Below, piece by piece: positions 1 through 64,000 of a DNA stretch of 64,000 nucleotides. The notes beneath the pieces are model-generated. The model was not told the origin of the DNA, did no database searches, and saw only the letters and a list, made by a program, of their open reading frames with translations. Source of the stretch: Arenicella xantha (lineage in GTDB: Bacteria > Pseudomonadota > Gammaproteobacteria > Arenicellales > Arenicellaceae); the NCBI RefSeq assembly GCF_003315245.1, contig NZ_QNRT01000009.1, positions 1 through 64,000 on the forward strand, read 5' to 3'. A program made the translations under genes and the position numbers. Numbering within the stretch: the first letter of the stretch is position 1; every line of letters starts with the position of its first letter.

Positions 1-299
1 CTCTCAACCGATTTATGATCGAGTTTGAGGATCGACTAACTGACTATATTTAAATCCCAACCAATGGCATTTACACAGTTAGATTTACACTCTCTATCAG
101 CCACCGATACGCCCTACTATCACTGCATCTCAAGATGTGTTCGTCGCGCATTTCATATCAATATTTTTTATATATATGTATATCAAATAGTTACATATAC
201 TTTATTGTTCCGACCATCGTACCATCGGTTAGCAAATAAGCCCGTTAATTCGGGCTTTTTTGTGCCTTATTCACACTCAGCCCTTGAGAATTAAGCTAA
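1..299. other. Intergenic region without a supportable gene
   Basis: This AT-rich stretch precedes the threonine aldolase gene, whose 3' end lies at 300. A plus-strand open frame at 64-294 has no recognisable domain and runs through low-complexity AT sequence and the terminator hairpin at 239-261, so I do not call it a gene. The only feature I can support here is that hairpin. A gene upstream of the window, on the plus strand, could end just before base 1, but this cannot be seen. Confidence 0.5.
239..261 (+). terminator. Rho-independent terminator
   Basis: A perfect 6-bp stem (AGCCCG and CGGGCT) encloses a TTAATT loop and is followed directly by a run of six T on the plus strand. This is the classical intrinsic terminator layout. 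It would end a transcript entering from left of the window. The complementary strand also carries the hairpin but has a poorer U tract, so it could act weakly for the minus-strand gene ending at 300. Confidence 0.7.
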
Positions 300-1328
300 T
301 TAAGACTCAAAGTAAGCGCGAATAATTTTAATAGCACGTTCAACCATGCCACTCGATATATCTTTGTAGAACACTAAACGCGCCACACTGGCACCAGTGA
401 ACAGCAAACCCTGAGCTTTGCAGTATTCTAAAAAGGCCGAGCCATCACCGTTATCGCAAGATAAAAATACCATATTGGTATGCGCCGACCCATCAACCAC
501 AGTAAGCCCTTGAACCGTCATTAGCGCATCAGCTAATTGTTGAGCATGGCGGTGATCTTGGTGTAAATGAGCTACGTTATGTTCTAAAGCATACACCCCC
601 GCGGCTGCCAATATGCCCGCTTGACGCATTCCACCGCCCACCATTTTACGCCAGCGTCTGGCTTCATCAATGACTGTTTTGTCGGACACTAATACCGAAC
701 CAACAGGTGCGCCAAGCCCTTTGCTCAGACAAATGGAGACCGAATCGAACGAGCGTGTAATCTGATCCACATCAGTATTCTGCGCAACAGCCGCATTGAA
801 AACCCGAGCTCCATCCAGATGGAATACCAAATCATGTCGATCAGCGAGTTCCCGCGCGTCGGCTATGTATGCGGCAGGAATCACTTTACCGCCGATGGTG
901 TTCTCGAGCGCCAATAATTTTGATTTTGCAAAGTGAAAATCATCGGCTTTAATCGCCGCTTCAATCTTAGAGAGATTAATCGTGCCGTCAGCCTCATGTT
1001 CGATTGGTTGCGGTTGTATGCTCCCCAATACAGCGGCACCACCTGCTTCGTAACGATAAGTATGTGCGTTCTGCCCGACGATATATTCATCCCCTCGCTG
1101 ACAATGCGCCAAGAGAGCGACTAAATTACTTTGAGTGCCACTAGGAAAAAACAAACCAGCTTGGTGCCCTGCCCGCTCAGCTAACAGTGACTGCAATCGA
1201 TTGACCGTCGGATCTTCACCAAATACATCATCACCGACCTCGGCATCCGCCATAGCTTGGCGCATACCCGCACAAGGAGTAGTAAAGGTATCGCTGCGTA
1301 GATCTATAATTGTGGGGGCTTGTGTCAT
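300..1328 (-). CDS. ltaE: Low-specificity L-threonine aldolase
   Basis: PLP-dependent enzyme that splits L-threonine or L-allo-threonine into glycine and acetaldehyde in the cytoplasm. The 342-residue product is close to the family's usual length of about 333. It opens with the family signature IDLRSDT, has the EVGDDVFGEDPTVNRL segment, the HLDGARVFNA block containing the aspartate that contacts the PLP ring nitrogen (about residue 172), and the PLP lysine in SICLSKGLGAPVGS (about K203). I chose the ATG at 1328 because the homologous region begins right after it; a longer frame to 1394 adds 22 residues unlike the family. No strong ribosome binding site is visible. It appears monocistronic. 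Confidence 0.93.
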   Translation of the reverse strand: MTQAPTIIDLRSDTFTTPCAGMRQAMADAEVGDDVFGEDPTVNRLQSLLAERAGHQAGLFFPSGTQSNLVALLAHCQRGDEYIVGQNAHTYRYEAGGAAVLGSIQPQPIEHEADGTINLSKIEAAIKADDFHFAKSKLLALENTIGGKVIPAAYIADARELADRHDLVFHLDGARVFNAAVAQNTDVDQITRSFDSVSICLSKGLGAPVGSVLVSDKTVIDEARRWRKMVGGGMRQAGILAAAGVYALEHNVAHLHQDHRHAQQLADALMTVQGLTVVDGSAHTNMVFLSCDNGDGSAFLEYCKAQGLLFTGASVARLVFYKDISSGMVERAIKIIRAYFES

Positions 1329-1505
1329 TAGTTCGAAGTAGAGAATGTTATGTGTTGATCTATTAGATACTAGCTTAAAGCCACACTCAACCACTGCAGC
1401 AAAGCTAGTGCAGCGTACCGCCCGAGCAGTTGTGATAATCGAACCTAAAACTGGATTTCAATACCGAAGCACGTTGCCCCAATGGTGTGACGCAGGCTGT
1501 ACCTA

Positions 1506-1727
1506 CTAGTAAAATACGGCTGTCAGCAAAATCAGGGAAACAAACCCTAAGATAAGCCAAAACGTGATTTTACCGTTTGAGTGACCAAAATTGATGGTCC
1601 AGCCCCACGCAGGCATCCGTTTGCGAACCCAAAGCCTAGAGTCCATCGTGCTACTGTAGATCCCAAACCATGGGACCCAGTTTTGCTCGTCTTCCCATTC
1701 CTTTTGATTCGTTTCTGACTGTGACAT
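1506..1727 (-). CDS. Small DUF5808-like membrane protein
   Basis: A 73-residue protein. The middle has the spaced pattern W-GIY, D-RLWV-KR and GWTINFGHSNGK, which I recognise as resembling DUF5808, a short domain of unknown function found beside membrane segments. Residues about 53-72 form one hydrophobic transmembrane helix at the C terminus (FWLILGFVSLILLTAV). The ATG at 1727 is strongly supported by AAGGAGG about 7 bases upstream, so the longer frame beginning at 1751 is less likely. It is probably an inner-membrane protein of unknown role, with no operon partner. Confidence 0.75.
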   Translation of the reverse strand: MSQSETNQKEWEDEQNWVPWFGIYSSTMDSRLWVRKRMPAWGWTINFGHSNGKITFWLILGFVSLILLTAVFY

Positions 1728-1956
1728 TGAAGCCTCCTTGAGTAGATACACAAGTTCAGCTAGCTCGTTGGACCGTCAGTGAGCTAGACAAAGAACGCGA
1801 ATGTGTCGACCCAACCCTTGTCGACATCAGCTCAGCAACTTAAGCTCTTCAAGTATAGTAGCAGTGTCGGAAACAGTTGAAAAATTTCCTAAATTTATAG
1901 ACGCCAATCCTTTGCGTCATAATGTTCGAGGTTTAATACGTTTTAGTGGCGGCTGT

Positions 1957-2086
1957 TTTTTTATTCAGCTAAGGGCTTTTTATTCAGCTAAGGGCTTTTT
2001 ATTGAGCTAACGGCTTTTCATGCAGCTAAGGGCTTTCATTCTGCTAAAGCCTTTCATTCTGCTAAAGGCTTTAGCTAGATAAAGGC
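1957..2086. repeat. Seven imperfect tandem repeats of 17-19 bp
   Basis: The plus-strand unit reads roughly TTTTATTCAGCTAAGGGC. Successive copies start near 1957, 1977, 1996, 2015, 2034, 2052 and 2070. The first two are nearly identical and the later ones drift, for example to TTTCATTCTGCTAAAGGC. Every unit keeps the core GCTAA(A/G)GGC or a close variant. The array ends 8 bases before the stop codon of the pentahaem cytochrome gene, so it lies in the 3' untranslated region of the cytochrome operon. Confidence 0.8.
2043..2075 (-). terminator. Strong hairpin at the 3' end of the cytochrome operon
   Basis: A perfect 12-bp inverted repeat (GCTAAAGCCTTT at 2043-2054 and its complement at 2064-2075) encloses a 9-base loop. 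It lies 19 bases past the last gene of the minus-strand cytochrome operon. There is no clean U tract after the stem on the minus strand, so it may be a weak terminator or a 3' end that protects mRNA rather than a canonical intrinsic terminator. Confidence 0.45.
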
Positions 2087-2094
2087 TTCGCACA

Positions 2095-3435
2095 CTAATT
2101 CCGTTGCCGGTAGTCTCGCATAGCTTTGCGTAATTGACGTTCAGAATAGCGATCTTCATCAGACAACAATTGAAATGCGTAGTCGACCAGAGATGCGAGC
2201 TTCGGTTGATCGTCTAACTGACGTTGCAGACTGTCTAGACACATCAAGGCATGTTCCGCGGCAACGTAGTCTTGCAACTCACCACTGGCTCCTAGCTCTA
2301 TCAATTGGTTCGCCATATTGAGTAAGTCCGTCTGCTGAAAATCTTGGCTCTCCGCCAGCAACTGAATTTGGACCGCTTCTTGCTTTAACCTCGCTCCAGC
2401 CACTCGCACCTCCTGTAGCGAGGACTTGGAAGCCATATGCAGACTAGCGACGGCTTGTCGCAGTGAACGTTCTTGTGCACGATCAACCGCTCCTACCAGC
2501 GCCGCTAACACCAAAAACACTCCGTCGTTAACGCGTACCGAGCCAGGCTCAAGTTCCGCTGTACTTGGCCTTGGGCGCCAACGCAAATCATTTAATGAGT
2601 GATGACAGGCGTGACAGTCAAACAAACCGAGCTCAGGATACCCTTGTGGATGATTCAACAAGCCACCCGATAAATTGTCTGCTAATGCTTGAGCCGATAT
2701 CGCCGTGCCGACCATCATTCTACGTGCGGCTGTGTCGGTTATTTTTCGGGCTAAATAATCTTCGTCAACGTCATGGTGTGGTGGTTGCCGCTGTGTAAAT
2801 GTATCCAGCTCAAATCCAAGACGCGGATGACCCGCCCCCATGATTTGATGCGTAGCGAATTTTTTTTCAGTACCGACGTGGCAACTAACGCAAAGCCTAG
2901 TGCGACTGCCCAATTCGGCCGTTGGATACATGCCGTCCGCCAGGTTACGACTCAAGTCATAAGGCATCACGGTATGCTGAGCCAGCCAATTTTCGGCACC
3001 ACCATGACACGCCTCACAGCCAACCCCATCGCTAATATGAAACTCAGCACCTCGTAACTCAAGCGGCACATTGTCGGCATGACAATCTAAACATATGCTC
3101 GCTGTGGCGGGGTCTCCAATGCCCAGCTTAGCGGCTATCTGCTTGGACTCGGCATTGCGCAGCGTATTAAACGCTTTGGCATGTTGGTCGTGAAATAACC
3201 ATGTGAGGTACTCTGATTGCAATACATTACTGTCATCGGCGGGTACCTTGCTGGCGTGACAACTGGAATTTGCACACGTGGCTACCCCCATATGGGTTTG
3301 CTGATCGTATTGCGGCAACTCGGCGGCAAATACACGACTAAACCCAAGTAATAAAAAGCCCACACTCGCGCATACAAGCGCAAAATGCTTGCCGAGAGAC
3401 CGAGAATCCAAATTAATGTGTTTGCCAGCCGCCAT
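2095..3435 (-). CDS. Exported pentahaem c-type cytochrome (c554-like)
   Basis: A 446-residue exported cytochrome. It begins with a signal peptide (hydrophobic stretch about residues 19-38, cleavage near VFAA). It carries four CXXCH haem sites (CLDCH, CEACH, CVSCH, CHACH) and one unusual CX4CH site near the N terminus (C54 to C59, H60). The arrangement resembles the cytochrome c554 family of electron carriers. The C-terminal third has no haem motifs and is predicted helical. It is the last gene of the minus-strand electron-transfer operon, 5 bases after the LVIVD cytochrome. A clear paralogue is at 15926-17263 on the other strand, sharing the CX4CH site and the segments DGVGCEACHGGAEN and THQIMGAGHPRL. 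It is likely a periplasmic electron carrier; the partner is inferred. Confidence 0.85.
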   Translation of the reverse strand: MAAGKHINLDSRSLGKHFALVCASVGFLLLGFSRVFAAELPQYDQQTHMGVATCANSSCHASKVPADDSNVLQSEYLTWLFHDQHAKAFNTLRNAESKQIAAKLGIGDPATASICLDCHADNVPLELRGAEFHISDGVGCEACHGGAENWLAQHTVMPYDLSRNLADGMYPTAELGSRTRLCVSCHVGTEKKFATHQIMGAGHPRLGFELDTFTQRQPPHHDVDEDYLARKITDTAARRMMVGTAISAQALADNLSGGLLNHPQGYPELGLFDCHACHHSLNDLRWRPRPSTAELEPGSVRVNDGVFLVLAALVGAVDRAQERSLRQAVASLHMASKSSLQEVRVAGARLKQEAVQIQLLAESQDFQQTDLLNMANQLIELGASGELQDYVAAEHALMCLDSLQRQLDDQPKLASLVDYAFQLLSDEDRYSERQLRKAMRDYRQRN

Positions 3436-3440
3436 ACAAT

Positions 3441-6400
3441 TTAATCCGAACCACCTTGTTGAGCCGGCTTAGTAGCATTATTAACTCGCCACGGCCGACC
3501 GTCCTTATCAAGATACAACTTACGCATCTCTTTCAAGTTCAGCGGCCTCGAACCAAGCCGCCCGAATACCGCGATCTGCCCACCGGTCTCATCCACCGCA
3601 CGGTCGCGATCCATACCCTTAGACAATGCTATAGCTGGGGACTTAGTTTTATGCCAAGCGATCAATTCAGGCTTAGGTGATGGGCTAAACCCGTAGAACT
3701 TAGGTTGCGCATCGGGCGACGTAAGCTGCACAACTTTGAGACCGTTAACACCATCCGCAACATAGGCAAACAAACTCGCATTCGTGCTGCCGACGACCAC
3801 ATCGCGCGCATCGCTTATCTGACCTTGCGCATCGTACTGCTGATACAGAGCCATTTTTTCAGGGTTCTTAACATCCACAATCATTAAGCCCTCTTCACCT
3901 GCTGCCACATAAGCGTAAGTACGTGCCACGTAGATACGCTGCGCGTTCTTCATTGGAATAGTGTTTTGCTCAAGCAACCTAGGTGTTTCGCCTTGTGTAA
4001 CATCCACCACTTTCAGTCCATCAGCGTCGGTCACAAATAGGTAACGAAATTGTAAGGCCGACGCGCGACCGTCGTTAAGCTCGATCACGGTTTCAATGAT
4101 CGGCTCAAGTGGTGAATCTAAGTTGATGATCACCATTCCAGCATCCGCTATTACGTACGCATAATAGCCACCTAATACCACATGCCGGGCGCCATCTAGA
4201 ATGCCATCAGGGTTCCAGGTTAAGTTCGCCTTTAGAAAGTTATTACGAAACTCACCATCTACCAAAGTATTAACATCGACTAGCATCAAACCTTTGACCG
4301 AGTCAGTCACCACCGCGTAATTATATATTGGGTGGAATGGCTGCTCTTGGTTGTCGACACGCATCAACTCACCCTGATTACGCTCCGGCGCAATGTTTTG
4401 GTTAGTTGGCAGCGCCATGCAAGTCACGTTATCGCTTTCTACTTGGGTATCGTGTCCGAGCTTGCTGAACGGTGCAGTTACAAATCTTAAGCTGTATCCT
4501 TTGTTCGAGACATTGGCCGCGTCGTAGACTCTAAAACCATTACTTCCTTCAGCAACAAACAAATATTCGCCCCGCAACTGTAAACACGAAGCCTGCGCAG
4601 AACTCCGCTCATATGCTATTTGTAGTTCCTGCTGATTGTCTTGATGTTGGGCAAACCAATCTGGGTAGGCATACTTTTGCAAGTAGCTACCAATAACGGC
4701 TTGAGGCTCTTCCCACTCGGTTACTTGCACTGCCGAAACGCTCTCTTGCCCACCAACCCATGCATGGTATCCAACGAAGTTAACAAAATTGGTACCCTGC
4801 AATAATAGCTGCGCCATAATCGCATTATTATCGTTCTGTTCCGACAAATGACAATCGTCGCAGGTTTTCGTTTCAGTCAATCGAGCCGTATGAGGAAAGT
4901 GCGGCGCAAACGCTTGAGAACTGAATCCGCTCGATGAAATCGGTGGTTGCTGAGTGTAAATTTTTTCGCGATTAGCGTTAGTCGACGACAAAACCAATGC
5001 CGACGAAGATCGCACCGGCGCGATACGTCCGCCGTTGATACCACCACGTCGACCTAGTTGGAACATCTGATCGCGCGCAACTTGCGGATTATACGTCGCA
5101 TAATTCCGCGACTCTCCGCCCTCGTAATGGTTTCGCTCAGTCTTCCAGTTCGCCTCAATCGGCAAATGACAGCCCGCACACGATGTGGTCCACGACGTAT
5201 GACAGGTATAACACTCCATTTGGTCGTCTTGATGCGCTCGATTTTCAGCGCTAACCCCAAGTCCCCAGTCTTGCTTGGCGGTATCATTACTAACGGTTTT
5301 AGCACGCGCCGCTTTGTCATTATATTGCGCATGCTTCGGGTCAACTGAATCCTTAACCAGCGACAGCTCCCACTCCAACCCAGGGGTCAATAATGAGCGC
5401 TGAATCAGCTTGCCATCGACCCATTCGAAGCGCAATTGGCCATCAGGGTTACGCAAGGCCGCCAAGCGATTTCCTTGTGGTGGAGCGGCTGGTCCAGTCG
5501 TGGTTAGATTCGGGTAAGCATCCGCCGTGCCATGACAATCCACGCAGTCGATTTCAACCGCATTCGCCACCTCACCATAGATATGCCCGTTGCCGTGTGA
5601 GTCTTGCGAAAAGTGACAATCCGAACAGTGCATCCCCTTGTCAGCATGAATCGACGACATGTGTACGCCCTTATCAAATTTCTCAGGGTCATCATCACTA
5701 ATTGCATTACCTTGGGCATCTAATAACGTGCCTTCACGGTCGCGTTTATACACCGCACGAAAGTTCCATCCGTGCCCGTGATAGTCGGCAAATTGGGTAT
5801 CACGAAGCTTCGGATTAAGTTCCGACACCTTGGCGACAAAATCAGGATCTGCCCACTTGCCCCGAGCCGCTGCGGCTTCAGGATTACGTTGGTTGGTTTG
5901 CCGGATTTCGGCATCCGTTGGATACTGCTGCTCTTCTGGCCACATATGTGGGGCATCCGACTCATAGTCCCACATGGTGTAGCCAAGATACGTATTGACG
6001 AACATATTAGGCTGGTGCATATGACAAATCATGCATTGCGAGGTCGGAATAGCGCGCGTGAATTCGTGCTTCAACGGGTGGCCCGATTCATCTTTGGGAA
6101 TAGTTGGGTCGGCGGTTTGTGTTTTACCTAAATGCCCGAATTCAGCATACGGGCCTGAGTGTTTTGGATCACGATCATTGGCATAGACCACGTGGCAACC
6201 ACTGCACCCTGATGAGCGATAATCGCCGGGATTATCGTTGGTGCCCAAAAACCACGACAGCGGATCGTTTAAGCGCGTCTTGGTGATATTAATCAGCGGC
6301 ACTGAGATTCGACCACCAGTACCAGGCCCACGATTAGACTGACGAATATCCGGTCGACCTGGCTCTTCAAGCCGCTGCAACAAGCCAAGAGCATTCGGTA

Positions 6401-7340
6401 TGCCGGTTTCCGGAAAGAGGTTTGATAGATTTCGTCCGCCGCGCTCAAAAACCCTAAAAATATCGCCGGGGCGCACGGTTTCCCATGCTGGCAGTGGCGC
6501 CAAACTCGGTAACACACCATGACGTTTTGCCAGCATTTCAGGCACGTTGGTGACGGGCCCAGCAATAGCGGCTGCTTCTCCCTCGCGGGTATACGCCTCG
6601 CCCAATATGTAATTCTTATAGGGCAATATTCCATTGTTATACGCCGCGCCGCCCCACAACATTGCGCCAGTTGACATCAAGCTACGCTTAGCCGCTTTAA
6701 TGATAGGTAAATGGCAGGCACCGCAAGCTTCCTCTGCAATTCGATAATCGCCGGGATTAACAAATCGTACAAACTCTGGGCTTTCCCTATTTAACAAGGT
6801 GTAAGCATGCGGCGGATTCGCGCTCGAAGGTGAATGCCAGGTTTTAGGCAATGTTGGCTGCACATGAGCCAACGTCATCGCGGCTAAGTAAGCTGGTGCA
6901 TAAGCATGGTCACTTGCGTGTTCATCCGCATGTCCGTCACTGTCAACAACTTGGCCAGTAGCGGGCTGAGGGTCTGCGCGAAAGTGTGCCGACAAACGCT
7001 CAACAGAATCGTGAGACTCGGGTTTTTCATGACTGTCTGCTACCGGCGCTTCAATACTTGAGTCGCCGCCGTGACAATCGGTGCATCCTAACACCACGGC
7101 GGGGTTACTGTGCATTGTGTGACGATCACTCGCGGTATGGCAACTGACACAGCCACTAGATTTAGTATCGGCTTCGGCTTGGGTTTGAGCCTTAGGTGCG
7201 GGCGGGTACACCGGGTATTCAATGACTAATGGTTCTTCGCCACTAGCGGCGTACAACGGCGCACTTACAACGCCGCACAGCGCAACGGCAGCCAGAGCCA
7301 GCAAGTTTCTAGAAATAATAGTAAGTCTAAGATTCATCAT
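3441..7340 (-). CDS. Decahaem cytochrome with C-terminal LVIVD beta-propeller
   Basis: A 1299-residue exported protein. A signal peptide covers about residues 1-32 (cleavage near LYAA). Ten CXXCH haem sites lie between about residues 64 and 830: CVSCH, CTDCH, CGACH, CSGCH, CMICH, CSDCH, CVDCH, CYTCH, CAGCH and CDDCH. Residues about 910-1230 hold repeated blocks such as YLFVAEGSNGFRVYD, YAYVIADAGMVIINLD, YLFVTDADGLKVVDV and YAYVAAGEEGLMIVDV. These are LVIVD repeats and should fold as a beta-propeller. The gene directly follows the outer-membrane barrel gene (3 bases between them). I infer it is the outer or surface cytochrome of a porin-cytochrome conduit, with the propeller as a docking module. 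A periplasmic location is the alternative. Confidence 0.85.
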   Translation of the reverse strand: MMNLRLTIISRNLLALAAVALCGVVSAPLYAASGEEPLVIEYPVYPPAPKAQTQAEADTKSSGCVSCHTASDRHTMHSNPAVVLGCTDCHGGDSSIEAPVADSHEKPESHDSVERLSAHFRADPQPATGQVVDSDGHADEHASDHAYAPAYLAAMTLAHVQPTLPKTWHSPSSANPPHAYTLLNRESPEFVRFVNPGDYRIAEEACGACHLPIIKAAKRSLMSTGAMLWGGAAYNNGILPYKNYILGEAYTREGEAAAIAGPVTNVPEMLAKRHGVLPSLAPLPAWETVRPGDIFRVFERGGRNLSNLFPETGIPNALGLLQRLEEPGRPDIRQSNRGPGTGGRISVPLINITKTRLNDPLSWFLGTNDNPGDYRSSGCSGCHVVYANDRDPKHSGPYAEFGHLGKTQTADPTIPKDESGHPLKHEFTRAIPTSQCMICHMHQPNMFVNTYLGYTMWDYESDAPHMWPEEQQYPTDAEIRQTNQRNPEAAAARGKWADPDFVAKVSELNPKLRDTQFADYHGHGWNFRAVYKRDREGTLLDAQGNAISDDDPEKFDKGVHMSSIHADKGMHCSDCHFSQDSHGNGHIYGEVANAVEIDCVDCHGTADAYPNLTTTGPAAPPQGNRLAALRNPDGQLRFEWVDGKLIQRSLLTPGLEWELSLVKDSVDPKHAQYNDKAARAKTVSNDTAKQDWGLGVSAENRAHQDDQMECYTCHTSWTTSCAGCHLPIEANWKTERNHYEGGESRNYATYNPQVARDQMFQLGRRGGINGGRIAPVRSSSALVLSSTNANREKIYTQQPPISSSGFSSQAFAPHFPHTARLTETKTCDDCHLSEQNDNNAIMAQLLLQGTNFVNFVGYHAWVGGQESVSAVQVTEWEEPQAVIGSYLQKYAYPDWFAQHQDNQQELQIAYERSSAQASCLQLRGEYLFVAEGSNGFRVYDAANVSNKGYSLRFVTAPFSKLGHDTQVESDNVTCMALPTNQNIAPERNQGELMRVDNQEQPFHPIYNYAVVTDSVKGLMLVDVNTLVDGEFRNNFLKANLTWNPDGILDGARHVVLGGYYAYVIADAGMVIINLDSPLEPIIETVIELNDGRASALQFRYLFVTDADGLKVVDVTQGETPRLLEQNTIPMKNAQRIYVARTYAYVAAGEEGLMIVDVKNPEKMALYQQYDAQGQISDARDVVVGSTNASLFAYVADGVNGLKVVQLTSPDAQPKFYGFSPSPKPELIAWHKTKSPAIALSKGMDRDRAVDETGGQIAVFGRLGSRPLNLKEMRKLYLDKDGRPWRVNNATKPAQQGGSD

Positions 7341-7343
7341 GAG

Positions 7344-9212
7344 TTAGTAAGCCAACACCAAATTTGCCAGAACAGAATACGGTCGCGTCTGTCCATAAAG
7401 ATCTTTAAAACCGCTACCGGGATTCAATACCGCACCGGATAAACGAAACACGATATTTTGTGATGCAAAAGGCCGCCAGATCATCGCTGCCGAAAGGTCC
7501 TGCCCAATATTTTTACCCACCTTTGATTGGTTTCTTGCTAACTCAAGGCTCGAAGTATCATCAAACCACATCTGATTAAAATTCAAGGACAATCGAGTTT
7601 GCGGGGTCAAGTCAAAATCCGCCCCAACACCTAACACGGTAATACCGGGATTAGTAAAATTAGATTGACCATGCTCTTTAGACGAACGTAGCGACGGAAT
7701 AATCGAATTTCGACCATTTAGTGCAACGCGACCACCACCAATGAGCGGCACATTTTGACGAATAAAAAACGCCGTATCACCGCCAGCAAACTGTGGATTT
7801 TCAAAAATTGCGTCGAAGCCAGTTTCACGTTGATCGAGCGGATTATCGTCACCACTAGAATGCAAAAGTGACGCCTTAGCGCGTATCCAGTCATAATCTC
7901 TGGATACTTCTGCCGCCACGAAATAGGCGTTTACATCGGTATTTTGATTGGTAAACACGCCATTGCTTTGATCGCCCAATGCATAATAAGCTGAATAAGT
8001 TAGGTTGTTGCGTCCAAAATGCCCATCACCACTCACGCCCAAATAAGTGACATCATAATCACGACCACGTTCAAATCCGAGTGAGCTTGGCCGCGCAATA
8101 AACTGGTTGTCGTCGAAGAAAAAATCACTCGACTCGCGGTTTCGATTATGAATTATCGAGGCTTGTGAGATGAAGCCTTTAGATGGAAAGTCTTGCCAAT
8201 ATAGATTGGCAATGAAAATATCATCTTTGCGAAGGTCATCAGTAATGTCATTCAATCCACTGTTTGATTCTTTCTCTAAGCGGCGAAACCAGGCCAGATT
8301 GTATTGAAAAATATTGTTGTTCCGAGTACCAAACAATCTGACACCGAGCTGATTATCCTGGAATAAAAATCCTCGAAAGTCACTGCTAAATGGCTGAATC
8401 CCGATACGAAAGCTATCGAAATCGTAACGGTCTGATACATTGCGAATATGGTAGTCCCAAAATGCACCCTGTAAGCCCACATAGCCCTCGGTACGCGTGT
8501 CACCTTGCGCAGGATCAGCTTTGAGCGCGCCAATTTCGTCAGCCACAGTATGATTAATATTAATCGCGGTGATCACGCGAAACTCATGATCTGGCGGCCG
8601 GAAAACTGTATCGCCTTTATACAAAACCCCTTCAACAATCAGATTTTCGTTAACGAGGTAAGTATCACCAGCCGCAACTAAGTCTAAATCGCCTGAACCA
8701 GCAGTGGTCGCCGCGCCAACCGGTATCGGAAAACGACGCGGCTCTACCACCGTATCGCTTATCACCGACAGATTCACAAACCAGTCTTTGCCGAATACGG
8801 GTCGATCACCTTTGATCGGGTTATTATTGTTATACGGATCCCACAAATTCTCTTCGTAACCTAAGGCATCGACAATTCGCCACCGGTCTGGCACTGGTGC
8901 AAGATCAGGTAATAACATTGCACGCGGCGTCGGCAAACGGTTTGGATTGCAGGGATCAGCTTCGTACACCAGCACCGGGTAATTGGGGCGGCGACGCGGC
9001 TGCTCAACCTCAGCGTCCGCCTGTTCACACACCACTGCACCATCTACGTTAACCATCTCGTCAGCTTCAGTCGGTGTCGCAGCGTGACTAGCTGCAAACC
9101 ACAATCCACACAACAAGCCAACCATCGCGCGACCGACACCTAGGTTTGCACCTGGGTTTACGCCTGAGCCTGGCATGAGAGTCACCTTGCGGCTAGCTAG
9201 CTTGTCAGACAT
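7344..9212 (-). CDS. Outer-membrane beta-barrel protein (porin-like)
   Basis: A 622-residue protein with a signal peptide (hydrophobic core GLLCGLWFAASHAA). It has many alternating polar/aromatic strands ending in -Y or -F, and the C terminus is VLANLVLAY, as expected for a barrel. It has no haem or metal motif. The beta content and its position between cytochrome genes suggest the barrel of a porin-cytochrome electron conduit, analogous in role to MtrB but without recognisable sequence similarity. The ATG at 9212 overlaps the previous stop as TAATG and has GGGAA upstream; a longer start at 9227 is possible. The ligand or partner is inferred only from context. Confidence 0.75.
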   Translation of the reverse strand: MSDKLASRKVTLMPGSGVNPGANLGVGRAMVGLLCGLWFAASHAATPTEADEMVNVDGAVVCEQADAEVEQPRRRPNYPVLVYEADPCNPNRLPTPRAMLLPDLAPVPDRWRIVDALGYEENLWDPYNNNNPIKGDRPVFGKDWFVNLSVISDTVVEPRRFPIPVGAATTAGSGDLDLVAAGDTYLVNENLIVEGVLYKGDTVFRPPDHEFRVITAININHTVADEIGALKADPAQGDTRTEGYVGLQGAFWDYHIRNVSDRYDFDSFRIGIQPFSSDFRGFLFQDNQLGVRLFGTRNNNIFQYNLAWFRRLEKESNSGLNDITDDLRKDDIFIANLYWQDFPSKGFISQASIIHNRNRESSDFFFDDNQFIARPSSLGFERGRDYDVTYLGVSGDGHFGRNNLTYSAYYALGDQSNGVFTNQNTDVNAYFVAAEVSRDYDWIRAKASLLHSSGDDNPLDQRETGFDAIFENPQFAGGDTAFFIRQNVPLIGGGRVALNGRNSIIPSLRSSKEHGQSNFTNPGITVLGVGADFDLTPQTRLSLNFNQMWFDDTSSLELARNQSKVGKNIGQDLSAAMIWRPFASQNIVFRLSGAVLNPGSGFKDLYGQTRPYSVLANLVLAY

Positions 9213-10978
9213 TATTTTCCCGCGCACGGCGATGCCTCGATAGAATCGATAAACGGTGCTTGCGGACAGTTTATGTAGCGCAAGCGAACACCTTGCGGTG
9301 ACAAGGTGTCAGCGCGAATTGCTGGGTCGGCATTATTAATCGCCCCGCCTAATTCGACGCCAGCATTATGCAAGCCAAGAAATGAAATCATGTCATCCTG
9401 GTCAACTCCGTCACCGGAGACACCAATTCCACCAATCAATTGTCCGCCTCGATAAATTGGCACACTGCCGGGGAAAATCTGGATACCGTTGGCCAAATTC
9501 GGAATGCTAGTGCAGCCTGGTGCGGCTGAAATTAAGCGATCAATGCCAATCAAATTAAACTGTAAGCCAACATTAAACGGACTCCATACCTCAAAAGGAA
9601 AGCTCAACGGCCCGTTAGGGTTCCCGTCTATACCATCAGGGTAGAAGGGTCTAGATAGATTGCCACCGGCTCGATCCGAGAAAGCAATCCCGTCGGCGAG
9701 TGCGGTCGGTGAAACAAAGCTGCGTAGCGCATTTACAAAATGCTGTTGACCCGCGTCTATCAGCTTTTGACCGGCGTCGGCTCGTGAGAAAAACGCTGCC
9801 GTTCGAGCTTTTTGTAGGGAAACATCTGTGCCAAAAATCGGCGCATCAGGCGTACGAGCAATGCCTAAAATAATGCCATTACTGTCCACTACCGAAATAG
9901 AAACCCGCGCGCCGGAGTCTGCAGGGTTGCGAATTTGAGCGCGTGCCCGCATCGCCACACGCAATGCGTTACTGATTAACACTCGTACTTCATTCTCGGT
10001 AAGTGCAGCGGCGTCGGTTCCGGCTCTAATCGGAAATCGATCACCTAATACTACGGCAGGCACGCCGAACGCATCGCTCACGACAAATCCAGATTGTATC
10101 GAACCAAACGCAACCCCTGCTTTAACCGATCCGGTAAAAAAGCCAGCGACCGGCACAAACCTACCGCCAGCAAGCGAATCAACTGAGCTAGTACGTAGAT
10201 CTTTATGTTCTGCGTCACTGAAGCGAACTAGTTTTCCGTCTAATGTTATCTGGCTAAGGACTTCTGGGGCACCAAAACCTCTAGTTGCCGCCAGCGCTAC
10301 CAATTCATCAATAGATTGATCGATATCCGAAATAGAGTTATCAAGCGAGTACAAACCGTCGGCAATCACGCCAACACCGCCAATCACTTGTCCACCGCGG
10401 TACAACGGAAAACCACCGGGGTCAGCCGACAATCCAAGCGGCGAACCTTTTGGTCCTTGTGAGCCAACTTCAGAAGTCACTTCTGAGCATTGCAGCTGAC
10501 TAAATTGAACGCCGAATAAGGGGCCTGCCGGTTGGTTAAATTCGCCAGGATTAAAATGCTCTTGCACAATTTGACTGGCAACACGCGTACTAAAAGAATT
10601 ACCGCCGCTCGACAAATAGTTTCCAGTGATCGCTTTCGCGATGGCCGCAAAGCTCGCCGGTACCGGTTGCTGTTCAAGCCCATTGCCTTGTGCAATACCA
10701 CGATTCGATGTCACCGTAACATTCTCAGCAGCACCGTTCATTTGATATACCGCCAAGACATTACCCGGCCGATCAACCACGGCAATGGTGGCTGCTACAT
10801 TACGCGCTTTCGCTTCTGCCACGGCTTGCCCAACGACACGTCGAACCTCATCGGCACTCAAAATTGTTTGTGCATTCACGGCACCAAACAATCCCGCAAC
10901 AAACAATCCCGCACATGCGCAACGCAACGTCCGTTTCCACACCGTCGGTCTTGGTTTTATTTGAACGTTGTTTTTCAT
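9212..10978 (-). CDS. Exported protein with two HbpS/GlcG-family domains
   Basis: A 588-residue exported protein with a signal peptide (core CACAGLFVAGLFGAVNA, cleavage before QT). Two copies of the HbpS/GlcG (DUF336) fold follow. The first begins LSADEVRRVVGQAVAEAKAR and the second, about 300 residues on, begins LTENEVRVLISNALRVAMRAR. Each copy ends with the family block YRGGQ(V/L)IGG(V/I)GVSGDG or close to it. Some relatives bind haem or sense redox state extracellularly. In this locus it may handle haem or sense redox near the cytochromes. The ATG at 10978 is preceded by GAGAGAG; a start at 11011 would overlap the upstream stop as ATGATGA and give a longer leader. Confidence 0.82.
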   Translation of the reverse strand: MKNNVQIKPRPTVWKRTLRCACAGLFVAGLFGAVNAQTILSADEVRRVVGQAVAEAKARNVAATIAVVDRPGNVLAVYQMNGAAENVTVTSNRGIAQGNGLEQQPVPASFAAIAKAITGNYLSSGGNSFSTRVASQIVQEHFNPGEFNQPAGPLFGVQFSQLQCSEVTSEVGSQGPKGSPLGLSADPGGFPLYRGGQVIGGVGVIADGLYSLDNSISDIDQSIDELVALAATRGFGAPEVLSQITLDGKLVRFSDAEHKDLRTSSVDSLAGGRFVPVAGFFTGSVKAGVAFGSIQSGFVVSDAFGVPAVVLGDRFPIRAGTDAAALTENEVRVLISNALRVAMRARAQIRNPADSGARVSISVVDSNGIILGIARTPDAPIFGTDVSLQKARTAAFFSRADAGQKLIDAGQQHFVNALRSFVSPTALADGIAFSDRAGGNLSRPFYPDGIDGNPNGPLSFPFEVWSPFNVGLQFNLIGIDRLISAAPGCTSIPNLANGIQIFPGSVPIYRGGQLIGGIGVSGDGVDQDDMISFLGLHNAGVELGGAINNADPAIRADTLSPQGVRLRYINCPQAPFIDSIEASPCAGK

Positions 10979-11007
10979 ACCAAAATCTCTCTCGCTATCA
11001 AGATTCA

Positions 11008-12450
11008 TCATAGGTTAGTGGATGCTTTAGAAGGCTTGCTAGCACTATCACGAAGTGCTTGTTCAAGCGGCCGTTCGCCCGACCGCCAAGGCGCTAACGC
11101 AGGTCGATGAAACTCGTGACAAGCAATACAGCTCGTCGGAGTCTTACTCTCGTGCGAGCGCACACCGGTGTGACACGAATCGCAGACTGGCATATCCGGC
11201 ATCAGCACATCGGTCGCTTGTTCAGACTCGGCTGCCGCGTGACACAAGCTACAATCTGACGAACGGTGGCTACGGTGATTGAAGACTGATTTCGTCATCC
11301 ACTGTTCAGTTAATTTAACCTCGGCAACTTGCCAACTAAGTGCACCATCAGCATCACTTGTTTGACTGATTTCATGACAAGTTTTGCACGTGGTTCGAGT
11401 AAATACCTCTTCTGCTACACTCCGCGCTTTGCCCCACGGTTCTGCCATAGTAAGCGCTTGCGCTCCGCGTTGCTTAACTGAACCACCAGGCCGCCGCAAC
11501 ACGAAATCCTGTATCTCTTCTTGGGTCGGCGCGCGCCCAAGGCTGTTGCGTAAAAATTGTCGCGCATAAAACTCTTCCAGCGCTAATACTACCTGAGCAG
11601 GGTCGCCATGCGGAAGTTCACGCTCAGGCGCATCAGGATCAAACACCAAGGTATGACAGGCGCGACAATTGTTTTCCATGCTAATCGGCCGCATCAACTC
11701 CCCCGCGCCGTCGGTAACGTGACAATCATTACATACCAGTTGAGTATTCCCATCTGGGCCATCGACACCAGCCGCGTCAAGATGCACATCATGCGGAAAG
11801 CTTAAATTTGAATTCTCAACCGGGTTGTCGGCTAACTTTGCACGCTCAGCATGCCAAGTCATTGAGCCGGGTACGCCCTCTGCAGTAAGAATGCTAACTG
11901 ACAATGCTGGATGTGGCGCAGGCTTACCTTTCTCACGATGCTCAAGCCCAAAGCCGCCAACATCTTCCAGCGCAGTCTCTAAACCCGATTCACTTAAGTC
12001 TTCATGACAACCAATACACAACTGGTCATCGTGCCGAACTAAGTTAGCAGGCTTATTATGTTCACGATGACAACTCGCACAGCGCACCTCATCCAAATTC
12101 ACCACCGGATGCATTTCGCCATCTATATGCTGCTGAGCATCGGCATGACAAGTCAAGCAAGTATCATCTTGCACTTTTTGAAAAGGCACTGTGTGGCAGG
12201 CTTGACAATTTTGATTCAGTTCAGGAATCTTATGCGCCGAAGACAATGGTCCGGAAATCCATGCATTGTCAGACGGCAACGGCGAGCTGCGTAAGAACGA
12301 TGACAGCTGACCACTCATTAAGCTAACAATGGGTACCACTAAAAACAGCAACAGTATCCCTGCCAATAAGACCCAAGACGGCCAACGCCGACTCAGATTA
12401 GTTTCCTCTAGGGAGAGCGGGCTATTATTCTTTTTATTTCGATCTTCCAT
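11008..12450 (-). CDS. Membrane-anchored decahaem c-type cytochrome
   Basis: A 480-residue protein. One N-terminal transmembrane helix (about residues 26-47) is not followed by a signal-peptidase site, so the protein should stay anchored in the inner membrane with its haem domain in the periplasm. Ten CXXCH sites follow: CQACH, CLTCH, CASCH, CIGCH, CNDCH, CRACH, CKTCH, CSLCH, CDSCH and CIACH. Many scattered histidines can serve as distal ligands. The gene starts 19 bases after the b-type cytochrome gene. I infer that it takes electrons from, or gives them to, the b-type subunit and links to the periplasmic and outer-membrane cytochromes. Confidence 0.88.
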   Translation of the reverse strand: MEDRNKKNNSPLSLEETNLSRRWPSWVLLAGILLLFLVVPIVSLMSGQLSSFLRSSPLPSDNAWISGPLSSAHKIPELNQNCQACHTVPFQKVQDDTCLTCHADAQQHIDGEMHPVVNLDEVRCASCHREHNKPANLVRHDDQLCIGCHEDLSESGLETALEDVGGFGLEHREKGKPAPHPALSVSILTAEGVPGSMTWHAERAKLADNPVENSNLSFPHDVHLDAAGVDGPDGNTQLVCNDCHVTDGAGELMRPISMENNCRACHTLVFDPDAPERELPHGDPAQVVLALEEFYARQFLRNSLGRAPTQEEIQDFVLRRPGGSVKQRGAQALTMAEPWGKARSVAEEVFTRTTCKTCHEISQTSDADGALSWQVAEVKLTEQWMTKSVFNHRSHRSSDCSLCHAAAESEQATDVLMPDMPVCDSCHTGVRSHESKTPTSCIACHEFHRPALAPWRSGERPLEQALRDSASKPSKASTNL

Positions 12451-12469
12451 TATTCAATTCCAAGCGCCA

Positions 12470-13351
12470 CTACCAGTAGAAGAACACAACGATAATGTGC
12501 ACCGTTAAAGCCGCTAACAATGAGATCGATAACGGCACGTGAAAATACAGCCAAATTTTTAACAACGCACGAATTTGCACATCGCGCCGAATACGACGCA
12601 ATATTGTTTGACGAGCCGCAACCGTAGCCAATAGATTTTGAACCGACCCAGCCTCCTCGCCTCCAGTTAATACCGACAGTCGATTGGCCAAACATTCGAT
12701 CGCATTCGCCTGATCAGTATTCGATACTTCTTGCTCGACACCCGAATTAAGCGCAGCGGGTATACGTACGGTTGAATTGTCTTTAGCCGCTAGTTGCTGC
12801 CAGACACTACCACCAATGTGCGTGCCTTCAATGGTGTTTGCTATGAGGGCGCGCAAGTCTGTTGTAGATGCTTCTTTGAGCGCCCGCTTATCCAGTTTTT
12901 CAACTTTTTTTAACAGGTTCGCCAATGTATCACCAGCACGATTTTCGCTCATGCGCGATGGGTATCGCACGTAGGCGTAAAGACCATAAAATCCACTCAA
13001 AATCACAGCCACCATTAACACATACGCTAAGGTGTGGATGTTGTAACCAAATTGCCAACCTGAATGAAGGCTCGCAATCAAAATCAATGCCGTGCCAAGA
13101 TAAACATGTGCTGACGTCCAGCCTTGCACCGATCCCAAACTAGATGCATAGCTACGCTTCCGTACCCCTAGTAGCGACAGCCAGACAATCAAGGCCGCTC
13201 CGATCGTGCCAAGCGTGTAGCCCAGCCAAGTTCCACCATTCGGTCCGTCGATCGGGTCATGCCAGAAATAGGCCGCTGAACAAAGCAAGCTTACGCACAA
13301 CGCAAACCAAAAATACCGGCCTCTACGAAATCCAATTATTGACTGATACAT
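12470..13351 (-). CDS. b-type cytochrome membrane subunit
   Basis: A 293-residue integral membrane protein with about five hydrophobic helices: residues about 14-32, 43-63, 83-98, 107-128 and 262-291. Histidines sit within or next to the helices (SAHVYLG, SLHSGWQF, YFHVPLS, LTVHIIVVFF), the pattern expected for a bis-His haem b protein of the cytochrome b561 / ferric reductase type. A soluble loop of about 120 residues separates helices 4 and 5. Lying 12 bases after the flavoprotein/ferredoxin gene and 19 before the membrane-anchored decahaem gene, it is well placed to carry electrons across the inner membrane. The quinone or nucleotide specificity cannot be read. Confidence 0.75.
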   Translation of the reverse strand: MYQSIIGFRRGRYFWFALCVSLLCSAAYFWHDPIDGPNGGTWLGYTLGTIGAALIVWLSLLGVRKRSYASSLGSVQGWTSAHVYLGTALILIASLHSGWQFGYNIHTLAYVLMVAVILSGFYGLYAYVRYPSRMSENRAGDTLANLLKKVEKLDKRALKEASTTDLRALIANTIEGTHIGGSVWQQLAAKDNSTVRIPAALNSGVEQEVSNTDQANAIECLANRLSVLTGGEEAGSVQNLLATVAARQTILRRIRRDVQIRALLKIWLYFHVPLSISLLAALTVHIIVVFFYW

Positions 13352-13363
13352 ATTCGCTACACC

Positions 13364-15760
13364 CTAGCGTTCAACGCGACTGCTAACCAAATCGACAAAT
13401 TGCTTGGGATTCAAACGCATCGCCGCTCCGGTAGGACAAGAGCTGACGCATGCCGGACCCGCAGCGCGATCTTTACAGGCATCACACTTAACGGCCTTTT
13501 TGATATCTTGCGATGGATCTTTCTGCTTGCCACCAGGACCAGGTCCTTTGCCAGTTAAAAGCCAATGCAACAAACCCGGCTTTTCGGCGGGTTCAGTTTC
13601 CAAGGAAATCACTTCGTATGGGCAGTTGCGCACACAGTTGCCGCATCCGATGCACGCTTCTTGGTCAATAAAGACCTCACCATCGGAAGCACGGTGAATG
13701 GCATCTGGAGGGCAGTCCTTCATACAATGCGGATGCTCACAATGGCGGCACGAAATTGGCACATGAATACTAGCGAACGACGCGCCGGCCTCCCGGTCTA
13801 AGCGAGAGTTTCCATCATGAGTTTCAGCACATGCTTTCTCGCAGTTGTCGCAACCGACACACAAAGACTCGTCAATAAGCAGCACATCGGTGCCCTCGCC
13901 CAAGCCTTCACGCATAAAGAACGACATTAACTCACCACCACGTGGTTCGGCCTCCATTTTAGCTTCAACCGTTAGCCGCTCGCGGACGTGCGCTTGCACC
14001 TGCTGACGCATGCCTGAATCTTTTTCTAACAGTGACAAAAAGCTGTTCTTACTTAAGCAAATTGTCTCAGTTCGCACATTGGCTCGTACGGTGTCGGTGC
14101 GAATCCCGTCGCCCAGCGCGCCCGCCTCACCAAAGTAGTGACCAACGGGCAAATACGAGGTAATGACTTCATGTTCCTCGGCTTGTTTTATTGAGGTAAC
14201 AGATCCAACCCGAATCAAATGCACTTCATCACCAGAGGTGCCTTGGGTATAGATATCTTCGCCCGCATCAAACATTTTCAGTCCACTGTCTTGCACCACA
14301 GTGGTCAGTTCGGAGTGTGGTGTGTTGGGGGTAAACTTTGAATGCAATGCTCTGAGGATAAACGCCTCATCCAGTACACGCTTCACTTCATCAACCGAAC
14401 TCAACAACTTAACCATGGTACGTCGAGGTGTTTCAACCACCACACAGCCTTCGCCAGCGTAAACCGTCGCGGTACGTCGTCGCCCGGATATCAAACTCTG
14501 TTCGCCAAAAAAGCCACCGCGATTGAAATGAAATTCTCCAACCCCGGGCAAACTCACAAATGCATTGCCATCAATCACCACGAAAAAGGTGTCGGTGAAT
14601 TCACCACTTACACAGAGTTCATCGCCCGGCGCTCGATACTGCACTTTACTGTCGAGAATGAATTCACGAAAAGTCAGAGGGTTAATGTCACGATAAATTG
14701 GTGATGATTGCTGCAGGTACACCAAGAGTTCCGCAACCGATTTGTCGTACGGAAGCCCCTTAAACGCTTCAACTAATAATGGATGATCAGCCGGCTCAAT
14801 ATCGTTGCCTAGTATGTATTCGACAACCTCATAGCCTTGGTTCATCGCTTGCTTGATCAGCGGATATCCGCCCAATGCGCCGATCACGTAGATCCCGTTC
14901 ACATTCGACTCATACTTAGCGCTTAGTTCAGGCAGCGATGCAGGATTGTCATTTGGGAACTCAATACCAAATGATTCCACCAATTTACGCGGAGGAATTG
15001 CACCTAAACGAGCAATCACGCGATCAACAGGAATGGCAACTTCACCGGTCGGGGTATTCAGAACAAACAAGTAACGACTCTCGTCGTCGGGGTTTAGCTC
15101 GATGCGACCAGGATTAGACTCATACTGACAGTCGATTTTTCCGTCGCTAATAGCGCCCATAATGGCGTCCAAGTTGCCTTGCTTGGCACGCGCAAATTCG
15201 TCTTTTCGGTTAATGATGGTCACGTGATTTCGATCAGCAAGACCAATGGCATTTTCAATTGCCGCATCACCAGCACCAACTACGGCAATACGCTCATCAT
15301 TGTATTCTGCCGGATCATCCAGCTGATATTGGACGTGTTCAAAATCGGCTCCTGGGCATGGCAGCTTGCGTGGATTACCCTGCACACCGATACCGAGAAT
15401 TATTGACTTAGCGCCAATTTTATCGCCAGACGTAGTGGTGATTACAAAGTTCCCCTGGCTGCCTTCTATGCCGGAGACTTCACTGTTATATCGTATATTG
15501 GTGTTGGTTGCCGAAAGCCCTTGATACCACTCATCTAAAATATTCTCACGCGTGTCAGCGGTGAATTTTAGCGGACTCCGTAATGGTAAGCGCGCAGGCG
15601 TATCCATTACGTGCTTGCCCTTCTGGTATTTTTGTATGGTGTTCGAATGCTTGGGCGATCCTTCGAGTAAAACGTGCGATACCCCTAGCTCAGCGGCATG
15701 TGCAGCAGCACTCATTCCACCTGGACCAGAACCCACTACTGCGATATCAAACAATTCCAC
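13364..15760 (-). CDS. Flavoprotein / double cNMP-binding / 4Fe-4S ferredoxin fusion
   Basis: A protein of about 798 residues joining three modules. Residues 1-335 are a thioredoxin-reductase-like FAD/NAD(P) unit, with VVGSGPGGMSAA for FAD, VVGAGDAAIENA for NAD(P), and a terminal YVIGALGGYPLIKQA. Residues about 365-615 hold two cyclic-nucleotide-binding folds, each with a phosphate-binding-cassette-like segment (FGEQSLISGRRRTATV and FGEAGALGDGIRTDTV). Residues about 630-785 carry four cysteine clusters of the FdhB/DmsB type (CVGCDNCEKAC, CRHCEHPHCMKDCP, CIGCGNCVRNCP, and a CDAC...CVSSCP set). No CXXC disulphide of a true thioredoxin reductase is visible. It probably moves electrons between NAD(P)H and the b-type subunit on the cytoplasmic side. 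The GTG at 15760 has AAGGGG upstream; a TTG at 15766 is the alternative. Confidence 0.85.
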   Translation of the reverse strand: MELFDIAVVGSGPGGMSAAAHAAELGVSHVLLEGSPKHSNTIQKYQKGKHVMDTPARLPLRSPLKFTADTRENILDEWYQGLSATNTNIRYNSEVSGIEGSQGNFVITTTSGDKIGAKSIILGIGVQGNPRKLPCPGADFEHVQYQLDDPAEYNDERIAVVGAGDAAIENAIGLADRNHVTIINRKDEFARAKQGNLDAIMGAISDGKIDCQYESNPGRIELNPDDESRYLFVLNTPTGEVAIPVDRVIARLGAIPPRKLVESFGIEFPNDNPASLPELSAKYESNVNGIYVIGALGGYPLIKQAMNQGYEVVEYILGNDIEPADHPLLVEAFKGLPYDKSVAELLVYLQQSSPIYRDINPLTFREFILDSKVQYRAPGDELCVSGEFTDTFFVVIDGNAFVSLPGVGEFHFNRGGFFGEQSLISGRRRTATVYAGEGCVVVETPRRTMVKLLSSVDEVKRVLDEAFILRALHSKFTPNTPHSELTTVVQDSGLKMFDAGEDIYTQGTSGDEVHLIRVGSVTSIKQAEEHEVITSYLPVGHYFGEAGALGDGIRTDTVRANVRTETICLSKNSFLSLLEKDSGMRQQVQAHVRERLTVEAKMEAEPRGGELMSFFMREGLGEGTDVLLIDESLCVGCDNCEKACAETHDGNSRLDREAGASFASIHVPISCRHCEHPHCMKDCPPDAIHRASDGEVFIDQEACIGCGNCVRNCPYEVISLETEPAEKPGLLHWLLTGKGPGPGGKQKDPSQDIKKAVKCDACKDRAAGPACVSSCPTGAAMRLNPKQFVDLVSSRVER

Positions 15761-15925
15761 CTGCAACCCCTTATTATTGTTATTCCTCCACCTTACATCA
15801 GTTTATAGTAAACCGATGCCTAATTGAAGAACCTGTTGCAATTAGCGATCCAACGCATTCATTCGCCATGAGCCCAAACTATCGGCTATGATAAGAAAGT
15901 CACATTAGCGGCTTATGGGTGCCCA
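15761..15925. promoter_or_regulatory. Divergent promoter region between the cytochrome operon and its paralogue
   Basis: This 165-base gap separates the start of the seven-gene minus-strand operon from the plus-strand pentahaem cytochrome, so both promoters must lie in it. A TATGAT at 15887-15892 could be the -10 of the plus-strand gene and a TATAAA-like element on the minus strand near 15806-15812 could be that of the operon. Neither has a good -35. A GGAGG lies on the minus strand but is too far from the likely start codon. Confidence 0.4.
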
Positions 15926-17263
15926 ATGCTTCAGCAACTTTCGATTCGTTCTCACGCTGTACTCGCTTGCTTAATCGCAAGCTGCGTACTGATTAGTTCA
16001 GACTCACTAGCGCAAATTAATAATGCGGAGAGCGAACACTCCACCGCTCACCTTGGAGTCGCGAGTTGCTCAGCCAGCACCTGTCACGGCAGTACCGTAC
16101 CGTATACCGAATCTAATGTACTGCAAAATGAATTCCGCACTTGGTATGAACTCGACCCGCATGCCCGAGCCTACCAAACCTTGTTGACCGACGAGTCGGC
16201 CAAGATCGCCCGCAAGCTCGGCCTCGAGTCCGCTAGCACAGCTGACACGTGCTTAACTTGCCACGCCGATAACGTCGCACCAGCGCAACGTGGCGCTGAC
16301 TTTCGTCTACAGGACGGCGTTGGCTGCGAAGCCTGTCATGGCGGCGCAGAAAACTACTTAAAATCTCACACCTTACAAGCGCACATAGATAATTTGAGTG
16401 CCGGCTTGAGAAAAACTGAAGACCCTCTAACCCGCGGCAAGCTATGCGTTAGCTGCCATGTTGGCGGTCAACAAACACGCCAAATCACACATCAAATCAT
16501 GGGCGCAGGACATCCTCGCCTCAGTTTTGAACTCAATACCTTCAGTAGCATTCAACCCGCCCATTACATGGTTGACGAAGACTATCGACAACGCAAAGGT
16601 GAGGTCAGCGCAATCTCGACTTGGGCGATGGGACAAGTGGTTGCAGCTGAACAGCTACTGCTAAACGTAGCAAACAAACCTCGCGCAGGACTGTTTCCAG
16701 AACTCTCGCATATGGACTGTCTAGGCTGCCATCAGTCAATGAGTAAGATCACATGGATGCCAGACTCAGTAACGCAATTACCAAGCGGCACGCTGCGCTA
16801 CCAAGATGCGCATTTATTAAGTAGCTACCGAATTGCATCCGTGGTGGCACCGGAAATGGCGCCAACTCTACTCAAATCTATTCGCAAATTTTTAACTGAA
16901 GCGGCCACTCAAGAGAATCCCAATACCTTAGTACAGCCACTCACTGAACAACTATCTGAGCTGCAGCTCAAACTCGCCGCATCGACAATTTCGGCTCAGC
17001 AGACTTACCAACTCATTGCAGCGCTAGTTGACTACGGCATCGAATCAGGGCACCACTCTTATGCTTCAGCCGAGCAGCTGGCTATGGGATTAAACTCATT
17101 GTTTAATGCGTTGTCTCAATCAAATTTTGACGCACAAACTAAGCAGCGTTTAATTCCCATAATTAATGAATTATTTACCTCGGCGGCGGATCCTGAACGT
17201 TACAACGCGGCCGCATTTATGCGCAATTTAAGACGTATTAAACCAGCAATGAGTGAACTCTAG
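15926..17263 (+). CDS. Exported pentahaem c-type cytochrome, paralogue
   Basis: A 445-residue exported cytochrome that is a clear paralogue of the gene product at 2095-3435. It has a signal peptide (core AVLACLIASCVLISSDSLAQ), a CX4CH site (C48 to C53, H54), then CLTCH, CEACH, CVSCH and CLGCH. Shared blocks include GVASC, NVLQNEFRTW, GVGCEACHGGAEN and HQIMGAGHPRLSFEL. The C-terminal 170 residues are helical and lack haems. It is transcribed away from the operon, so it may be expressed separately, giving two interchangeable periplasmic carriers for different conditions. This functional split is inference. Confidence 0.85.
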   Translation: MLQQLSIRSHAVLACLIASCVLISSDSLAQINNAESEHSTAHLGVASCSASTCHGSTVPYTESNVLQNEFRTWYELDPHARAYQTLLTDESAKIARKLGLESASTADTCLTCHADNVAPAQRGADFRLQDGVGCEACHGGAENYLKSHTLQAHIDNLSAGLRKTEDPLTRGKLCVSCHVGGQQTRQITHQIMGAGHPRLSFELNTFSSIQPAHYMVDEDYRQRKGEVSAISTWAMGQVVAAEQLLLNVANKPRAGLFPELSHMDCLGCHQSMSKITWMPDSVTQLPSGTLRYQDAHLLSSYRIASVVAPEMAPTLLKSIRKFLTEAATQENPNTLVQPLTEQLSELQLKLAASTISAQQTYQLIAALVDYGIESGHHSYASAEQLAMGLNSLFNALSQSNFDAQTKQRLIPIINELFTSAADPERYNAAAFMRNLRRIKPAMSEL

Positions 17264-17290
17264 CCAGATTTTGGCTAATCACTTCTTTGG

Positions 17291-18217
17291 CTAGTTGTCA
17301 GCCAACAGAGAAAGCGTCGCGGTTGCTTCGCCTGACGTTAGCACAACGCTATTAGCTTGGATTTCAGTGACTGTCCATGCTTGTATGAAATCACCGATTG
17401 TGACTCGGTAGCTTTGCCCAGTTCGGGTATCCGCAATAATCGCTGTTTGTGAGTTGCTGGACATCGATATTGCGCTAAGTCGATAGTGACCTGCGCTGGG
17501 ATTTTCCAACTGCTGTCTATAATCAGCATCAAATAGGCCCACTACCTGCGTTCTTGAACCAGGTCGAGATTTACTTTGTGAGTCAATTTCTTGCGGCGAA
17601 ACAATATCAAATACCACCGGCCTAACTCCAGCACTAACAGCCCGCGCACGCAACGACTCACTAATGTATGCCACGAACACCACCGCCGTGCCATCAAGCT
17701 CAAAACTTGGCGTATTGGCCGCACGTAAGTCATGCCGACGCAGTGACAACAACTCGAACTGAAGTTTTGGTCTTAATGTATCAAGCATTGGTAACAGACT
17801 ATCTAATTGTTCGCTTTTGATTCGAAAATTTATTTCGAGACGCGCCCTCGACACAGCATCATCGTGCTCGTCAATTGATGGCCTGAGGCTTGAAATACTG
17901 GCATCGTGATTCACAAATAGAGCCTTAACAGACTCTTGAAGATGGTGACCAACCAAACTACCTATTGCGCTAGAACTAAGGTCGCCGCGGGCAAATTTAT
18001 CGCGTAGCCCTGACTCCAATAGCTGGGACATCCCTGCGTTAGACTGCTGCTGATTACGTTGCTCGTCCAACGCCGCTCGCAACGAATTTGTGTGCTGTCT
18101 ATGCGACTCAAAGCTGCTTAATACCGGCCTGACAGCAACCGACCACAACAGCCATAACGCTGCGGCTAGTAACAGGTAGGCCAGCACCGACTGGCTCAAT
18201 TGACTACGACTAATCAT
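17291..18217 (-). CDS. gspM: Type II secretion GspM-like protein with GspC-like C-terminal domain
   Basis: A 308-residue inner-membrane protein. One N-terminal transmembrane helix (about residues 7-27) is followed by a coiled-coil stretch and a ferredoxin-like GspM domain to about residue 195. A linker leads to residues about 244-305, which read HYRLSAISMSSNSQTAIIAD, then SYRVTIGDFIQAW and VVLTSGEATATLSL. This matches the pattern of the GspC homology region, the periplasmic domain that contacts the GspD secretin. The ATG at 18217 has AGGAGGG upstream and overlaps the gspL stop by 8 bases. It is the last gene of the gsp operon. The fusion is read from pattern, not alignment. Confidence 0.68.
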   Translation of the reverse strand: MISRSQLSQSVLAYLLLAAALWLLWSVAVRPVLSSFESHRQHTNSLRAALDEQRNQQQSNAGMSQLLESGLRDKFARGDLSSSAIGSLVGHHLQESVKALFVNHDASISSLRPSIDEHDDAVSRARLEINFRIKSEQLDSLLPMLDTLRPKLQFELLSLRRHDLRAANTPSFELDGTAVVFVAYISESLRARAVSAGVRPVVFDIVSPQEIDSQSKSRPGSRTQVVGLFDADYRQQLENPSAGHYRLSAISMSSNSQTAIIADTRTGQSYRVTIGDFIQAWTVTEIQANSVVLTSGEATATLSLLADN

Positions 18218-19199
18218 CCGCGCCCTCCTGAGTAGTATCAGTCGCGGCAAATTTCAACTTCAGTCGAAAACGTTCGACATCTCGCGCTCCGTCGGCGGAA
18301 ATTGCCGATACAAACTCGCTGTCTATGACCAAATCATTGGTGTCGACTCGAGTTCTAACCAACGATGAACTTCGTGCCCGCATATCAAGCACCAAAGTAT
18401 GAGCGTTCAGTATTGCTTGATCGACGACGGCATCATTCGGCAAAGTGCGCGACAGCGACTCCAAATAGTTCACCGTTGTGGCAACGCTCGAGCCTTGGCC
18501 ACTAGTCATTATCACATCAGAATCAAACTCAAGCCCGCTATTACTCTGATTTAATGCACTAATTTTCTGCTGCAAACTGGTTTGCAATTTGCTTTCTTGA
18601 CTCCACCAGTAACCGCTCAAACCGAACAAAGCAATCAGCGTAACAGCGCCAAGTACTAGTCGGCGTTGGTATCGGTTGCGCGGCACAGCACGAGCTTGAC
18701 CCGCATCACCAGCAAAATCATGAAACTCCACAAAGCGCCGTTGTTGTGCTGCATCAAAGGCCAAACCGCTAATTGAAAGCAAGGCTTCCTTACACGCATC
18801 CAGCGGTTCTACGAGCTCTTGTCGTAACACTGCATCGACCCGAGCTCCAGCGTCCGCAGCAACATACCAAAGCTCCTCTGCTTTAAACGGCATGAGCTCC
18901 GCAACCACCGCATCAACAGACATTCCCCGTTTATTAAGTGGCACAGCGATTGAAATAACATTATCGGCGGGAACCAATAAGTAGACTTTTACACGACCCG
19001 ACGACCGCATTATACGCGTAACTTCGACCGGATCTAAGACTCGATTTTGATCTCGATCAGGCAAATAAAGTCTGTTATCTGAAGATGAATAGGCAACGAC
19101 AGCGGGTTGCTTCGCACGAAATGCAAATGGCATGCCAAGTCCCTGAGCCCACCATGAGAGGAACCGCCTGACGCTTTGCATTGTGTGTGTCTTATTCAT
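18210..19199 (-). CDS. gspL: Type II secretion GspL-like protein
   Basis: A 329-residue protein of the GspL/PilN class. Residues about 20-165 form the cytoplasmic part that docks on GspE, here shorter than in typical GspL (about 380-400 residues). A transmembrane helix follows at about residues 181-199 (LVLGAVTLIALFGLSGYWW), then a coiled coil (LQTSLQQKISALNQ) and a periplasmic ferredoxin-like domain. It lies between gspK and gspM, as expected for gsp operons. A 119-base gap separates it from gspK, large enough for an internal promoter. The start could also be the internal ATG at 19181. Confidence 0.75.
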   Translation of the reverse strand: MNKTHTMQSVRRFLSWWAQGLGMPFAFRAKQPAVVAYSSSDNRLYLPDRDQNRVLDPVEVTRIMRSSGRVKVYLLVPADNVISIAVPLNKRGMSVDAVVAELMPFKAEELWYVAADAGARVDAVLRQELVEPLDACKEALLSISGLAFDAAQQRRFVEFHDFAGDAGQARAVPRNRYQRRLVLGAVTLIALFGLSGYWWSQESKLQTSLQQKISALNQSNSGLEFDSDVIMTSGQGSSVATTVNYLESLSRTLPNDAVVDQAILNAHTLVLDMRARSSSLVRTRVDTNDLVIDSEFVSAISADGARDVERFRLKLKFAATDTTQEGADD

Positions 19200-19318
19200 A
19201 GCGTTGGTATTATGAACCAGTCAGCGCTCCATGTGCACTATCATGTGTCAGCTTAGCGTCTTATGGCGCCGCGAACAGTCTTCAAATGAGCCTTACTCTG
19301 TTGCAAACAATCGACGAC

Positions 19319-20149
19319 TTATAAACGCGCGACCGAATCATACAGACGCCCTTCCGCATTAGTCATTTTGATGACCTCGCTAGAAACGCGCGTCGCGCTC
19401 CCAACTTTACTTGTCACGGTAATTCGATAATACGCTGATAAGCGAGTATCCAACATCGTATGATGCACCGGCGTGCTGACTAACGCTAGAGAATTTGGTA
19501 TGCGAGCATCAACCAAAGACTGTTGCTGACGCTCTAACAGCAAACGTTGTCGGTCCGCAACGGCCAGATTAGGTAACCAGCTCAACACCATCTCACTCGC
19601 CAACTGAGGATGCACAGTCGCGACACCATTGTGTAAGCTGACGTTCGGAATAAGACGCTGGTAAGCTCCAGGGGTAGACTCCAACCACTCGCGTAGCAGA
19701 CGATAAGTCAACGGTTTACCTTGCTGAACTAAAGCCTGCACTCGCTGAACAATGGTGGCAGTAGATGCCGAGTCCAAACCAACCTCAGACAGAATAGCGA
19801 CTAATACATCATCAGCAACATAGCGTAGGTCAAGTCTAGCTGCTTCATTTTCCACTTCGATCATCACCGAACCCGCTCGCAGATTAAGATTCAATATGTG
19901 CGCCGGCGTTCCGGTCGGTGCCACAGCAACTCGGTTTGACGCGAGGGTCAACGCAGCATGACGAATGCCCGCCTGATGCAGAAAATTATGCTTAAGCCGC
20001 AACATATCTAGACGTGTGGCTTCAGTGTTCGCACTATATTGTGACGCTAAACCAACGGTTAACATCGCTAAAATAGCGGCAATCCAAACCGCCGTTAGCA
20101 ACGCAAACCCATTTGTGCTACGCACCGAAACTGGACGACGCTTAATCAT
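19319..20149 (-). CDS. gspK: Type II secretion minor pseudopilin GspK
   Basis: A 276-residue minor pseudopilin. A basic leader ends in NGFALLTAVWIAAILAMLTV, with cleavage after G. As is typical of GspK the residue at +5 of the mature protein is not glutamate. The large globular part holds a helix-rich domain (LREWLESTPGAYQRLIPNVS). GspK caps the pseudopilus tip with GspI and GspJ. It is slightly shorter than usual (about 300-330). Its ATG overlaps the gspJ stop as ATGA, implying translational coupling. Confidence 0.85.
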   Translation of the reverse strand: MIKRRPVSVRSTNGFALLTAVWIAAILAMLTVGLASQYSANTEATRLDMLRLKHNFLHQAGIRHAALTLASNRVAVAPTGTPAHILNLNLRAGSVMIEVENEAARLDLRYVADDVLVAILSEVGLDSASTATIVQRVQALVQQGKPLTYRLLREWLESTPGAYQRLIPNVSLHNGVATVHPQLASEMVLSWLPNLAVADRQRLLLERQQQSLVDARIPNSLALVSTPVHHTMLDTRLSAYYRITVTSKVGSATRVSSEVIKMTNAEGRLYDSVARL

Positions 20150-20640
20150 CTTAACGCGAACCTCCAGCGCTCAAACTCACCATGCTGACGCCAATAGAAC
20201 ACGATTTGCTGAGGAGGCTCATCACCTTGCCAAGCATCCAGTTCAACACCGTCCATCACATAACGAAAACCAGCTTGCTGTAAGCCGCTCATCAATACCG
20301 ACCAAGAGTCCTGTAAATCCGATTGCACTTGCAACATCCCTTCGTTCGAAACTCTAAACAACACCGTATTCGCACCGCTCAACCAATCGGCATCTCGGCT
20401 CTCAAAGTTCAAGGTAAGTGCTGTGTGGTTCCCCCCTATTTTGGCACCAGACAGCGCCGCCAATTGCAAAGTACGATGCGTAATTCTGCGCTCAGTCTGC
20501 TGCATTACTTCCTGTTGAATACGACGCTTAGCATTAACCACATCGGCAATCGCTTGATAGGCAATCAGACTCAGCATTGCAAACAACGACAGGACCAACA
20601 AAAACTCCACTAAAGTAAACCCGACCTGCCGCGCGCTCAT
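20146..20640 (-). CDS. gspJ: Type II secretion minor pseudopilin GspJ
   Basis: A minor pseudopilin of about 164 residues beginning MSARQVG, with prepilin peptidase cleavage before FTLVEFLLVLSLFAMLSL. Glutamate is at position 5 of the mature protein. The rest matches GspJ, including RRITHRTLQLAALSGAK and a C-terminal IVFYWRQHGEFERWRF strand region. I placed the start at 20640 because it gives a normal 7-residue leader. Frames starting at 20715 or 20757 would give leaders of 32 or 46 residues, though the one at 20715 overlaps the gspI stop and could be the coupled start. Confidence 0.78.
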   Translation of the reverse strand: MSARQVGFTLVEFLLVLSLFAMLSLIAYQAIADVVNAKRRIQQEVMQQTERRITHRTLQLAALSGAKIGGNHTALTLNFESRDADWLSGANTVLFRVSNEGMLQVQSDLQDSWSVLMSGLQQAGFRYVMDGVELDAWQGDEPPQQIVFYWRQHGEFERWRFALR

Positions 20641-20704
20641 GAACGAACCAGGCAGACATCGTCCTTCGGTTTGCTGCCCAATAACTATTGAGAGTCGTCG
20701 TGAC

Positions 20705-21202
20705 CTATTGGTCATTTTGCATCTCACGCAAAGTATCATGCACTTGATCGGAGACAAGAGCCTGATGCTGCAACGAAAAAACGATTGTGCTTAAGTGCAC
20801 TTGCCGTGATAAATCAGGCAACACAACTTCCAGCTCAGCCTGCATTGCAACAACACGATTAGTCATTGTTTTGACCTCTGGTGCAAGGTCCGTGGCAGTG
20901 ATTGGGGTCAATACCAAAGTCCACTCCATACCTGCGGCATCACCATTGAAAGAACCGTCGGCAGGCGGATAAACCCCGTGCTGCACTCCAGCAACCAGCG
21001 GTTTAGCATCTAGCGAAGCGAGATGGCTGGCTGCACGATGATGCGCTCGCTGCAATTGAGCGGTAATCGCAACTTGTTTATAGGCTTTCGCAACAATCGA
21101 TGACGCGCCGGTTACCGCTACCACAGTAAGCGACAGCGCCACCAGCACCTCGATCAGCGTGAACCCGCGATTACAAAAATTATTTAGACCGCGCGGCATC
21201 AA
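20705..21202 (-). CDS. gspI: Type II secretion minor pseudopilin GspI
   Basis: A 165-residue minor pseudopilin. The leader MMPRGLNNFCNRG is followed by FTLIEVLVALSLTVVAVTGA, the pseudopilin helix with glutamate at mature position 5. Position in the operon between gspH and gspJ, and the segment MEWTLVLTP near residue 80, support GspI (family length about 120-130, so this one is longer). The start overlaps gspH by 23 bases. It would form the pseudopilus tip with GspJ and GspK. Confidence 0.8.
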   Translation of the reverse strand: MMPRGLNNFCNRGFTLIEVLVALSLTVVAVTGASSIVAKAYKQVAITAQLQRAHHRAASHLASLDAKPLVAGVQHGVYPPADGSFNGDAAGMEWTLVLTPITATDLAPEVKTMTNRVVAMQAELEVVLPDLSRQVHLSTIVFSLQHQALVSDQVHDTLREMQNDQ

Positions 21203-21611
21203 TCGTCACCTGTGACGTAATTCGATCAACGCGCAACAACCATGCTTGATCAATTTGTGGAGCGACACCGTCCGAAGAGGCGCGATCTCGAAGCAATAAG
21301 GTGCCGCCCGTGCTACTACCATCTGGATTAAAAGTCAGTGATTGCTGTTCGCTTACCTGCAACACCGAAGCGAGCGAACTCGGCTGATGACACCGTCCAC
21401 TCTGCCAATGTAGCGATTGTTGTAGCTCCTGCGACTTGAGCCTACAGTTGCGCAGTGCTGTCGCCAACGATTGCACTGCGCTCTGGGTACGCACCGGCCC
21501 CAACCAAGATTGCATACCGCGCGGCACCAGAGCCAACAATAATCCCATCAAGGCGATCACTACGAGCAACTCAAGCATGGTGAACCCAAGGTCATTGTTG
21601 GTAGAAATCAT
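21180..21611 (-). CDS. gspH: Type II secretion pseudopilin GspH
   Basis: A 143-residue pseudopilin. The leader MISTNNDLG precedes FTMLELLVVIALMGLLLALV with glutamate at mature position 5. The C-terminal half has LTFNPDGSSTGGTLLLRD, a pattern characteristic of GspH rather than the major pseudopilin GspG. The calcium-site and glycine-rich C-terminal pattern of GspG are absent. It overlaps gspF by 4 bases (ATGA). The place where gspG normally lies, between gspF and gspH, is empty. Confidence 0.83.
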   Translation of the reverse strand: MISTNNDLGFTMLELLVVIALMGLLLALVPRGMQSWLGPVRTQSAVQSLATALRNCRLKSQELQQSLHWQSGRCHQPSSLASVLQVSEQQSLTFNPDGSSTGGTLLLRDRASSDGVAPQIDQAWLLRVDRITSQVTIDAARSK

Positions 21612-22630
21612 AGGTCAAATTGCCCCACACTTTGTAGGGCGGAGAACACAATCAACACCACCGAACCGATTGCCAAGCCCATCACGATAATCAGCACCGG
21701 CTGAGCGACCGCAGCTAAACGTTCGGCCGCAACGGTAAACTCGCGTTCTAAGCGCTTAGATAAACGTGCCAATGTGTCAGCAAGCCGTCCACTCTGTTCG
21801 CCAGCCCGAATACCATGCGCAATTAAATCTCCTACATCGCCCATGGCCTGCACGGCATCACTCAAACGCTCGCCCTGCTGTACCCGCTCAATCACAAGTC
21901 TGAGCGACTCTTTACGCGCGCCCTGCGGCAGTCCCCGGCAGGCAATATCTAACGCGGCCGTCTGCGATAATCCAGCACCCAGTAGGCTCGACAAGGTTCC
22001 GGTTAATCGTGCTAATTCCAATTTAGTTCGCAGCGGACGTAACGGGCTTGGCCAAGCACTCGGTATTCGATCGGCAATGTCATGGCGAAACAACCAAAGC
22101 AGCGCACCAGCAAACCCAGTCAAAGCCAAGAACCACATCCCCCAATGATCAGCAAATACACCAAAACCCACCAAACCATTAACCAGCGCCGACTGTGAAC
22201 CTCCAAACGAATCAACCACGGCAGCCAACTGCGGCAGAATCAGCAACAGAATCAGTAACAAACTGACCAACAACACACCACAGAGAATCGCGGGGTAAAT
22301 CAATGCGTTAATAATTTTGGATCTAAGTTCTTGCGCACGGCTTAATTGCTCAGTCACCAACTCCAGCGCCGTCGGAAGATCCCCCGCAGCTTCTCCTGCC
22401 GCCACCATGCCGCACACTACGCCATCAAAGTGGCTAGGAAATCGGCCCAGTTGCTGATTAAACAAGCCACCTGCTCGCACTCCGGCAATCAATTCTCCAA
22501 GAAGGTTTTGTTGCTCATCATTAGCGGTGGAGCTAGATAGTGTCACCAGCGCAGCATCTAACTCGGCGCCAGATTCAAGCAACAGCCCTAAGTCACTTAA
22601 AAAATCAATTACCCATTGCTGTGTATTCAT
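21608..22630 (-). CDS. gspF: Type II secretion inner-membrane platform protein GspF
   Basis: A 340-residue polytopic protein with two repeated T2SSF domains. The first runs from about residue 8 to 125 and the second from about 207 to 330, each ending in a long hydrophobic helix (ALIYPAILCGVLLVSLLLILL and PVLIIVMGLAIGSVVLIVF). It is shorter than typical GspF (about 400), missing the N-terminal segment before the first domain. It overlaps gspE by 4 bases. It forms the platform that couples the GspE motor to pseudopilus assembly. Confidence 0.9.
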   Translation of the reverse strand: MNTQQWVIDFLSDLGLLLESGAELDAALVTLSSSTANDEQQNLLGELIAGVRAGGLFNQQLGRFPSHFDGVVCGMVAAGEAAGDLPTALELVTEQLSRAQELRSKIINALIYPAILCGVLLVSLLLILLLILPQLAAVVDSFGGSQSALVNGLVGFGVFADHWGMWFLALTGFAGALLWLFRHDIADRIPSAWPSPLRPLRTKLELARLTGTLSSLLGAGLSQTAALDIACRGLPQGARKESLRLVIERVQQGERLSDAVQAMGDVGDLIAHGIRAGEQSGRLADTLARLSKRLEREFTVAAERLAAVAQPVLIIVMGLAIGSVVLIVFSALQSVGQFDL

Positions 22631-24261
22631 GAATGCTCTACAGCGTCGCTGACGTTAACCTCAAGATTACTCAAAGCCTCATCACCGACTACCCGAAGCC
22701 GCTCGAGCTCATCAATACAACCCGACGCGAGCAAGCGCGCCGCATCATCGGCCAAACTCATATTGTCTAAGCGGATCGACTTAAGTAACTGCTTATTACT
22801 GGCCTTACTGTTAACCCAATCAACACCGACGAGCGATGGCAATACCTCGGCAATGGCAGTGCGGCCAAGATAGCCGGTGGACTGACAATGCTCACAATCG
22901 GCGCCCCTGGCTAGTGTTTGACAAAAGCGACAGCTTAATCGAACTAAACGTTGTGCCACCACAGTTTTAAGCGTCGCGCTAATCAAGTAGTCTGGCACAC
23001 CGAAATCACGCAATCTTGCCAGTGTTTCAATTGCACTATTGGTATGTAAAGTCGTCAATACCAAATGTCCAGTCAGTGCCGCTTGAGCTGCTAGTTTTGC
23101 AGTCTCCGCATCGCGAATTTCACCAACCATAATAACATCGGGATCTTGTCGCAACACCGACCGCAATGATTTGGCAAAACTAACACCGTGCTCCGTATCA
23201 ACTTGAATTTGATTGATTCCTGGCATGGCTATTTCCACCGGGTCTTCAATACTTATTACTTTTAACTGATCCAAATTGAGCCGATTGAGTAAGGCATACA
23301 GCGTGGTCGACTTACCCGAACCGGTTGGACCGGTAATTACAATCAAGCCCTGCCGTTGCCGCATGGCGGCGTGCAAACAGTCAATCACCGATTGGCGATA
23401 ACCTAATTCGCTAAGAGAAGCATGCCCGAGCGTGGGATCCAGTAAGCGAATCACCGCACTCTCACCATCATGCAATGGCATTGTGGAAACCCGCATATCG
23501 ATCAGCTGCCCGTCGGCTGGAAACTTAAAGCGCCCATCTTGCGGCTGCCGGCGCTGAGTCACATCTAAACCCGACATCAATTTAATTCGCGCCATGGTTG
23601 GAGCAATACGGCTTTGGTCAATGGAACCTGCGCTTTGCAATACGCCCGATACCCTAAAGCGGACCCGCAACGCTTGCTGGTAAGGCTCGAAATGGATATC
23701 TGATGCTTTGGCAGCAATGGCACGCTGCAATAGACTGTGCACGGCTCGCACCACCGCCGACTCATTGTCGATGTCAGTGATTGCGCTATTCGGCATAGCT
23801 TGAGCAGACGAGTCGGCTTCAACTTGATCCACTTGCTGACGATAAAGTCGACTCAGTCCGGCCAAAATATCGCTTCGCGCGGCGACCACCGGAATCACTG
23901 CACATTGGCATTTAGAGCGCATCACTTTTAGGGTAAATTCGTCAGACGGATCAACCATCGCAAGCCGTAAACCTGCCGTTGATTGATCTATCGGTAACAC
24001 TTCTTGTTGATGCAAAAATGAACCCAGAGCATCCAGCTCAGCAATCGCTTGAACTGGCAACTGGTGTGCGGTCAGTAGCGGCACGTCGAACAGTTCGCAC
24101 ATTGTTTGTGCAAACACTGTTTCAGGAATACTCCCGTGCCGCAGCAAGGACAGCAACGATGGTTGCGAGGCGTCCTCAACCGCATCACGCAGTAAAGACT
24201 TTGATAAATAGCCGGCGTCGGTGAAGCGCTCAAGCGCGGCACGATACAAGGAATGGTTCAT
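22627..24261 (-). CDS. gspE: Type II secretion ATPase GspE
   Basis: A 544-residue hexameric motor ATPase. The N-terminal domain (about 1-145) is of the MshEN/T2SSE-N type. The ATPase core has Walker A GPTGSGKST (311-319), an Asp box around ISIEDPVE, Walker B DPDVIMVGEIRD (373-384) and a His box HLVLTTLHTN. A C-terminal zinc site is formed by C444, C447, C456 and C459. It is the first gene of the minus-strand gsp operon and divergent from gspD. A few residues into the protein there is no sign of truncation. Confidence 0.94.
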   Translation of the reverse strand: MNHSLYRAALERFTDAGYLSKSLLRDAVEDASQPSLLSLLRHGSIPETVFAQTMCELFDVPLLTAHQLPVQAIAELDALGSFLHQQEVLPIDQSTAGLRLAMVDPSDEFTLKVMRSKCQCAVIPVVAARSDILAGLSRLYRQQVDQVEADSSAQAMPNSAITDIDNESAVVRAVHSLLQRAIAAKASDIHFEPYQQALRVRFRVSGVLQSAGSIDQSRIAPTMARIKLMSGLDVTQRRQPQDGRFKFPADGQLIDMRVSTMPLHDGESAVIRLLDPTLGHASLSELGYRQSVIDCLHAAMRQRQGLIVITGPTGSGKSTTLYALLNRLNLDQLKVISIEDPVEIAMPGINQIQVDTEHGVSFAKSLRSVLRQDPDVIMVGEIRDAETAKLAAQAALTGHLVLTTLHTNSAIETLARLRDFGVPDYLISATLKTVVAQRLVRLSCRFCQTLARGADCEHCQSTGYLGRTAIAEVLPSLVGVDWVNSKASNKQLLKSIRLDNMSLADDAARLLASGCIDELERLRVVGDEALSNLEVNVSDAVEHS

Positions 24262-24523
24262 AGGCTAAAGTCGGCACTCGGCATCCCAACAGGGGCGTGA
24301 ATAAAAATCGATGATGGTAACCATATCAGCACCTCGTCATTCGAGCAACGAAGCAGCCGTTAGCTAAGGCTAAAGCTCGTGCACTATATCCGACGCTAAT
24401 ACCTCACCGAGCGCTTGCGCTAGTATGGTGTTGTTTAAGCGCCTGCGCTATTCTTAAGCCAAGCGACGATTCCGTCTCAATCTCGCCATCAACAACAATA
24501 ATAAAAGCTTTTGAGAGAAACAT
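24262..24523. promoter_or_regulatory. Divergent intergenic region between gspE and gspD
   Basis: This 262-base gap must hold promoters for both the gspE operon and gspD, which are transcribed away from each other. The gspD start at 24524 has GAGAG about 9 bases upstream as ribosome binding site. I see no convincing -35/-10 pair or operator palindrome. Confidence 0.45.
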
Positions 24524-26584
24524 ATGCGTGCCTCATCGTTCACCACACTTCGATCATTGAATTATATTAAGCAGCTTGGGGCATCAGCACTCCGACCATC
24601 ACTGCTCGCCTTTGGCGCAATTGTCATCAGTGGCTGCGCTTCCTCTCAAAATAGTTGGCGCGGCGTCGATAACAATCACTTTGAGGCCGCTCAAATACCG
24701 AGCAACCAAGACACATCGGTCATTATGCCGCCCAACACTGAACTGGCAAATTCAGCACAAGCACAAGTCTACCCGGCACAAGCCGTGCTACCCGCGACGC
24801 GCATAGACGCGAAGTCGCAAACCGCGCAGCCGCCAATGAACTTAGATACATTAGCCAGCGGCGACATCGTACTCCGCTTCGTGGCCACGCCGGTGCGCGA
24901 CGTGGTACAAATTATTCTCGGGGACAATTTAGGCCAATCTTTCGAAATCGATGACGCCGTTCAAGGCGCAATTAGCTTGGATAAACAAACCGGCTTTCAG
25001 CAACAAGACCTGATTCCAGTGCTAGAAACACTGCTTGCAAGCATTGACGCACAACTTGTAAAAACCAACGGCACTTATAGAGTAACAACGGGGAGCCAGA
25101 TTGCGCTACCGCACCAACTAAGTAATCTGCAACTGATTCCACTACGACATATCGATGCGAGCGAATTCATAAAAGTATCGGCCAACTTAGGGGCGAGTAT
25201 CACCGCGCTTCCCAAAGGTAATTTGATAGCCGTCAGTGGTAGCGATCAGCAAATTGAGCAAGCTCGACGCCTAGCTAAAAGCATTGACTTAAATTGGTTA
25301 AAAGGTGTTTCGATAGGAATCTATCCAATTCACCACACCAATGCCGACACGCTGCGCCAAGAAATTGTTGGCATGTTTGGACAAGAAATAGACGCCGACA
25401 CGTCAGGCGCATTAAGACTGGTGACCATCGAACGCAGCAACTCCTTGCTAGTGGTAGCGCGACACGCAGACACCATACAAACGGTCGGAGATTGGATTCA
25501 ACGCCTCGATCAAGTAAGCCATAACGGTAATGGGCGCTTCTTTATTTATCGCGTTCAAAATGGTCGAGCAAAGGACTTAGCGGAGCTATTGAGTCAAATG
25601 TTTACTGGCACCGCTAGCCAACCAACAGATGATCGCCGAAACGATACTGAACTCAATGACAATAACCACAGCCCTGACCCCAGCAATCGTTTCAATGTTA
25701 TTGCCGATGAAAGCACCAACAGCATTATTGTCTCTGGCGGTCCACAATACTATCAAGCGGTACGGCAAGCTATGGAGCAATTAGATAGCACACCAATGCA
25801 AGTCCTGGTAGAAGCGCGCATTATGGAACTAACGCTGAGCGATGACCTCGAGTACGGCTTGGAATGGTTCCTCAACGGGTCACGAGCGTCTAGCAATACC
25901 TCTGCCTCTCTGGATTTTGGGCGAGCAGGTATTAACGCAACACAGCCTGGTTTCAGCTACCTCATTGAGCGCGCTGGACAAGTGCGCGCAGCCTTAAATG
26001 GTTTGGCCGACGACTCACGTTTAAAAGTATTATCGTCACCGTCACTCATGGTGCTCAATAACCGCACCGCTAGCATTCTAGTCGGTGATGAAATCCCGGT
26101 CCCTACCCGTCAAGTGGTCAGCAATATTTCTCCCGAAGCACCAACCGTAAACGAAATAGAGTATCGCAATACTGGCATTCTATTGACCGTCACACCACGA
26201 GTAAATTCGAGCGGCATGGTAACTATGGATATTAGCCAGGAAGTAAGTAGCGTGGTCAATAATACCGTGTCGGACATTGATGCCCCAACCATTCAGCAGC
26301 GCCGAGTGAATAGCACGGTATCGATCCGTAGCGGTCAAACTGTGGTGCTAGGTGGGCTAATTCGAGAACAAGATTCCAGCGGCGAATCTGGCGTACCATT
26401 TCTAAAAGACATACCTGGGCTCGGCAAGCTTTTCAGCACCACACACAATTCAGCGCAGCGCACCGAACTAGTAGTATTGATTACGCCTCAAGTTATCGTC
26501 AGCGCCGCAGACGCATCCTCAGTTACTGAAGAGTTTCGTCAAAAGTTGATCGGCCTAAAACCACTTCCACTTGACCGCTTATAA
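24524..26584 (+). CDS. gspD: Type II secretion outer-membrane secretin GspD (lipoprotein type)
   Basis: A 686-residue secretin. The N terminus is a lipoprotein signal with lipobox ISGC (C38), so it may reach the outer membrane as a self-piloting lipoprotein, as in HxcQ-type systems, without a separate pilotin. Domains follow in order: N0 (about 112-190), N1-N3 (about 195-450) and the secretin pore (about 450-670). The pore has MQVLVEARIMELTL, LSSPSLMVLNNRTASI, the VGDEIPVPT segment, VLGGLIREQ and FLKDIPGLGKLFS, all signature blocks. Transcribed divergently from the other gsp genes. Confidence 0.92.
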   Translation: MRASSFTTLRSLNYIKQLGASALRPSLLAFGAIVISGCASSQNSWRGVDNNHFEAAQIPSNQDTSVIMPPNTELANSAQAQVYPAQAVLPATRIDAKSQTAQPPMNLDTLASGDIVLRFVATPVRDVVQIILGDNLGQSFEIDDAVQGAISLDKQTGFQQQDLIPVLETLLASIDAQLVKTNGTYRVTTGSQIALPHQLSNLQLIPLRHIDASEFIKVSANLGASITALPKGNLIAVSGSDQQIEQARRLAKSIDLNWLKGVSIGIYPIHHTNADTLRQEIVGMFGQEIDADTSGALRLVTIERSNSLLVVARHADTIQTVGDWIQRLDQVSHNGNGRFFIYRVQNGRAKDLAELLSQMFTGTASQPTDDRRNDTELNDNNHSPDPSNRFNVIADESTNSIIVSGGPQYYQAVRQAMEQLDSTPMQVLVEARIMELTLSDDLEYGLEWFLNGSRASSNTSASLDFGRAGINATQPGFSYLIERAGQVRAALNGLADDSRLKVLSSPSLMVLNNRTASILVGDEIPVPTRQVVSNISPEAPTVNEIEYRNTGILLTVTPRVNSSGMVTMDISQEVSSVVNNTVSDIDAPTIQQRRVNSTVSIRSGQTVVLGGLIREQDSSGESGVPFLKDIPGLGKLFSTTHNSAQRTELVVLITPQVIVSAADASSVTEEFRQKLIGLKPLPLDRL

Positions 26585-26665
26585 ACCACAAAATCACGTA
26601 AAAGCGCCCATCAATGCTGAGCTGGGGCCAATCCGAGGTAATAGTTAAATAGCCATTAAACGGCG

Positions 26666-27922
26666 TTAAAGATCAATTACCGTTTCGCCTTTTGCCAGCT
26701 CAATATGTTGATCGTCAGTGCAATGCTGCTTTAACATTTCATCGATTTCCACTTTCTCTTGCCAAGATCGGCTCGGATCGTGATGCCCTATGTAAGTGCG
26801 CCGAATGTTGCACGCTTGGGCCATTTCGACCACATCTTCGATGCAACTGTGTCCCCAGTCACGACGAGCAGTTCCTATGCCGCTGTCTAGGCTCTTGTCG
26901 CCATCATATTCGGCCCGTAAAAATTGACCATCCCGGTACACCACATCAGCATCCTTAGCAAATTCACGCAAACGTCGCTCAGCGTCGACACTCTCTACTT
27001 GTGGCGGATATTCTGGGTTGGGGCCATGCCGTAATTCATGATCGGTGCAGTAAACAAACACCTTACCGTTGTGCTCAATACGATACGCGAGGCACGGATC
27101 AGGATGAAACACTTCAAACGCTTGTATCTTGGTTTTACCAATCCACACCGGCTGATTCCAATCGTGGATGTGTTGTGCGACCGAATCTGCCTCGCTCGCG
27201 CCAAGCTCATCACTACTTTTGTTTGACTTGTCTTTGCTTAGATCGCGCAGCTCAGTCGCTTCAAAATCGGCCGGCATTAGTTCATAGGTTAATGGCGTCT
27301 GTCGACCAGGTTCACTCTTATCAACTTTATGCGAGAACACTCCAAGATAATGATCCAGTGCATTCAAATATGAAGCGTTGCCATACACATGAATATGGTT
27401 GGCTGGATTGAAACACACATCCGCTTGATCAAAACCTTCGGTGTGATCAAAGTGAGCATGCGTCCCAAAGATCGTCAATGACCGTGATGCTTGGCTTGAC
27501 CACTTTAATTCTAAGTCTTGCGCACATAATCGAAAGCCACTACCGCAGTCAAATACAATGTCATAGCCGTCCGAAGTTTCTAAGCGAAAACACGAGGTCC
27601 AGCCACCATAACTTGGTGCCTCAGGTGGCGCAATTTTCTCCCACAACGATTTTATTCGCTCAGGAGCAATCGACTCAGCCGAAAGAATTTCCGCCAAAGC
27701 GAGAGCTTCAGCTGTGGAACCAGCCTCAGAACCATTACCTGCCACATTGTTCTGATTGGACTCTGCAGTGCTTTGCGTTTTCAATAATGCAAAAACTCGC
27801 TCGAGTAACTCGACCTCAGTGCGCTCGCGCATCAGGTGCCGCTCGGCCCTGCGCGGATACACGGACCCACTTCCTTGCACACCATAGAAATGAATTCTTA
27901 GGTTGTTAATATCGCCCGCCAT
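26666..27922 (-). CDS. MBL-fold metallo-hydrolase
   Basis: A 418-residue cytoplasmic metallo-beta-lactamase-fold hydrolase. The metal motif is THAHFDH (about residue 154), with downstream ligands in FEVFHPDP, YCTDHE and YIGHHDPS. The fold resembles phosphodiesterase members of the superfamily (PhnP/RNase Z-like). The N-terminal insertion at about residues 35-85 is low-complexity and Ala/Glu/Ser rich. It is divergent from the CHASE2 adenylate cyclase gene, with about 155 bases between the likely starts, so it may be a cyclic nucleotide phosphodiesterase acting with it. That substrate is an inference from context. Confidence 0.78.
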   Translation of the reverse strand: MAGDINNLRIHFYGVQGSGSVYPRRAERHLMRERTEVELLERVFALLKTQSTAESNQNNVAGNGSEAGSTAEALALAEILSAESIAPERIKSLWEKIAPPEAPSYGGWTSCFRLETSDGYDIVFDCGSGFRLCAQDLELKWSSQASRSLTIFGTHAHFDHTEGFDQADVCFNPANHIHVYGNASYLNALDHYLGVFSHKVDKSEPGRQTPLTYELMPADFEATELRDLSKDKSNKSSDELGASEADSVAQHIHDWNQPVWIGKTKIQAFEVFHPDPCLAYRIEHNGKVFVYCTDHELRHGPNPEYPPQVESVDAERRLREFAKDADVVYRDGQFLRAEYDGDKSLDSGIGTARRDWGHSCIEDVVEMAQACNIRRTYIGHHDPSRSWQEKVEIDEMLKQHCTDDQHIELAKGETVIDL

Positions 27923-28079
27923 AGCCCGCTCATTGAAATTCTTTATCGACTTATATCTTATCCGTTCGCCACTGACAACAGCATCTCACTCAAACACAGC
28001 ATTGAACGAACAAATTCACATCCACAAAGCTTGGTTTACGCGGTATATTGGGATCACAATAACAACAATAAATATCAAA

Positions 28080-30341
28080 ATGTTTCGAAAAAGTGGTGGA
28101 CGAATTTTAGTGGGGTTAGCATTAACCTGCGTATTTTTGGCTTGGGAACGAAATATGATTGAGCTGCCGATCATCGATCGGCTAGAACTCATTGCCTACG
28201 ATACTAGATTAGCAGCTACGGTGCCGAACGAAGACGTGGATCCTCGCATCGTCATCATCGATATCGACGAAGAGAGCCTAGTAGCCGAAGGACACTGGCC
28301 GTGGAATCGCGTAAAGCTCGCCCAGCTAGTCGAAACCTTATTCGATGTGTATCAAATCGACCTACTTGGATTTGACGTGGTATTCGCTGAACGTGATTCC
28401 TCTGAAGAAATGGAGCTACTTGAGTCCTTGGCTATGGAAACCGAGGACACCGAGTTCCTAACACGTTTTCAAGACTACAAACCTTATATCAACCCTGATC
28501 AAGCATTTGCTCGTGCACTGAATGGCCGACAAGTCATCATGGGCTATTACTTTGACAAGAGTTCTGTACGCTCAACTCGCACTGGCGCCCTAGTTGATCC
28601 GCTGTTTGCTAAGGGCACGCCCTATTATGAGATGCTAACGCTACAGCAAAAAGCTATTGGCGCTGATGGTGCCGAGAAACTAGTTGATGCCAATGTAACC
28701 AGCTACACCGCCAACGTCCCAGAATTACAAGAGAATGCCTTAGGCGGAGGTTTCTATTCCATTCCATCACAAGATAGAGACGGAATCTTACGACGCATCC
28801 AGCTATTGGAGAAATTTGACGGCGGAATTTACGAATCACTGTCGCTAGCGCTGGCTCGCCACTACATGGTCAGTGAAGTCGAATTGATCACCGCGTTCGA
28901 TGAACGTAACCAGGAAGTCGTCGAAGGTTTGGATATTGGAACTGGGCGCATCCCGATCGATGCACAAGGCACCAGCTATATTCCCTACAGCGGTCGGGCC
29001 TATTCATTTCGCTACGTGTCAGCCACCGACATTTTGAACCAAACTGTGGAGAACCCCGAAGATCTGCAGTTTGTTATCGGCATATTAGGCACTACCGCAG
29101 CAGGCTTGGTCGATCTGCGTAATACACCATTACAACAAAATAATTACCCTGGTGTTGAAGTCCACGCCGCAACCATAGCCGGCCTGCTGGATGATAATTT
29201 CCGCTCGCGTCCTTATTATGCGGCAACCGCTGAATTTCTTAGCATTCTCGTGCTGGGACTGCTGCTGTCAATCGCCTTACCTGCCTCCGGCGCAACGGTT
29301 CAAACACTATTATGGCTTGGCTCATCAACGGCGGTAATCGCCGGTAATATGTATCTCTGGACTGCTGAAAATACCATCTTGGCAATCGCGCCAATGCTGA
29401 TGCTGGCAACCAGCTTATACATGGTGAACATGGCCTATGGCTACTTTTTTGAGTCTCGTAACAAAGCCAAGTTAAGCGGTCTATTTGGACAATATATTCC
29501 TCCCGAGCTAGTCGATGAAATGTCTAAGAACCCAGATTCTTATGACCTTGAAGCGAAAAAAGCCGAACTTTCAGTACTCTTTACCGATGTGCGGGGGTTC
29601 ACCACCATTGCCGAAGGTCTGGATCCCAAATCACTATCGCAGTTGATGAACGAATTGCTCAGCCCCATGACCAGAATCGTGCATGACAATAAGGGCACCA
29701 TCGATAAATACATGGGCGATGCAATGATGGCATTTTGGGGCGCGCCAATAGAAAACCCAGATCACGCCAGTGCCGCCGTATCGTCCGGCTTAAAAATGCT
29801 AGATGAACTAGAAGAGTTGAATCGTCATTTCGCTGAACGTCAGTGGCCTGAAGTTAAAATCGGAATCGGTGTTAATACTGGCGACATGAACGTCGGTAAC
29901 ATGGGTTCGGAGTTTCGCATGGCCTATACGGTTCTCGGCGATGCTGTGAATCTTGGTGCACGAGTCGAGGGGCTAACCAAGAACTATGGAGTACTCTTTA
30001 TTGTTACCGAATCCACTGCCGCCGCCGCTCCCGAATTTGAGTACCGTCGGCTGGATATTGTGCGTGTGAAAGGCAAAGCGGAACCGGTTACGATTTTAGA
30101 GCCAATGGGTCAGGCCGGCATGGTTTCGCAAGCGGAAATCAGCGAACGAGACCAATACCATGCAGCACTCGATGAGTATTTAAATCAACAGTTTGAATCA
30201 GCATTGAATCAATTTAGCGTACTCGCTAAAGCCGATCCAGAAAGGATGCTATACCAAATATATATCGAAAGATGCCAGCAATTAGTCAAACAACCACCTG
30301 GCGTAGATTGGGATGGTGTTGTCACTTTCACAACCAAATAA
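28080..30341 (+). CDS. CHASE2-domain class III adenylate cyclase
   Basis: A 753-residue sensor cyclase. An N-terminal membrane helix (residues about 8-22) is followed by a periplasmic CHASE2 domain with the signature IVIIDIDEESL (about 57-67). About three transmembrane helices follow (about 388-455), and then a class III cyclase domain (about 490-670) with LFTDVRGFT, DKYMGDAMMAFWG and the AYTVLGDAVNLGARVE block. The DK and the T/D around LGD are the residues associated with ATP rather than GTP use, so cAMP is the likely product. A short TPR-like tail ends the protein. The ATG at 28080 is chosen because the membrane helix starts just after; the frame is open back to 27903 and overlaps the MBL gene. 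Confidence 0.9.
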   Translation: MFRKSGGRILVGLALTCVFLAWERNMIELPIIDRLELIAYDTRLAATVPNEDVDPRIVIIDIDEESLVAEGHWPWNRVKLAQLVETLFDVYQIDLLGFDVVFAERDSSEEMELLESLAMETEDTEFLTRFQDYKPYINPDQAFARALNGRQVIMGYYFDKSSVRSTRTGALVDPLFAKGTPYYEMLTLQQKAIGADGAEKLVDANVTSYTANVPELQENALGGGFYSIPSQDRDGILRRIQLLEKFDGGIYESLSLALARHYMVSEVELITAFDERNQEVVEGLDIGTGRIPIDAQGTSYIPYSGRAYSFRYVSATDILNQTVENPEDLQFVIGILGTTAAGLVDLRNTPLQQNNYPGVEVHAATIAGLLDDNFRSRPYYAATAEFLSILVLGLLLSIALPASGATVQTLLWLGSSTAVIAGNMYLWTAENTILAIAPMLMLATSLYMVNMAYGYFFESRNKAKLSGLFGQYIPPELVDEMSKNPDSYDLEAKKAELSVLFTDVRGFTTIAEGLDPKSLSQLMNELLSPMTRIVHDNKGTIDKYMGDAMMAFWGAPIENPDHASAAVSSGLKMLDELEELNRHFAERQWPEVKIGIGVNTGDMNVGNMGSEFRMAYTVLGDAVNLGARVEGLTKNYGVLFIVTESTAAAAPEFEYRRLDIVRVKGKAEPVTILEPMGQAGMVSQAEISERDQYHAALDEYLNQQFESALNQFSVLAKADPERMLYQIYIERCQQLVKQPPGVDWDGVVTFTTK

Positions 30342-30357
30342 GCTTATCACAATGACA

Positions 30358-30388
30358 GCCGAGGCCTACTCGCAAACCAGGCCTTGGC
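30358..30388. terminator. Hairpin after the adenylate cyclase gene
   Basis: A 10-bp stem with one G-T wobble (GCCGAGGCCT at 30358-30367 and AGGCCTTGGC at 30379-30388) around an 11-base loop, 16 bases past the cyclase stop. It sits between convergent genes. No U tract follows on either strand, so it is a candidate transcript end or mRNA-stabilising hairpin only. A second, shorter inverted repeat (GCCAGCT / AGCTGGC) is at 30557-30580, just after the tpsA gene end. Confidence 0.4.
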
Positions 30389-30617
30389 GTGAGGTTAGCG
30401 GCACTGAAACTAAAGCCCAACAGCTCAAATTGCTGATTGAGCGGAGTGGCCGCATGCCTACAATTACTCAGCTTAGAAGTAACAAGTAAAGCCTAGGTGG
30501 CAGATGCCAACTAGGCTAGCATGGTGCGCTGGACTAGCCTGGAGTGATTAAAACGAGCCAGCTCAGTAACAAAAGCTGGCCATTGACTGTCAATTAGCCG
30601 TCCCAACCCACATTCGC

Positions 30618-33600
30618 TTAGCGACAGCGGTTTTCGTAATGTTTAATTTCGAGATCCTCTTCTTCACCATCCACCGGCTCAACCACGGATACCACCTCGT
30701 CACTAATGACCAGAACGTCATTGATTACGTCCTCCGGAGATGCAACGGGTTCTGGCGTTGGCTCAGGAGCCGGTTCTGGTGTTGGCTCAGGAGCCGGTTC
30801 TGGTGTTGGCTCAGGAGCCGGTTCTGGCGTTGGCGTTGGCGTTGGCGTTGGCGTTGGCGTTGGCGTTGGCGTTGGCGTTGGCGTTGGCGTTGGCGTTGGC
30901 GTTGGTGTCGGTGTCGGTGTCGGCGTTGGTGTCGGCGGTGGCGTAACACTCACGACCACATCCAAGATATTATTAACAAATTGCACATCTAGCGTATCAA
31001 ACCCATTGGCAGTCTGAATAAACGGGCTATTTTGAGTAAGCGTCCCGCCCACACCCAATACCGGATGCGGTGTATTCGGGTTTGGATCATAGCCATCCAA
31101 ATTTATAATATTCAAAACCACACCAGGGTTGGCAGGAGCTTGCGAGCCCGTGCCACCCAACACCAAATTTCCGCCAATATCGAGCGTATCAAAATCGCCA
31201 GGATTCGGACCAGCTAACTCAAAATTCAGAATAGAACCATCATAGAAGGTCGCATCGCCTGGAATAAATATCGCACCTGGTGAATTACCCGGTGCAAAGG
31301 TCGCGCCAAAATCAACAAACACTTCGCCCATCGTTAAAATATCGCCAGTGCCAGTGACTGATGAACCGTTACCAAAGGTCACATCAATAGGCCCGTCACC
31401 CAACAAGCTCAAAAGTCCTTGGTCAAAATGCAGCTCTCCAGCATTAGTAGTGTACGCTGTTGATTCCATCGGGAGTGCTGCTACCTCTAGGATCGCCCCG
31501 TTACCAATATTAAGCAGGCCGTCATTTTGCAACTGGCCACTTATGGCTACCACACCTTCCGGCGCAGAAACATCCAAAACCCCATTATTAACAATAACTT
31601 GGCTACTGTTGATCAAAATCGGATCAAGAATATTCAAACGTCCGTTAGAACCAATTACCAACGAGCCCGGGCCTTCATTTCCAGGCATGGCAAAACCGTC
31701 ATAACCGACTATTATCTCACCGTCGGCGCCAGTCACGTCCACATCGCCCTGTACAATCAAATCCGCATCAATTTGCAGAGCGGGCCCAGATATACCAGGG
31801 CCTTGTTCTTGACCGCCGCCTTGAGCTATGTTGATCTCACCGCCATCGGTCACGGTAAATGTACCCGAATCTAACAGGACACCGGTAAACGCGTTCGGTG
31901 CAGGTGAGGTGATCGTTAAAGTGCCAATTTCGTAATTACCGGTACCTCCGAACTCACCCGCGATACCACCACCGTTGTCAATGCCCCCGTTTATAGTCAA
32001 CGCATCAATTGAGGCCTGAGGTGCGTTCAAGAACAAAAAGGCATTATCGATGCGTAGTCCACCGTCAAACGTGATTGAGTTAGCCGAAAGAGTATACGGG
32101 TCCGCGCCATCCTGTACAGTCAGGCCGCCACCATTGAACTCCAAAGTCGCGGCTCGTATTTCCACGGACACTCCCTCTGAAAAACTGCTGTCGACAAGCG
32201 TAGAGCCTGATCCATCATTATCAAAATCGGAATTAAATACTAAGCCTCCCAATGGCCCACCTTCATCACCAAAGTCGATATCTTGATTGACTATGATGTT
32301 ATTCGCCGCATTGAGCGTTAACGTATTACCTGAATATGAAAATAAAAACTCGTCGATCGTAATATTGCCATCTTCGTTACCGGTGCTGCCGGTATCAATC
32401 ACAACGTCGGATTCATCAAGCGCGGTGCCAATAGTCTCAGGAGATATCTGCGCTCCAGAGGTAATCGCTGTAAAGGTTCCAGGAGTCGAATTATCGACTC
32501 CATCCTCAGGCTCGTCGTAAGTTATTCTTAAATCAATCGGGTCGATCAACCAAGTACCGGCCCGGCCGAAATCTGCACCAGCGTTCGGAACAGTATTAAC
32601 CTCAAGCCCTAGTAACCCTGATGTTTCAATAAACCCACCGTCTCCGGCTTCGGTGCCGCCGCGCGCGCTCAATTGCCCGTTCACTCTGGCACTGTCTTCT
32701 GCAAACAGAATGATGGTACCACCGTCACCCTGAGTGTCGCCATTAGCCGCAACCACCGCATCTTCACCAAGATATACAAACTGGCTCGTACGGGTTGTGC
32801 CCCGCCCTTGCTGTTCGCCACCAATTAAAATTGTACCGCCGCCAGAGTTTGCCGAAGCATCAATGCTAGACCCAGTGTAAACTCCAACGTTATCACCAAG
32901 CAGCGAAATATCGCCCGCTTCTTGGCTATCATCAATAGGTGCAGAACTGATGTCCGCTCCCAGAATTTCAACTTGACGACCCTCTAGGTGAATATCACCG
33001 GCTGGAGCCGTTACATCTCCGCTGATGGTTAGTTGATCCGCAGCTTGTAAAAAGATACGACCATCAGCACTTTCCACCAGACTCAGATCGCCCTGATTAG
33101 TAATTCGCCCCGCGGCAATGGATAAATCACCACCACTAGCAATAATCTGCCCTAAATTTAGTACCGAGTCTTGTGGCGCCTGCACTTTAAATTCAACATT
33201 CTGCAGATCGGCAAAACTCAGAGACACTGACTGACCCGCAGCCAACATAATGTCACCGCCATCGGTTTGCAAAATACCGCTATTTTCAATCGACTTCGAC
33301 ACTAGCAATATGGCACCACCCGATGTTACGTGCACCAACCCTTGATTCACTAATACACCGTCGCCACCAGAGAAAGACAAATCTCCCGAGCTAAAAGAGT
33401 CATTAGAAAGCCCTAGAGTCGAGCCAACGAAGCCGGCAGTATCAATAACCGCGCCATCGCCAACCAACAAACCAGCCGGATTGATTAAGAACACCTGTCC
33501 GTTACTTTCTAAGCTTCCCAAGATTTCGCTCATCGAGCCGCCAACCACACGATTAAGTACCGCAGAGGACGCCGAGCTTTGCATAAAACGCGTAATCTCA

Positions 33601-33860
33601 TCTTGGCTTATCGAAAAACTTTGCCAATCAATAATCGCACCATCACTATTGGTAACGTTAAGCTGATTTCCAATAGACTCGAAACTTGCGCTTCCGGCCA
33701 CCACGTCGGCACCTTGCGGGTTAGCTTGTGCGATTCCACTGGAAGCAACCAGCAACGTAGCAAGTACTGTGGTTTTTAGCCTGAAGCACCCGTGAGAAAA
33801 ACTTGTCTGATACATACTAGCCAACCCCTTGGTAAATAATTTTTGCTTTATGGTATTCAC
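30618..33860 (-). CDS. Two-partner secretion exoprotein TpsA (filamentous haemagglutinin-like)
   Basis: A 1080-residue secreted protein. A signal region (core [15 protein letters not shown]) precedes the TPS secretion domain, recognisable from [19 protein letters not shown], the N-A-V-L-N-R-V-type block [18 protein letters not shown] and [15 protein letters not shown] (a variant of the usual NPNGI motif). The long middle is repetitive beta-helix rich in GG, IDN and NGG. Residues about 972-1040 are Pro-Thr and then Ala-Pro-Glu-Pro repeats encoded by tandem DNA repeats. The tail ends in ENRCR with one cysteine. It is the last gene of the operon after TpsB and a FecR-domain protein. The function (adhesin or other) cannot be read. 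Confidence 0.88.
30748..30947. repeat. Tandem repeats coding the Pro-rich tail of TpsA
   Basis: On the plus strand three 24-bp units of the type GGTTCTGG(T/C)GTTGGCTCAGG lie at 30748-30819. They are followed by about twenty 6-bp units GGCGTT or GGTGTC to about 30947. On the coding strand they encode Ala-Pro-Glu-Pro and Pro-Thr repeats. The near-perfect hexamer units imply recent expansion and contraction, so tail length is likely to vary among strains. Antisense open frames through it translate to runs of Val-Gly or Ala-Leu and are artefacts. Confidence 0.9.
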
Positions 33861-33863
33861 GCC

Positions 33864-34763
33864 CTACCCTCCGTACACTGAGCACTGGCCTTGCGGCGCA
33901 AAGCTCTGTGGAAAACGATCGATCTGATCTAATTCCGCATCACTCAAATCTGATAGCGCGAAATAGGGATCGCGCTCCATAATCAGCGGTACACTTGGTA
34001 GTGCACTGACCCTCTTCTGCGTAACGCCCGGCATATCCGGTGTTGCACTAGCCTGCAACACAGGCATCCCTGCATAACCCGCATTGCCGGCTTTTAACTG
34101 CACGTCAACACAATCTACTGGCTGGCTAAAGCGACACTTTCCGAGTTCGAAATCCGCTACCTGACCAGCACACTGACTAATGGCGATCGCTCCCGTAGCA
34201 CAACTGCCATAGAGACCTTCTGGCAATAATTCATTAATTGAATCAGCCACCGCTTTACGCCCAGCAAAGTCATCGTCACTACCGATGGTGTAGCCAAGCT
34301 CTTGCTCATCAACCAAGCACTCATCGCCGGCACAGATGCGTGTTATAAAGTCCGTACCCCGAATGCCAATCGAGGCAATCGGTGTATCAACTTGAAACGC
34401 GTCTGGCTTGCGTTTACCAATCAATCCTGTAACGGTTCTCAACCCACCTTTGACTAGATTGATACACCCTTCTTCTTTACCCTCTTCGGTACTAAACTTA
34501 CCAATCGCGATAGTGGTACCAGGCTTCAGAGTCAACTTGGTGTTATCCATCATTCGGATAACCGCGAAGCTTTTCTGTGCCGTGCTGACCATATCGCCCT
34601 CAGCCACTGCGCCACCCTTAGCCAACACACGGTCTACCTTATCGGCACCCGTTGCGGTTACCACACCTTTCGCTAGAATCACCGTGCCGGTGCTTGCAAA
34701 TACGCTATCACTCGCCGTCACTAAAACTAGCAATGCTACGAGTGTTTGAATTAAATATTTCAT
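33864..34763 (-). CDS. Exported FecR-domain protein
   Basis: A 299-residue exported protein. A signal peptide ends near SVFAS. The FecR domain (about residues 25-150) shows DKVDRVLAKGGAVAEGDMVST, FAVIRMMDNTKLTLKPGTTI and FQVDTPIASIGIRGTDF, the classical pattern. The C-terminal half contains several cysteines and no known domain. It lies between tpsB and tpsA, 9 bases after tpsB and 3 before tpsA. FecR-domain proteins without a TonB system often sit beside secretion genes; it may be a periplasmic accessory of the TPS system. No FecI sigma factor is visible, so FecR-type sigma regulation is unlikely here. Confidence 0.85.
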   Translation of the reverse strand: MKYLIQTLVALLVLVTASDSVFASTGTVILAKGVVTATGADKVDRVLAKGGAVAEGDMVSTAQKSFAVIRMMDNTKLTLKPGTTIAIGKFSTEEGKEEGCINLVKGGLRTVTGLIGKRKPDAFQVDTPIASIGIRGTDFITRICAGDECLVDEQELGYTIGSDDDFAGRKAVADSINELLPEGLYGSCATGAIAISQCAGQVADFELGKCRFSQPVDCVDVQLKAGNAGYAGMPVLQASATPDMPGVTQKRVSALPSVPLIMERDPYFALSDLSDAELDQIDRFPQSFAPQGQCSVYGG

Positions 34764-34772
34764 GATCAGCCC

Positions 34773-36485
34773 CTAGAAACGATACGCTAAATTGAAGTGA
34801 ACTTTACTGTCGCCATCACGCGAGGCTTCACTTAACTCATCTCCACTGTCGATACCATCAATCAAGTATCCGTAGCTAGCAGAGGCCGAAATTTTATCTG
34901 TTGGGTTCCAATTGAATAACACGCCAGCTGATATCACTGACTCAGATCCAAGCTCGCCTTCGATCGGCAGATTGTTTTCCACGCTGCCGTAATCGACAAA
35001 CGCTACCGGTCTTAGTCCCTTAGTAATTTCCGGTGCCCAAGCTTGAAAATTCAGTTGGTAACCTTCGTCACCACGAAGCTCACGCTCCTCCATTCCCCGA
35101 ATGCTATTGGTACCGCCTACTGCAAATTGTTCACCGGTAATTAGGCGATCACTACTCACACTAAACTTAGTTGCTAGACTCCATATCCAATCTGACTTTG
35201 AATACTGAACATTCACTCCTAGATCGTATTTTTGCCAATCGTCGCTCGCACCAACACGCGACAACCCATACGAACGAGCGTTATTAAACGAACCACCACT
35301 TAAGTTGCTCGACACACCCAAACTGGTTCTTACGTCAACGCCGCTCTCGCTACTCCACGCGCCAGAATAGGTAAGCGCGATTGGTCGACTGCGAACATCC
35401 TCCAATACTTGATTGCCTTGGAACTGAATATCATTATCAAATAGCTTATCGGTCAGCTGTAAAGACACGGATTGATGATAACGATCAACACTAGGTAAAG
35501 ACTGGCTGTAGCCTAGGCCAAACACTTCGCCACGCCCAGCCACGTCAAACACTCCACCCACCGTGCCACTGTCAACATCGGACTCAACCGCAATTATGTT
35601 GAGAGAGCCACCCAAGCGGTAAAAAGGCATTTTATAGTTCAGTGCAAACTGCTGTACGTCGTCAATGCCCTCTGGCGAGGTAATAAAACTGATGGATGCG
35701 CTGTGGTCTCGCCCAAATAGATTGCGATGTGCCGCACTAACACCAACACGATAGTCACCTGACACTTCGGTGCCAGTATTATTTAACCATGTACTGAACA
35801 GAACCGGACTCTGATCCATAACGCTAACATTAGCGTCAATTTCATTCTCTGTTTTACCCGGCGCCAGTGTAACTCGCACTCGTTTTCCAGAGTTTTGGTT
35901 AGCTAGTCGCAACGACTGGGCAATTTGCTTCGCACTTGGAGAAGTGCCGCGCTGGAGGACCGGCAAGCTCGCTTTTACGTTCTCTGGTGAGTAATGTTTA
36001 TTACCCACAACCTCGATATTGCCGATGGTGTAGCGCTTGATTAATAGATCAACAACACCGTCGGTTAATTCCTGAGGCGGAAACGAAACACGATAAAAAC
36101 TAAGCCCTTTCGCCTTAATGGCTTGCTCTAAGGCATCAGCTGCATTTTCAATATCATCGATACCACGATTAGGGCCAATATACTGTTCAAATGCATCGCG
36201 AGTTTCAGCTTCACTTAACGGATTATCACCCTGTATCGAAAACGCCGACACATCGAAACTAACTCGTTCCAACAGCCCCTGAGTGAGCTGGGTAACTTCA
36301 GACTCGGCTGAAACCACAGAGCTTGCTAACAGTAGACTGCCAGACAAACTGGCCACCAATACTTTCAAACAGAACGTCGGCTTTGACGTGTCGTGAACGG
36401 CCTTACCCCGCACGTTTGATTTACCTGCGAGGCGAGAGCCGTGCATGCAGGTAACGCCCTCCCTCGAAAACGTTGTTTTCATCAT
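34773..36485 (-). CDS. Two-partner secretion outer-membrane transporter TpsB (ShlB/FhaC/HecB family)
   Basis: A 570-residue outer-membrane transporter. A signal peptide (core LVASLSGSLLLASSVVSA) is followed by POTRA domains (about residues 75-210, with GLSFYRVSFPPQ and YTIGNIEVVGNKHYS). A 16-strand barrel then ends in FNLAYRF. The conserved loop motif that reaches into the pore is here GGTNSIRGMEERELRGDEG, matching the VRGY/F motif of the family. It heads the minus-strand operon tpsB-fecR-tpsA and should export the TpsA product across the outer membrane. Confidence 0.93.
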   Translation of the reverse strand: MMKTTFSREGVTCMHGSRLAGKSNVRGKAVHDTSKPTFCLKVLVASLSGSLLLASSVVSAESEVTQLTQGLLERVSFDVSAFSIQGDNPLSEAETRDAFEQYIGPNRGIDDIENAADALEQAIKAKGLSFYRVSFPPQELTDGVVDLLIKRYTIGNIEVVGNKHYSPENVKASLPVLQRGTSPSAKQIAQSLRLANQNSGKRVRVTLAPGKTENEIDANVSVMDQSPVLFSTWLNNTGTEVSGDYRVGVSAAHRNLFGRDHSASISFITSPEGIDDVQQFALNYKMPFYRLGGSLNIIAVESDVDSGTVGGVFDVAGRGEVFGLGYSQSLPSVDRYHQSVSLQLTDKLFDNDIQFQGNQVLEDVRSRPIALTYSGAWSSESGVDVRTSLGVSSNLSGGSFNNARSYGLSRVGASDDWQKYDLGVNVQYSKSDWIWSLATKFSVSSDRLITGEQFAVGGTNSIRGMEERELRGDEGYQLNFQAWAPEITKGLRPVAFVDYGSVENNLPIEGELGSESVISAGVLFNWNPTDKISASASYGYLIDGIDSGDELSEASRDGDSKVHFNLAYRF

Positions 36486-36962
36486 AGCTGCCTTATTATT
36501 ACTCTAATACTTCGTGATTTAGCGCACCCGACTTCGCTTCCAACCCGAAGTCTACGATCAGCGCTAGCATGACCGAGCCCGCACCCCAAAACCTATTAGC
36601 AACGACACCACAACGTCTCACCCGTTAATGGCAATTGTCCAATAGATTTCCCTAATAATTATGAATTGAGGATAGGCCGAACTTACGTTTAGCGCAAGTA
36701 GACAAATGGACTACTCGCTATTCGTAAAATGGATTGGCCGCGATCTTGACGCGCCACCTAACCAGAGTGAACCGCAAACCAGTGAAGTGTTGAGCGCGGA
36801 GCCCATCACGATTGAAACTGCCAAACTTTCTTGTCCAGGCTTTCTTATTCAAACTTCATTCAGCACCGCCTTAATCTCAATAATCGCAACGAAACCCAAC
36901 CCACATACCTCGACGGCACTCTCACCAAGCCGTTGAAATAACTCACTATATCTAAAATTTAA
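36486..36962. other. Gap upstream of tpsB
   Basis: About 480 bases with no convincing gene. A plus-strand frame at 36706-36936 encodes 76 residues without recognisable domains. The minus strand also has short frames that resemble no family I know. The part next to 36486 should contain the promoter of the tpsB operon, but I cannot assign it. Confidence 0.4.
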
Positions 36963-37190
36963 CTAGCTACTTTTACCTAACATATTGAACGCTTCGTCAG
37001 GAATCACATAATTCTGCTTTATCCACTGAAGGTTACCTTCAATAAAACCAACAAACTCTCGTTGCAGCACTAACTCCCAAACATTATTTGAAATTTCCTT
37101 AAGCAGCCGCATTTCCTGCTCAGCTCCGCCCCCCTCGATTTCGTTCACCTTCATATTTTTCAAGTGATAAGCGGAGCTTTTTTCCTGCAC
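36963..37190 (-). CDS. Hypothetical small protein
   Basis: A 75-codon frame starting with GTG (or 63 codons from the ATG at 37154). The product is acidic and amphipathic, with a plausible helix (EQEMRLLKEISNNVWELVL) and no signal peptide or transmembrane segment. I do not recognise a family. Neither candidate start has a good ribosome binding site. It could be a short gene, or the remnant of a longer one, in the region between the TPS and aromatic operons. Confidence 0.3.
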   Translation of the reverse strand: MQEKSSAYHLKNMKVNEIEGGGAEQEMRLLKEISNNVWELVLQREFVGFIEGNLQWIKQNYVIPDEAFNMLGKSS

Positions 37191-37395
37191 GGCCTAATAC
37201 TGAAGCTTGTTCTTTGACTATCTCTAGCTCAATAGCGGAATGCAAGCGAGTGCTATTTCTCTGTAAACCGAATTTTTGCATGATTCTTCTGTAGATTTGT
37301 TGCTGTCAATACCGATTAACGATGACGAGAGGGTAAACCCCGCTCATCAAGCATACTGCACTTGAACTAATAACCAGCGATGGCCGCTGCTCTTT

Positions 37396-38559
37396 CTATG
37401 ATGCCAGCTCAGCGATAATTGACTTTTTGGCTCGCATGAAATCTGCCGGCGAATTTAACGCATCCATCGCAATGACCTTACTCTGCTTTAGATAGGTTAC
37501 GGTGAACTTACCAAGCTCAACATCACCTGAAACAATTAGGTCGTCATAGTCTTGAAAGAGTCCAGCCGTCTGTAATTTAATGTTGTACTGGTCCGACCAA
37601 AACCACGGCAGCTGATTATACGCTTCATGCTTGCCGCAGATCGACGCGGCCGCGGTCTTGGCTTGCGCCACGGCATTCGGCACCGACTCTAACCTCACTC
37701 TTCTATCATAGATGAAGTTATGGTGATTGCTGCAATCACCCACGGCATAAATATCAGGGTCCGAGGTTTGGGTAAACTCATTCACAACGATACCGTTGTC
37801 GCATTCCAAGCCTGCTTGCTCGGCTAATTCACTATTTGGAATCACACCAATTCCGATCACGGCGCAATCGAACTCTAAGCGCTCTCCGTCCGCTAATACG
37901 GCAATATTGCTATCACCAGCTTTTTCAATTCGACTCAGACCCGATTGCAAACGAATATCTACGCCATTATCGGTGTGTAGCTTTTGGTAAAACGCTGACA
38001 CCACCGGACTGGTAACTCTGGCCAATACTCTATCTTGTGCTTCAAGAACGGTCACCGATGCGCAAGATTTAATCGCCGACGCGGCAATTTCTAGGCCAAT
38101 GTAACCAGCACCAACAATCAATATTTTTGCATTTTCGTGAATCAGCGTGTTGATATCATCGACGTCCGCAATAGTGCGCAAATATTTTACTGACGGTAGA
38201 TCTGCGCCTTCAATGGTAAGTTTGCGTGCTCGTGTCCCAGTGGCAATAATTAGCTTGTCATAGGCAATCGACTCACCATTATCGAGCGTCACGGTTTTGC
38301 TGTTGCGTTTAATTGTCTCTACTCGTCGACCTAATTTTAGCGTCACCTCGGCGTTACTGTAAAAGTCAGGATTTTTAATCGCCAACTTCTCGATACCGTG
38401 TTCACTTTTGAAATAACCCTTCGACAACGGTGGCCGTTGGTAGGGCAATTGTGTTTCATCACCGATCAATGTGATTGCGTCAGTCCAACCGTGTTTTCGC
38501 AATGAAGAAATCGCTTCCGCAGCCGCATGACTGGCGCCGATAATTACAACATTTTTCAT
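37396..38559 (-). CDS. Ferredoxin reductase component (NAD(P)H-dependent, BphA4/ThcD type)
   Basis: A 387-residue FAD enzyme of the ferredoxin/rubredoxin reductase family, which passes electrons from NAD(P)H to a small iron-sulphur protein for Rieske oxygenases. The FAD motif IIGASHAAAEA is at residues 6-16, the RPPLSKGY segment follows, and the NAD motif IVGAGYIGLEIAAS is near residue 147. The DIYAVGDCSNH block, near residue 270, binds the flavin. It ends the lig operon, 41 bases after the aldolase gene. I infer that it serves the VanA-type oxygenases at 51489-53699 together with the Rieske ferredoxin at 57351-57698, since no VanB-type reductase is seen. The hydride donor is not determined. 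Confidence 0.85.
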   Translation of the reverse strand: MKNVVIIGASHAAAEAISSLRKHGWTDAITLIGDETQLPYQRPPLSKGYFKSEHGIEKLAIKNPDFYSNAEVTLKLGRRVETIKRNSKTVTLDNGESIAYDKLIIATGTRARKLTIEGADLPSVKYLRTIADVDDINTLIHENAKILIVGAGYIGLEIAASAIKSCASVTVLEAQDRVLARVTSPVVSAFYQKLHTDNGVDIRLQSGLSRIEKAGDSNIAVLADGERLEFDCAVIGIGVIPNSELAEQAGLECDNGIVVNEFTQTSDPDIYAVGDCSNHHNFIYDRRVRLESVPNAVAQAKTAAASICGKHEAYNQLPWFWSDQYNIKLQTAGLFQDYDDLIVSGDVELGKFTVTYLKQSKVIAMDALNSPADFMRAKKSIIAELAS

Positions 38560-38600
38560 ATATTCATCACTCGTTCAAAAGATCATTATGCGTTGCGTAA

Positions 38601-39299
38601 TCAGTTATCCAGATCCGCCAAAGTTTCTAGGTATGTGAAACCGCGCTCTTTCAAAGTTGACCGCATATTATAGAGGTCTAGGCCCAAAGTGCCGTCGGCT
38701 AGTTTCTTACGCTTCTCTTCTTCGAGCTGCTCGCGTGCAATGCCTTTGTCTAATACCATTTTGGCTTGTTTTCGCGCCACCACCACCACGCCGTCGTCGT
38801 CGGCAACGATTGCATCGCCTGGCATAATTAATTGACCAGCACACACCACCGGTACGTTAACCGCGCCAAGCGTATTTTTCACTGTACCCTTGGCCGACAC
38901 GGCGCGCGACCATACCGGAAAATCCATATCTTGTAGGTCACGAATGTCGCGCACACCAGCATCAATAACCAATCCTTTCACGCCGCGCGCTTGCGCTGAG
39001 GTGGCTAACAGGTCACCAAAAAATCCATCGGTATTATCTGTAGTACACGCCACCACGAGCACATCGCCCGGCTTGCACAGCTCTATCGCCACATGCAACA
39101 TCCAGTTATCACCAGGCTGAGCCAACACCGTGACGGCACTGCCGCCAATACGAGCACGCGGATAGATCGGTCGCATATACGGTTTTAGGTTACCAGTGCG
39201 ACCGGCCGCTTCATGCACGGTCGACACACCTAATTTACCCAGGGCACTTGCAACATCGGCGTCAACCCGCTCTATATTTTTAACCGCGACTGTTTTCAT
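38601..39299 (-). CDS. galC: 4-carboxy-4-hydroxy-2-oxoadipate aldolase / oxaloacetate decarboxylase
   Basis: A 232-residue RraA-fold aldolase that splits 4-carboxy-4-hydroxy-2-oxoadipate into pyruvate and oxaloacetate, the last step of the 4,5-cleavage pathway (called LigK, ProA or GalC in different organisms). The family block [25 protein letters not shown] and the metal/substrate motif [13 protein letters not shown] are present, the latter with the catalytic arginine and metal-binding aspartate. The ATG at 39299 has GGAG 6 bases upstream; a longer frame to 39344 is less likely. It lies 13 bases after the tautomerase. Confidence 0.92.
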
Positions 39300-39312
39300 T
39301 TTTGCTCCATCA

Positions 39313-40398
39313 TTAATCGGTTGCGGGCAGATATACCTGCCCACGACTCAACAAGCGCGCCGTACGAACTAAGCCGGCGCTGGTTACTTTAAAAGATTGT
39401 TCAGAGCGCTCCGCATTTAACACGCAGGTAAACTCACCACTCGGATGTTCCACAGAAAGGCTAAAGGAACCGTCGGCATTTGACGCTGGGAGCGTTGCCA
39501 CACCAGTAGCAACGCTCTTGGGCGCTAAGCACGCAGTCGCCACTGACACAGCACCCAACACACCGATTGCGTCATGGCATTTATACGGAATAAAAGTGCG
39601 GGTATTTACGATGCCCGACCCTTGTGGTGGCGAGATCAAACACATTTTGGGAACGGCGGCGCCATCGACATTTCCCAACCCCATCAACGGGCCAAGTTGC
39701 AGTCGAATTGATTGCAAGCGCGCCTTGAGTACTTGGTTGGCGTCCAACTCGGCAGGCGTCTCGTAGCCGCTAATGTCGAAATCTGTAGCGTTTAACAACA
39801 CCACGGGCATGCCGTTATCGATACAGGTCACGTCGACACCATCAATAGTGTCTAGGGTATTGCCGGTTGGGAATAATTGGCCACAGGCGGAACCAGCAAG
39901 CTCAAAGTAGTTACAGACAATTGGTGCAGCAGTGCCGAGCACACCTGAGATTGACGCACTCCCGGTGTACTCCACACGCCGGTTCGGTGTTTGAATTATT
40001 ACCTCGCATTCTTTACCGCTGTTGACCATGTAAATTCTGAGACGCGTTTCACCGTCTTGCGCTTTGAGCATGCCACTTTCGATAGCAAACGGGCCAACGC
40101 CGGCTAGAATATTGCCGCAATTTGGCGCGGTATCAACACGATTTTCACCAACAACCACCTGACAAAATAAGTAATCAAGATCACAATCAGGTTGGCTTGA
40201 CACTGAGACCAACGCGGCTTTACTGGTTAACGGAGTGCCACCACCGAGCCCATCAATTTGACGCGCATCTCGCCCCAAAGCATCGAGTAAAATTTGATCT
40301 CGCCGCTCCGTGTCTGATGGCAGATCAGCGGCGTTAAAATATAACCCCTTTGAGCTACCGCCACGCAACATCATGTAGTTAATCGCTGTTTGAGTCAT
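39313..40398 (-). CDS. galD: 4-oxalomesaconate tautomerase / isomerase (PrpF family)
   Basis: A 361-residue PrpF-family enzyme. N-terminal [48 protein letters not shown] and C-terminal features are typical of GalD, which interconverts keto and enol forms of 4-oxalomesaconate. LigU, a relative in the sphingomonad pathway, instead makes the 1,3-allylic isomer. Sequence reading does not decide between them. A GTG start at 40413 would leave 5 bases after the ligJ stop; the ATG at 40398 seems as likely. The gene lies between the hydratase and aldolase genes, as the pathway predicts. Confidence 0.9.
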
Positions 40399-40418
40399 GT
40401 GCTGTGCGCTCACTCAAA

Positions 40419-41429
40419 TCAAACATTGAGTCGGCTGTAGACTTTGCGGGCATTGCCTTCGAAGATCTTGTATCGGTCTTCGTCGCTTAGTTTAGTGTTG
40501 CCGTCGATATAGCGCTTGGTGTCATCAAAATAGTGTCCCGTTTCAGGGTCAATTCCACGTACCGCGCCAATCATTTCCGAGGCGAATAAAATATTGTCTA
40601 CCGGAATAATATCGAGTAACAAGTCGATGCCTTTCTGGTGATATACACACGTATCGAAATAGACATTCTTCAACATGACCTCATTTAAATCACCGAGGCC
40701 TTTGTCTTGCGCTAAGCCTCGAAAGCGGCCCCAGTGATACGGAACGGCACCACCACCATGCGGAATAATAAACTTCAGGTCAGGAAAATCATCGAATAAA
40801 TTGGAATACATCAACTGGTCAAATGCGGTGGTGTCTGCGCCTAAATAATGCGACCCGGTGGCACTGAAGCAATCATTGCACGATGCGCTTACATGAATCA
40901 TTGCAGGCACATCCAGTTCGACCATTTTTTCGTAGAACGGATACCAAGATTTATCGTCCAAGCGCGCATCTTTCCAAAAACCGCCAGTGGTATCGGGATT
41001 CAGGTTGACGCCAATAAACCCCATTTCTTCTACGCAGCGCACCATCTCAGGAATACTCTTGCTGGGGTCGACACCGGGCGACTGCGGTAATTGTGCGACC
41101 GGCGCAAAATTGCGCGGGAATAAATCACACACACGTCGGATCAGGTCGTTCTGATGTTCTGTCCAAAAGCGGCTGGTGTGTTCATTACCAACGTGATGCG
41201 CCATCCAACTGGCGCGTGGTGAAAAGATTGTTAAATCGGTGCCGCGCGCTTGTTGCAATTTAAGTTGATTGGTTTCGATACTCTCACGCAACTCATCGTC
41301 GGTCACCGCCATTGCGCCTTTGGAACCAACGAAATTTGCGTCTTTAGCTAGCTCAGCCTTTTGCTGTTCGCGCCATTCACCAACACCTGGCGGCGTGGTG
41401 GTGTAGTGTCCGTGACAATCAATGATCAT
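40419..41429 (-). CDS. ligJ: 4-oxalomesaconate hydratase (LigJ-type, amidohydrolase superfamily)
   Basis: A 336-residue amidohydrolase-superfamily protein. Metal ligands H6 and H8 are in MIIDCHGHYTT, and further histidines lie in PAMIHVSAS and FIIPHGGGAVPYHWGR. It has FIGVNLNPDTTGGFW and YFDTCVYH segments as in LigJ. LigJ (about 341 residues) adds water to 4-oxalomesaconate or its isomer to give 4-carboxy-4-hydroxy-2-oxoadipate. The gene lies between ligI and the tautomerase gene in a complete pathway operon. Related decarboxylases of the ACMSD family are the alternative, but the context favours the hydratase. Confidence 0.86.
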   Translation of the reverse strand: MIIDCHGHYTTTPPGVGEWREQQKAELAKDANFVGSKGAMAVTDDELRESIETNQLKLQQARGTDLTIFSPRASWMAHHVGNEHTSRFWTEHQNDLIRRVCDLFPRNFAPVAQLPQSPGVDPSKSIPEMVRCVEEMGFIGVNLNPDTTGGFWKDARLDDKSWYPFYEKMVELDVPAMIHVSASCNDCFSATGSHYLGADTTAFDQLMYSNLFDDFPDLKFIIPHGGGAVPYHWGRFRGLAQDKGLGDLNEVMLKNVYFDTCVYHQKGIDLLLDIIPVDNILFASEMIGAVRGIDPETGHYFDDTKRYIDGNTKLSDEDRYKIFEGNARKVYSRLNV

Positions 41430-41479
41430 AGTGTTATCTCTGCCATTTTCAAAAGTGTGAATTAAACTACTGCCAAGCC

Positions 41480-42370
41480 CTAGTCAGCCCAGTACAACCG
41501 CATTGGGTTTTCGACCAATAGCTTGTGTTGCAATTCTTCGGTACGCGCTATCTGGGGGATAAAGTTAACCAACTCGCCATCGTCAGGCATATGAGTCTTC
41601 ATGTTTGGATGCGGCCAATCGGTGCCCCATAGAACTCGCTCAGGAAAAGTTTCGACAATGCGCGTGGCGAACGGAACGACATCGGCATACAACGGTTCAC
41701 CACTAAACGACAAGCGGTCAGGGCAACTCACCTTGGACCAAATATTATCGTTCTCACTTAATAGTTTGACGAACAAGTCGAACTCAGGACCGTTGACGTC
41801 TTTACGCACATCCGGCCGCCCCATATGGTCGACCACAACGATGGTCGGCAGTGATGCAAAGAAGTCATAATACTCCGGCAAATCTTGTGCTTCGAAATAG
41901 ATCACAATATGCCAGTCTCGACTCGCCAAACGTGCGGCTATAGACCTCAATCCGTCAATCGGTAGCACGTCGACCAAGCGCTTCACAAAGTTAAACCGAA
42001 CACCTCGAACACCGGCCGCATGCAAAGCATCTAATTCGGCATCTGACACTTCAGGCGTAACCGTGGCGACACCACGCGCCATACCATTGGATTGCGCCAA
42101 TGCATGAAGCATGGCGCGGTTGTCAGTTCCATGGCATGTCGCTTGTACCACCACGTTGCGACTGAAACCCAAGTGGTCTCGCAAGCTGAATAATTGTTCA
42201 GCCGAGGCATCGCACGGCGTGTATTTGCGTGATGCCGCAAACGGAAATTGATCACCAGGGCCAAACACATGACAGTGCGCATCGACCGCTCCCGCAGGAG
42301 GTCGATACGTGGGTCGTACCGGATTCGGGTGCCAATCCAACCAATCCGCGTCTTTTATAAAGTCGCTCAC
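41480..42370 (-). CDS. ligI: 2-pyrone-4,6-dicarboxylate hydrolase
   Basis: A 296-residue amidohydrolase-superfamily lactonase that opens 2-pyrone-4,6-dicarboxylate to 4-oxalomesaconate. The N-terminal VDAHCHVFGPG motif (H32, H34) and the C-terminal LWGTDWPHPN with the catalytic aspartate (about D249) match LigI closely. FNFVKRLVD and VVVDHMGRPD are further family segments. The ATG overlaps the aldo/keto reductase stop by 4 bases (ATGA), so the two are translationally coupled. Confidence 0.94.
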   Translation of the reverse strand: MSDFIKDADWLDWHPNPVRPTYRPPAGAVDAHCHVFGPGDQFPFAASRKYTPCDASAEQLFSLRDHLGFSRNVVVQATCHGTDNRAMLHALAQSNGMARGVATVTPEVSDAELDALHAAGVRGVRFNFVKRLVDVLPIDGLRSIAARLASRDWHIVIYFEAQDLPEYYDFFASLPTIVVVDHMGRPDVRKDVNGPEFDLFVKLLSENDNIWSKVSCPDRLSFSGEPLYADVVPFATRIVETFPERVLWGTDWPHPNMKTHMPDDGELVNFIPQIARTEELQHKLLVENPMRLYWAD

Positions 42371-43371
42371 GCTAAAAACTCCTCGGTATCAATTTCAAGT
42401 TGTGTTGGCGCCGGATAGCGAGCACCAGTGACGGTATTGTGGTTCACGATTGCATCGAGGCGCTCTAACACCGCATCATCTAGCGATAGCTGCGCAGCGG
42501 CAATATTGGACTCTAAATGTGCAACGCTGGTGGTGCCGGGTATCGGGATAATGTGCTCGCCCTGATGTAATAACCAAGCCAACGCCAATTGGTTTAGCGG
42601 TAACGACACCTCAATTGCCAAGGTGTTTAGCTGTGCAAGTAACTTAAGATTCTCTGTAAACGCGGCAGGCTGAAAGCGCGGCATACCTTTACGAATATCG
42701 CTGTCAAGCAAAGTGTTTACATCGGTGACGCCGTTCGCGAGGAAACCACGTGCGAGTGGAGAGAACGCCGTAAAAGTGATGTCTAATTCTCTACAAACAT
42801 CTAAAACCGCAATCTCGGCATTGCGCGACCACAGTGAATACTCAGTTTGCAGCGCCGTAATCGGATGCACCGCATGTGCTCTTCGAATACTGTCAGCGGA
42901 TGCCTCAGATAAGCCTATCGCACGAACCTTACCTGCCTGCACCATGTCGCTCATGGCGCCAACGCTATCCTCAATCGGTACCTTTGGATCAATTCGATGT
43001 AAATAGTAGAGATCGATCGCATCAGTATTTAAACGTGTTAGTGCAGCATCAATCGTGCGATGCAATGTTTCGGGGCGCCCATCTATGACGCGCTTACCGT
43101 CCACGCCGGTCATCCCACATTTTGACGCTAAATGAATTTGCGGACGTATGCCTTTAAAGGCGCGCCCTAATAAGGTTTCATTTTTTCCAAAGCCATACAA
43201 TGCGGCGGTATCAAAGTGCGTGACGCCGAGCTCTAAAGCACGGTGCAATAATTCGATGGACTCAGATTCACTCGGAGGCTTACCATAGGCATGACTGAGG
43301 TTCATGCAACCTAAGCCAATAGGTGCCTGCTCGATACCACCGATTTGGCGAGTTGTATGTGCTTGTTTCAT
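42367..43371 (-). CDS. Aldo/keto reductase
   Basis: A 334-residue NADP-type aldo/keto reductase. It has GLGCMNLSHAYG, the catalytic Asp and Tyr in THFDTAALYGFGKNE, the Lys in LASKCG and the His in YYLHRIDP. GLSEASADSIRRAH and the C-terminal IPIPGTTS-x-HLESN cofactor block are standard. It lies between ligC and ligI, but no step of the 4,5-cleavage route needs it. It may reduce an aromatic aldehyde entering the pathway or a toxic semialdehyde. A GTG at 43383 is an alternative start. Confidence 0.85.
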   Translation of the reverse strand: MKQAHTTRQIGGIEQAPIGLGCMNLSHAYGKPPSESESIELLHRALELGVTHFDTAALYGFGKNETLLGRAFKGIRPQIHLASKCGMTGVDGKRVIDGRPETLHRTIDAALTRLNTDAIDLYYLHRIDPKVPIEDSVGAMSDMVQAGKVRAIGLSEASADSIRRAHAVHPITALQTEYSLWSRNAEIAVLDVCRELDITFTAFSPLARGFLANGVTDVNTLLDSDIRKGMPRFQPAAFTENLKLLAQLNTLAIEVSLPLNQLALAWLLHQGEHIIPIPGTTSVAHLESNIAAAQLSLDDAVLERLDAIVNHNTVTGARYPAPTQLEIDTEEFLA

Positions 43372-43393
43372 GCTGTTAGTCACGACTTAGTAA

Positions 43394-44344
43394 TTAAGCA
43401 ACTCGGTTTAACGATTGCTCTAACTCGTGCAGCGTCTGGTAGCAAGCAAACACCTTAGCAACACTTGAATTTGGCTCACGACCATCTTTGATCGCAGCAA
43501 AAAATTCGCGATCTTGCAGCTCGATTCCATTCATTGACACATCAACGTTGGTCACATCGATCACCTGCTCTTTGCCGTCAACTAGGTCGTCGTAACGCGC
43601 AATGAAGGTGCCATTGTCGCAGATGTAGCGAAAGAAGGTGCCAAGCGGACCATCGTTATTAAACGACAAAGACAAGGTGCAGATTTTTCCAGACTCCGTT
43701 TTAAGCTGTATCGACATGTCCATAGCAATGCCGAGTTCTGGATGAATAGGGCCTTGAATTGCATTCGCTACGGTAATCGCCTCGCCCGTTTGATACTGAA
43801 ACAAGTCCACCGTATGCGCCGCATGATGCCACAACAAATGGTCGGTCCAAGAGCGCGCCTCGCCCAAGGCATTGATGTTCTTACGACGGAAAAAATAGGT
43901 TTGCACATCCATTTGTTGAATCGACCGCTCGCCAGATTGAATACTGTTGTGCATCCACTGGTGTGATGGATTAAAGCGGCGTGTATGACCGACCATGCAT
44001 ACCAAGCCTGTTGCTTTCTGCATGTCGACTACGGCTTGCGCATCAGCAAGATTGTCCGCTAAAGGAATTTCGACCTGCACATGTTTGCCGGCTTGCATGC
44101 ACTGCATCGCCTGTGCGGCATGCATGCTGGTTGGGGTACACAAGATAACCGCGTCAACGTCTGGCAGCGCCAGTGACTCGGCTAAGTCTGTGGTGACATG
44201 ACCAATGCCGTATTTATCCGCGGTGGCCTGAGTCGATTGCAACTCACGCCCCACCACCGACACAACCTCGACACCGTCAATATTCTGTATGCCTTCTATG
44301 TGCTTTACGCCAAACGCGCCGGCACCAGCTAATGCTACTTTCAT
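43394..44344 (-). CDS. ligC: 4-carboxy-2-hydroxymuconate-6-semialdehyde dehydrogenase
   Basis: A 316-residue enzyme of the Gfo/Idh/MocA fold. It oxidises the hemiacetal form of the ring-cleavage product to 2-pyrone-4,6-dicarboxylate with NAD(P). The Rossmann motif GAGAFGVKHIEGI is at residues 7-19. Family segments include ILCTPTSMHA, the VEIPLADN block (with the conserved EKP-like position changed to EIP), the CMVGHTRRFNPSH and WHHAAHTVDLFQYQTG. Length and order match LigC (about 315 residues), and the gene lies 15 bases after ligB. Confidence 0.92.
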   Translation of the reverse strand: MKVALAGAGAFGVKHIEGIQNIDGVEVVSVVGRELQSTQATADKYGIGHVTTDLAESLALPDVDAVILCTPTSMHAAQAMQCMQAGKHVQVEIPLADNLADAQAVVDMQKATGLVCMVGHTRRFNPSHQWMHNSIQSGERSIQQMDVQTYFFRRKNINALGEARSWTDHLLWHHAAHTVDLFQYQTGEAITVANAIQGPIHPELGIAMDMSIQLKTESGKICTLSLSFNNDGPLGTFFRYICDNGTFIARYDDLVDGKEQVIDVTNVDVSMNGIELQDREFFAAIKDGREPNSSVAKVFACYQTLHELEQSLNRVA

Positions 44345-44359
44345 ACGATTATTCTCACT

Positions 44360-45594
<1,235 letters not shown>

Positions 45595-45615
45595 ACTTAA
45601 ATCGTCAACCTCATA

Positions 45616-46788
45616 TTAATAGGGCAATCCCACATAGCTCTCAGCAAATGAACTCTGAGCCGCTTGGGAAGATTTCAGGTAGTCGAATTCGGCTTGACGC
45701 ATCTTGTTAGTGAATACACCGTCTTCAGGAAAATAGTGCAGTAACTTGGTCAAACTCCAAGCAAAGCGTTCTGATTTCCAAACTCGCGACAGAGCTTGAT
45801 CTGAGTAATTCTCAAGACCTTGTTTGTCGCCCTTTTGGTAATAAGCCAGCATGGCCTCATACAAATAATGCACATCTGAAGCCGCCAGATTTAAGCCCTT
45901 AGCCCCGGTCGGCGGCACAATATGCGCGGCGTCGCCAACTAAGAACAAATTCTGCCAACGCATCGGCTCGCACACAAAGCTGCGCAACGGCGCAATTGAC
46001 TTTTCGATCGACGGGCCAGTCACTAAACGATCCGCTGCCTGCTTAGGAATTCGGCGCTTTAGTTCATCCCAAAAGCGCTCGTCTGACCAATCTTCGACTT
46101 TGTCGCCCGCGTCGACTTGCACATAATAACGACTCAACGTAGGCGAGCGCATTGAACACAAGGCAAATCCGCGCTCGTGATACGCGTAGATTAATTCGTC
46201 AGATACCGGTGGTGTTTCAGACAGAATTCCCAGCCAGCCAAACGGATAGACTGATTCATATTCCTCGCGCTGATGGTGTGGAATGGTTTGACGACTGACC
46301 CCATGGTAGCCATCACAACCAACCACAAAATCGCACTCCAACTGCTTATCCTGACCATCGACCTTATAACTAATGTGCGGTGACGTGGTATGCAAATCAT
46401 GAATGGCAACGTCATCGACTGAATATTCGATGACGCCGTTCATCGCTTCGCGTGCCTTGTACAAATCACGCGTAACTTCAGTCTGTCCGTATACCGTCAC
46501 GGTATCACCGCCGGTTAAGCGAGTGAAATTTATATTGCAGGCCTCACCATTAAACACAATGTCGATACCACTGTGAACGTCACCAACCATGTCCAAATTT
46601 TGACCGACCTTCGCTTTGCGCAATAAATCACAGGTGCCTGCTTCGAGTACACCAGCGCGAATTCGCGACAATACATATTCCTGGGTTTTACGCTCAAGCA
46701 CCACCGACTCAATACCTTGCAAATGTAGCAGCTGCGACAATAATAGGCCGGATGGTCCACCGCCAATAATTCCAACTTGAGTCCGCAT
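45616..46788 (-). CDS. pobA: 4-hydroxybenzoate 3-monooxygenase
   Basis: A 390-residue flavoprotein hydroxylase that converts 4-hydroxybenzoate to protocatechuate with NAD(P)H and oxygen. The FAD motif IIGGGPSGLLLSQLL is at residues 7-21, RIRAGVLEAGT follows (positions typical for PobA), VVGCDGYHGVSRQ near residue 155 and GDAAHIVPPTGAKGLN near residue 282. Length matches the family (about 394). It is the first gene of the lig operon, divergent from an AraC regulator, and feeds the LigAB dioxygenase. Confidence 0.95.
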   Translation of the reverse strand: MRTQVGIIGGGPSGLLLSQLLHLQGIESVVLERKTQEYVLSRIRAGVLEAGTCDLLRKAKVGQNLDMVGDVHSGIDIVFNGEACNINFTRLTGGDTVTVYGQTEVTRDLYKAREAMNGVIEYSVDDVAIHDLHTTSPHISYKVDGQDKQLECDFVVGCDGYHGVSRQTIPHHQREEYESVYPFGWLGILSETPPVSDELIYAYHERGFALCSMRSPTLSRYYVQVDAGDKVEDWSDERFWDELKRRIPKQAADRLVTGPSIEKSIAPLRSFVCEPMRWQNLFLVGDAAHIVPPTGAKGLNLAASDVHYLYEAMLAYYQKGDKQGLENYSDQALSRVWKSERFAWSLTKLLHYFPEDGVFTNKMRQAEFDYLKSSQAAQSSFAESYVGLPY

Positions 46789-46986
46789 TACGTTGCCCGC
46801 CCGTGGTCGCTAAATGTTGCCAAACTTATTTCGAGCTACCACTGTAGTTAAAATTGCCTTGTCAGAGAATGGACAAAACAAATTAAACCTTGTACTTTTG
46901 TTTCAAAATTAAGTAAATATAAGCAATATAATACCTATTTCAGGTACTTTTAAAGCCCACTAGGCAATGCGCTGGATAGTAAACTC
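46789..46986. promoter_or_regulatory. Divergent pobA / araC control region
   Basis: A 198-base region from which pobA (minus strand) and the AraC regulator (plus strand) start. It is unusually AT-rich. A perfect TATAAT at 46927-46932 could be the -10 of the regulator gene; a TTCAAA 19 bases upstream is a weak -35. As PobR-type activators usually bind between themselves and pobA, the operator is probably here, but I found no clear repeat. Confidence 0.5.
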
Positions 46987-47883
46987 ATGACACAAAGTAA
47001 CATCCCCATCTTTTCCAACCTTTACGAGGAACTAGAGCCAACGCAATTGCCTGACTCGTTGCATTGTGAGCGCCTCGAGCAGCGCAGCGGGTTCCACGAC
47101 TGGAAGATAAAGCCCCATCGGCATGACCAACTAGTGCAGCTATTCGTGGTGCTTGAGGGCGGCGGTGAGGCAATAATTGACGGTGAAGCAATAAAGTTCG
47201 TGGCACCGTTTGTCGCCTATGTGCCAAGCCTTACGGTTCACAGCTTTCACTATATCGAAGACAGTTCAGGCTTCGTGCTCAGCGTGTTCAAAGACGAAGT
47301 GCACAGTTCATTGCAAAGCGTTCCGAACCTTGTTTCGCTATTTAATCAATCGTTTAGCATTTCAGAAAACGACAACACGCGGCAGATCGCGAAAATATTA
47401 GATCTGATGACACGTTTCCATGATGAGTATCGCAGCAATAGGGCCTGCCGATTACTCGCGCTGCGCTCCTTGCTGGCATTGATTTTAGTAAATCTAAGCC
47501 GATGCGTGCCACAATTGAATGAGCAACCTTCTGAAACAGATTTTGACAACCAACAAAAAGTCGCCACGTTAATGGAGGTGATCGAAGCGAACTACACTGA
47601 ACACCACAGCACTGAGTTCTACGCCAACGCAATGAACATCACACTGACAAAATTGCGCCGGATGACGCAGTCAATTCTAGGCATTTCAGCGCACCAGCTC
47701 ATCAACAATAAAATCATTCTCGAAGCCAAACGTAATATTCTCTATACCTCGATGACCGCAAGTCAAATCGCCGACATGCTCGGCTTTAAAGATCCGGCAT
47801 ACTTTTCTAGATTTTTCAAAAAGCACACCGGTGAGTCACCGAGCGAATACCGTAAACGTGCCTCGATTAGTGAAAATCTCTAA
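46987..47883 (+). CDS. AraC-family transcriptional regulator (PobR-like)
   Basis: A 298-residue regulator. The N-terminal cupin-like sensor domain (about residues 35-125) has PHRHDQLVQLFVVLEGGG, the pattern of aromatic-acid-sensing AraC proteins. The C-terminal double helix-turn-helix (about 200-293) has SAHQLINNKIILEAKRNILYT and the hallmark ASQIADMLGFKDPAYFSRFFKK. It is divergent from pobA, so it is probably its 4-hydroxybenzoate-responsive activator, like PobR of the AraC type in pseudomonads. Confidence 0.87.
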   Translation: MTQSNIPIFSNLYEELEPTQLPDSLHCERLEQRSGFHDWKIKPHRHDQLVQLFVVLEGGGEAIIDGEAIKFVAPFVAYVPSLTVHSFHYIEDSSGFVLSVFKDEVHSSLQSVPNLVSLFNQSFSISENDNTRQIAKILDLMTRFHDEYRSNRACRLLALRSLLALILVNLSRCVPQLNEQPSETDFDNQQKVATLMEVIEANYTEHHSTEFYANAMNITLTKLRRMTQSILGISAHQLINNKIILEAKRNILYTSMTASQIADMLGFKDPAYFSRFFKKHTGESPSEYRKRASISENL

Positions 47884-48015
47884 CATCACTCGTAAGTTAA
47901 AGCCCTTGTCACTTGGCTTACCCGGTTGAAGTTGCCCAAAAACGAATTTTCTAAACTGACTAAACCCCTTCGTGCTCAGCATTAAGATAAATTTAGTGTA
48001 TTAGGTTTATTAAAG

Positions 48016-48036
48016 ACTATAATTTTGATTTATAGT
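48016..48036. promoter_or_regulatory. Candidate LysR-type operator
   Basis: A perfect inverted repeat: ACTATAA (48016-48022), a 7-base spacer and TTATAGT (48030-48036). It contains the T-N11-A pattern (T at 48020, A at 48032) of LysR-type boxes and lies about 38 bases upstream of the first LysR start. A TATAAT that could be a -10 overlaps its left arm, at 48018-48023. This placement suits autorepression. It is inferred from the sequence only. Confidence 0.5.
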
Positions 48037-48073
48037 TTAACGATCAGAAACTCGAAGATGATTTCACACCGCG

Positions 48074-48988
48074 ATGCGATTTAAGGGCTTAGATTTAAAC
48101 TTGTTAGTTGCACTCGATGCACTTCTGGATGAAAAAAGTGTGACCAAAGCAGCGCAACGTGTGCATTTGAGTCAACCCGCGATGACGGCTGCCTTAGGAC
48201 GCATACGGGACTATTTTGACGATCCAATCTTAAAGCTACATGGCAAGCGTATGGTTCCAACCTCGCACGCACTTAGAATTCAAAATGACCTGAAAAGAGT
48301 GTTAGGCAGTGTGGACTCCCTTATTTCAAAAACCGCACTTTTCGAGCCATCCACCTCTTCACGTAAATTCATAATTACCGCTTCAGACTATGTGTCTCAT
48401 GTTGTATTTGTGCCGCTACTTAGAAGGTTAAAGTCGATAGCACCGCATATACAAGTCGAATTAATACCACCAGCAGACTCAACACATGAGCTGTTGTCGC
48501 AAGGAGTCATCGACTTTGTTTGCCTGCCATCGCAAATGCTCGCACCTGAGTTTCCTTCAGAGTATTTATTCCAAGAACGCTTCGTGGTTGTTGGTTGTAA
48601 AACTAACCCAGTGTTTAAAAACGATCTGTCGGAGGAACAGTTTTATGAATCTGGACACGTCGTTGTTAAATTGGGGCGCCTACGCCCTCAATCAGTGTCA
48701 GACCAAAGCCTCGAAGCCCGCAAAAAAATGCGTGACACTGATGTTTTAGTTAGCTCATTTCACCTGGCTCCAGAGATGGTTGTCAATACTGACCGAATAA
48801 CCGTTATGCATGAGCGACTCGCAAAGATTTTCGCTGAACGCCTGCCGATAGCTATCACTGATGTGCCCTTTACATTTCCAATCTTTGAAGAATATGTCCA
48901 ATATCACAACACGCGAGTCGATGACCCAGGCATCCGATGGATGATCGATCAAGTTAAAGACACAATCGGCAATCATGAACACGAGTAA
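48074..48988 (+). CDS. LysR-family regulator, NodD-type clade (copy 1)
   Basis: A 304-residue LysR regulator. The N-terminal winged helix (about residues 1-65) begins MRFKGLDLNLLVALDALLDE, the pattern of NodD-type LysR proteins, and has SVTKAAQRVHLSQPAMTAAL and DDPILKLHGKRMVPT. An effector-binding domain follows to about residue 290. The next gene is a close duplicate. Such regulators control aromatic or halogenated compound breakdown genes; which operon is the target here is unknown. It is transcribed away from the AraC gene's end with an inverted repeat in front. Confidence 0.9.
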   Translation: MRFKGLDLNLLVALDALLDEKSVTKAAQRVHLSQPAMTAALGRIRDYFDDPILKLHGKRMVPTSHALRIQNDLKRVLGSVDSLISKTALFEPSTSSRKFIITASDYVSHVVFVPLLRRLKSIAPHIQVELIPPADSTHELLSQGVIDFVCLPSQMLAPEFPSEYLFQERFVVVGCKTNPVFKNDLSEEQFYESGHVVVKLGRLRPQSVSDQSLEARKKMRDTDVLVSSFHLAPEMVVNTDRITVMHERLAKIFAERLPIAITDVPFTFPIFEEYVQYHNTRVDDPGIRWMIDQVKDTIGNHEHE

Positions 48989-49005
48989 TCAGTGCGGGCT
49001 AAGCC

Positions 49006-49908
49006 ATGAGGTTTAAAGGCCTAGATTTAAACCTACTCGTTGCCCTCGACGCCCTGTTAGATGAAAAGAGCGTGACCAAGGCCGCTCAACGACTGCATTT
49101 GAGCCAGCCGGCCATGACCGCGGCGCTAGGTCGCATACGAGATTACTTTGACGACCCTGTTTTAAAGTTACACGGCAAACGCATGGTGCCAACCTCGCAC
49201 GCTCTTAGGATTCATAAAGACTTAAAAGCCGTACTCGGCGACATGGATTCGCTTATCTCAAAAACGGCATCATTTGACCCGACTCGATCTTCGCGAAAAT
49301 TCACCATCACGGTATCCGACTACTTAGCTCAGATAATCTTTGTGCCGCTGCTTCGCAAACTACGATACAGCGCACCGAATATTAAAGTAGAACTATTAGC
49401 ACCAGCAGATTCGACCAACGAACTCCTGAGCCAAGGACGCATCGACCTCAAGTTAGCGCCAAAGCAAATGCTCTCAGACAATCTGCCCTCCGAAGCCCTA
49501 TTCGAAGAACGCTTCGTCGTGGTCGGCTGTAAAACCAACCCAGTATTTGAAAATGGCCTCTCCGAAAAAGTGTTTTATGACTCAGGCCATGTGATGGTAA
49601 AACTCGGTAGACGCCAACCGCTATCGGCTACAGATAACATGCTTGAAGCTCGAAGACGGCCGCGTGAGACCGATGTGCTCGTTGGCTCATTCCTGCTTGC
49701 GCCAGAAATGGTGGTCGGCACTGACCGATTAACTGTAATGCACGAACGGCTAGCTAACATTTTCGCCCAGCGCTTGCCCATTGCGATTACTGAAGTGCCG
49801 TTTACATTTCCCGTACTCGAAGAGTATGTCCAGTATCATGATACCCGCAATGACGATCGAGGAATTCGGTGGATGATTGAGCAGATCAAAAGCACAGTCA
49901 TCATTTAG
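49006..49908 (+). CDS. LysR-family regulator, NodD-type clade (copy 2)
   Basis: A 300-residue LysR regulator and tandem duplicate of copy 1, separated from it by 17 bases. The DNA-binding domains are nearly identical (only V/L and I/V changes in the first 60 residues), while the effector pocket differs (GVIDFVCLPSQML in copy 1, GRIDLKLAPKQML here). The two could therefore bind the same operator but sense different compounds. They are probably co-transcribed. Confidence 0.9.
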   Translation: MRFKGLDLNLLVALDALLDEKSVTKAAQRLHLSQPAMTAALGRIRDYFDDPVLKLHGKRMVPTSHALRIHKDLKAVLGDMDSLISKTASFDPTRSSRKFTITVSDYLAQIIFVPLLRKLRYSAPNIKVELLAPADSTNELLSQGRIDLKLAPKQMLSDNLPSEALFEERFVVVGCKTNPVFENGLSEKVFYDSGHVMVKLGRRQPLSATDNMLEARRRPRETDVLVGSFLLAPEMVVGTDRLTVMHERLANIFAQRLPIAITEVPFTFPVLEEYVQYHDTRNDDRGIRWMIEQIKSTVII

Positions 49909-50064
49909 ACGAATACATACACATAAAAACTATATATTTTCATGATTCCAAACTCTTCTTTATCATTAGCTCAAATACACTCGTCAGATTAACGACAATA
50001 CTCTACGAATCATCTAAATGTTTTCGAATAAACAGACCGTCGGATTTAAATCGGAGTATCTAGC

Positions 50065-50757
50065 ATGCCTGAGTTAACCTTACATTTTGCACCTGGCGCC
50101 TGCTCTCGTGTCACACTTATAGCGTTAGAGACCTTAGAGGTAGCCTTCAATACCGAGCTGGTTATTTTTATGCAAGGTGCACATAAGTCGCCGAAGTTTA
50201 AACAACTCAACCCTTCGTCGAAAATTCCAGTGCTTGTGGCTGACGGTATTCCCATTTCGCAAAACATCGCTATTTTGACCTGGCTCGACGCTTGCTACCC
50301 GAATGCACAACTCCTCCCCAAATCAAACACGCCCATGGAGCGAGCGCAACTATTGAGTCAACTCGCTCGGTTCCCATCAGACCTGCACCCCTTAGTCTCG
50401 AGAATACGGGTACCACATTTTTTCTGTGACCTACCCGGAGGCCCTGAGCGTGTGTTGTCGATGGCCACTCAAATCATGCGTGAGCAACTAGAGCCGATCG
50501 AACAGAAACTGGCTAGACAACCTTGGCTGGCAGGTCAACAATGGTCAGTTCTCGACGCATACTTGCATTGGGTATGGTTTCGTATAACCGGAGCGGGATT
50601 TGACGCCACTGATTTCCCCTATATCTCAGCACACTACTCGAAAACATTGGCAATGCCCGCGGTAAAACGCGCAATCGCCCGAGAGTACGAAGCCGAAACC
50701 TATTTAGAATCTAAGGGGCTAAATCCCACGTTTTTGAACCCTAAACAGCTTGATTAA
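50065..50757 (+). CDS. Glutathione S-transferase family protein (beta-class-like)
   Basis: A 230-residue GST. The N-terminal thioredoxin-like domain has HFAPGACSRVTLIALE with a cysteine at position 13, as in beta-class enzymes, and the SKIPVLVADGIPISQNIAIL segment that binds the gamma-glutamyl part of glutathione. The C-terminal helical domain contains QPWLAGQQWSVLDAYLHWVW. In aromatic-degradation loci such enzymes may cleave aryl ethers, isomerise ring-cleavage products or detoxify. The reaction cannot be read here. It follows the LysR pair by about 155 bases. Confidence 0.85.
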   Translation: MPELTLHFAPGACSRVTLIALETLEVAFNTELVIFMQGAHKSPKFKQLNPSSKIPVLVADGIPISQNIAILTWLDACYPNAQLLPKSNTPMERAQLLSQLARFPSDLHPLVSRIRVPHFFCDLPGGPERVLSMATQIMREQLEPIEQKLARQPWLAGQQWSVLDAYLHWVWFRITGAGFDATDFPYISAHYSKTLAMPAVKRAIAREYEAETYLESKGLNPTFLNPKQLD

Positions 50758-50844
50758 AGCATTTAGCTTAACGCAAATATTATTTGCGGCATGGTGTTTC
50801 ACTCAGCTCTAAATCTAATTCGAATTTCAAATAAAGCGAATACA

Positions 50845-51357
50845 ATGACTTCATTAAAAACAGCCAATACTTTCCGAAAATATCACCGCCTACTTGGTTT
50901 CTTCTTAGCCGGCATTATGGCAATTTATGCCAGCAGCGGTGTATTAATGATTTTTCGAACCACCGATTTTTTGAAATATGAACAAACCTCCGAGCGGCAC
51001 CTCGAATCCAACCTCGGCGGCAGTCAACTCGGCAAAATATTACGTTTAAAGGACTACAAAGTGCTAGAAGACACTGACACTCAAGTGGTCTTTTCACAGG
51101 GCAACTATGATAAAAATAGCGGCGTGGCAATGGTATCTGGGAAAGACTATCACCCGGTTTTGCAGAAGCTGGTAAAAATGCACAAGGCGACGGTAAATAG
51201 CCCTTTGTACTTTTTGAATATCTTTTTTGGTGCGTCTTTACTGTTTTTTGCAATATCGTCGTTTTTTATGTTCGTGCCACGTTTGTCGACCTATCGCACC
51301 GGCCTAAAGTTCGCCGCTGCAGGTATGGTTCTGGCCTTGATCGTGGTGTTGTTTTAG
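50845..51357 (+). CDS. Small membrane protein resembling PepSY-associated family
   Basis: A 170-residue protein with an N-terminal membrane helix (RLLGFFLAGIMAIYASSGVLMIF), a soluble stretch of about 85 residues and two C-terminal helices (YFLNIFFGASLLFFAISSFFMFV and FAAAGMVLALIVVLF). The opening FRKYHRLLGFFLAG resembles PepSY-associated TM proteins. Function unknown. The ATG at 50845 is preferred over the frame start at 50791, since the homologous-looking region begins here. Confidence 0.65.
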   Translation: MTSLKTANTFRKYHRLLGFFLAGIMAIYASSGVLMIFRTTDFLKYEQTSERHLESNLGGSQLGKILRLKDYKVLEDTDTQVVFSQGNYDKNSGVAMVSGKDYHPVLQKLVKMHKATVNSPLYFLNIFFGASLLFFAISSFFMFVPRLSTYRTGLKFAAAGMVLALIVVLF

Positions 51358-51488
51358 GAGCGCAACGCATACAGCTTTGAGAGTCACTCATGATTGTGCG
51401 TCTCACCAATAGCATTTCGTGCAATTGAAAATGAGGCGCAACAATGTTTTGAGCATCCAACGTCTTAATCACCAGAAGGGGCGCCGGT

Positions 51489-52517
51489 CTACTGCGTTTC
51501 TTGCTTAATCAAGCGAGCCAGTATGCGCCGTGAATGCACACCGCCAGCATCGATATTGAGCTTCATGAGCTTACGTTCAGGGTTTTCTAATAGATTCCGC
51601 TGCTGACTCTCGAGCATTTCAAGGTCTTCGGCAAATATTGCGCCCTGCCCGTCTCGAATCTGCGCGGTCAGGTCTGCATCGTCGGGTTTAAAATTGCGTG
51701 CCATCCCCCAGAAATACCAGATCGATGTGTCGGATTCCGGCGTAATAAAATCGACCACCGTACCACTCGCTTTGTATTTATCATCGGCATTAAAACCACC
51801 TTTGCCTGCAAGTGCCACGCCAACATCAATCATCACGTGGCTGGGCGGGCTAAAGCGGCATATTTGCCACCGATCTACCAACACATCATCGGCGAGATCA
51901 TTGCTACGAAGAGCCATTTGCCAAAATGGCGGTGCGGAAATATTTTCCATATAACGGCTGGTCGTTACCGTGTCGCCATCGAACTCAGTCGTCACGGGCG
52001 CTTCGTCGATCTCTTTTTGACCAATGCTACTCGCGTGCACATAGGTTTCGTGGGTTAAGTCCATGAGATTGTCAATCATCAAGCGGTAATCGCAGTTGAT
52101 GTGGTACAAACCACCGCCATAGGCCCATCCCTTCTGCTCGCCCCATTCAAGCGCAGGTATGGCCGCTGAATCAGCCAACGCCTGATCACCAGGCCAAACC
52201 CAGACAAAGCCATAGCGCTCGACCACCGCAAAACTCTGAACACACCGAAAGCGATCAACCGTTTGGCCAGGCATACTTGCGGTTTTACCATCAGCGCCCA
52301 TTGCCAGACCATGATAACCACAAACTAACAAACCGTCCTCAATATAACCAAGCGACAGCGGCGCGCCACGATGTGGGCAAAAATCCTCTAGTGCCGTTAT
52401 TTGGTTCTCAGCCGCACGATAGAACACCATTCGCTGACCACAGATCTTGCGGCTCAACGGCTGGTCAGAAACTTCATCTGGGGTACAAGCTACGTACCAA
52501 CAGTTTTTCAGAAACAT
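51489..52517 (-). CDS. Rieske non-haem iron oxygenase, VanA-type (1)
   Basis: A 342-residue oxygenase component, likely an O-demethylase or ring hydroxylase. The Rieske 2Fe-2S ligands are in FCPHRGAPLSLG and VCGYHGLAM (about residues 46-68). The mononuclear iron site is in DNLMDLTHETYVH (about residues 149-161), like that of vanillate O-demethylase VanA. The ATG has AGGAGAAG upstream. No VanB reductase follows. Vanillate or a related methoxybenzoate is a plausible substrate since protocatechuate is metabolised by the neighbouring operon. Confidence 0.88.
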   Translation of the reverse strand: MFLKNCWYVACTPDEVSDQPLSRKICGQRMVFYRAAENQITALEDFCPHRGAPLSLGYIEDGLLVCGYHGLAMGADGKTASMPGQTVDRFRCVQSFAVVERYGFVWVWPGDQALADSAAIPALEWGEQKGWAYGGGLYHINCDYRLMIDNLMDLTHETYVHASSIGQKEIDEAPVTTEFDGDTVTTSRYMENISAPPFWQMALRSNDLADDVLVDRWQICRFSPPSHVMIDVGVALAGKGGFNADDKYKASGTVVDFITPESDTSIWYFWGMARNFKPDDADLTAQIRDGQGAIFAEDLEMLESQQRNLLENPERKLMKLNIDAGGVHSRRILARLIKQETQ

Positions 52518-52625
52518 ACTCTTCTCCTAAATATTCAGCAGTAGCATGGTGCCGAGCGTCGCATCTCTGGCTAATGCTCTCGAATCGATATTCAATTTAT
52601 TTGGCTCACGTGTTTAGCAACTACA

Positions 52626-53699
52626 TTAAGCTCGTGTTCTTAATTTCTCAATAATCCGCCGCGCATGCGTTGCGCCAGCATCAACATGAATACTGACCAT
52701 CGGCTCGTTACCAAATTTGAGCATATTTTGGTACTGAGCCTCTATCACCACCTTATCTTCCTCAAAGGTCAACGCGGTTTGGTCCACTACCTTATTCAAA
52801 ATAGCGTCCGAATCCGTCTGTGGATTGGTGGCGATGGTCCAGATATAGTGGGCGGAAGATTCGGTTTCTGGCGTCACGCCATGAAACCCGCGCATATGAA
52901 ACCCGCCACGATTTGGATCGTCTAAGTGGCCTTCGCCAATATTTACGCCACCGGTCCAAATCCTCAGATGACTCGGCATAAACTCAATTTCTTGCCACCG
53001 GTCTATTTTGTCATTGAACGGATAAGCAGCAAGATACGTCGGGGGCGGTGTTGAATCGCGCATGTGACGCACAACAGTCACACAGTCTCCATCAACGGTC
53101 GTTTTCATGTCCGCCGTCATATGCGTATTGGGATCACCGCCGATAGTCAGTAGATGCACGTATCCTAAATGACTTAAATCCAATAGATTGTCGTGAATCA
53201 GCTGATATGGCGCGGCATAATAAAAGACACCACCGCCCCATACGTATTCACCACTCGTGTGTACCGGATAATCTGGTGCGGAATTCAGCGGCTCAGACTG
53301 CCCCTCGTCACCGAACCATATCCATACCAAACCATCTTTTTCCTCAATGCAATAACTGTTTACTTTTGCGCGTTTGGGAATGGTGTTTTGCCCAGGCACG
53401 TCGATGCACTGCCCGGTACCGTCATACAACATGCCATGATAACCACATCGAATAGCTTTTCCTTCCAAGGTGCCGTGCGACAATGGCAAGGCTCGATGGC
53501 AACAGCGATCGTCGAGTGCCCATACCGTACCGCTATCATCACGATATAACACTACCGCTTGATTCAGTAAGGTTCTTGCCAGCGGCTGATCAACTAGCTC
53601 TGTGCTTAGCGCCGCAACATACCACTGGTTTAATGCAAAGGTGTTCTTAGTTTCGGTGGTCATATCGTTCACGCCCGGAATGTGTAACTTAACGCTCAT
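52626..53699 (-). CDS. Rieske non-haem iron oxygenase, VanA-type (2)
   Basis: A 357-residue oxygenase component, related in layout to the next gene downstream. The Rieske ligands are RCCHRALPLSHG and RCGYHGMLY; the usual proline after the first cysteine is replaced, giving CCHR instead of CPHR. The iron site is DNLLDLSHLGYVH. GGFHMRGFHGVTPETESSAHYIW is a further family block. GAGGA lies upstream of its ATG. The two oxygenases could act on different methoxylated aromatics. Confidence 0.88.
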   Translation of the reverse strand: MSVKLHIPGVNDMTTETKNTFALNQWYVAALSTELVDQPLARTLLNQAVVLYRDDSGTVWALDDRCCHRALPLSHGTLEGKAIRCGYHGMLYDGTGQCIDVPGQNTIPKRAKVNSYCIEEKDGLVWIWFGDEGQSEPLNSAPDYPVHTSGEYVWGGGVFYYAAPYQLIHDNLLDLSHLGYVHLLTIGGDPNTHMTADMKTTVDGDCVTVVRHMRDSTPPPTYLAAYPFNDKIDRWQEIEFMPSHLRIWTGGVNIGEGHLDDPNRGGFHMRGFHGVTPETESSAHYIWTIATNPQTDSDAILNKVVDQTALTFEEDKVVIEAQYQNMLKFGNEPMVSIHVDAGATHARRIIEKLRTRA

Positions 53700-53822
53700 G
53701 ATTTTTATCCTCGTAAATTTATTAATCAGCCGTGTTTAGCGCCACTAAACATAGGTAAATTGTGTCTACAGATGTGGGCGAGCAGCAACAAAACTCAATC
53801 CTCATTTGCTCCATAAACGCGC

Positions 53823-54776
53823 TCATAGTTGTGGCGTCCAAGCGGGCATTATGCTGCTGAGTGTGCGGCGTACCAGTGTAGTCAGGCTGAGGTCATCGCC
53901 AAACTGCAATGCCCTAGCTGCATCGGCATGCAACGGCGGATAACGACCAAAGCTGGCGTCGAGCTCAGCTTCAGGAGCGTAGCTAATTAGCTCCTTCGGT
54001 TGGCCGGTTTGCGTGGCAATTTCAGCAACCAGGTTGCCGATGGTGACATGCAATGCGGGTAAGGTGACTGCACGAACAGGCGGGGCGCACTCAAGTTCAA
54101 GCGGCAGCGCGTGTACAAAGTTACTCACTGCACTGTCAAGCGAACTTAACCAACAGGTGGCGTGTTGCGATACCGGCATGACAAACCGCTCGCCGTTAAT
54201 CAAAGCGTGAAAAACATCACTCATAAATGCCGACTTCATACCGGATGGGCCTTTCGGCCGAGCCACCACACCCGATAGGCGTAGCGAAATAGCATCAAGG
54301 ACGCCGCGACGAGTCAGCGTTGCAAGCCATTGTTCCATCATGGCCTTGTGGGCACCGTAGAGCATGCTGGGCGCTAGCGCAGTATTGTCATCAACGATGC
54401 TCGGTAAGTTTTTGCCTAGCGCGGCGATACTACTTGCAAACACAAATCGAGGGCTCGCCCCCCCGCTGGCGGCAATCTCGGCGAGCATCATCGTCGCCTC
54501 AACATTAACCTGCCATGCAGTATCAGGGTTCTGCTCGGCAGCGCCGCCTGGCATGGTGGCTAAGTGGACCACCGCATCACAGCCATCAACAAATGCCTCT
54601 TTAAGAATGCCAACATCGCGCAAATCTCCCGCAATCGCTATCACGTTAGGCAAACTTGGAATACCCTCAGCGGCATTGTCTATCGCAACAATACGATGCT
54701 CAGAATTAAGGTCAGCAAGACGAGAAACCAAAGCTCGGCCAACAAAACCTCCAGCGCCAGTAACAATGATGCGCAT
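53823..54776 (-). CDS. NAD-dependent epimerase/dehydratase family protein
   Basis: A 317-residue extended short-chain dehydrogenase. The Rossmann motif GAGGFVGRAL is at residues 7-16; FASSIAALG and the catalytic YGAHK (about residue 138) follow. It resembles enzymes such as D-erythronate dehydrogenase DenD, but the substrate cannot be assigned. It lies in the second aromatic module, upstream of the oxygenases. Confidence 0.82.
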   Translation of the reverse strand: MRIIVTGAGGFVGRALVSRLADLNSEHRIVAIDNAAEGIPSLPNVIAIAGDLRDVGILKEAFVDGCDAVVHLATMPGGAAEQNPDTAWQVNVEATMMLAEIAASGGASPRFVFASSIAALGKNLPSIVDDNTALAPSMLYGAHKAMMEQWLATLTRRGVLDAISLRLSGVVARPKGPSGMKSAFMSDVFHALINGERFVMPVSQHATCWLSSLDSAVSNFVHALPLELECAPPVRAVTLPALHVTIGNLVAEIATQTGQPKELISYAPEAELDASFGRYPPLHADAARALQFGDDLSLTTLVRRTLSSIMPAWTPQL

Positions 54777-54818
54777 ACCTATTTCAGCTCCAGCCTGTTT
54801 TTACTTGATAGGTAAACA

Positions 54819-55316
54819 TCATGGCTGCACCTCATCGAGGGGCATACCATCATGTAAGTAGGGGCCTCGCGCTTCGGTTAATACAAATACAATCCGACAA
54901 ACTTCCGTGTTACTAGTATTGCGCCAACGATGGATGGTACCCCGCTGCACGACCACCTCGCCAGCTCGGCATGTTTCGAACGCGGCATTATCGAGTTCGA
55001 GTTCAACTTGCCCCCAAACAACAATGCCATAATCGATGCTGTTGGTACGATGCATCGGCGAACTGCTGCCGGGCAACATATCTACCACGCGGACAACGGA
55101 GCCGCCTTGCAGTGTTAAACCCACATCTCGATCACGTCCATCTGTTTCGTCGTTCAAATCGACAGGCACCTCGCCGGTACTCCAGATTGTTGCGAATGCG
55201 GCATCACCAGAGGGGATAATCTCTGGTTGGAGTTGATCAATACTGCGAAATATTGCGCGACCATGTTCATCATGCCCGGTAACAATACGTCTAAACGGCG
55301 ATATTTTTGTACTCAT
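54819..55316 (-). CDS. Cupin-domain protein
   Basis: A 165-residue single-domain cupin. The conserved motifs are SSPMHRTNSIDYGIVVWGQVE, with one histidine, and GEVVVQRGTIHRWRN. The metal site is thus mostly kept. Small cupins of this type appear in aromatic and secondary-metabolite clusters as decarboxylases, isomerases or unknowns. GGAG lies upstream of its ATG. The reaction is not assignable. Confidence 0.82.
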   Translation of the reverse strand: MSTKISPFRRIVTGHDEHGRAIFRSIDQLQPEIIPSGDAAFATIWSTGEVPVDLNDETDGRDRDVGLTLQGGSVVRVVDMLPGSSSPMHRTNSIDYGIVVWGQVELELDNAAFETCRAGEVVVQRGTIHRWRNTSNTEVCRIVFVLTEARGPYLHDGMPLDEVQP

Positions 55317-55371
55317 AGCTCACTCCAACTTATTCAACTTGCCAAACAAATCCGCTCGATTACGCGAACAT

Positions 55372-56166
55372 TTAGGACTTGAGCACCTCGCTCAATTGCG
55401 ACCAAGCGCTGGCACCAAATGAAGCCATCAATGCGATGTAGTCGGGCTTATGCCACTCACCAATCCCCACGTCATAAGCTGACGTATTTCGCACTCTCGT
55501 CAACCAGCGTTCTATCTGAGGATACTCAGACCACCAGGCGCTCAATTGCAGCTGCTCTAAACGTTCGATATACGGCAAGAACGACAAGTCGGCTAAACTC
55601 ATTTGGTCTCCGACTAAGTAGTCATTAAAGGCTAAGACTTCGGCCATATCTTTAATCAGCTTGTCGTAAGCTAAGGCCGCCAAATATAGCCGCGGCGAGT
55701 CCATGCCGTTTAGCACAATATCTTGCATTACAGCTCTTCGTGCTGGATCGCTCATGCTGTTGAAAAAGCCCTGTAAGGCGTCGTCAGTGGGGTAGCGTTC
55801 TAGCATTTGATGGCGAAACGCGATACAAAAACTAATCACCGCGACCTGTTCATGCAAACCGGCGTCGAGACGCGTCAACCACACTCTAGTTTGCGCTCGG
55901 TGGATGGGTTCGGATGACAATAAAGGTAAGTCAGGAAACACCTCTTCGAGGTACTCAATAATTACATTTGATTCGGTCACGACTTGACCGTTATGAACCA
56001 ATACCGGCACCAAACCTTTAGGACTGATTTTTTTGAAGTCTGGCGAAAACTGTTGTCCGGCGCGCAAGTTCAGGTTAGTCCCTTGCCAATCAAGTTTTTT
56101 GTAGGCCAAGACCAGGCGCACTTTTTGTGCGCAGACCGACATGTCATTGTGATAGAGCTCTAACAT
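55372..56166 (-). CDS. Glutathione S-transferase family protein
   Basis: A 264-residue GST. The N-terminal domain has DMSVCAQKVRLVLAYKKL and ISPKGLVPVLVHNGQVVTES with the EYLEEVFP segment. The C-terminal helical domain contains DYLVGDQMSLADLSFLPYIER. It has general similarity to LigF-type beta-etherases and to maleylacetoacetate/maleylpyruvate isomerases, but I cannot tell which. Its position among ring-cleavage genes fits a glutathione-dependent isomerase of a ring-cleavage product. Confidence 0.82.
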   Translation of the reverse strand: MLELYHNDMSVCAQKVRLVLAYKKLDWQGTNLNLRAGQQFSPDFKKISPKGLVPVLVHNGQVVTESNVIIEYLEEVFPDLPLLSSEPIHRAQTRVWLTRLDAGLHEQVAVISFCIAFRHQMLERYPTDDALQGFFNSMSDPARRAVMQDIVLNGMDSPRLYLAALAYDKLIKDMAEVLAFNDYLVGDQMSLADLSFLPYIERLEQLQLSAWWSEYPQIERWLTRVRNTSAYDVGIGEWHKPDYIALMASFGASAWSQLSEVLKS

Positions 56167-56209
56167 CTAATTCATCTTAAGCGGAACAATGCCGATCAAA
56201 CACGCATCG

Positions 56210-57340
56210 CTAAATTGGTTGCGCTAGCGCGATCATCGACTCACGCATAATTGCAGAGTGCTCGGCTTTGTCGCCGCCTTCAATTTCAATCTTGCCAAGT
56301 CGTGCAGAATTTTCGACCACCATGCGACAACGTTCCCATCGTCGCTGTTCAAACGCATCCAGTGCCGCATTGAGTGAGTCGTGCCTAGCTAACTCCTCGG
56401 CCAACACAATTGCATCTTCAATTCCAATACAAGCTCCCGACGCTAAATGTGGAGACGTCGCGTGCACGGTATCGCCAATCAGGACCACGCGACCTTTATG
56501 CCACGGTAACGGCACTAACATCCCTTCTATTGGGCGCAGGATAACTTGCGATGATTCATCAATTTGATCACGCATCGCTTGCACCATAGGTGCGGGGAAG
56601 CGGCTTAATAAGTCTTTGAGTGTCGCTACCAACTGATCGCTCGGCACGTGCCTTTTTTCTTGCTTGTCCTCAGTTAGGAACAGGTAGACCTGCTCCTTCG
56701 ACATGGGATTAATACCCGTTTTAAGATGATCAGAAACCCACATCATGGTGTTATTTGCTTCAGCGGGGCGCGGCAACACAGCTCGCCAAACACCTTGTCC
56801 GCTGTACGTTGGCTTGCTCGCTTCAGGAAAAATCAACTCGCGTGTTGTCGAATAAATGCCATCCGCTGCAATGACCAAATCGAAACGATCACTGGAGCCA
56901 TCGGCAAATGCGACGGTAACGCCATCCGCATCTTCGTCGATTGATGTATAGCTGTAGCCAAGGCGGACGTGGGCGCCGGCTTCCACCACTTTCTTAGATA
57001 GAATGCGTGCCAAGGTTGGGCGCATAATGGCGCCGCCAGTTGGCACATTTGAACCTGCCAATGGTGGGTTGGGAATCTTAAGCAGCAACTGACCGGTGGG
57101 CGCATGAATTTCCAATGCTTCTTGGGTACTACCCTGCTCCAAGAATTCATCCAGAATGCCTAGAGTCTCAAAAGCGCGTAAAGTGGCACCACCGATACTA
57201 ATGCCTGCGCCGTCGGCTTGCCAGTCTGGATCCAGTTCGACGATATGCGTTTCAATATTCTGTTTACGCAGCTGAAGCGCGGCGGACATACCGGAAAAAC
57301 CGCCTCCGATAATAAGGACTTTACTCACTAAATTACTCAA
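56210..57340 (-). CDS. FAD-dependent aromatic-ring monooxygenase
   Basis: A 376-residue class A flavin monooxygenase, related to salicylate hydroxylase and HpxO. The FAD motif IIGGGFSGMSAALQL is at residues 10-24. DLVIAADGIYSTTRE near residue 155 and LIGDTVHATSPHLASGACIGIEDA near residue 288 complete the signatures. The start appears to be TTG at 57340, with AGGAG 9 bases upstream. It would hydroxylate an aromatic acid or phenol to a diol or triol for the VOC dioxygenase, but the substrate is unknown. It lies 10 bases after the Rieske ferredoxin. Confidence 0.86.
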   Translation of the reverse strand: MSNLVSKVLIIGGGFSGMSAALQLRKQNIETHIVELDPDWQADGAGISIGGATLRAFETLGILDEFLEQGSTQEALEIHAPTGQLLLKIPNPPLAGSNVPTGGAIMRPTLARILSKKVVEAGAHVRLGYSYTSIDEDADGVTVAFADGSSDRFDLVIAADGIYSTTRELIFPEASKPTYSGQGVWRAVLPRPAEANNTMMWVSDHLKTGINPMSKEQVYLFLTEDKQEKRHVPSDQLVATLKDLLSRFPAPMVQAMRDQIDESSQVILRPIEGMLVPLPWHKGRVVLIGDTVHATSPHLASGACIGIEDAIVLAEELARHDSLNAALDAFEQRRWERCRMVVENSARLGKIEIEGGDKAEHSAIMRESMIALAQPI

Positions 57341-57350
57341 GGACCTTCTC

Positions 57351-57698
57351 CTATTGATGGATTGAAGCCAAGATAAAACCGTCTTCAGCGATTTTTATTG
57401 GCACCGGTGTAAGTGACTGCCCCACACAAGGGCCCGACACACAGACGCCGGTATTAATTTGAAACTCAGCGCCATGTGCCGCACAAATAATTTTGTCTGC
57501 CGCTGAATTTAAGTACGCATTTTTCCGCCAAGGCAACGACGTGCTGCCGTAGTGCGGGCAGAGGTCTCGGTAAGCCACGGGTCCGTGTATTGTGTCAACC
57601 ACAAACACCGTGTCGCGCCCTTCGTTAAATGGGTCGAAGCCTAAGGCTCCGTTGCGCGGCAGCTCGCTCAAGTTACACAGGCTCACGGTGTTAGTCAT
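57351..57698 (-). CDS. Rieske 2Fe-2S ferredoxin
   Basis: A 115-residue single-domain Rieske protein. The cluster ligands are in CPHYGSTSLP and CAAHGAEF. A short cysteine-containing loop (TGVCVSGPCVGQSL) lies after the second motif. It is a small electron carrier, suited to pass electrons from the ferredoxin reductase at 37396-38559 to the oxygenases at 51489-53699. It could instead be a stand-alone partner of an oxygenase outside the window. Confidence 0.85.
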   Translation of the reverse strand: MTNTVSLCNLSELPRNGALGFDPFNEGRDTVFVVDTIHGPVAYRDLCPHYGSTSLPWRKNAYLNSAADKIICAAHGAEFQINTGVCVSGPCVGQSLTPVPIKIAEDGFILASIHQ

Positions 57699-57728
57699 GA
57701 CTGAGCAATGTTTGCGTTGCCGATATCA

Positions 57729-58772
57729 TTACGACTTTGGTTTACCCGCTGGAGGCTCTTTGTCCGCTGGAGGCTCTTTGTCCGCTGGAGGCCCTTTACC
57801 CGCTGGAGGCCCTTTACCCGCTGGAGGCCCTTTACCCGCTGGAGGCCCTTTACCTGGCGGTGGTCCCATCGGCGCCCATTTCTCTCGATGCTCTAATAAG
57901 AACGCTTGAGAATTATCGGCACCCGGAGGTGCATCGCGTGCAACCCAGTTGGCATCATGTAAATCCATATCCGCGTCGTACTCCATATTGCAGCCAAATG
58001 GACTTTTAAAATACCAGAACCAATTTGAACCGAACAAGTGACGGCCAGGCCCCCAAAAACTTTGATAACCTTTATTCACCATGTTAGTACCCGCTTGCAT
58101 CACTTCAGTTGGGCCACCCATATGAAAAGTAAAGTGTTCTAGGCCCTGCATATGCGGCGGTGTCTGAATAAAAAATAACGTGTGGTGGTCGTCGGTACCA
58201 GCGGGTCGCATAAACGGACCAACCCCGATAAAACGATCAGTGGTAACAAAGCCTAAACGATCACGGTAAAAGGCTTCTGCTTTGGCAAAATCCGGCACAA
58301 AATAAACCACATGTGACAGACTGCGAGGCATTGGCGATGCCTCTTTCTGCACACCAACATTATTGATGCCGCGCTGCGCAGGCGAACCCGGCGCATTAAT
58401 CACTTCCGATGGCAGCGACAAAAGAGTACGTACGGATACCTGAAACCCGAGCGTAAACCCAAGATCATCAACAGCTTCTAAGGAGCCATCATCTAAATGC
58501 TTTACTGTTCGGTCTTTACATAGCTCGACATCAATCGCGTCGAGAGTCTTTTGATCGGCAACCCCATAAACGGTTTTACGCAATGACGCGCTGGTTTCCA
58601 ACTCTGTCGGCAGCGACGGATCGTCTTTCGAAAGAATTTGCAATCCGGTACCATCCAAAGCTTCGAAGCGGCCCCCGCCTTTTGCGATTAGGCCATAGTC
58701 GGTCACGTATTGCGTGCAAGCGGCAACGTCATCAACGCCAAACACCAGTAAATCAGGTCCAATAATATTCAT
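57729..58772 (-). CDS. VOC-family ring-cleavage dioxygenase with Pro/Lys-rich C-terminal tail
   Basis: A 347-residue two-domain VOC protein resembling type I extradiol dioxygenases (BphC class). The C-terminal domain carries the metal ligands in LSHVVYFV (about H153), LEHFTFH (about H214) and FGCNMEYD (about E265). The final 50 residues are repeats of the type GPPAGKGPPAGK and EPPADK, encoded by tandem 18-bp units. That tail is unusual for this family. GGAG lies upstream of the ATG. It probably opens a catechol or hydroquinone made by the flavin monooxygenase; the substrate is inferred. Confidence 0.83.
   Translation of the reverse strand: MNIIGPDLLVFGVDDVAACTQYVTDYGLIAKGGGRFEALDGTGLQILSKDDPSLPTELETSASLRKTVYGVADQKTLDAIDVELCKDRTVKHLDDGSLEAVDDLGFTLGFQVSVRTLLSLPSEVINAPGSPAQRGINNVGVQKEASPMPRSLSHVVYFVPDFAKAEAFYRDRLGFVTTDRFIGVGPFMRPAGTDDHHTLFFIQTPPHMQGLEHFTFHMGGPTEVMQAGTNMVNKGYQSFWGPGRHLFGSNWFWYFKSPFGCNMEYDADMDLHDANWVARDAPPGADNSQAFLLEHREKWAPMGPPPGKGPPAGKGPPAGKGPPAGKGPPADKEPPADKEPPAGKPKS
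57742..57862. repeat. Tandem 18-bp repeats in the dioxygenase 3' end
   Basis: About six to seven units of the type GGCCCTTTACCCGCTGGA (plus strand), with the first copies drifting to GGCTCTTTGTCCGCTGGA. They encode the Pro-Ala-Gly-Lys / Pro-Ala-Asp-Lys repeats at the C terminus of the VOC protein. Near-identity of neighbouring units points to recent slippage or unequal recombination. Confidence 0.88.
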
Positions 58773-58786
58773 ATTTTGTTCTCCGG

Positions 58787-59947
58787 TTAAACCGCTGTTT
58801 TGCCGCCCAAAGTCTCAGCTACCCAGTCAACAATGTAGTGACCGGCATTAATACTGTTATCAAAGCTGGAGTGTTGAACCCCGCCCTCACGGTCAGTAAA
58901 AATTTTCAATTCGCGCTTCGGGCTATTAACCAACTGCTCGTAGGTGCGCTCTGCCCACTTCAAAGGAATTTGGCTATCTTTTTCACCATGGGTCACTAAG
59001 AATGGCACCTTAATATTTTCAAGCACGCCATCCAGATGTACCTTTTCGGCAATCTCCATAAACTCATCCATGTCTTTCGCGCCCCACACCCAACGTACAT
59101 GCTCCCAGTAATGTGGCACGGGAAAATCACCTTCATTTTCCAAGCGTCGCTTCTGCACATCGCGCCAGTCGTGATTAGCTCCCCAACACACACCGCAGGC
59201 TAAACGCGGCTCGAAAGCCACTGCTCTTGGGCAAAAATACCCCCCGAGTGAAACACCTTCCATACCGATGCGCTTTGAGTCGACATCGTCACGCGCTTCT
59301 AACCAGTCCACAATAGGGCTGGCCCAATGTTCAGAATCGTACCGAGCGTGCAAGTCTTGCAAGCGCAGCGCTTCACCAGTTCCGGGTTGATCAACAATTA
59401 GCGACGACACGCCACGTTTTGCCAACCAAACAGGTAAGCCGACTCGATACTTCATTTCTTTGGTCGAATCCAGACCGTTAACTTGAATCAGCAACGGCGC
59501 AGGGCCATCGACATTGTCGGCCTGCACCAACAAGCCGGAGATGTGCTTGCCTTCATAGGGAATTTCAACTCGTTGACAATTTTCGCCAGACAGCTTGGTA
59601 CCCTTTTCAAACAGCGCTAACATGCGCTGGTACAACGCTAAACGACCAGGCGCGTTGTGTGCCTGCAGACGCTCGCAGGTGATCAAGTAGGTGGCAGCTC
59701 GATTATATTTTTCGCCAGCGGAAAACATTCTTCCCTTAGATTCGTCCTCTTCGGCTAGCTCACATAATTGGTCAGCCATTTTTTCCCACACGGCGCGAAA
59801 GGCTTTTGCACCTTCAGCATCTCGTTTGGTAGAGGCCTCTTGTAAAGGTGCACACATCACTTCGATTTCGCCAATGCGTGCACCCATTTCTATCGCCAGA
59901 TCGACCGATAAATTCCATGGATAATTAGTTGGAAAGTATTTAAACAT
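58787..59947 (-). CDS. Alpha/beta hydrolase (FrsA/pseudooxynicotine-hydrolase-like)
   Basis: A 386-residue alpha/beta hydrolase with a long helical N-terminal domain (about residues 1-125), like 2,6-dihydroxypseudooxynicotine hydrolase and FrsA. The nucleophile is in GVSLGGYFC (about S233), the acid in THGEKDSQIP and the histidine in GGVQHSS. Hydrolases of this type can cut C-C bonds of ring-fission products. AAGGAG lies upstream of the ATG. It follows the dioxygenase gene by 14 bases in the transcription-order reversed direction, so the two probably form one operon. Confidence 0.85.
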   Translation of the reverse strand: MFKYFPTNYPWNLSVDLAIEMGARIGEIEVMCAPLQEASTKRDAEGAKAFRAVWEKMADQLCELAEEDESKGRMFSAGEKYNRAATYLITCERLQAHNAPGRLALYQRMLALFEKGTKLSGENCQRVEIPYEGKHISGLLVQADNVDGPAPLLIQVNGLDSTKEMKYRVGLPVWLAKRGVSSLIVDQPGTGEALRLQDLHARYDSEHWASPIVDWLEARDDVDSKRIGMEGVSLGGYFCPRAVAFEPRLACGVCWGANHDWRDVQKRRLENEGDFPVPHYWEHVRWVWGAKDMDEFMEIAEKVHLDGVLENIKVPFLVTHGEKDSQIPLKWAERTYEQLVNSPKRELKIFTDREGGVQHSSFDNSINAGHYIVDWVAETLGGKTAV

Positions 59948-59999
59948 TTGAACTCCTTAAGCTCGTATCAACACACAAAACGCAGTGTTGCTTACAAAA

Positions 60000-60785
60000 T
60001 TATTCATCTAAAATAGCAACAGCGCGTACAAAGCCAGCCGATGCATGTTTGATTTTGTATGGGAAACAAGAGACTAAAAACCCAGTAGCAGGCAAGCACT
60101 CTAAATTGGAAAGTTTCTCCATTTGGCCATAACCAATGTCACGACCTGCTTTGTGACCTTCCCAAATAATCGCTGGGTCACCACTTTCTTTAAAACGTTC
60201 ACGCGTAAAACTAAATGGTGCATCCCAGCTCCAAGCATCGGTACCAACAACACGCACGCCCTGCTCCAACATATACAGGGTCCCTTCACGTCCTATACCC
60301 ACACCGGCGTCTAAATATCCTGGTTCACCGTATACAGATCCTGCGCGCGTATTCACCAATACGATGTCAAGCGGCTGTAACTCGTGGTCGATTCTAGCCA
60401 ACTCTGCTCGAATCTCATCAGCGGTCACCACATGGCCGTCGGGCAGATCGCGAAAATCGAGCTTGACTCCCGGTTGCAAACACCACTCCAACGGTAATTC
60501 ATCAATACCATATGCAGGGCTTCCACCATCAGTGGTAGAAGCGTAATGCCAAGGCGCATCCATATGAGTTCCACTATGCGTAGTAATATGCAGTGTTTCA
60601 GCAGCCCATGCCTCATCGCCAGGCATGTCTTCTTTCTTTAAGCCAGGAAACATTGCACCCATCTCTGGCCATCCTGATTGATGATCCATGTAATCAATCT
60701 TGGGCAGCAAAGGTGGCGGGTCGGTATACAAACTGTTCTCTAACGTAACCGATAAATCTACTAATTTTCGTTTATTTAAACTCAT
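60000..60785 (-). CDS. Cyclase-family metal hydrolase (kynurenine-formamidase-like)
   Basis: A 261-residue protein of the cyclase family (PF04199). The metal-binding motif HSGTHMDAPWHY is near residue 67, and further ligands lie in VGTDAWSWDAPF. Relatives include bacterial kynurenine formamidase and isatin hydrolase. The substrate here is unknown; lactone or ring-opened intermediate hydrolysis fits its location between the alpha/beta hydrolase and FAH-family genes. Confidence 0.84.
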   Translation of the reverse strand: MSLNKRKLVDLSVTLENSLYTDPPPLLPKIDYMDHQSGWPEMGAMFPGLKKEDMPGDEAWAAETLHITTHSGTHMDAPWHYASTTDGGSPAYGIDELPLEWCLQPGVKLDFRDLPDGHVVTADEIRAELARIDHELQPLDIVLVNTRAGSVYGEPGYLDAGVGIGREGTLYMLEQGVRVVGTDAWSWDAPFSFTRERFKESGDPAIIWEGHKAGRDIGYGQMEKLSNLECLPATGFLVSCFPYKIKHASAGFVRAVAILDE

Positions 60786-60827
60786 ACATACCTTATTTAA
60801 AGTGGCTCCGGTTCAATTGGGCCGACG

Positions 60828-61814
60828 TTATTTGATGCTAGCGTTTACAACTTTTTGATCAATTGAACCAAACAGTTCAGCGTCATCTGGTAGTAATGCT
60901 TGCATACGAATAGAGTCACCAAACTTCATAAACTCAGTTTTCGGCGCACCATGCTCAATCATTTCAATGGCACGACGCTCAGATATACAGGCTGATCCGG
61001 CAGCGCGATCCGCATTAGAAACTGTTCCAGAACCAATCAAAGTGCCGGCACTCAACTTGCGGGTTAACGCCGCGTGAGCAATCAATTCGTCAAAGCCAAA
61101 ATTCATTTCACCGCCGTGTGGATGACCAAACCACTTACCATTCCACTCCACCTTTAATGGCAAATTGATTCGTGCATTGCTCCAAGCGGCACCTAATTCA
61201 TCCGGCGTAACCGCAACTGGCGCAAAACTAGTGGTGGCCTTGGATTGAACAAAACCAAACCCAGTTTTCATTTCTCGCGGTGCTAGTGCACGCAAACTAA
61301 TGTCATTGAGTTGCAGAATCAGCTTCACATGCTCCATCGCCTGCGCGGTCGAACACCCCATCGAGACTTCGTCGACCAACACGGCGAACTCGCCTTCAAA
61401 ATCAATTCCATGCGCTTCGCTCGGCAATCGAATATCATCGCGAGATCCCAGAAAATCATCACCGGCACCTTGATACATCAATGGAATGGTGTCGGCGTCG
61501 GCTATCGGATCTAAATGAAAGGCCTTTTGCATTAGCTCGCCGTGATTGAGAAAACAGGAGCCATCTAGCCATTGCCAAGCTCGTGGCAATGGAGCCATGG
61601 CCTGCGATACATCGAAGTCAAATGCATCCTCTAACTGATTCTTATTCAGCGCCACGTAGCGTTGCTGAAGTTCCCCCACAACGTTGTCCCATCGCTCAAT
61701 CGCGACTTGCATCGTCGGCGCACAGTCTCCAGCATGCACTGCGCGGCTCAAGTCTGTCGAAACAATGACTAATCGACCATCGCGACTCCCGTCATGTAAA
61801 GTTGCTAGTTTCAT
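60828..61814 (-). CDS. Fumarylacetoacetate-hydrolase-family enzyme
   Basis: A 328-residue FAH-fold enzyme. The metal-binding acid pattern is in GIDFEGEFAVLVDEV (about residues 134-148), and TLIGSGTVSNAD lies in the C-terminal part. FAH-family members hydrolyse acylpyruvates and decarboxylate or hydrate ring-cleavage products such as fumarylpyruvate. With the GST at 55372 and the flavin monooxygenase, a gentisate- or hydroquinone-like route is possible but not shown. No strong ribosome binding site is visible. Confidence 0.86.
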   Translation of the reverse strand: MKLATLHDGSRDGRLVIVSTDLSRAVHAGDCAPTMQVAIERWDNVVGELQQRYVALNKNQLEDAFDFDVSQAMAPLPRAWQWLDGSCFLNHGELMQKAFHLDPIADADTIPLMYQGAGDDFLGSRDDIRLPSEAHGIDFEGEFAVLVDEVSMGCSTAQAMEHVKLILQLNDISLRALAPREMKTGFGFVQSKATTSFAPVAVTPDELGAAWSNARINLPLKVEWNGKWFGHPHGGEMNFGFDELIAHAALTRKLSAGTLIGSGTVSNADRAAGSACISERRAIEMIEHGAPKTEFMKFGDSIRMQALLPDDAELFGSIDQKVVNASIK

Positions 61815-61901
61815 TATTTTTTCTATTTTTTATACTGATTAATTTAATGGTGAAGTATCGGGTCACCATGCACTCACTATAGATTCAGTCGAGCACCGTT
61901 C

Positions 61902-62873
61902 TTAGAAGCGATCTAAGTCTTTAGCCATCACAACCTCACCAGAAAACTTTGATTTGACACGCTCAGTGTAGGCGGCAACTTTGGCAGGATCATCTTCACC
62001 AGGCGCCATATGTGTCACGACAACTTGCTTAACACCGGCTTGGTCAGCCATATCGCCGACCTGCTCAGGCGTTATGTGGTGGTGGCGCAGATGTTTCTCG
62101 ATATTCTTGAGGGCTACTGCTGGCATATTCGGGCTAGTACGCTTTATTTCGGCGATGATGTAGTCAATATCCATCATTTCACTGACGAACAAGTCTGCAT
62201 CTTTTGCCAGTTCGACCACCGCAGTTGATGGACCAGTGTCACCGGTGTAAACGATGGTTCTATTTGGCAACTCGAATTTGAACGAGAGCGCCTGAAATTT
62301 TTCCCATTCCTTACTGCCTTGCGGCCAACTGTAATGACTATTGCGAACCGCAGTTACGGTAAAGTCTTCCAATTTCAATACAGTGCCATCTGCAATTTCT
62401 ATGACTTCAACATTATTGTCCACCGGCATCGACTTCTGACCTGGCACGCCGTAATGCCCCTGTGCAGCGTAGTCCATATAGCTAAAGATACCGGCGACCG
62501 TCTGTTTAATTCCTGGCGGGCCGTAAATCGCTAATTTGCCAGGGACATTCGCTTGCCAACGCAGCGCAATAATTGCTGCAAGGCCCGCCGTATGATCAAA
62601 ATGTAGATGACTGATAAACACCGCACGAACATCTCGTAGCGAGTGCCCGGCGGTAACCAGCTGACCTGCTGCGCCGTCGCCGGCATCCACAATATACGCA
62701 CTACTGCCAACCAGCAACGCGTTGGCAGGCTGAGAGTGGGTAGGGTTAGGAATCGGGCCGCCCATAGTGCCAAGGGTAATCCATTGATTACTAACCGAAG
62801 AATTCTCAGCAGCGCTCGCCGCGTGCATGAGCATGGCAGTCATAACCGTACTAATAAATCGAAACATTTTCAT
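61902..62873 (-). CDS. Exported MBL-fold hydrolase
   Basis: A 323-residue metallo-beta-lactamase-fold protein with a signal peptide (MTAMLMHAASA), so likely periplasmic. The metal motif SHLHFDH is near residue 90, with further ligands in VRNSHYSW, YTGDTGPST and HHHITPEQ / VTHMAPG. It is related to the RNase Z / arylsulfatase-like branch. AGAGGG precedes the ATG. The substrate is unknown; hydrolysis of an aromatic ester, sulphate or lactone before uptake is a possibility given its neighbours. Confidence 0.83.
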   Translation of the reverse strand: MKMFRFISTVMTAMLMHAASAAENSSVSNQWITLGTMGGPIPNPTHSQPANALLVGSSAYIVDAGDGAAGQLVTAGHSLRDVRAVFISHLHFDHTAGLAAIIALRWQANVPGKLAIYGPPGIKQTVAGIFSYMDYAAQGHYGVPGQKSMPVDNNVEVIEIADGTVLKLEDFTVTAVRNSHYSWPQGSKEWEKFQALSFKFELPNRTIVYTGDTGPSTAVVELAKDADLFVSEMMDIDYIIAEIKRTSPNMPAVALKNIEKHLRHHHITPEQVGDMADQAGVKQVVVTHMAPGEDDPAKVAAYTERVKSKFSGEVVMAKDLDRF

Positions 62874-63400
62874 GGCATACCCTCTTTGGCAATTGGACTG
62901 ACAGATCAGAATTTAAATAGACGGTGCTAAATTCAAATTACCCAGCCTATAACTGGACGATCACGAACTTCACCCTGCCCCACATCAACTACTCAAACCA
63001 GCAGGATGCAACAGCTCTTCAACGTCTTAACTTATCTTCATATAGATGTTAGCGGCTGATGATCAATAAATTAAATTGTTTATATTTATGACTTATCATC
63101 CATAGAACGAATAGCCTATAAGCTCGCAAAAATCGGCTATTTATCTTCACTTAGGCCTAGGATGACAAAAGCGGTAACGCGAAGGACAGGTAGGAGAAAC
63201 TAGCCGAAGAGAAATTAGTTAAGAGAAAATAAGCGGAACGCTTAGCGCGAAGCTTGTGAGATGCGAGAACGCTGTCGGCTTGATACTTACTTGATACTTA
63301 GACAACACCCTAACAGCAGCAAACCTCAGATGCTCGGCAGCCAGACGCTACCGCAGACCTGCGACAGGATGCCGCCGGCCTTTCCTCAACTGATTGACAT
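62874..63400. other. Gap between the MBL hydrolase and MFS transporter genes
   Basis: About 530 bases with no convincing gene. A 7-bp inverted repeat (AATAGCC at 63110-63116 and GGCTATT at 63135-63141, 18-base loop) is the only structure noted, and it has no U tract. The stretch nearest 62874 should contain the promoter of the exported hydrolase and perhaps the whole second aromatic operon. Confidence 0.45.
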
Positions 63401-64000
63401 TTACTTAGTCAGCAGGCTCTCAGCTCCTTTGAGCTTGAATGCAGCGACTACGACGCCAAGTGCACAGAGACCGGCGAACAACAACAGCACATTCGCCAAA
63501 CCGCCTAGTTGATTTTGCAAACCGGCTGCAAGCAGTGGCGCAAAAAATTGTCCAAAGAAGAACACACCGGTCCATAAACCGGTTCCGCGACCACGGACAT
63601 TTTCAGGCAGTAGTTGCAGCACCCAAGTCAGCATAGTCGGTAACAACATCCCAAAACCGAGGCTCGCGATTATCACCGACACGGTAGTCATGGCTAGTGA
63701 TGTCGAGAGTCCGGCTCCCATATAACCTGCTGCCGCCAAAACAAGCCCAATCAAAACTAACATTGGACCCGACGCACCTTTAAAACGCCCAAACAATACC
63801 GATCCTAACGCGACGCCGACATTGGCAGCCGCACCGATTGCACCGATTTGTCCAGGTGAGACGTCCGCAGAAAGTCCCAGAATGACGCCAAGCTTCACAA
63901 TGATCGTATAGAAAATAATGCCGACAAATAGCGTCGTCAATAACAGTGGCAGAATGCGAGCTAACGGCAGCTTGTCGCTGGCAGTTGATAGACTCGATGC
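63401..64000 (-). CDS. MFS transporter (partial, C-terminal part)
   Basis: The frame is open from the stop at 63401 to the window edge, about 199 residues, so the start lies outside. The visible part has about six transmembrane helices with the major-facilitator pattern: a loop motif VLFGRFKG between helices, ALGSV, and LPENVRGRGTGLWTGVFFFGQFFAPLL. This corresponds to the C-terminal half of a 12-helix carrier. Its place beside aromatic genes suggests an aromatic acid transporter, but the direction and substrate cannot be read. Confidence 0.82.
   Translation of the reverse strand, partial: ASSLSTASDKLPLARILPLLLTTLFVGIIFYTIIVKLGVILGLSADVSPGQIGAIGAAANVGVALGSVLFGRFKGASGPMLVLIGLVLAAAGYMGAGLSTSLAMTTVSVIIASLGFGMLLPTMLTWVLQLLPENVRGRGTGLWTGVFFFGQFFAPLLAAGLQNQLGGLANVLLLFAGLCALGVVVAAFKLKGAESLLTK

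Follow-up and report, generated by a model that had tools for sequence, protein, structure and literature searches.

The window, meaning the whole 64,000-nucleotide stretch of Arenicella xantha DNA that was analysed, contains a cassette of seven genes on the reverse strand between positions 2095 and 15766. In gene order, the products are an oxidoreductase with an NADP-reductase region, two cNMP domains and four [4Fe-4S] clusters, a cytochrome b, a decahaem c-type cytochrome, an HbpS-like protein, a beta-barrel, a decahaem-LVIVD protein and a pentahaem C554-type cytochrome; the decahaem-LVIVD gene is thus the sixth of the seven. The features, with the evidence for each, were as follows.

13364 to 15766, reverse strand: cytoplasmic oxidoreductase, 800 aa, with an FAD domain, two cNMP domains and 16 conserved Cys (Pfam, alignment, fold likeness)
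12470 to 13351, reverse strand: cytochrome b561/Ni-hydrogenase-type membrane protein, 293 aa (Pfam match below cut-off, conserved His)
11008 to 12450, reverse strand: decahaem c3/c7-type cytochrome (decaC3), 480 aa, with an N-terminal membrane anchor and ten CxxCH (Pfam, motif count, hydrophobicity)
9212 to 11011, reverse strand: exported protein with HbpS-like (GlcG-type) domains, 599 aa (Pfam, N-terminal segment)
7344 to 9227, reverse strand: predicted outer-membrane beta-barrel, AlgE-like, 627 aa (AlphaFold2 model; no match in a Pfam scan)
3441 to 7340, reverse strand: decahaem cytochrome with a C-terminal LVIVD beta-propeller, 1299 aa (ORF, Pfam, AlphaFold2, Foldseek)
7248 to 7340, reverse strand: putative cleavable signal peptide of the decahaem-LVIVD protein, residues 1-31, ...SAPLYA|ASG, no lipobox (single N-terminal hydrophobic stretch; cleavage site inferred)
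4848 to 7151, reverse strand: haem region of the same protein, residues 64-831, ten CxxCH (motif count, family alignment)
3612 to 4634, reverse strand: predicted LVIVD propeller of the same protein, residues ~903-1243, six blades counted (Pfam, AlphaFold2, strand list, Foldseek)
2095 to 3435, reverse strand: C554-type cytochrome, 446 aa, with four CxxCH and one CX4CH (Pfam, motif count)
15926 to 17263, forward strand: second C554-type cytochrome, divergently encoded and 37% identical to the product of 2095-3435; its membership of the system is uncertain

The decahaem-LVIVD gene is an open reading frame of 1299 codons with an ATG start and is uninterrupted by stops. Its ten CxxCH motifs start at residues 64, 86, 206, 379, 436, 572, 599, 710, 721 and 827 and, as the initial annotation had proposed, all fall within the first two thirds of the protein. 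Shuffling of the protein composition (n = 2000) produced a mean of 0.01 and a maximum of 1 CxxCH versus the ten observed, and full-length relatives with 63 to 84% identity had the same ten motifs; these results ruled out a frame artefact or a chance occurrence of the motifs. All ten motifs and 14 His residues outside CxxCH were invariant among 79 sequences of the family. Bis-His ligation is the usual state of electron-transfer haems, and the number of spare His residues would be enough to ligate all ten haems in this manner.

The last third of the protein had been described as consisting of LVIVD repeats with no haem sites, and this description held. The Pfam LVIVD family (PF08309) was matched with an E value of 1.7e-17 and 62.9 bits (curated cut-off, 20.2), and the only cysteines C-terminal of the last haem motif were C919 and C974, both of which were invariant. 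An AlphaFold2 run on residues 134 to 1299, using a 69-row alignment, gave a model with a pTM of 0.83 and pLDDT values of mostly about 85 to 97 across residues ~903 to 1243. In a Foldseek comparison with the PDB, the archaeal YVTN surface-layer propeller 1l0q ranked first and was followed almost exclusively by other propellers. The predicted strands grouped into six repeated blades, as counted from the strand list, in agreement with the expectation that residues 900 to 1260 would be predicted as a propeller. C919 and C974 sit on the first strands of the neighbouring blades 1 and 2 of the predicted fold and could possibly form a disulphide. The propeller repeat is common to this protein and to LVIVD surface proteins; the LVIVD relatives met in searches were, in contrast to it, mostly haem-free.

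A scan of a one-genome-per-species collection detected at least 594 decahaem-LVIVD loci in Alpha-, Beta- and Gammaproteobacteria, the host genera among the loci listed including Haliea, Parahaliea, Pseudoteredinibacter, Steroidobacter, Limnobacter, Duganella and Oceanibacterium. The LVIVD fusion was common to the 80 best of these at least 594 relatives, and 78 of the 80 called ORFs contained ten CxxCH motifs. Mis-joining of a cytochrome gene and an LVIVD gene was ruled out by the presence of the same fusion in these 80 relatives, and the sequences indicated that the fusion is ancestral. Among sampled whole genomes of the class, a full-length decahaem-LVIVD protein was present in 10 of 274, with a partial copy in one more, and the phylum sample contained it in 11 of 398 genomes, giving a cassette frequency of ~3 to 4% of sampled species for either the class or the phylum. 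Both the barrel and the full-length cytochrome were absent from two sampled species of Arenicella, indicating a patchy distribution. The outer-membrane part of the cassette was also found on conjugative megaplasmids, with copies in plasmids of Sphingobium herbicidovorans and Sphingopyxis indica.

Gene order was counted in 52 relative loci with enough upstream sequence. The genes for the FAD protein, cytochrome b, decaC3, HbpS-like protein, barrel and decahaem-LVIVD protein occurred in this order on one strand in 39 loci, and a C554 gene was located downstream on the same strand in 26 of these, inverted in 2 and upstream in 1, with no C554 match in the remaining 10. In 9 of the other 13 loci, the FAD gene was shifted downstream of the C554 gene; 2 differed only in having no HbpS match, one was without the FAD gene and one was rearranged. 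The barrel family was searched independently in the same 274 class genomes as the cytochrome, and both were present in 10 of the 12 genomes having either. In one exception (G038) the cytochrome was partial and lay at the end of a contig, and in the other (G214) a barrel was present but no full-length cytochrome was found. One of the genomes with both (G112) had two copies of each.

These results bear on the initial annotation, which had treated the protein by itself and suggested an extracellular carrier with a docking or mineral-binding domain. The fusion of a decahaem cytochrome to a propeller was confirmed, but the protein does not stand alone, being a member of a conserved seven-gene cassette, and this membership outweighs the fusion itself in importance. 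The genome-by-genome co-occurrence of the barrel and the synteny of the remaining cassette genes argue against a lone surface cytochrome, as do a search of the protein sequence in which no surface anchor was found and the absence from that sequence of anything that points to mineral binding. Overall, we consider a lone mineral-binding cytochrome to be highly improbable.

The FAD domain of the 800-aa oxidoreductase resembles thioredoxin reductase and ferredoxin-NADP reductase, and a conserved loop, N-R-x-x-E-F-x-R-x-K, of the sort that binds NADPH suggests, by analogy with known TrxR-like enzymes, the use of NADPH. The 16 conserved Cys residues in the alignment correspond to four [4Fe-4S] clusters, and both cNMP domains keep G-E...R, with Q replacing E in some of the second-domain copies. 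Five His residues (82, 96, 106, 271 and 285) are conserved in the cytochrome b. The decaC3 protein has ten conserved His residues beyond those of its ten CxxCH motifs, and the spare His residues of the two decahaem proteins, combined with the invariant haem motifs of the decahaem-LVIVD protein, fit bis-His electron wires. The CX4CH motif, the fifth haem motif of the C554-type cytochrome, was kept in 58 of 58 relatives. The AlphaFold2 model of the barrel has 18 strands, with AlgE as the closest fold and OprD-type channels next, and 65 of the 67 family members end in Y or F; the C-terminus and the model suggested an outer-membrane placement.

Taken as a whole, the locus is best read as encoding one trans-envelope, cyclic-nucleotide-gated and NADPH-linked electron path with the decahaem-LVIVD protein as its terminal cytochrome, a reading to which we assign a probability of about 0.58. 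The FAD/[4Fe-4S] protein would accept electrons from NADPH in the cytoplasm, subject to gating by cyclic nucleotides, and these would pass from FAD via the four [4Fe-4S] clusters to the membrane cytochrome b and then to the membrane-anchored decaC3 wire on the periplasmic side. From decaC3, electrons would reach an outer-membrane module composed of the AlgE-like barrel, the pentahaem C554-type cytochrome and the decahaem-LVIVD protein, whose haem arm would pass them to an acceptor. Docking and ligand binding are general roles of propeller folds, and the LVIVD domain could act as such a module, keeping the terminal cytochrome in place at the barrel, at a partner or at the substrate. We infer the NADPH donor, the outward direction, the wiring order and the outer-membrane position; counting against the pathway are a Pfam match of the cytochrome b that falls below the cut-off, an electron direction that the sequence does not fix and the nature of several hosts, which are ordinary aerobic heterotrophs not known for metal respiration.

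An extracellular electron carrier, as suggested in the initial annotation, is a plausible role for the decahaem-LVIVD protein. A surface location is putative, however, given a signal peptide of the ordinary type, the lack of a lipobox and an AlgE-like partner barrel, and the cytochrome may reside on the periplasmic rather than the outer side of the outer membrane. Compared with MtrB, a barrel of 18 strands like that of AlgE is narrow, and hence the model makes threading of a decahaem cytochrome through the lumen unlikely; the lumen could instead house a pentahaem segment, or a cytochrome could dock on the periplasmic face. A serious alternative, by analogy with the work on Geobacter ExtI (PMC5877670), is a scheme in which the barrel admits a soluble substrate, such as an oxyanion, a small metal complex or a quinone, that is reduced by a periplasmic decahaem-LVIVD protein. 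The inner-membrane supply chain would be the same but no electrons would cross the outer membrane. The nearest relative of the barrel, AlgE, is a solute exporter, and the best family match of the haem region (around residues 562 to 612) is ExtM, whose cluster includes the porin ExtI. A role in reducing selenite and tellurite has been attributed to this porin (PMC5877670). The missing lipobox and a density of ~130 aa per haem, far from that of a compact wire, are further points in favour. Conversely, the ExtM match is local, scoring 67.6 bits where the ExtM equivalog NF040943 has a cut-off of 800 and so denoting a related haem segment rather than membership, while the 14 invariant spare His residues are present and an open catalytic haem is not evident in the sequence. 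Periplasmic reduction of a soluble substrate is viewed as possible but rather unlikely.

An electron path of this composition could also operate inward, with electrons from an extracellular donor (Fe(II), Mn(II), reduced humics or a cathode) being delivered to the inner membrane or NADP. One relative locus (L039) came from a record named Biocath_Gamma, and porin-cytochrome systems can run both ways, MtrAB being stated to work in both directions (PMC10734462). Reduction of NADP by high-potential donors is, however, uphill, and no proton-coupled subunit was recognised in the cassette. Moreover, the hosts include Duganella, Steroidobacter and Sphingobium, none of which is known as a lithotroph. 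Inward flow is accordingly regarded as distinctly unlikely.

The surroundings of the cassette provided some indications of its control. Genes for a PP2C phosphatase and for FHA proteins were each found downstream of the cassette in 16 of the 42 loci extending far enough, and relatives of class III cyclases neighboured the cassette in a few loci; in the window they are encoded at 27903-30341. In combination with the cNMP domains, these neighbours suggest control by second messengers and phosphorylation. No RNA elements were found near the cassette, and promoter and terminator scans gave results at chance level only. T2SS and two-partner secretion genes neighbour the cassette in the window, but as this linkage was present in only a few other loci, they were left out of the system.

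The papers searched contained no description of an LVIVD-multihaem fusion or of the cassette, and the seven genes apparently form a widespread, syntenic and undescribed electron-transfer set. With considerable doubt, we advance the proposal that aerobic Proteobacteria use a widespread pathway, switched by cyclic nucleotides, to send electrons from NADPH as far as the outer membrane or past it. If true, the pathway would be the functional counterpart in bacteria of the eukaryotic NADPH oxidase or ferric reductase, with electrons crossing two membranes. The extracellular reductant that it would make, for example Fe(II), hydroquinones or superoxide, could help the cell to gain iron, to balance its redox state or to attack aromatic polymers. 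Known trans-envelope electron systems come mainly from metal-respiring or lithotrophic bacteria, and outward flow from NADPH would imply that many bacteria unsuspected of extracellular redox chemistry own a dedicated and regulated machinery. The hosts include the cultured genera Parahaliea, Duganella, Steroidobacter, Limnobacter and Sphingobium, and hence function is directly testable by gene deletion.

Comparison with known systems was used to place the cassette. The Geobacter extHIJKLMNOPQS cluster resembles it in encoding a porin-like barrel (ExtI), multihaem cytochromes (ExtM/N), a cytochrome b (ExtP) and an Fe-S protein (ExtO). The Fe-S supply in Ext is of the Rieske type (ExtO), whereas the cassette has an FNR/cNMP/4x[4Fe-4S] protein, and an HbpS-like protein is found instead of the rhodanese of Ext; ExtM itself carries 12 haems in ~600 aa, compared to ten in 1299 aa. 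ExtM-like cytochromes of ~800 aa with 11 to 12 haems were also detected in Gammaproteobacteria (L017-L027 and L032), having homologous haem segments (~27 to 36% identity) that aligned with residues 369-461, 566-740 and about 702-834 of the decahaem-LVIVD protein. These cytochromes are without LVIVD, and their neighbours in the examined loci were short haem-free proteins rather than the cassette. Identity of the 11-haem relatives with UetJ is not claimed, as triheme, NHL and PPIase genes were not seen nearby upon inspection by eye.

The MtrCAB, MtoAB and PioAB systems share with the cassette an outer-membrane barrel gene beside decahaem cytochrome genes. An MtrB-type barrel was ruled out, since an MtrB_PioB (PF11854) profile search of the A. 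xantha genome gave no match and the model is of an 18-strand AlgE-like barrel. The decaC3 protein scored 28.4 bits against the MtrA/DmsE family TIGR03508 (cut-off, 192.2), and no DmsE/MtrA-type member above the cut-off was present in the cassette. PCC3, like the cassette, combines a barrel, two multihaem cytochromes and a ~300-aa inner-membrane protein in Alpha-, Beta- and Gammaproteobacteria (PMC5566968). The PCC3 cytochromes have one haem per 22 to 39 aa, with medians of 34 and 21 haems (He et al. 2017, PMC5566968); the far lower haem density and the predicted folded propeller of the decahaem-LVIVD protein indicated that the cassette is not PCC3. The undecahaem electron transfer (Uet) system of Tenderia also has a multihaem cytochrome, a barrel and NHL-repeat proteins, and comprises the undecahaem UetJ and triheme cytochromes together with a prolyl isomerase and NHL proteins encoded separately (PMC10734462). 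When the cassette was scanned with Pfam and NCBIfam profiles, no undecahaem UetJ, triheme cytochromes, PPIase or separate NHL proteins were detected, and LVIVD is fused to the decahaem cytochrome whereas the NHL proteins of Uet are separate. The comparisons run thus set the cassette apart from each of MtrCAB, PCC3, Ext and Uet. With its barrel and cytochromes encoded together and co-occurring, it fits the general class of porin plus multihaem cytochrome systems, and a conduit with surface exposure and exchange with an external acceptor is a plausible candidate function in extracellular electron transfer.

Other gene groups in the window, and genes adjoining the seven-gene electron-transfer cassette at matched loci, are listed below.

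Window 17291-26584: immediately adjoining the cassette, a small operon of T2SS-like genes (GspM-b, pseudopilins, GspF, GspE, secretin)
Window 27903-36485: consecutive genes for a CHASE2-adenylate/guanylate cyclase, a TPS-domain exoprotein (1080 aa), a FecR protein and a ShlB-type transporter
Window 37396-62873: aromatic-degradation region
L116:4971-6443: glutamate dehydrogenase beside the cassette, annotated as NADP-specific
L072:17433-18791, L081:17069-18424 and L036:15129-16574: glutamate dehydrogenase beside the cassette at each

T2SS genes also neighbored the cassette at two matched loci (L074 and L087), parts of the cyclase/exoprotein/FecR/ShlB set lay nearby at two others (L055 and L061), and ShlB was detected near the cassette in Sphingobium. 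Adjoining glutamate dehydrogenase genes were recurrent, being present at about seven loci. The LigB dioxygenase, GFO/IDH dehydrogenase, amidohydrolase, PrpF and RraA-type aldolase genes of the aromatic-degradation region form a protocatechuate 4,5-cleavage pattern. The region further encodes two VanA-type Rieske oxygenases, a GST and an FAA hydrolase.

Outside the window but in the same genome, further LVIVD-repeat matches (L001, L003 and L004; G000:C6, about 37682-44563) fell in a 12,962-residue open frame, which probably encodes a giant surface protein. In a congeneric species (G256), a frame of 12,792 residues gave a weak match.

In another gammaproteobacterium (L119:2975-10881), inspection by eye detected one CHASE2-like and one cNMP-like protein adjoining an 11-haem ExtM-like cytochrome, a hint that multihaem cytochromes other than those of the seven-gene cassette are also under cyclic-nucleotide control.

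What the first reader, a model, noticed from the sequence alone, without database searches (positions are those of the whole stretch)
17291..24261. Type II secretion operon without gspG and with a GspM-GspC hybrid
gspE-F-H-I-J-K-L-M are contiguous, mostly with ATGA overlaps, and the site between gspF and gspH where gspG normally lies is empty; gspF and gspH overlap by 4 bases. No separate gspC is seen. The C-terminal 65 residues of the GspM protein (about 244-305) match the GspC homology-region pattern. GspG is normally the essential major pseudopilin, so it is either encoded elsewhere or its role is taken by GspH or another protein.
Basis: partly seen in the sequence, partly recalled or inferred. 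Interest (0 to 1): 0.6.

Follow-up and report, generated by a model that had tools for sequence, protein, structure and literature searches.

The report
Second type II secretion system, pseudopilin-less
These marine bacteria carry a second protein-secretion machine that has lost the gene for its main filament subunit and has two of its membrane parts welded into one protein, so it probably borrows the filament subunit from the cell's other, complete machine.

Summary
gspE-F-H-I-J-K-L-M (17291-24261, minus) and a divergent gspD (24524-26584) form a T2SS of the Xanthomonas Xps kind; gspF and gspH overlap by ATGA and no gspG fits between. The last ~65 residues of 'GspM' are a GspC HR domain: profile-profile probability 98.4 to XpsN/GspC, and the AlphaFold2 model matches GspC-HR of 3OSS at Z 10.5, 1.4 Å over 61 residues. 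The genome (genus Arenicella) also carries a complete canonical T2SS in three loci, with its own gspC, gspG and an HR-free gspM. In 6 of 6 Arenicella copies readable at gspF's downstream end there is no gspG (one also lacks gspH); M and N(C) are fused wherever the joint is readable. In 35 of 35 non-Arenicella relatives holding F and H, G sits between them; M and N are separate in 38 of 38 with L and D. So G was lost, XpsM and XpsN fused (dropping XpsN's membrane helix), and GspF lost its N-domain on the Arenicella stem. Best mechanism: GspG comes in trans from the canonical system (inferred, untested). New variant of a known kind.

The parts
24524..26584 (+). gspD/xpsD secretin, lipobox-like N-terminus (read by eye), weak N0 domain match, divergent from the operon
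   Evidence: TIGR02517 382.6 bits over its 351.35 cut-off; Secretin, Secretin_N, N0 22.3 bits
22627..24261 (-). gspE/xpsE ATPase, Walker A, Asp box, Walker B-like box, His box and tetracysteine motif intact (motif names recalled)
   Evidence: Pfam T2SSE 8e-113; motif scan
21608..22630 (-). gspF/xpsF, 340 aa, lacks the N-domain of about 60 residues
   Evidence: T2SSF twice; TIGR02120 match starts at model position 71; 35 non-Arenicella F are 397 aa or longer
21608..21611 (-). ATGA junction of gspF and gspH, the site where gspG lies in relatives
   Evidence: sequence; 35 of 35 non-Arenicella loci with F and H have G between them
21180..21611 (-). gspH-type minor pseudopilin
   Evidence: hhalign to XpsH 96.0 %, to XpsG 0.2 % without the N-terminal helix
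20705..21202 (-). gspI-type minor pseudopilin
   Evidence: hhalign to XpsI 93.0 %
20146..20757 (-). gspJ-type minor pseudopilin
   Evidence: hhalign full length to XpsJ 98.4 % over 154 columns; body alone only 13.8 %
19319..20149 (-). gspK-type minor pseudopilin
   Evidence: hhalign to XpsK 99.0 % over 228 columns
18210..19199 (-). gspL/xpsL
   Evidence: hhalign to XpsL 99.0 % over 292 columns; no Pfam match
17291..18250 (-). fused xpsM-xpsN (GspM-GspC HR); probable start at the ATG of residue 12
   Evidence: T2SSM_b residues 98-180; hhalign to XpsM 97.8 %
17303..17494 (-). HR domain of GspC/XpsN at the C-terminus, residues about 253-316 of the fused protein
   Evidence: hhalign to XpsN 98.4 %, E 8.3e-15; Z 10.5, rmsd 1.4, 61 residues to 3oss_C

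Best explanation
This is a second, Xps-type type II secretion machine of the genus Arenicella, derived from an ancestor with the order E-F-G-H-I-J-K-L-M-N(C)-D. On the Arenicella stem gspG was deleted, xpsM and xpsN (the GspC of Xps systems) fused into one protein that keeps the XpsM membrane helix and drops that of XpsN, and GspF lost its N-domain (shown by comparison). The fused protein docks on GspL by its M domain and reaches the secretin N0 domain by its C-terminal HR domain, so inner platform and secretin are joined by one chain at a fixed one-to-one ratio of M to C (inferred from fold and family). ATPase E and platform F still drive filament growth under an H-I-J-K tip, and the shaft subunit is the GspG made by the complete canonical T2SS of the same cell, matured by the single prepilin peptidase (inferred, untested). 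The machine would then be obligately coupled to expression of the canonical system.
For: No room for G in 6 of 6 readable Arenicella operons, against G between F and H in 35 of 35 non-Arenicella loci. One GspG in the own genome, next to canonical gspF; a GspG next to canonical F in 6 of 7 carriers, the seventh (G009) being 85 % complete. Complete canonical set C to M in the own genome. Fusion: hhalign 97.8 % to XpsM and 98.4 % to XpsN, while the 18 other pairings of the two halves with M, N, E, F, G, H, I, J, K, L profiles give 24.5 % or less; GspC-HR fold; the XpsN profile finds nothing else in the genome. 40 of 41 XpsN have an N-terminal membrane helix by hydropathy; the five full-length fused proteins show one hydrophobic region near the N-terminus (in overlapping pieces in the window and L048) and none before the HR domain. 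All operon ORFs are open; E motifs intact; first and second codon positions change less than third positions between two species in nine of nine genes. H is XpsH-like, not G-like, and is itself missing in G011.
Against: No direct evidence that canonical GspG enters this machine. All 11 high-quality Arenicella genomes have a GspG whether or not they carry this operon, so co-occurrence cannot discriminate. One carrier, G009, showed no GspG (incomplete genome). In the searches made here no record was seen of one major pseudopilin being shared by two T2SS. The secretin N0 match is below Pfam's cut-off (22.3 of 27 bits), and the M-D contact is inferred.
Confidence: 0.6

Rival explanations
1. The machine works without any major pseudopilin: the minor pseudopilins (H-I-J-K, or I-J-K in G011) form only a short tip or gate plug that opens the secretin.
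For: Every Arenicella operon readable there keeps I and J, those readable further keep K, and no operon has regained a G. The N-domain of F, absent here, is dispensable but needed for full efficiency of PulG pilus assembly in Klebsiella PulF (PMC10790770, passages seen), which would fit a relaxed demand for filament growth.
Against: ATPase E and platform F, the filament-growing engine, are kept and constrained. GspG is on hand in 6 of 7 carriers. A review calls GspG assembly the principle of T2SS-driven secretion (PMC10128026, passages).
Confidence: 0.17
2. Another type IV pilin of the cell (PilA-like at C1:545 kb, a lone pilin at C5:230 kb, or one of the C1:44-51 kb set) is the shaft subunit.
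For: 14 prepilin-type motifs in the genome; several belong to no T2SS locus.
Against: None is linked to this operon; most look like ordinary type IV pilus genes (read by eye). GspG is the closer homologue of what was lost.
Confidence: 0.1
3. The operon is a decaying relic that no longer secretes.
For: Loss of G, of the F N-domain, and of H in G011; only 7 of 18 sampled Arenicella genomes carry the fused gene.
Against: All ORFs open in several diverged genomes, with more change at third than at first and second codon positions in nine of nine genes; ATPase motifs intact; tight overlaps kept; the fusion is itself conserved.
Confidence: 0.08
4. GspH of the window took over as major pseudopilin.
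For: H sits where G would be and has the GFxxxE motif.
Against: Body aligns with XpsH at 96.0 % and XpsG at 0.2 %; G011 has lost H too. An AF2 model of H was too poor to use (mean pLDDT 56.2).
Confidence: 0.05

Closest known systems
Xps type II secretion system of Xanthomonas (XpsE-F-G-H-I-J-K-L-M-N-D; order recalled) and its homologues in Competibacteraceae, Pseudomonas and others
   Same: Gene order E-F-(G)-H-I-J-K-L-M-N next to D in the homologues read here, subtype-b XpsM, XpsN/XpsC with HR domain, Xps-like secretin
   Different: No G; M and N fused with XpsN's membrane helix lost; F without N-domain; D divergent from the operon
Canonical T2SS of the same genome (D-E-F-G at C2, C at C3, H-I-J-K-L-M at C4)
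   Same: Same set of parts and, by inference, the donor of GspG
   Different: Separate C and M, full-length F (408 aa), own G; its D is 23-26 % identical to Arenicella D of this operon
XphA/XqhA of Pseudomonas aeruginosa
   Same: Precedent for a T2SS part encoded outside its machine's locus: a C-D pair described as a subunit of an Xcp hybrid (PMC6567927, passages; primary paper not read)
   Different: There the shared machine borrows C and D; here the inferred borrowing is of the filament subunit
MSH pilus loci without prepilin peptidase
   Same: A type IV filament locus thought to rely on another system's part (PMC6668835, passages)
   Different: Enzyme shared, not the filament subunit
Mitochondrial miT2SS
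   Same: A reduced T2SS (PMC10128026, passages)
   Different: Mirror image: it keeps GspG and lacks GspH, I, J, K
PilO and PilP of type IVa pili
   Same: Folds of the two halves of the fused protein
   Different: Separate proteins there

Membership tests
Type II secretion system | GspD secretin of the T2SS type | tested here: met
   TIGR02517 382.6 bits, cut-off 351.35; N0 match weak, 22.3 of 27 bits
Type II secretion system | GspE ATPase and GspF platform | tested here: met
   both score below the NCBIfam equivalog cut-offs
Type II secretion system | Major pseudopilin GspG encoded with the machine | tested here: not met
   none in the operon; the only one in the genome belongs to the canonical system
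Type II secretion system | Minor pseudopilins H, I, J, K | tested here: met
Type II secretion system | GspL and GspM | tested here: met
Type II secretion system | GspC with HR domain | tested here: met
Type II secretion system | Prepilin peptidase | tested here: met
   one in the genome, at C3:312 kb, beside the pilus-type E and F genes
Type II secretion system | Secretes folded proteins from periplasm to outside | not testable with these tools
   no cargo known
Xps-type T2SS | Separate xpsM and xpsN genes | tested here: not met
   fused; separate in 38 of 38 non-Arenicella loci with L and D
Xps-type T2SS | Order E-F-G-H-I-J-K-L-M-N-D | tested here: not met
   same order less G, with N fused to M and D divergent; ancestry is Xps-type
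GspC HR domain | HR fold | tested here: met
   Z 10.5 to 3oss_C, 61 residues, rmsd 1.4
GspC HR domain | Binds secretin N0 | not testable with these tools
   no complex prediction available here

The most novel reading that the evidence does not exclude
A type II secretion machine that exports proteins with no major pseudopilin at all, using only the minor-pseudopilin tip and a one-chain M-C strut to open the secretin.
Probability: 0.15. Interest if true: 0.85.

Novelty: new variant of a known kind. Interest (0 to 1): 0.55.

Why it matters
GspG is taken as the subunit whose assembly drives type II secretion. A conserved operon that lacks it forces a choice between two testable readings: two T2SS in one cell share one filament subunit, or a T2SS can work without a shaft. 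The natural M-C fusion also bears on an open question. In Klebsiella the measured C:M ratio is about 2:1 (PMC6882859, passages), and whether GspC dimers enter the platform is called unconfirmed (PMC11981180, passages). A protein that carries both in one chain fixes the ratio at 1:1 and suggests that GspC's own membrane helix can be dispensed with.

Tried and rejected
GspH as replacement for GspG: rejected on profile comparison and on the G011 operon without H. An AF2 model of H was too weak for a fold search (mean pLDDT 56.2), so none was run. A second GspG elsewhere in the genome: not found (PF08334, one match). A second XpsN-type gene in the genome: not found; PF11356 found only the canonical gspC. 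Cargo: no candidate tested; the neighbouring multihaem cytochrome genes are not always linked. dN/dS: synonymous sites saturated, so only codon-position differences are reported. The secretin tree is the quick tree, the careful search having run out of time; it groups the six Arenicella secretins at 100 but leaves their nearest neighbours unsure, with long branches. Vertical or mobile origin of the operon within Arenicella was not tested.

Papers (open-access PMC library only): searches. Their listings showed no title or abstract start describing a natural GspC-GspM fusion, a G-less T2SS, or T2SS of Arenicella; full texts were not read through. Passages were seen of PMC11981180, PMC5061722, PMC6567927, PMC6882859, PMC10128026, PMC6668835 and PMC10790770; the others appear in listings only.

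Script errors: a key could pick the wrong window record, and one search stopped with an error; and later read the window file explicitly and are the ones cited for counts. L110 was first scored as lacking N; reading it showed N present after M, run into the D frame across an ambiguous base, so 37 of 38 by model became 38 of 38. In G026 (L170) E, F, L, M, N are present but no pseudopilin gene follows F on the 14 kb read; it was not among the 35 and its G was not sought elsewhere. K-type and I-type ORFs in GC-rich loci sometimes read through neighbours, so ORF lengths there are mechanical.
Full report
What is there. Nine open frames make up the system: gspD (24524-26584, plus) and, divergent from it on the minus strand, E, F, H, I, J, K, L and a 319-residue 'GspM'. 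F ends and H begins on the same four bases, ATGA. Pfam and NCBIfam identify D, E and F well; H, I, J and K only weakly; L not at all. Profile-profile comparison with the homologues from named genomes settles them: Arenicella H to XpsH 96.0 %, I to XpsI 93.0 %, K to XpsK 99.0 % (bodies without the N-terminal helix), J to XpsJ 98.4 % at full length (13.8 % for the body alone), L to XpsL 99.0 %.

The hybrid. Residues 1-200 of the six Arenicella 'GspM' proteins align with 40 XpsM at 97.8 % (E 7.9e-13), and residues 236-319 with 41 XpsN at 98.4 % (E 8.3e-15). The other 18 pairings of these two halves with M, N, E, F, G, H, I, J, K and L profiles reach 24.5 % at most. XpsN is the GspC of Xps systems and was renamed XpsC (PMC11981180, passages). 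An AF2 model from four sequences (mean pLDDT 69.7; 80-87 by ten-residue block over residues 251-310) gives an M domain like PilO/PulM and a C-terminal six-stranded domain whose best match is GspC-HR in the GspC-GspD complex 3OSS: Z 10.5, rmsd 1.4 Å, 61 residues (Foldseek E 0.013, probability 1.00). PilP, the pilus counterpart, follows. Searched against the whole genome, the XpsN profile finds only this C-terminus (E 4.5e-9). 40 of 41 XpsN have a membrane helix near the N-terminus by hydropathy; the five full-length fused proteins have one hydrophobic region near the N-terminus and none before the HR domain. The HR domain therefore stays in the periplasm, carried by the M helix (inferred topology).

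The rest of the genome. The assembly is 4.44 Mb in 29 contigs, 99.3 % complete. It holds a complete canonical T2SS: D-E-F-G at C2:914-920 kb, C at C3:59 kb, H-I-J-K-L-M at C4:205-210 kb. Its gspM is an ordinary T2SSM of 166 aa. PF08334 finds one gspG, Peptidase_A24 one prepilin peptidase.

Relatives. Named loci show the genus is Arenicella: L092, L094 and L095 are titled so, L093 and L096 are Gammaproteobacteria MAGs whose contigs have the lengths of those of genus genomes G007 and G011. Of 49 loci fetched, 44 are not in this group. Of these 44, 35 hold both F and H, and all 35 have G between them; 38 hold L and D, and M and N are separate in 37 by model and in all 38 after reading L110. In Arenicella the F-to-H junction is readable in the window, G003, G007, G009 and G008, and F-to-I in G011, which lacks H as well: no G in 6 of 6. 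The M-N joint is readable in the window, G003, G007, G009, G011 and, truncated at its M end by the contig, G016: fused in 6 of 6. L092 and L095 are too short to tell. In the same order but other families, G021 and G027 have full operons with G and separate M and N; G026 has separate M and N but no pseudopilin genes beside F. With the secretin tree grouping Arenicella as one clade among G-bearing relatives (quick tree, deeper joins unsure), loss of G and fusion of M with N on the Arenicella stem is the simplest history. A third shared change is the loss of the GspF N-domain: window F has 340 residues, the other Arenicella F 343-356, while all 35 non-Arenicella F have 397 or more. In Klebsiella the N-domain of PulF is dispensable but needed for full efficiency (PMC10790770, passages).

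Where GspG comes from. 15 of 18 genus genomes have a full GspG (11 of 11 high-quality ones), and 6 of 7 carriers do; in those six it lies next to the canonical gspF. The seventh carrier, G009, is 85 % complete and showed none. Because non-carriers have it too, this shows only that the subunit is available. H cannot be the stand-in in general: it is XpsH-like and is missing in G011. The motor is intact and constrained (Walker A GPTGSGKS, EDPVE, LRQDPDVIMVGEIR, TGHLVLTTLHTN, tetracysteine; third codon positions change more than first and second in nine of nine genes between G003 and G007). Trans supply of GspG is therefore the best reading, at about 0.6, and remains untested. Precedents for sharing parts exist for the C-D pair XphA/XqhA and for the prepilin peptidase of MSH pili; in what I searched I found none for the filament subunit.

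How it would work. Inner platform: E hexamer, F, L and the M half of the hybrid. Strut: the disordered linker (residues 203-241, pLDDT under 50) and the HR domain reaching the secretin N0. Filament: GspG shaft from the canonical operon under this system's own H-I-J-K tip. In Klebsiella PulC:PulM is about 2:1 and in the Xanthomonas model six XpsCLM trimers meet a 15-mer secretin; the hybrid can only give 1:1 unless it is cleaved or joined by the canonical GspC.

Verdict. Real, conserved, and a new variant of the Xps-type T2SS. It fails one defining feature of a self-sufficient T2SS, its own major pseudopilin, and most likely works like a T2SS with a borrowed shaft.

Noticed in passing
window 11008-17263: Electron-transfer cluster beside the operon: multihaem cytochrome c (11008-12450), cytochrome b561-like (12470-13351), an 800-aa oxidoreductase with cNMP-binding and 4Fe-4S domains (13364-15766), cytochrome c554-family protein (15926-17263). 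Still beside the fused gene in L047, L049, L050, and with about 5 kb inserted in L054; not in L048 or L051.
   Followed up: partly
L051 9270-12067 (G011): This Arenicella operon has lost gspH as well as gspG: F is followed directly by I.
   Followed up: partly
window 21608-22630: GspF lacks the N-domain found in all 35 non-Arenicella relatives.
   Followed up: partly
L170 (G026:C65): An Xps-type operon of another family in the same order with L, M, N, E, F but no pseudopilin genes after F in the 14 kb read; they may lie elsewhere.
   Followed up: no
L134: A Pseudomonadota MAG with D divergent from E-F-G-H-I-J-K as in Arenicella but with gspG present: a possible intermediate arrangement.
   Followed up: no
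window 26666-30341: A metallo-beta-lactamase-fold protein (26666-27922, minus) and a CHASE2 adenylate/guanylate cyclase (27903-30341, plus) next to gspD.
   Followed up: no
G000:C5:230.3 kb (L023 7349-7849): A lone 166-aa prepilin-type protein between unrelated genes.
   Followed up: no
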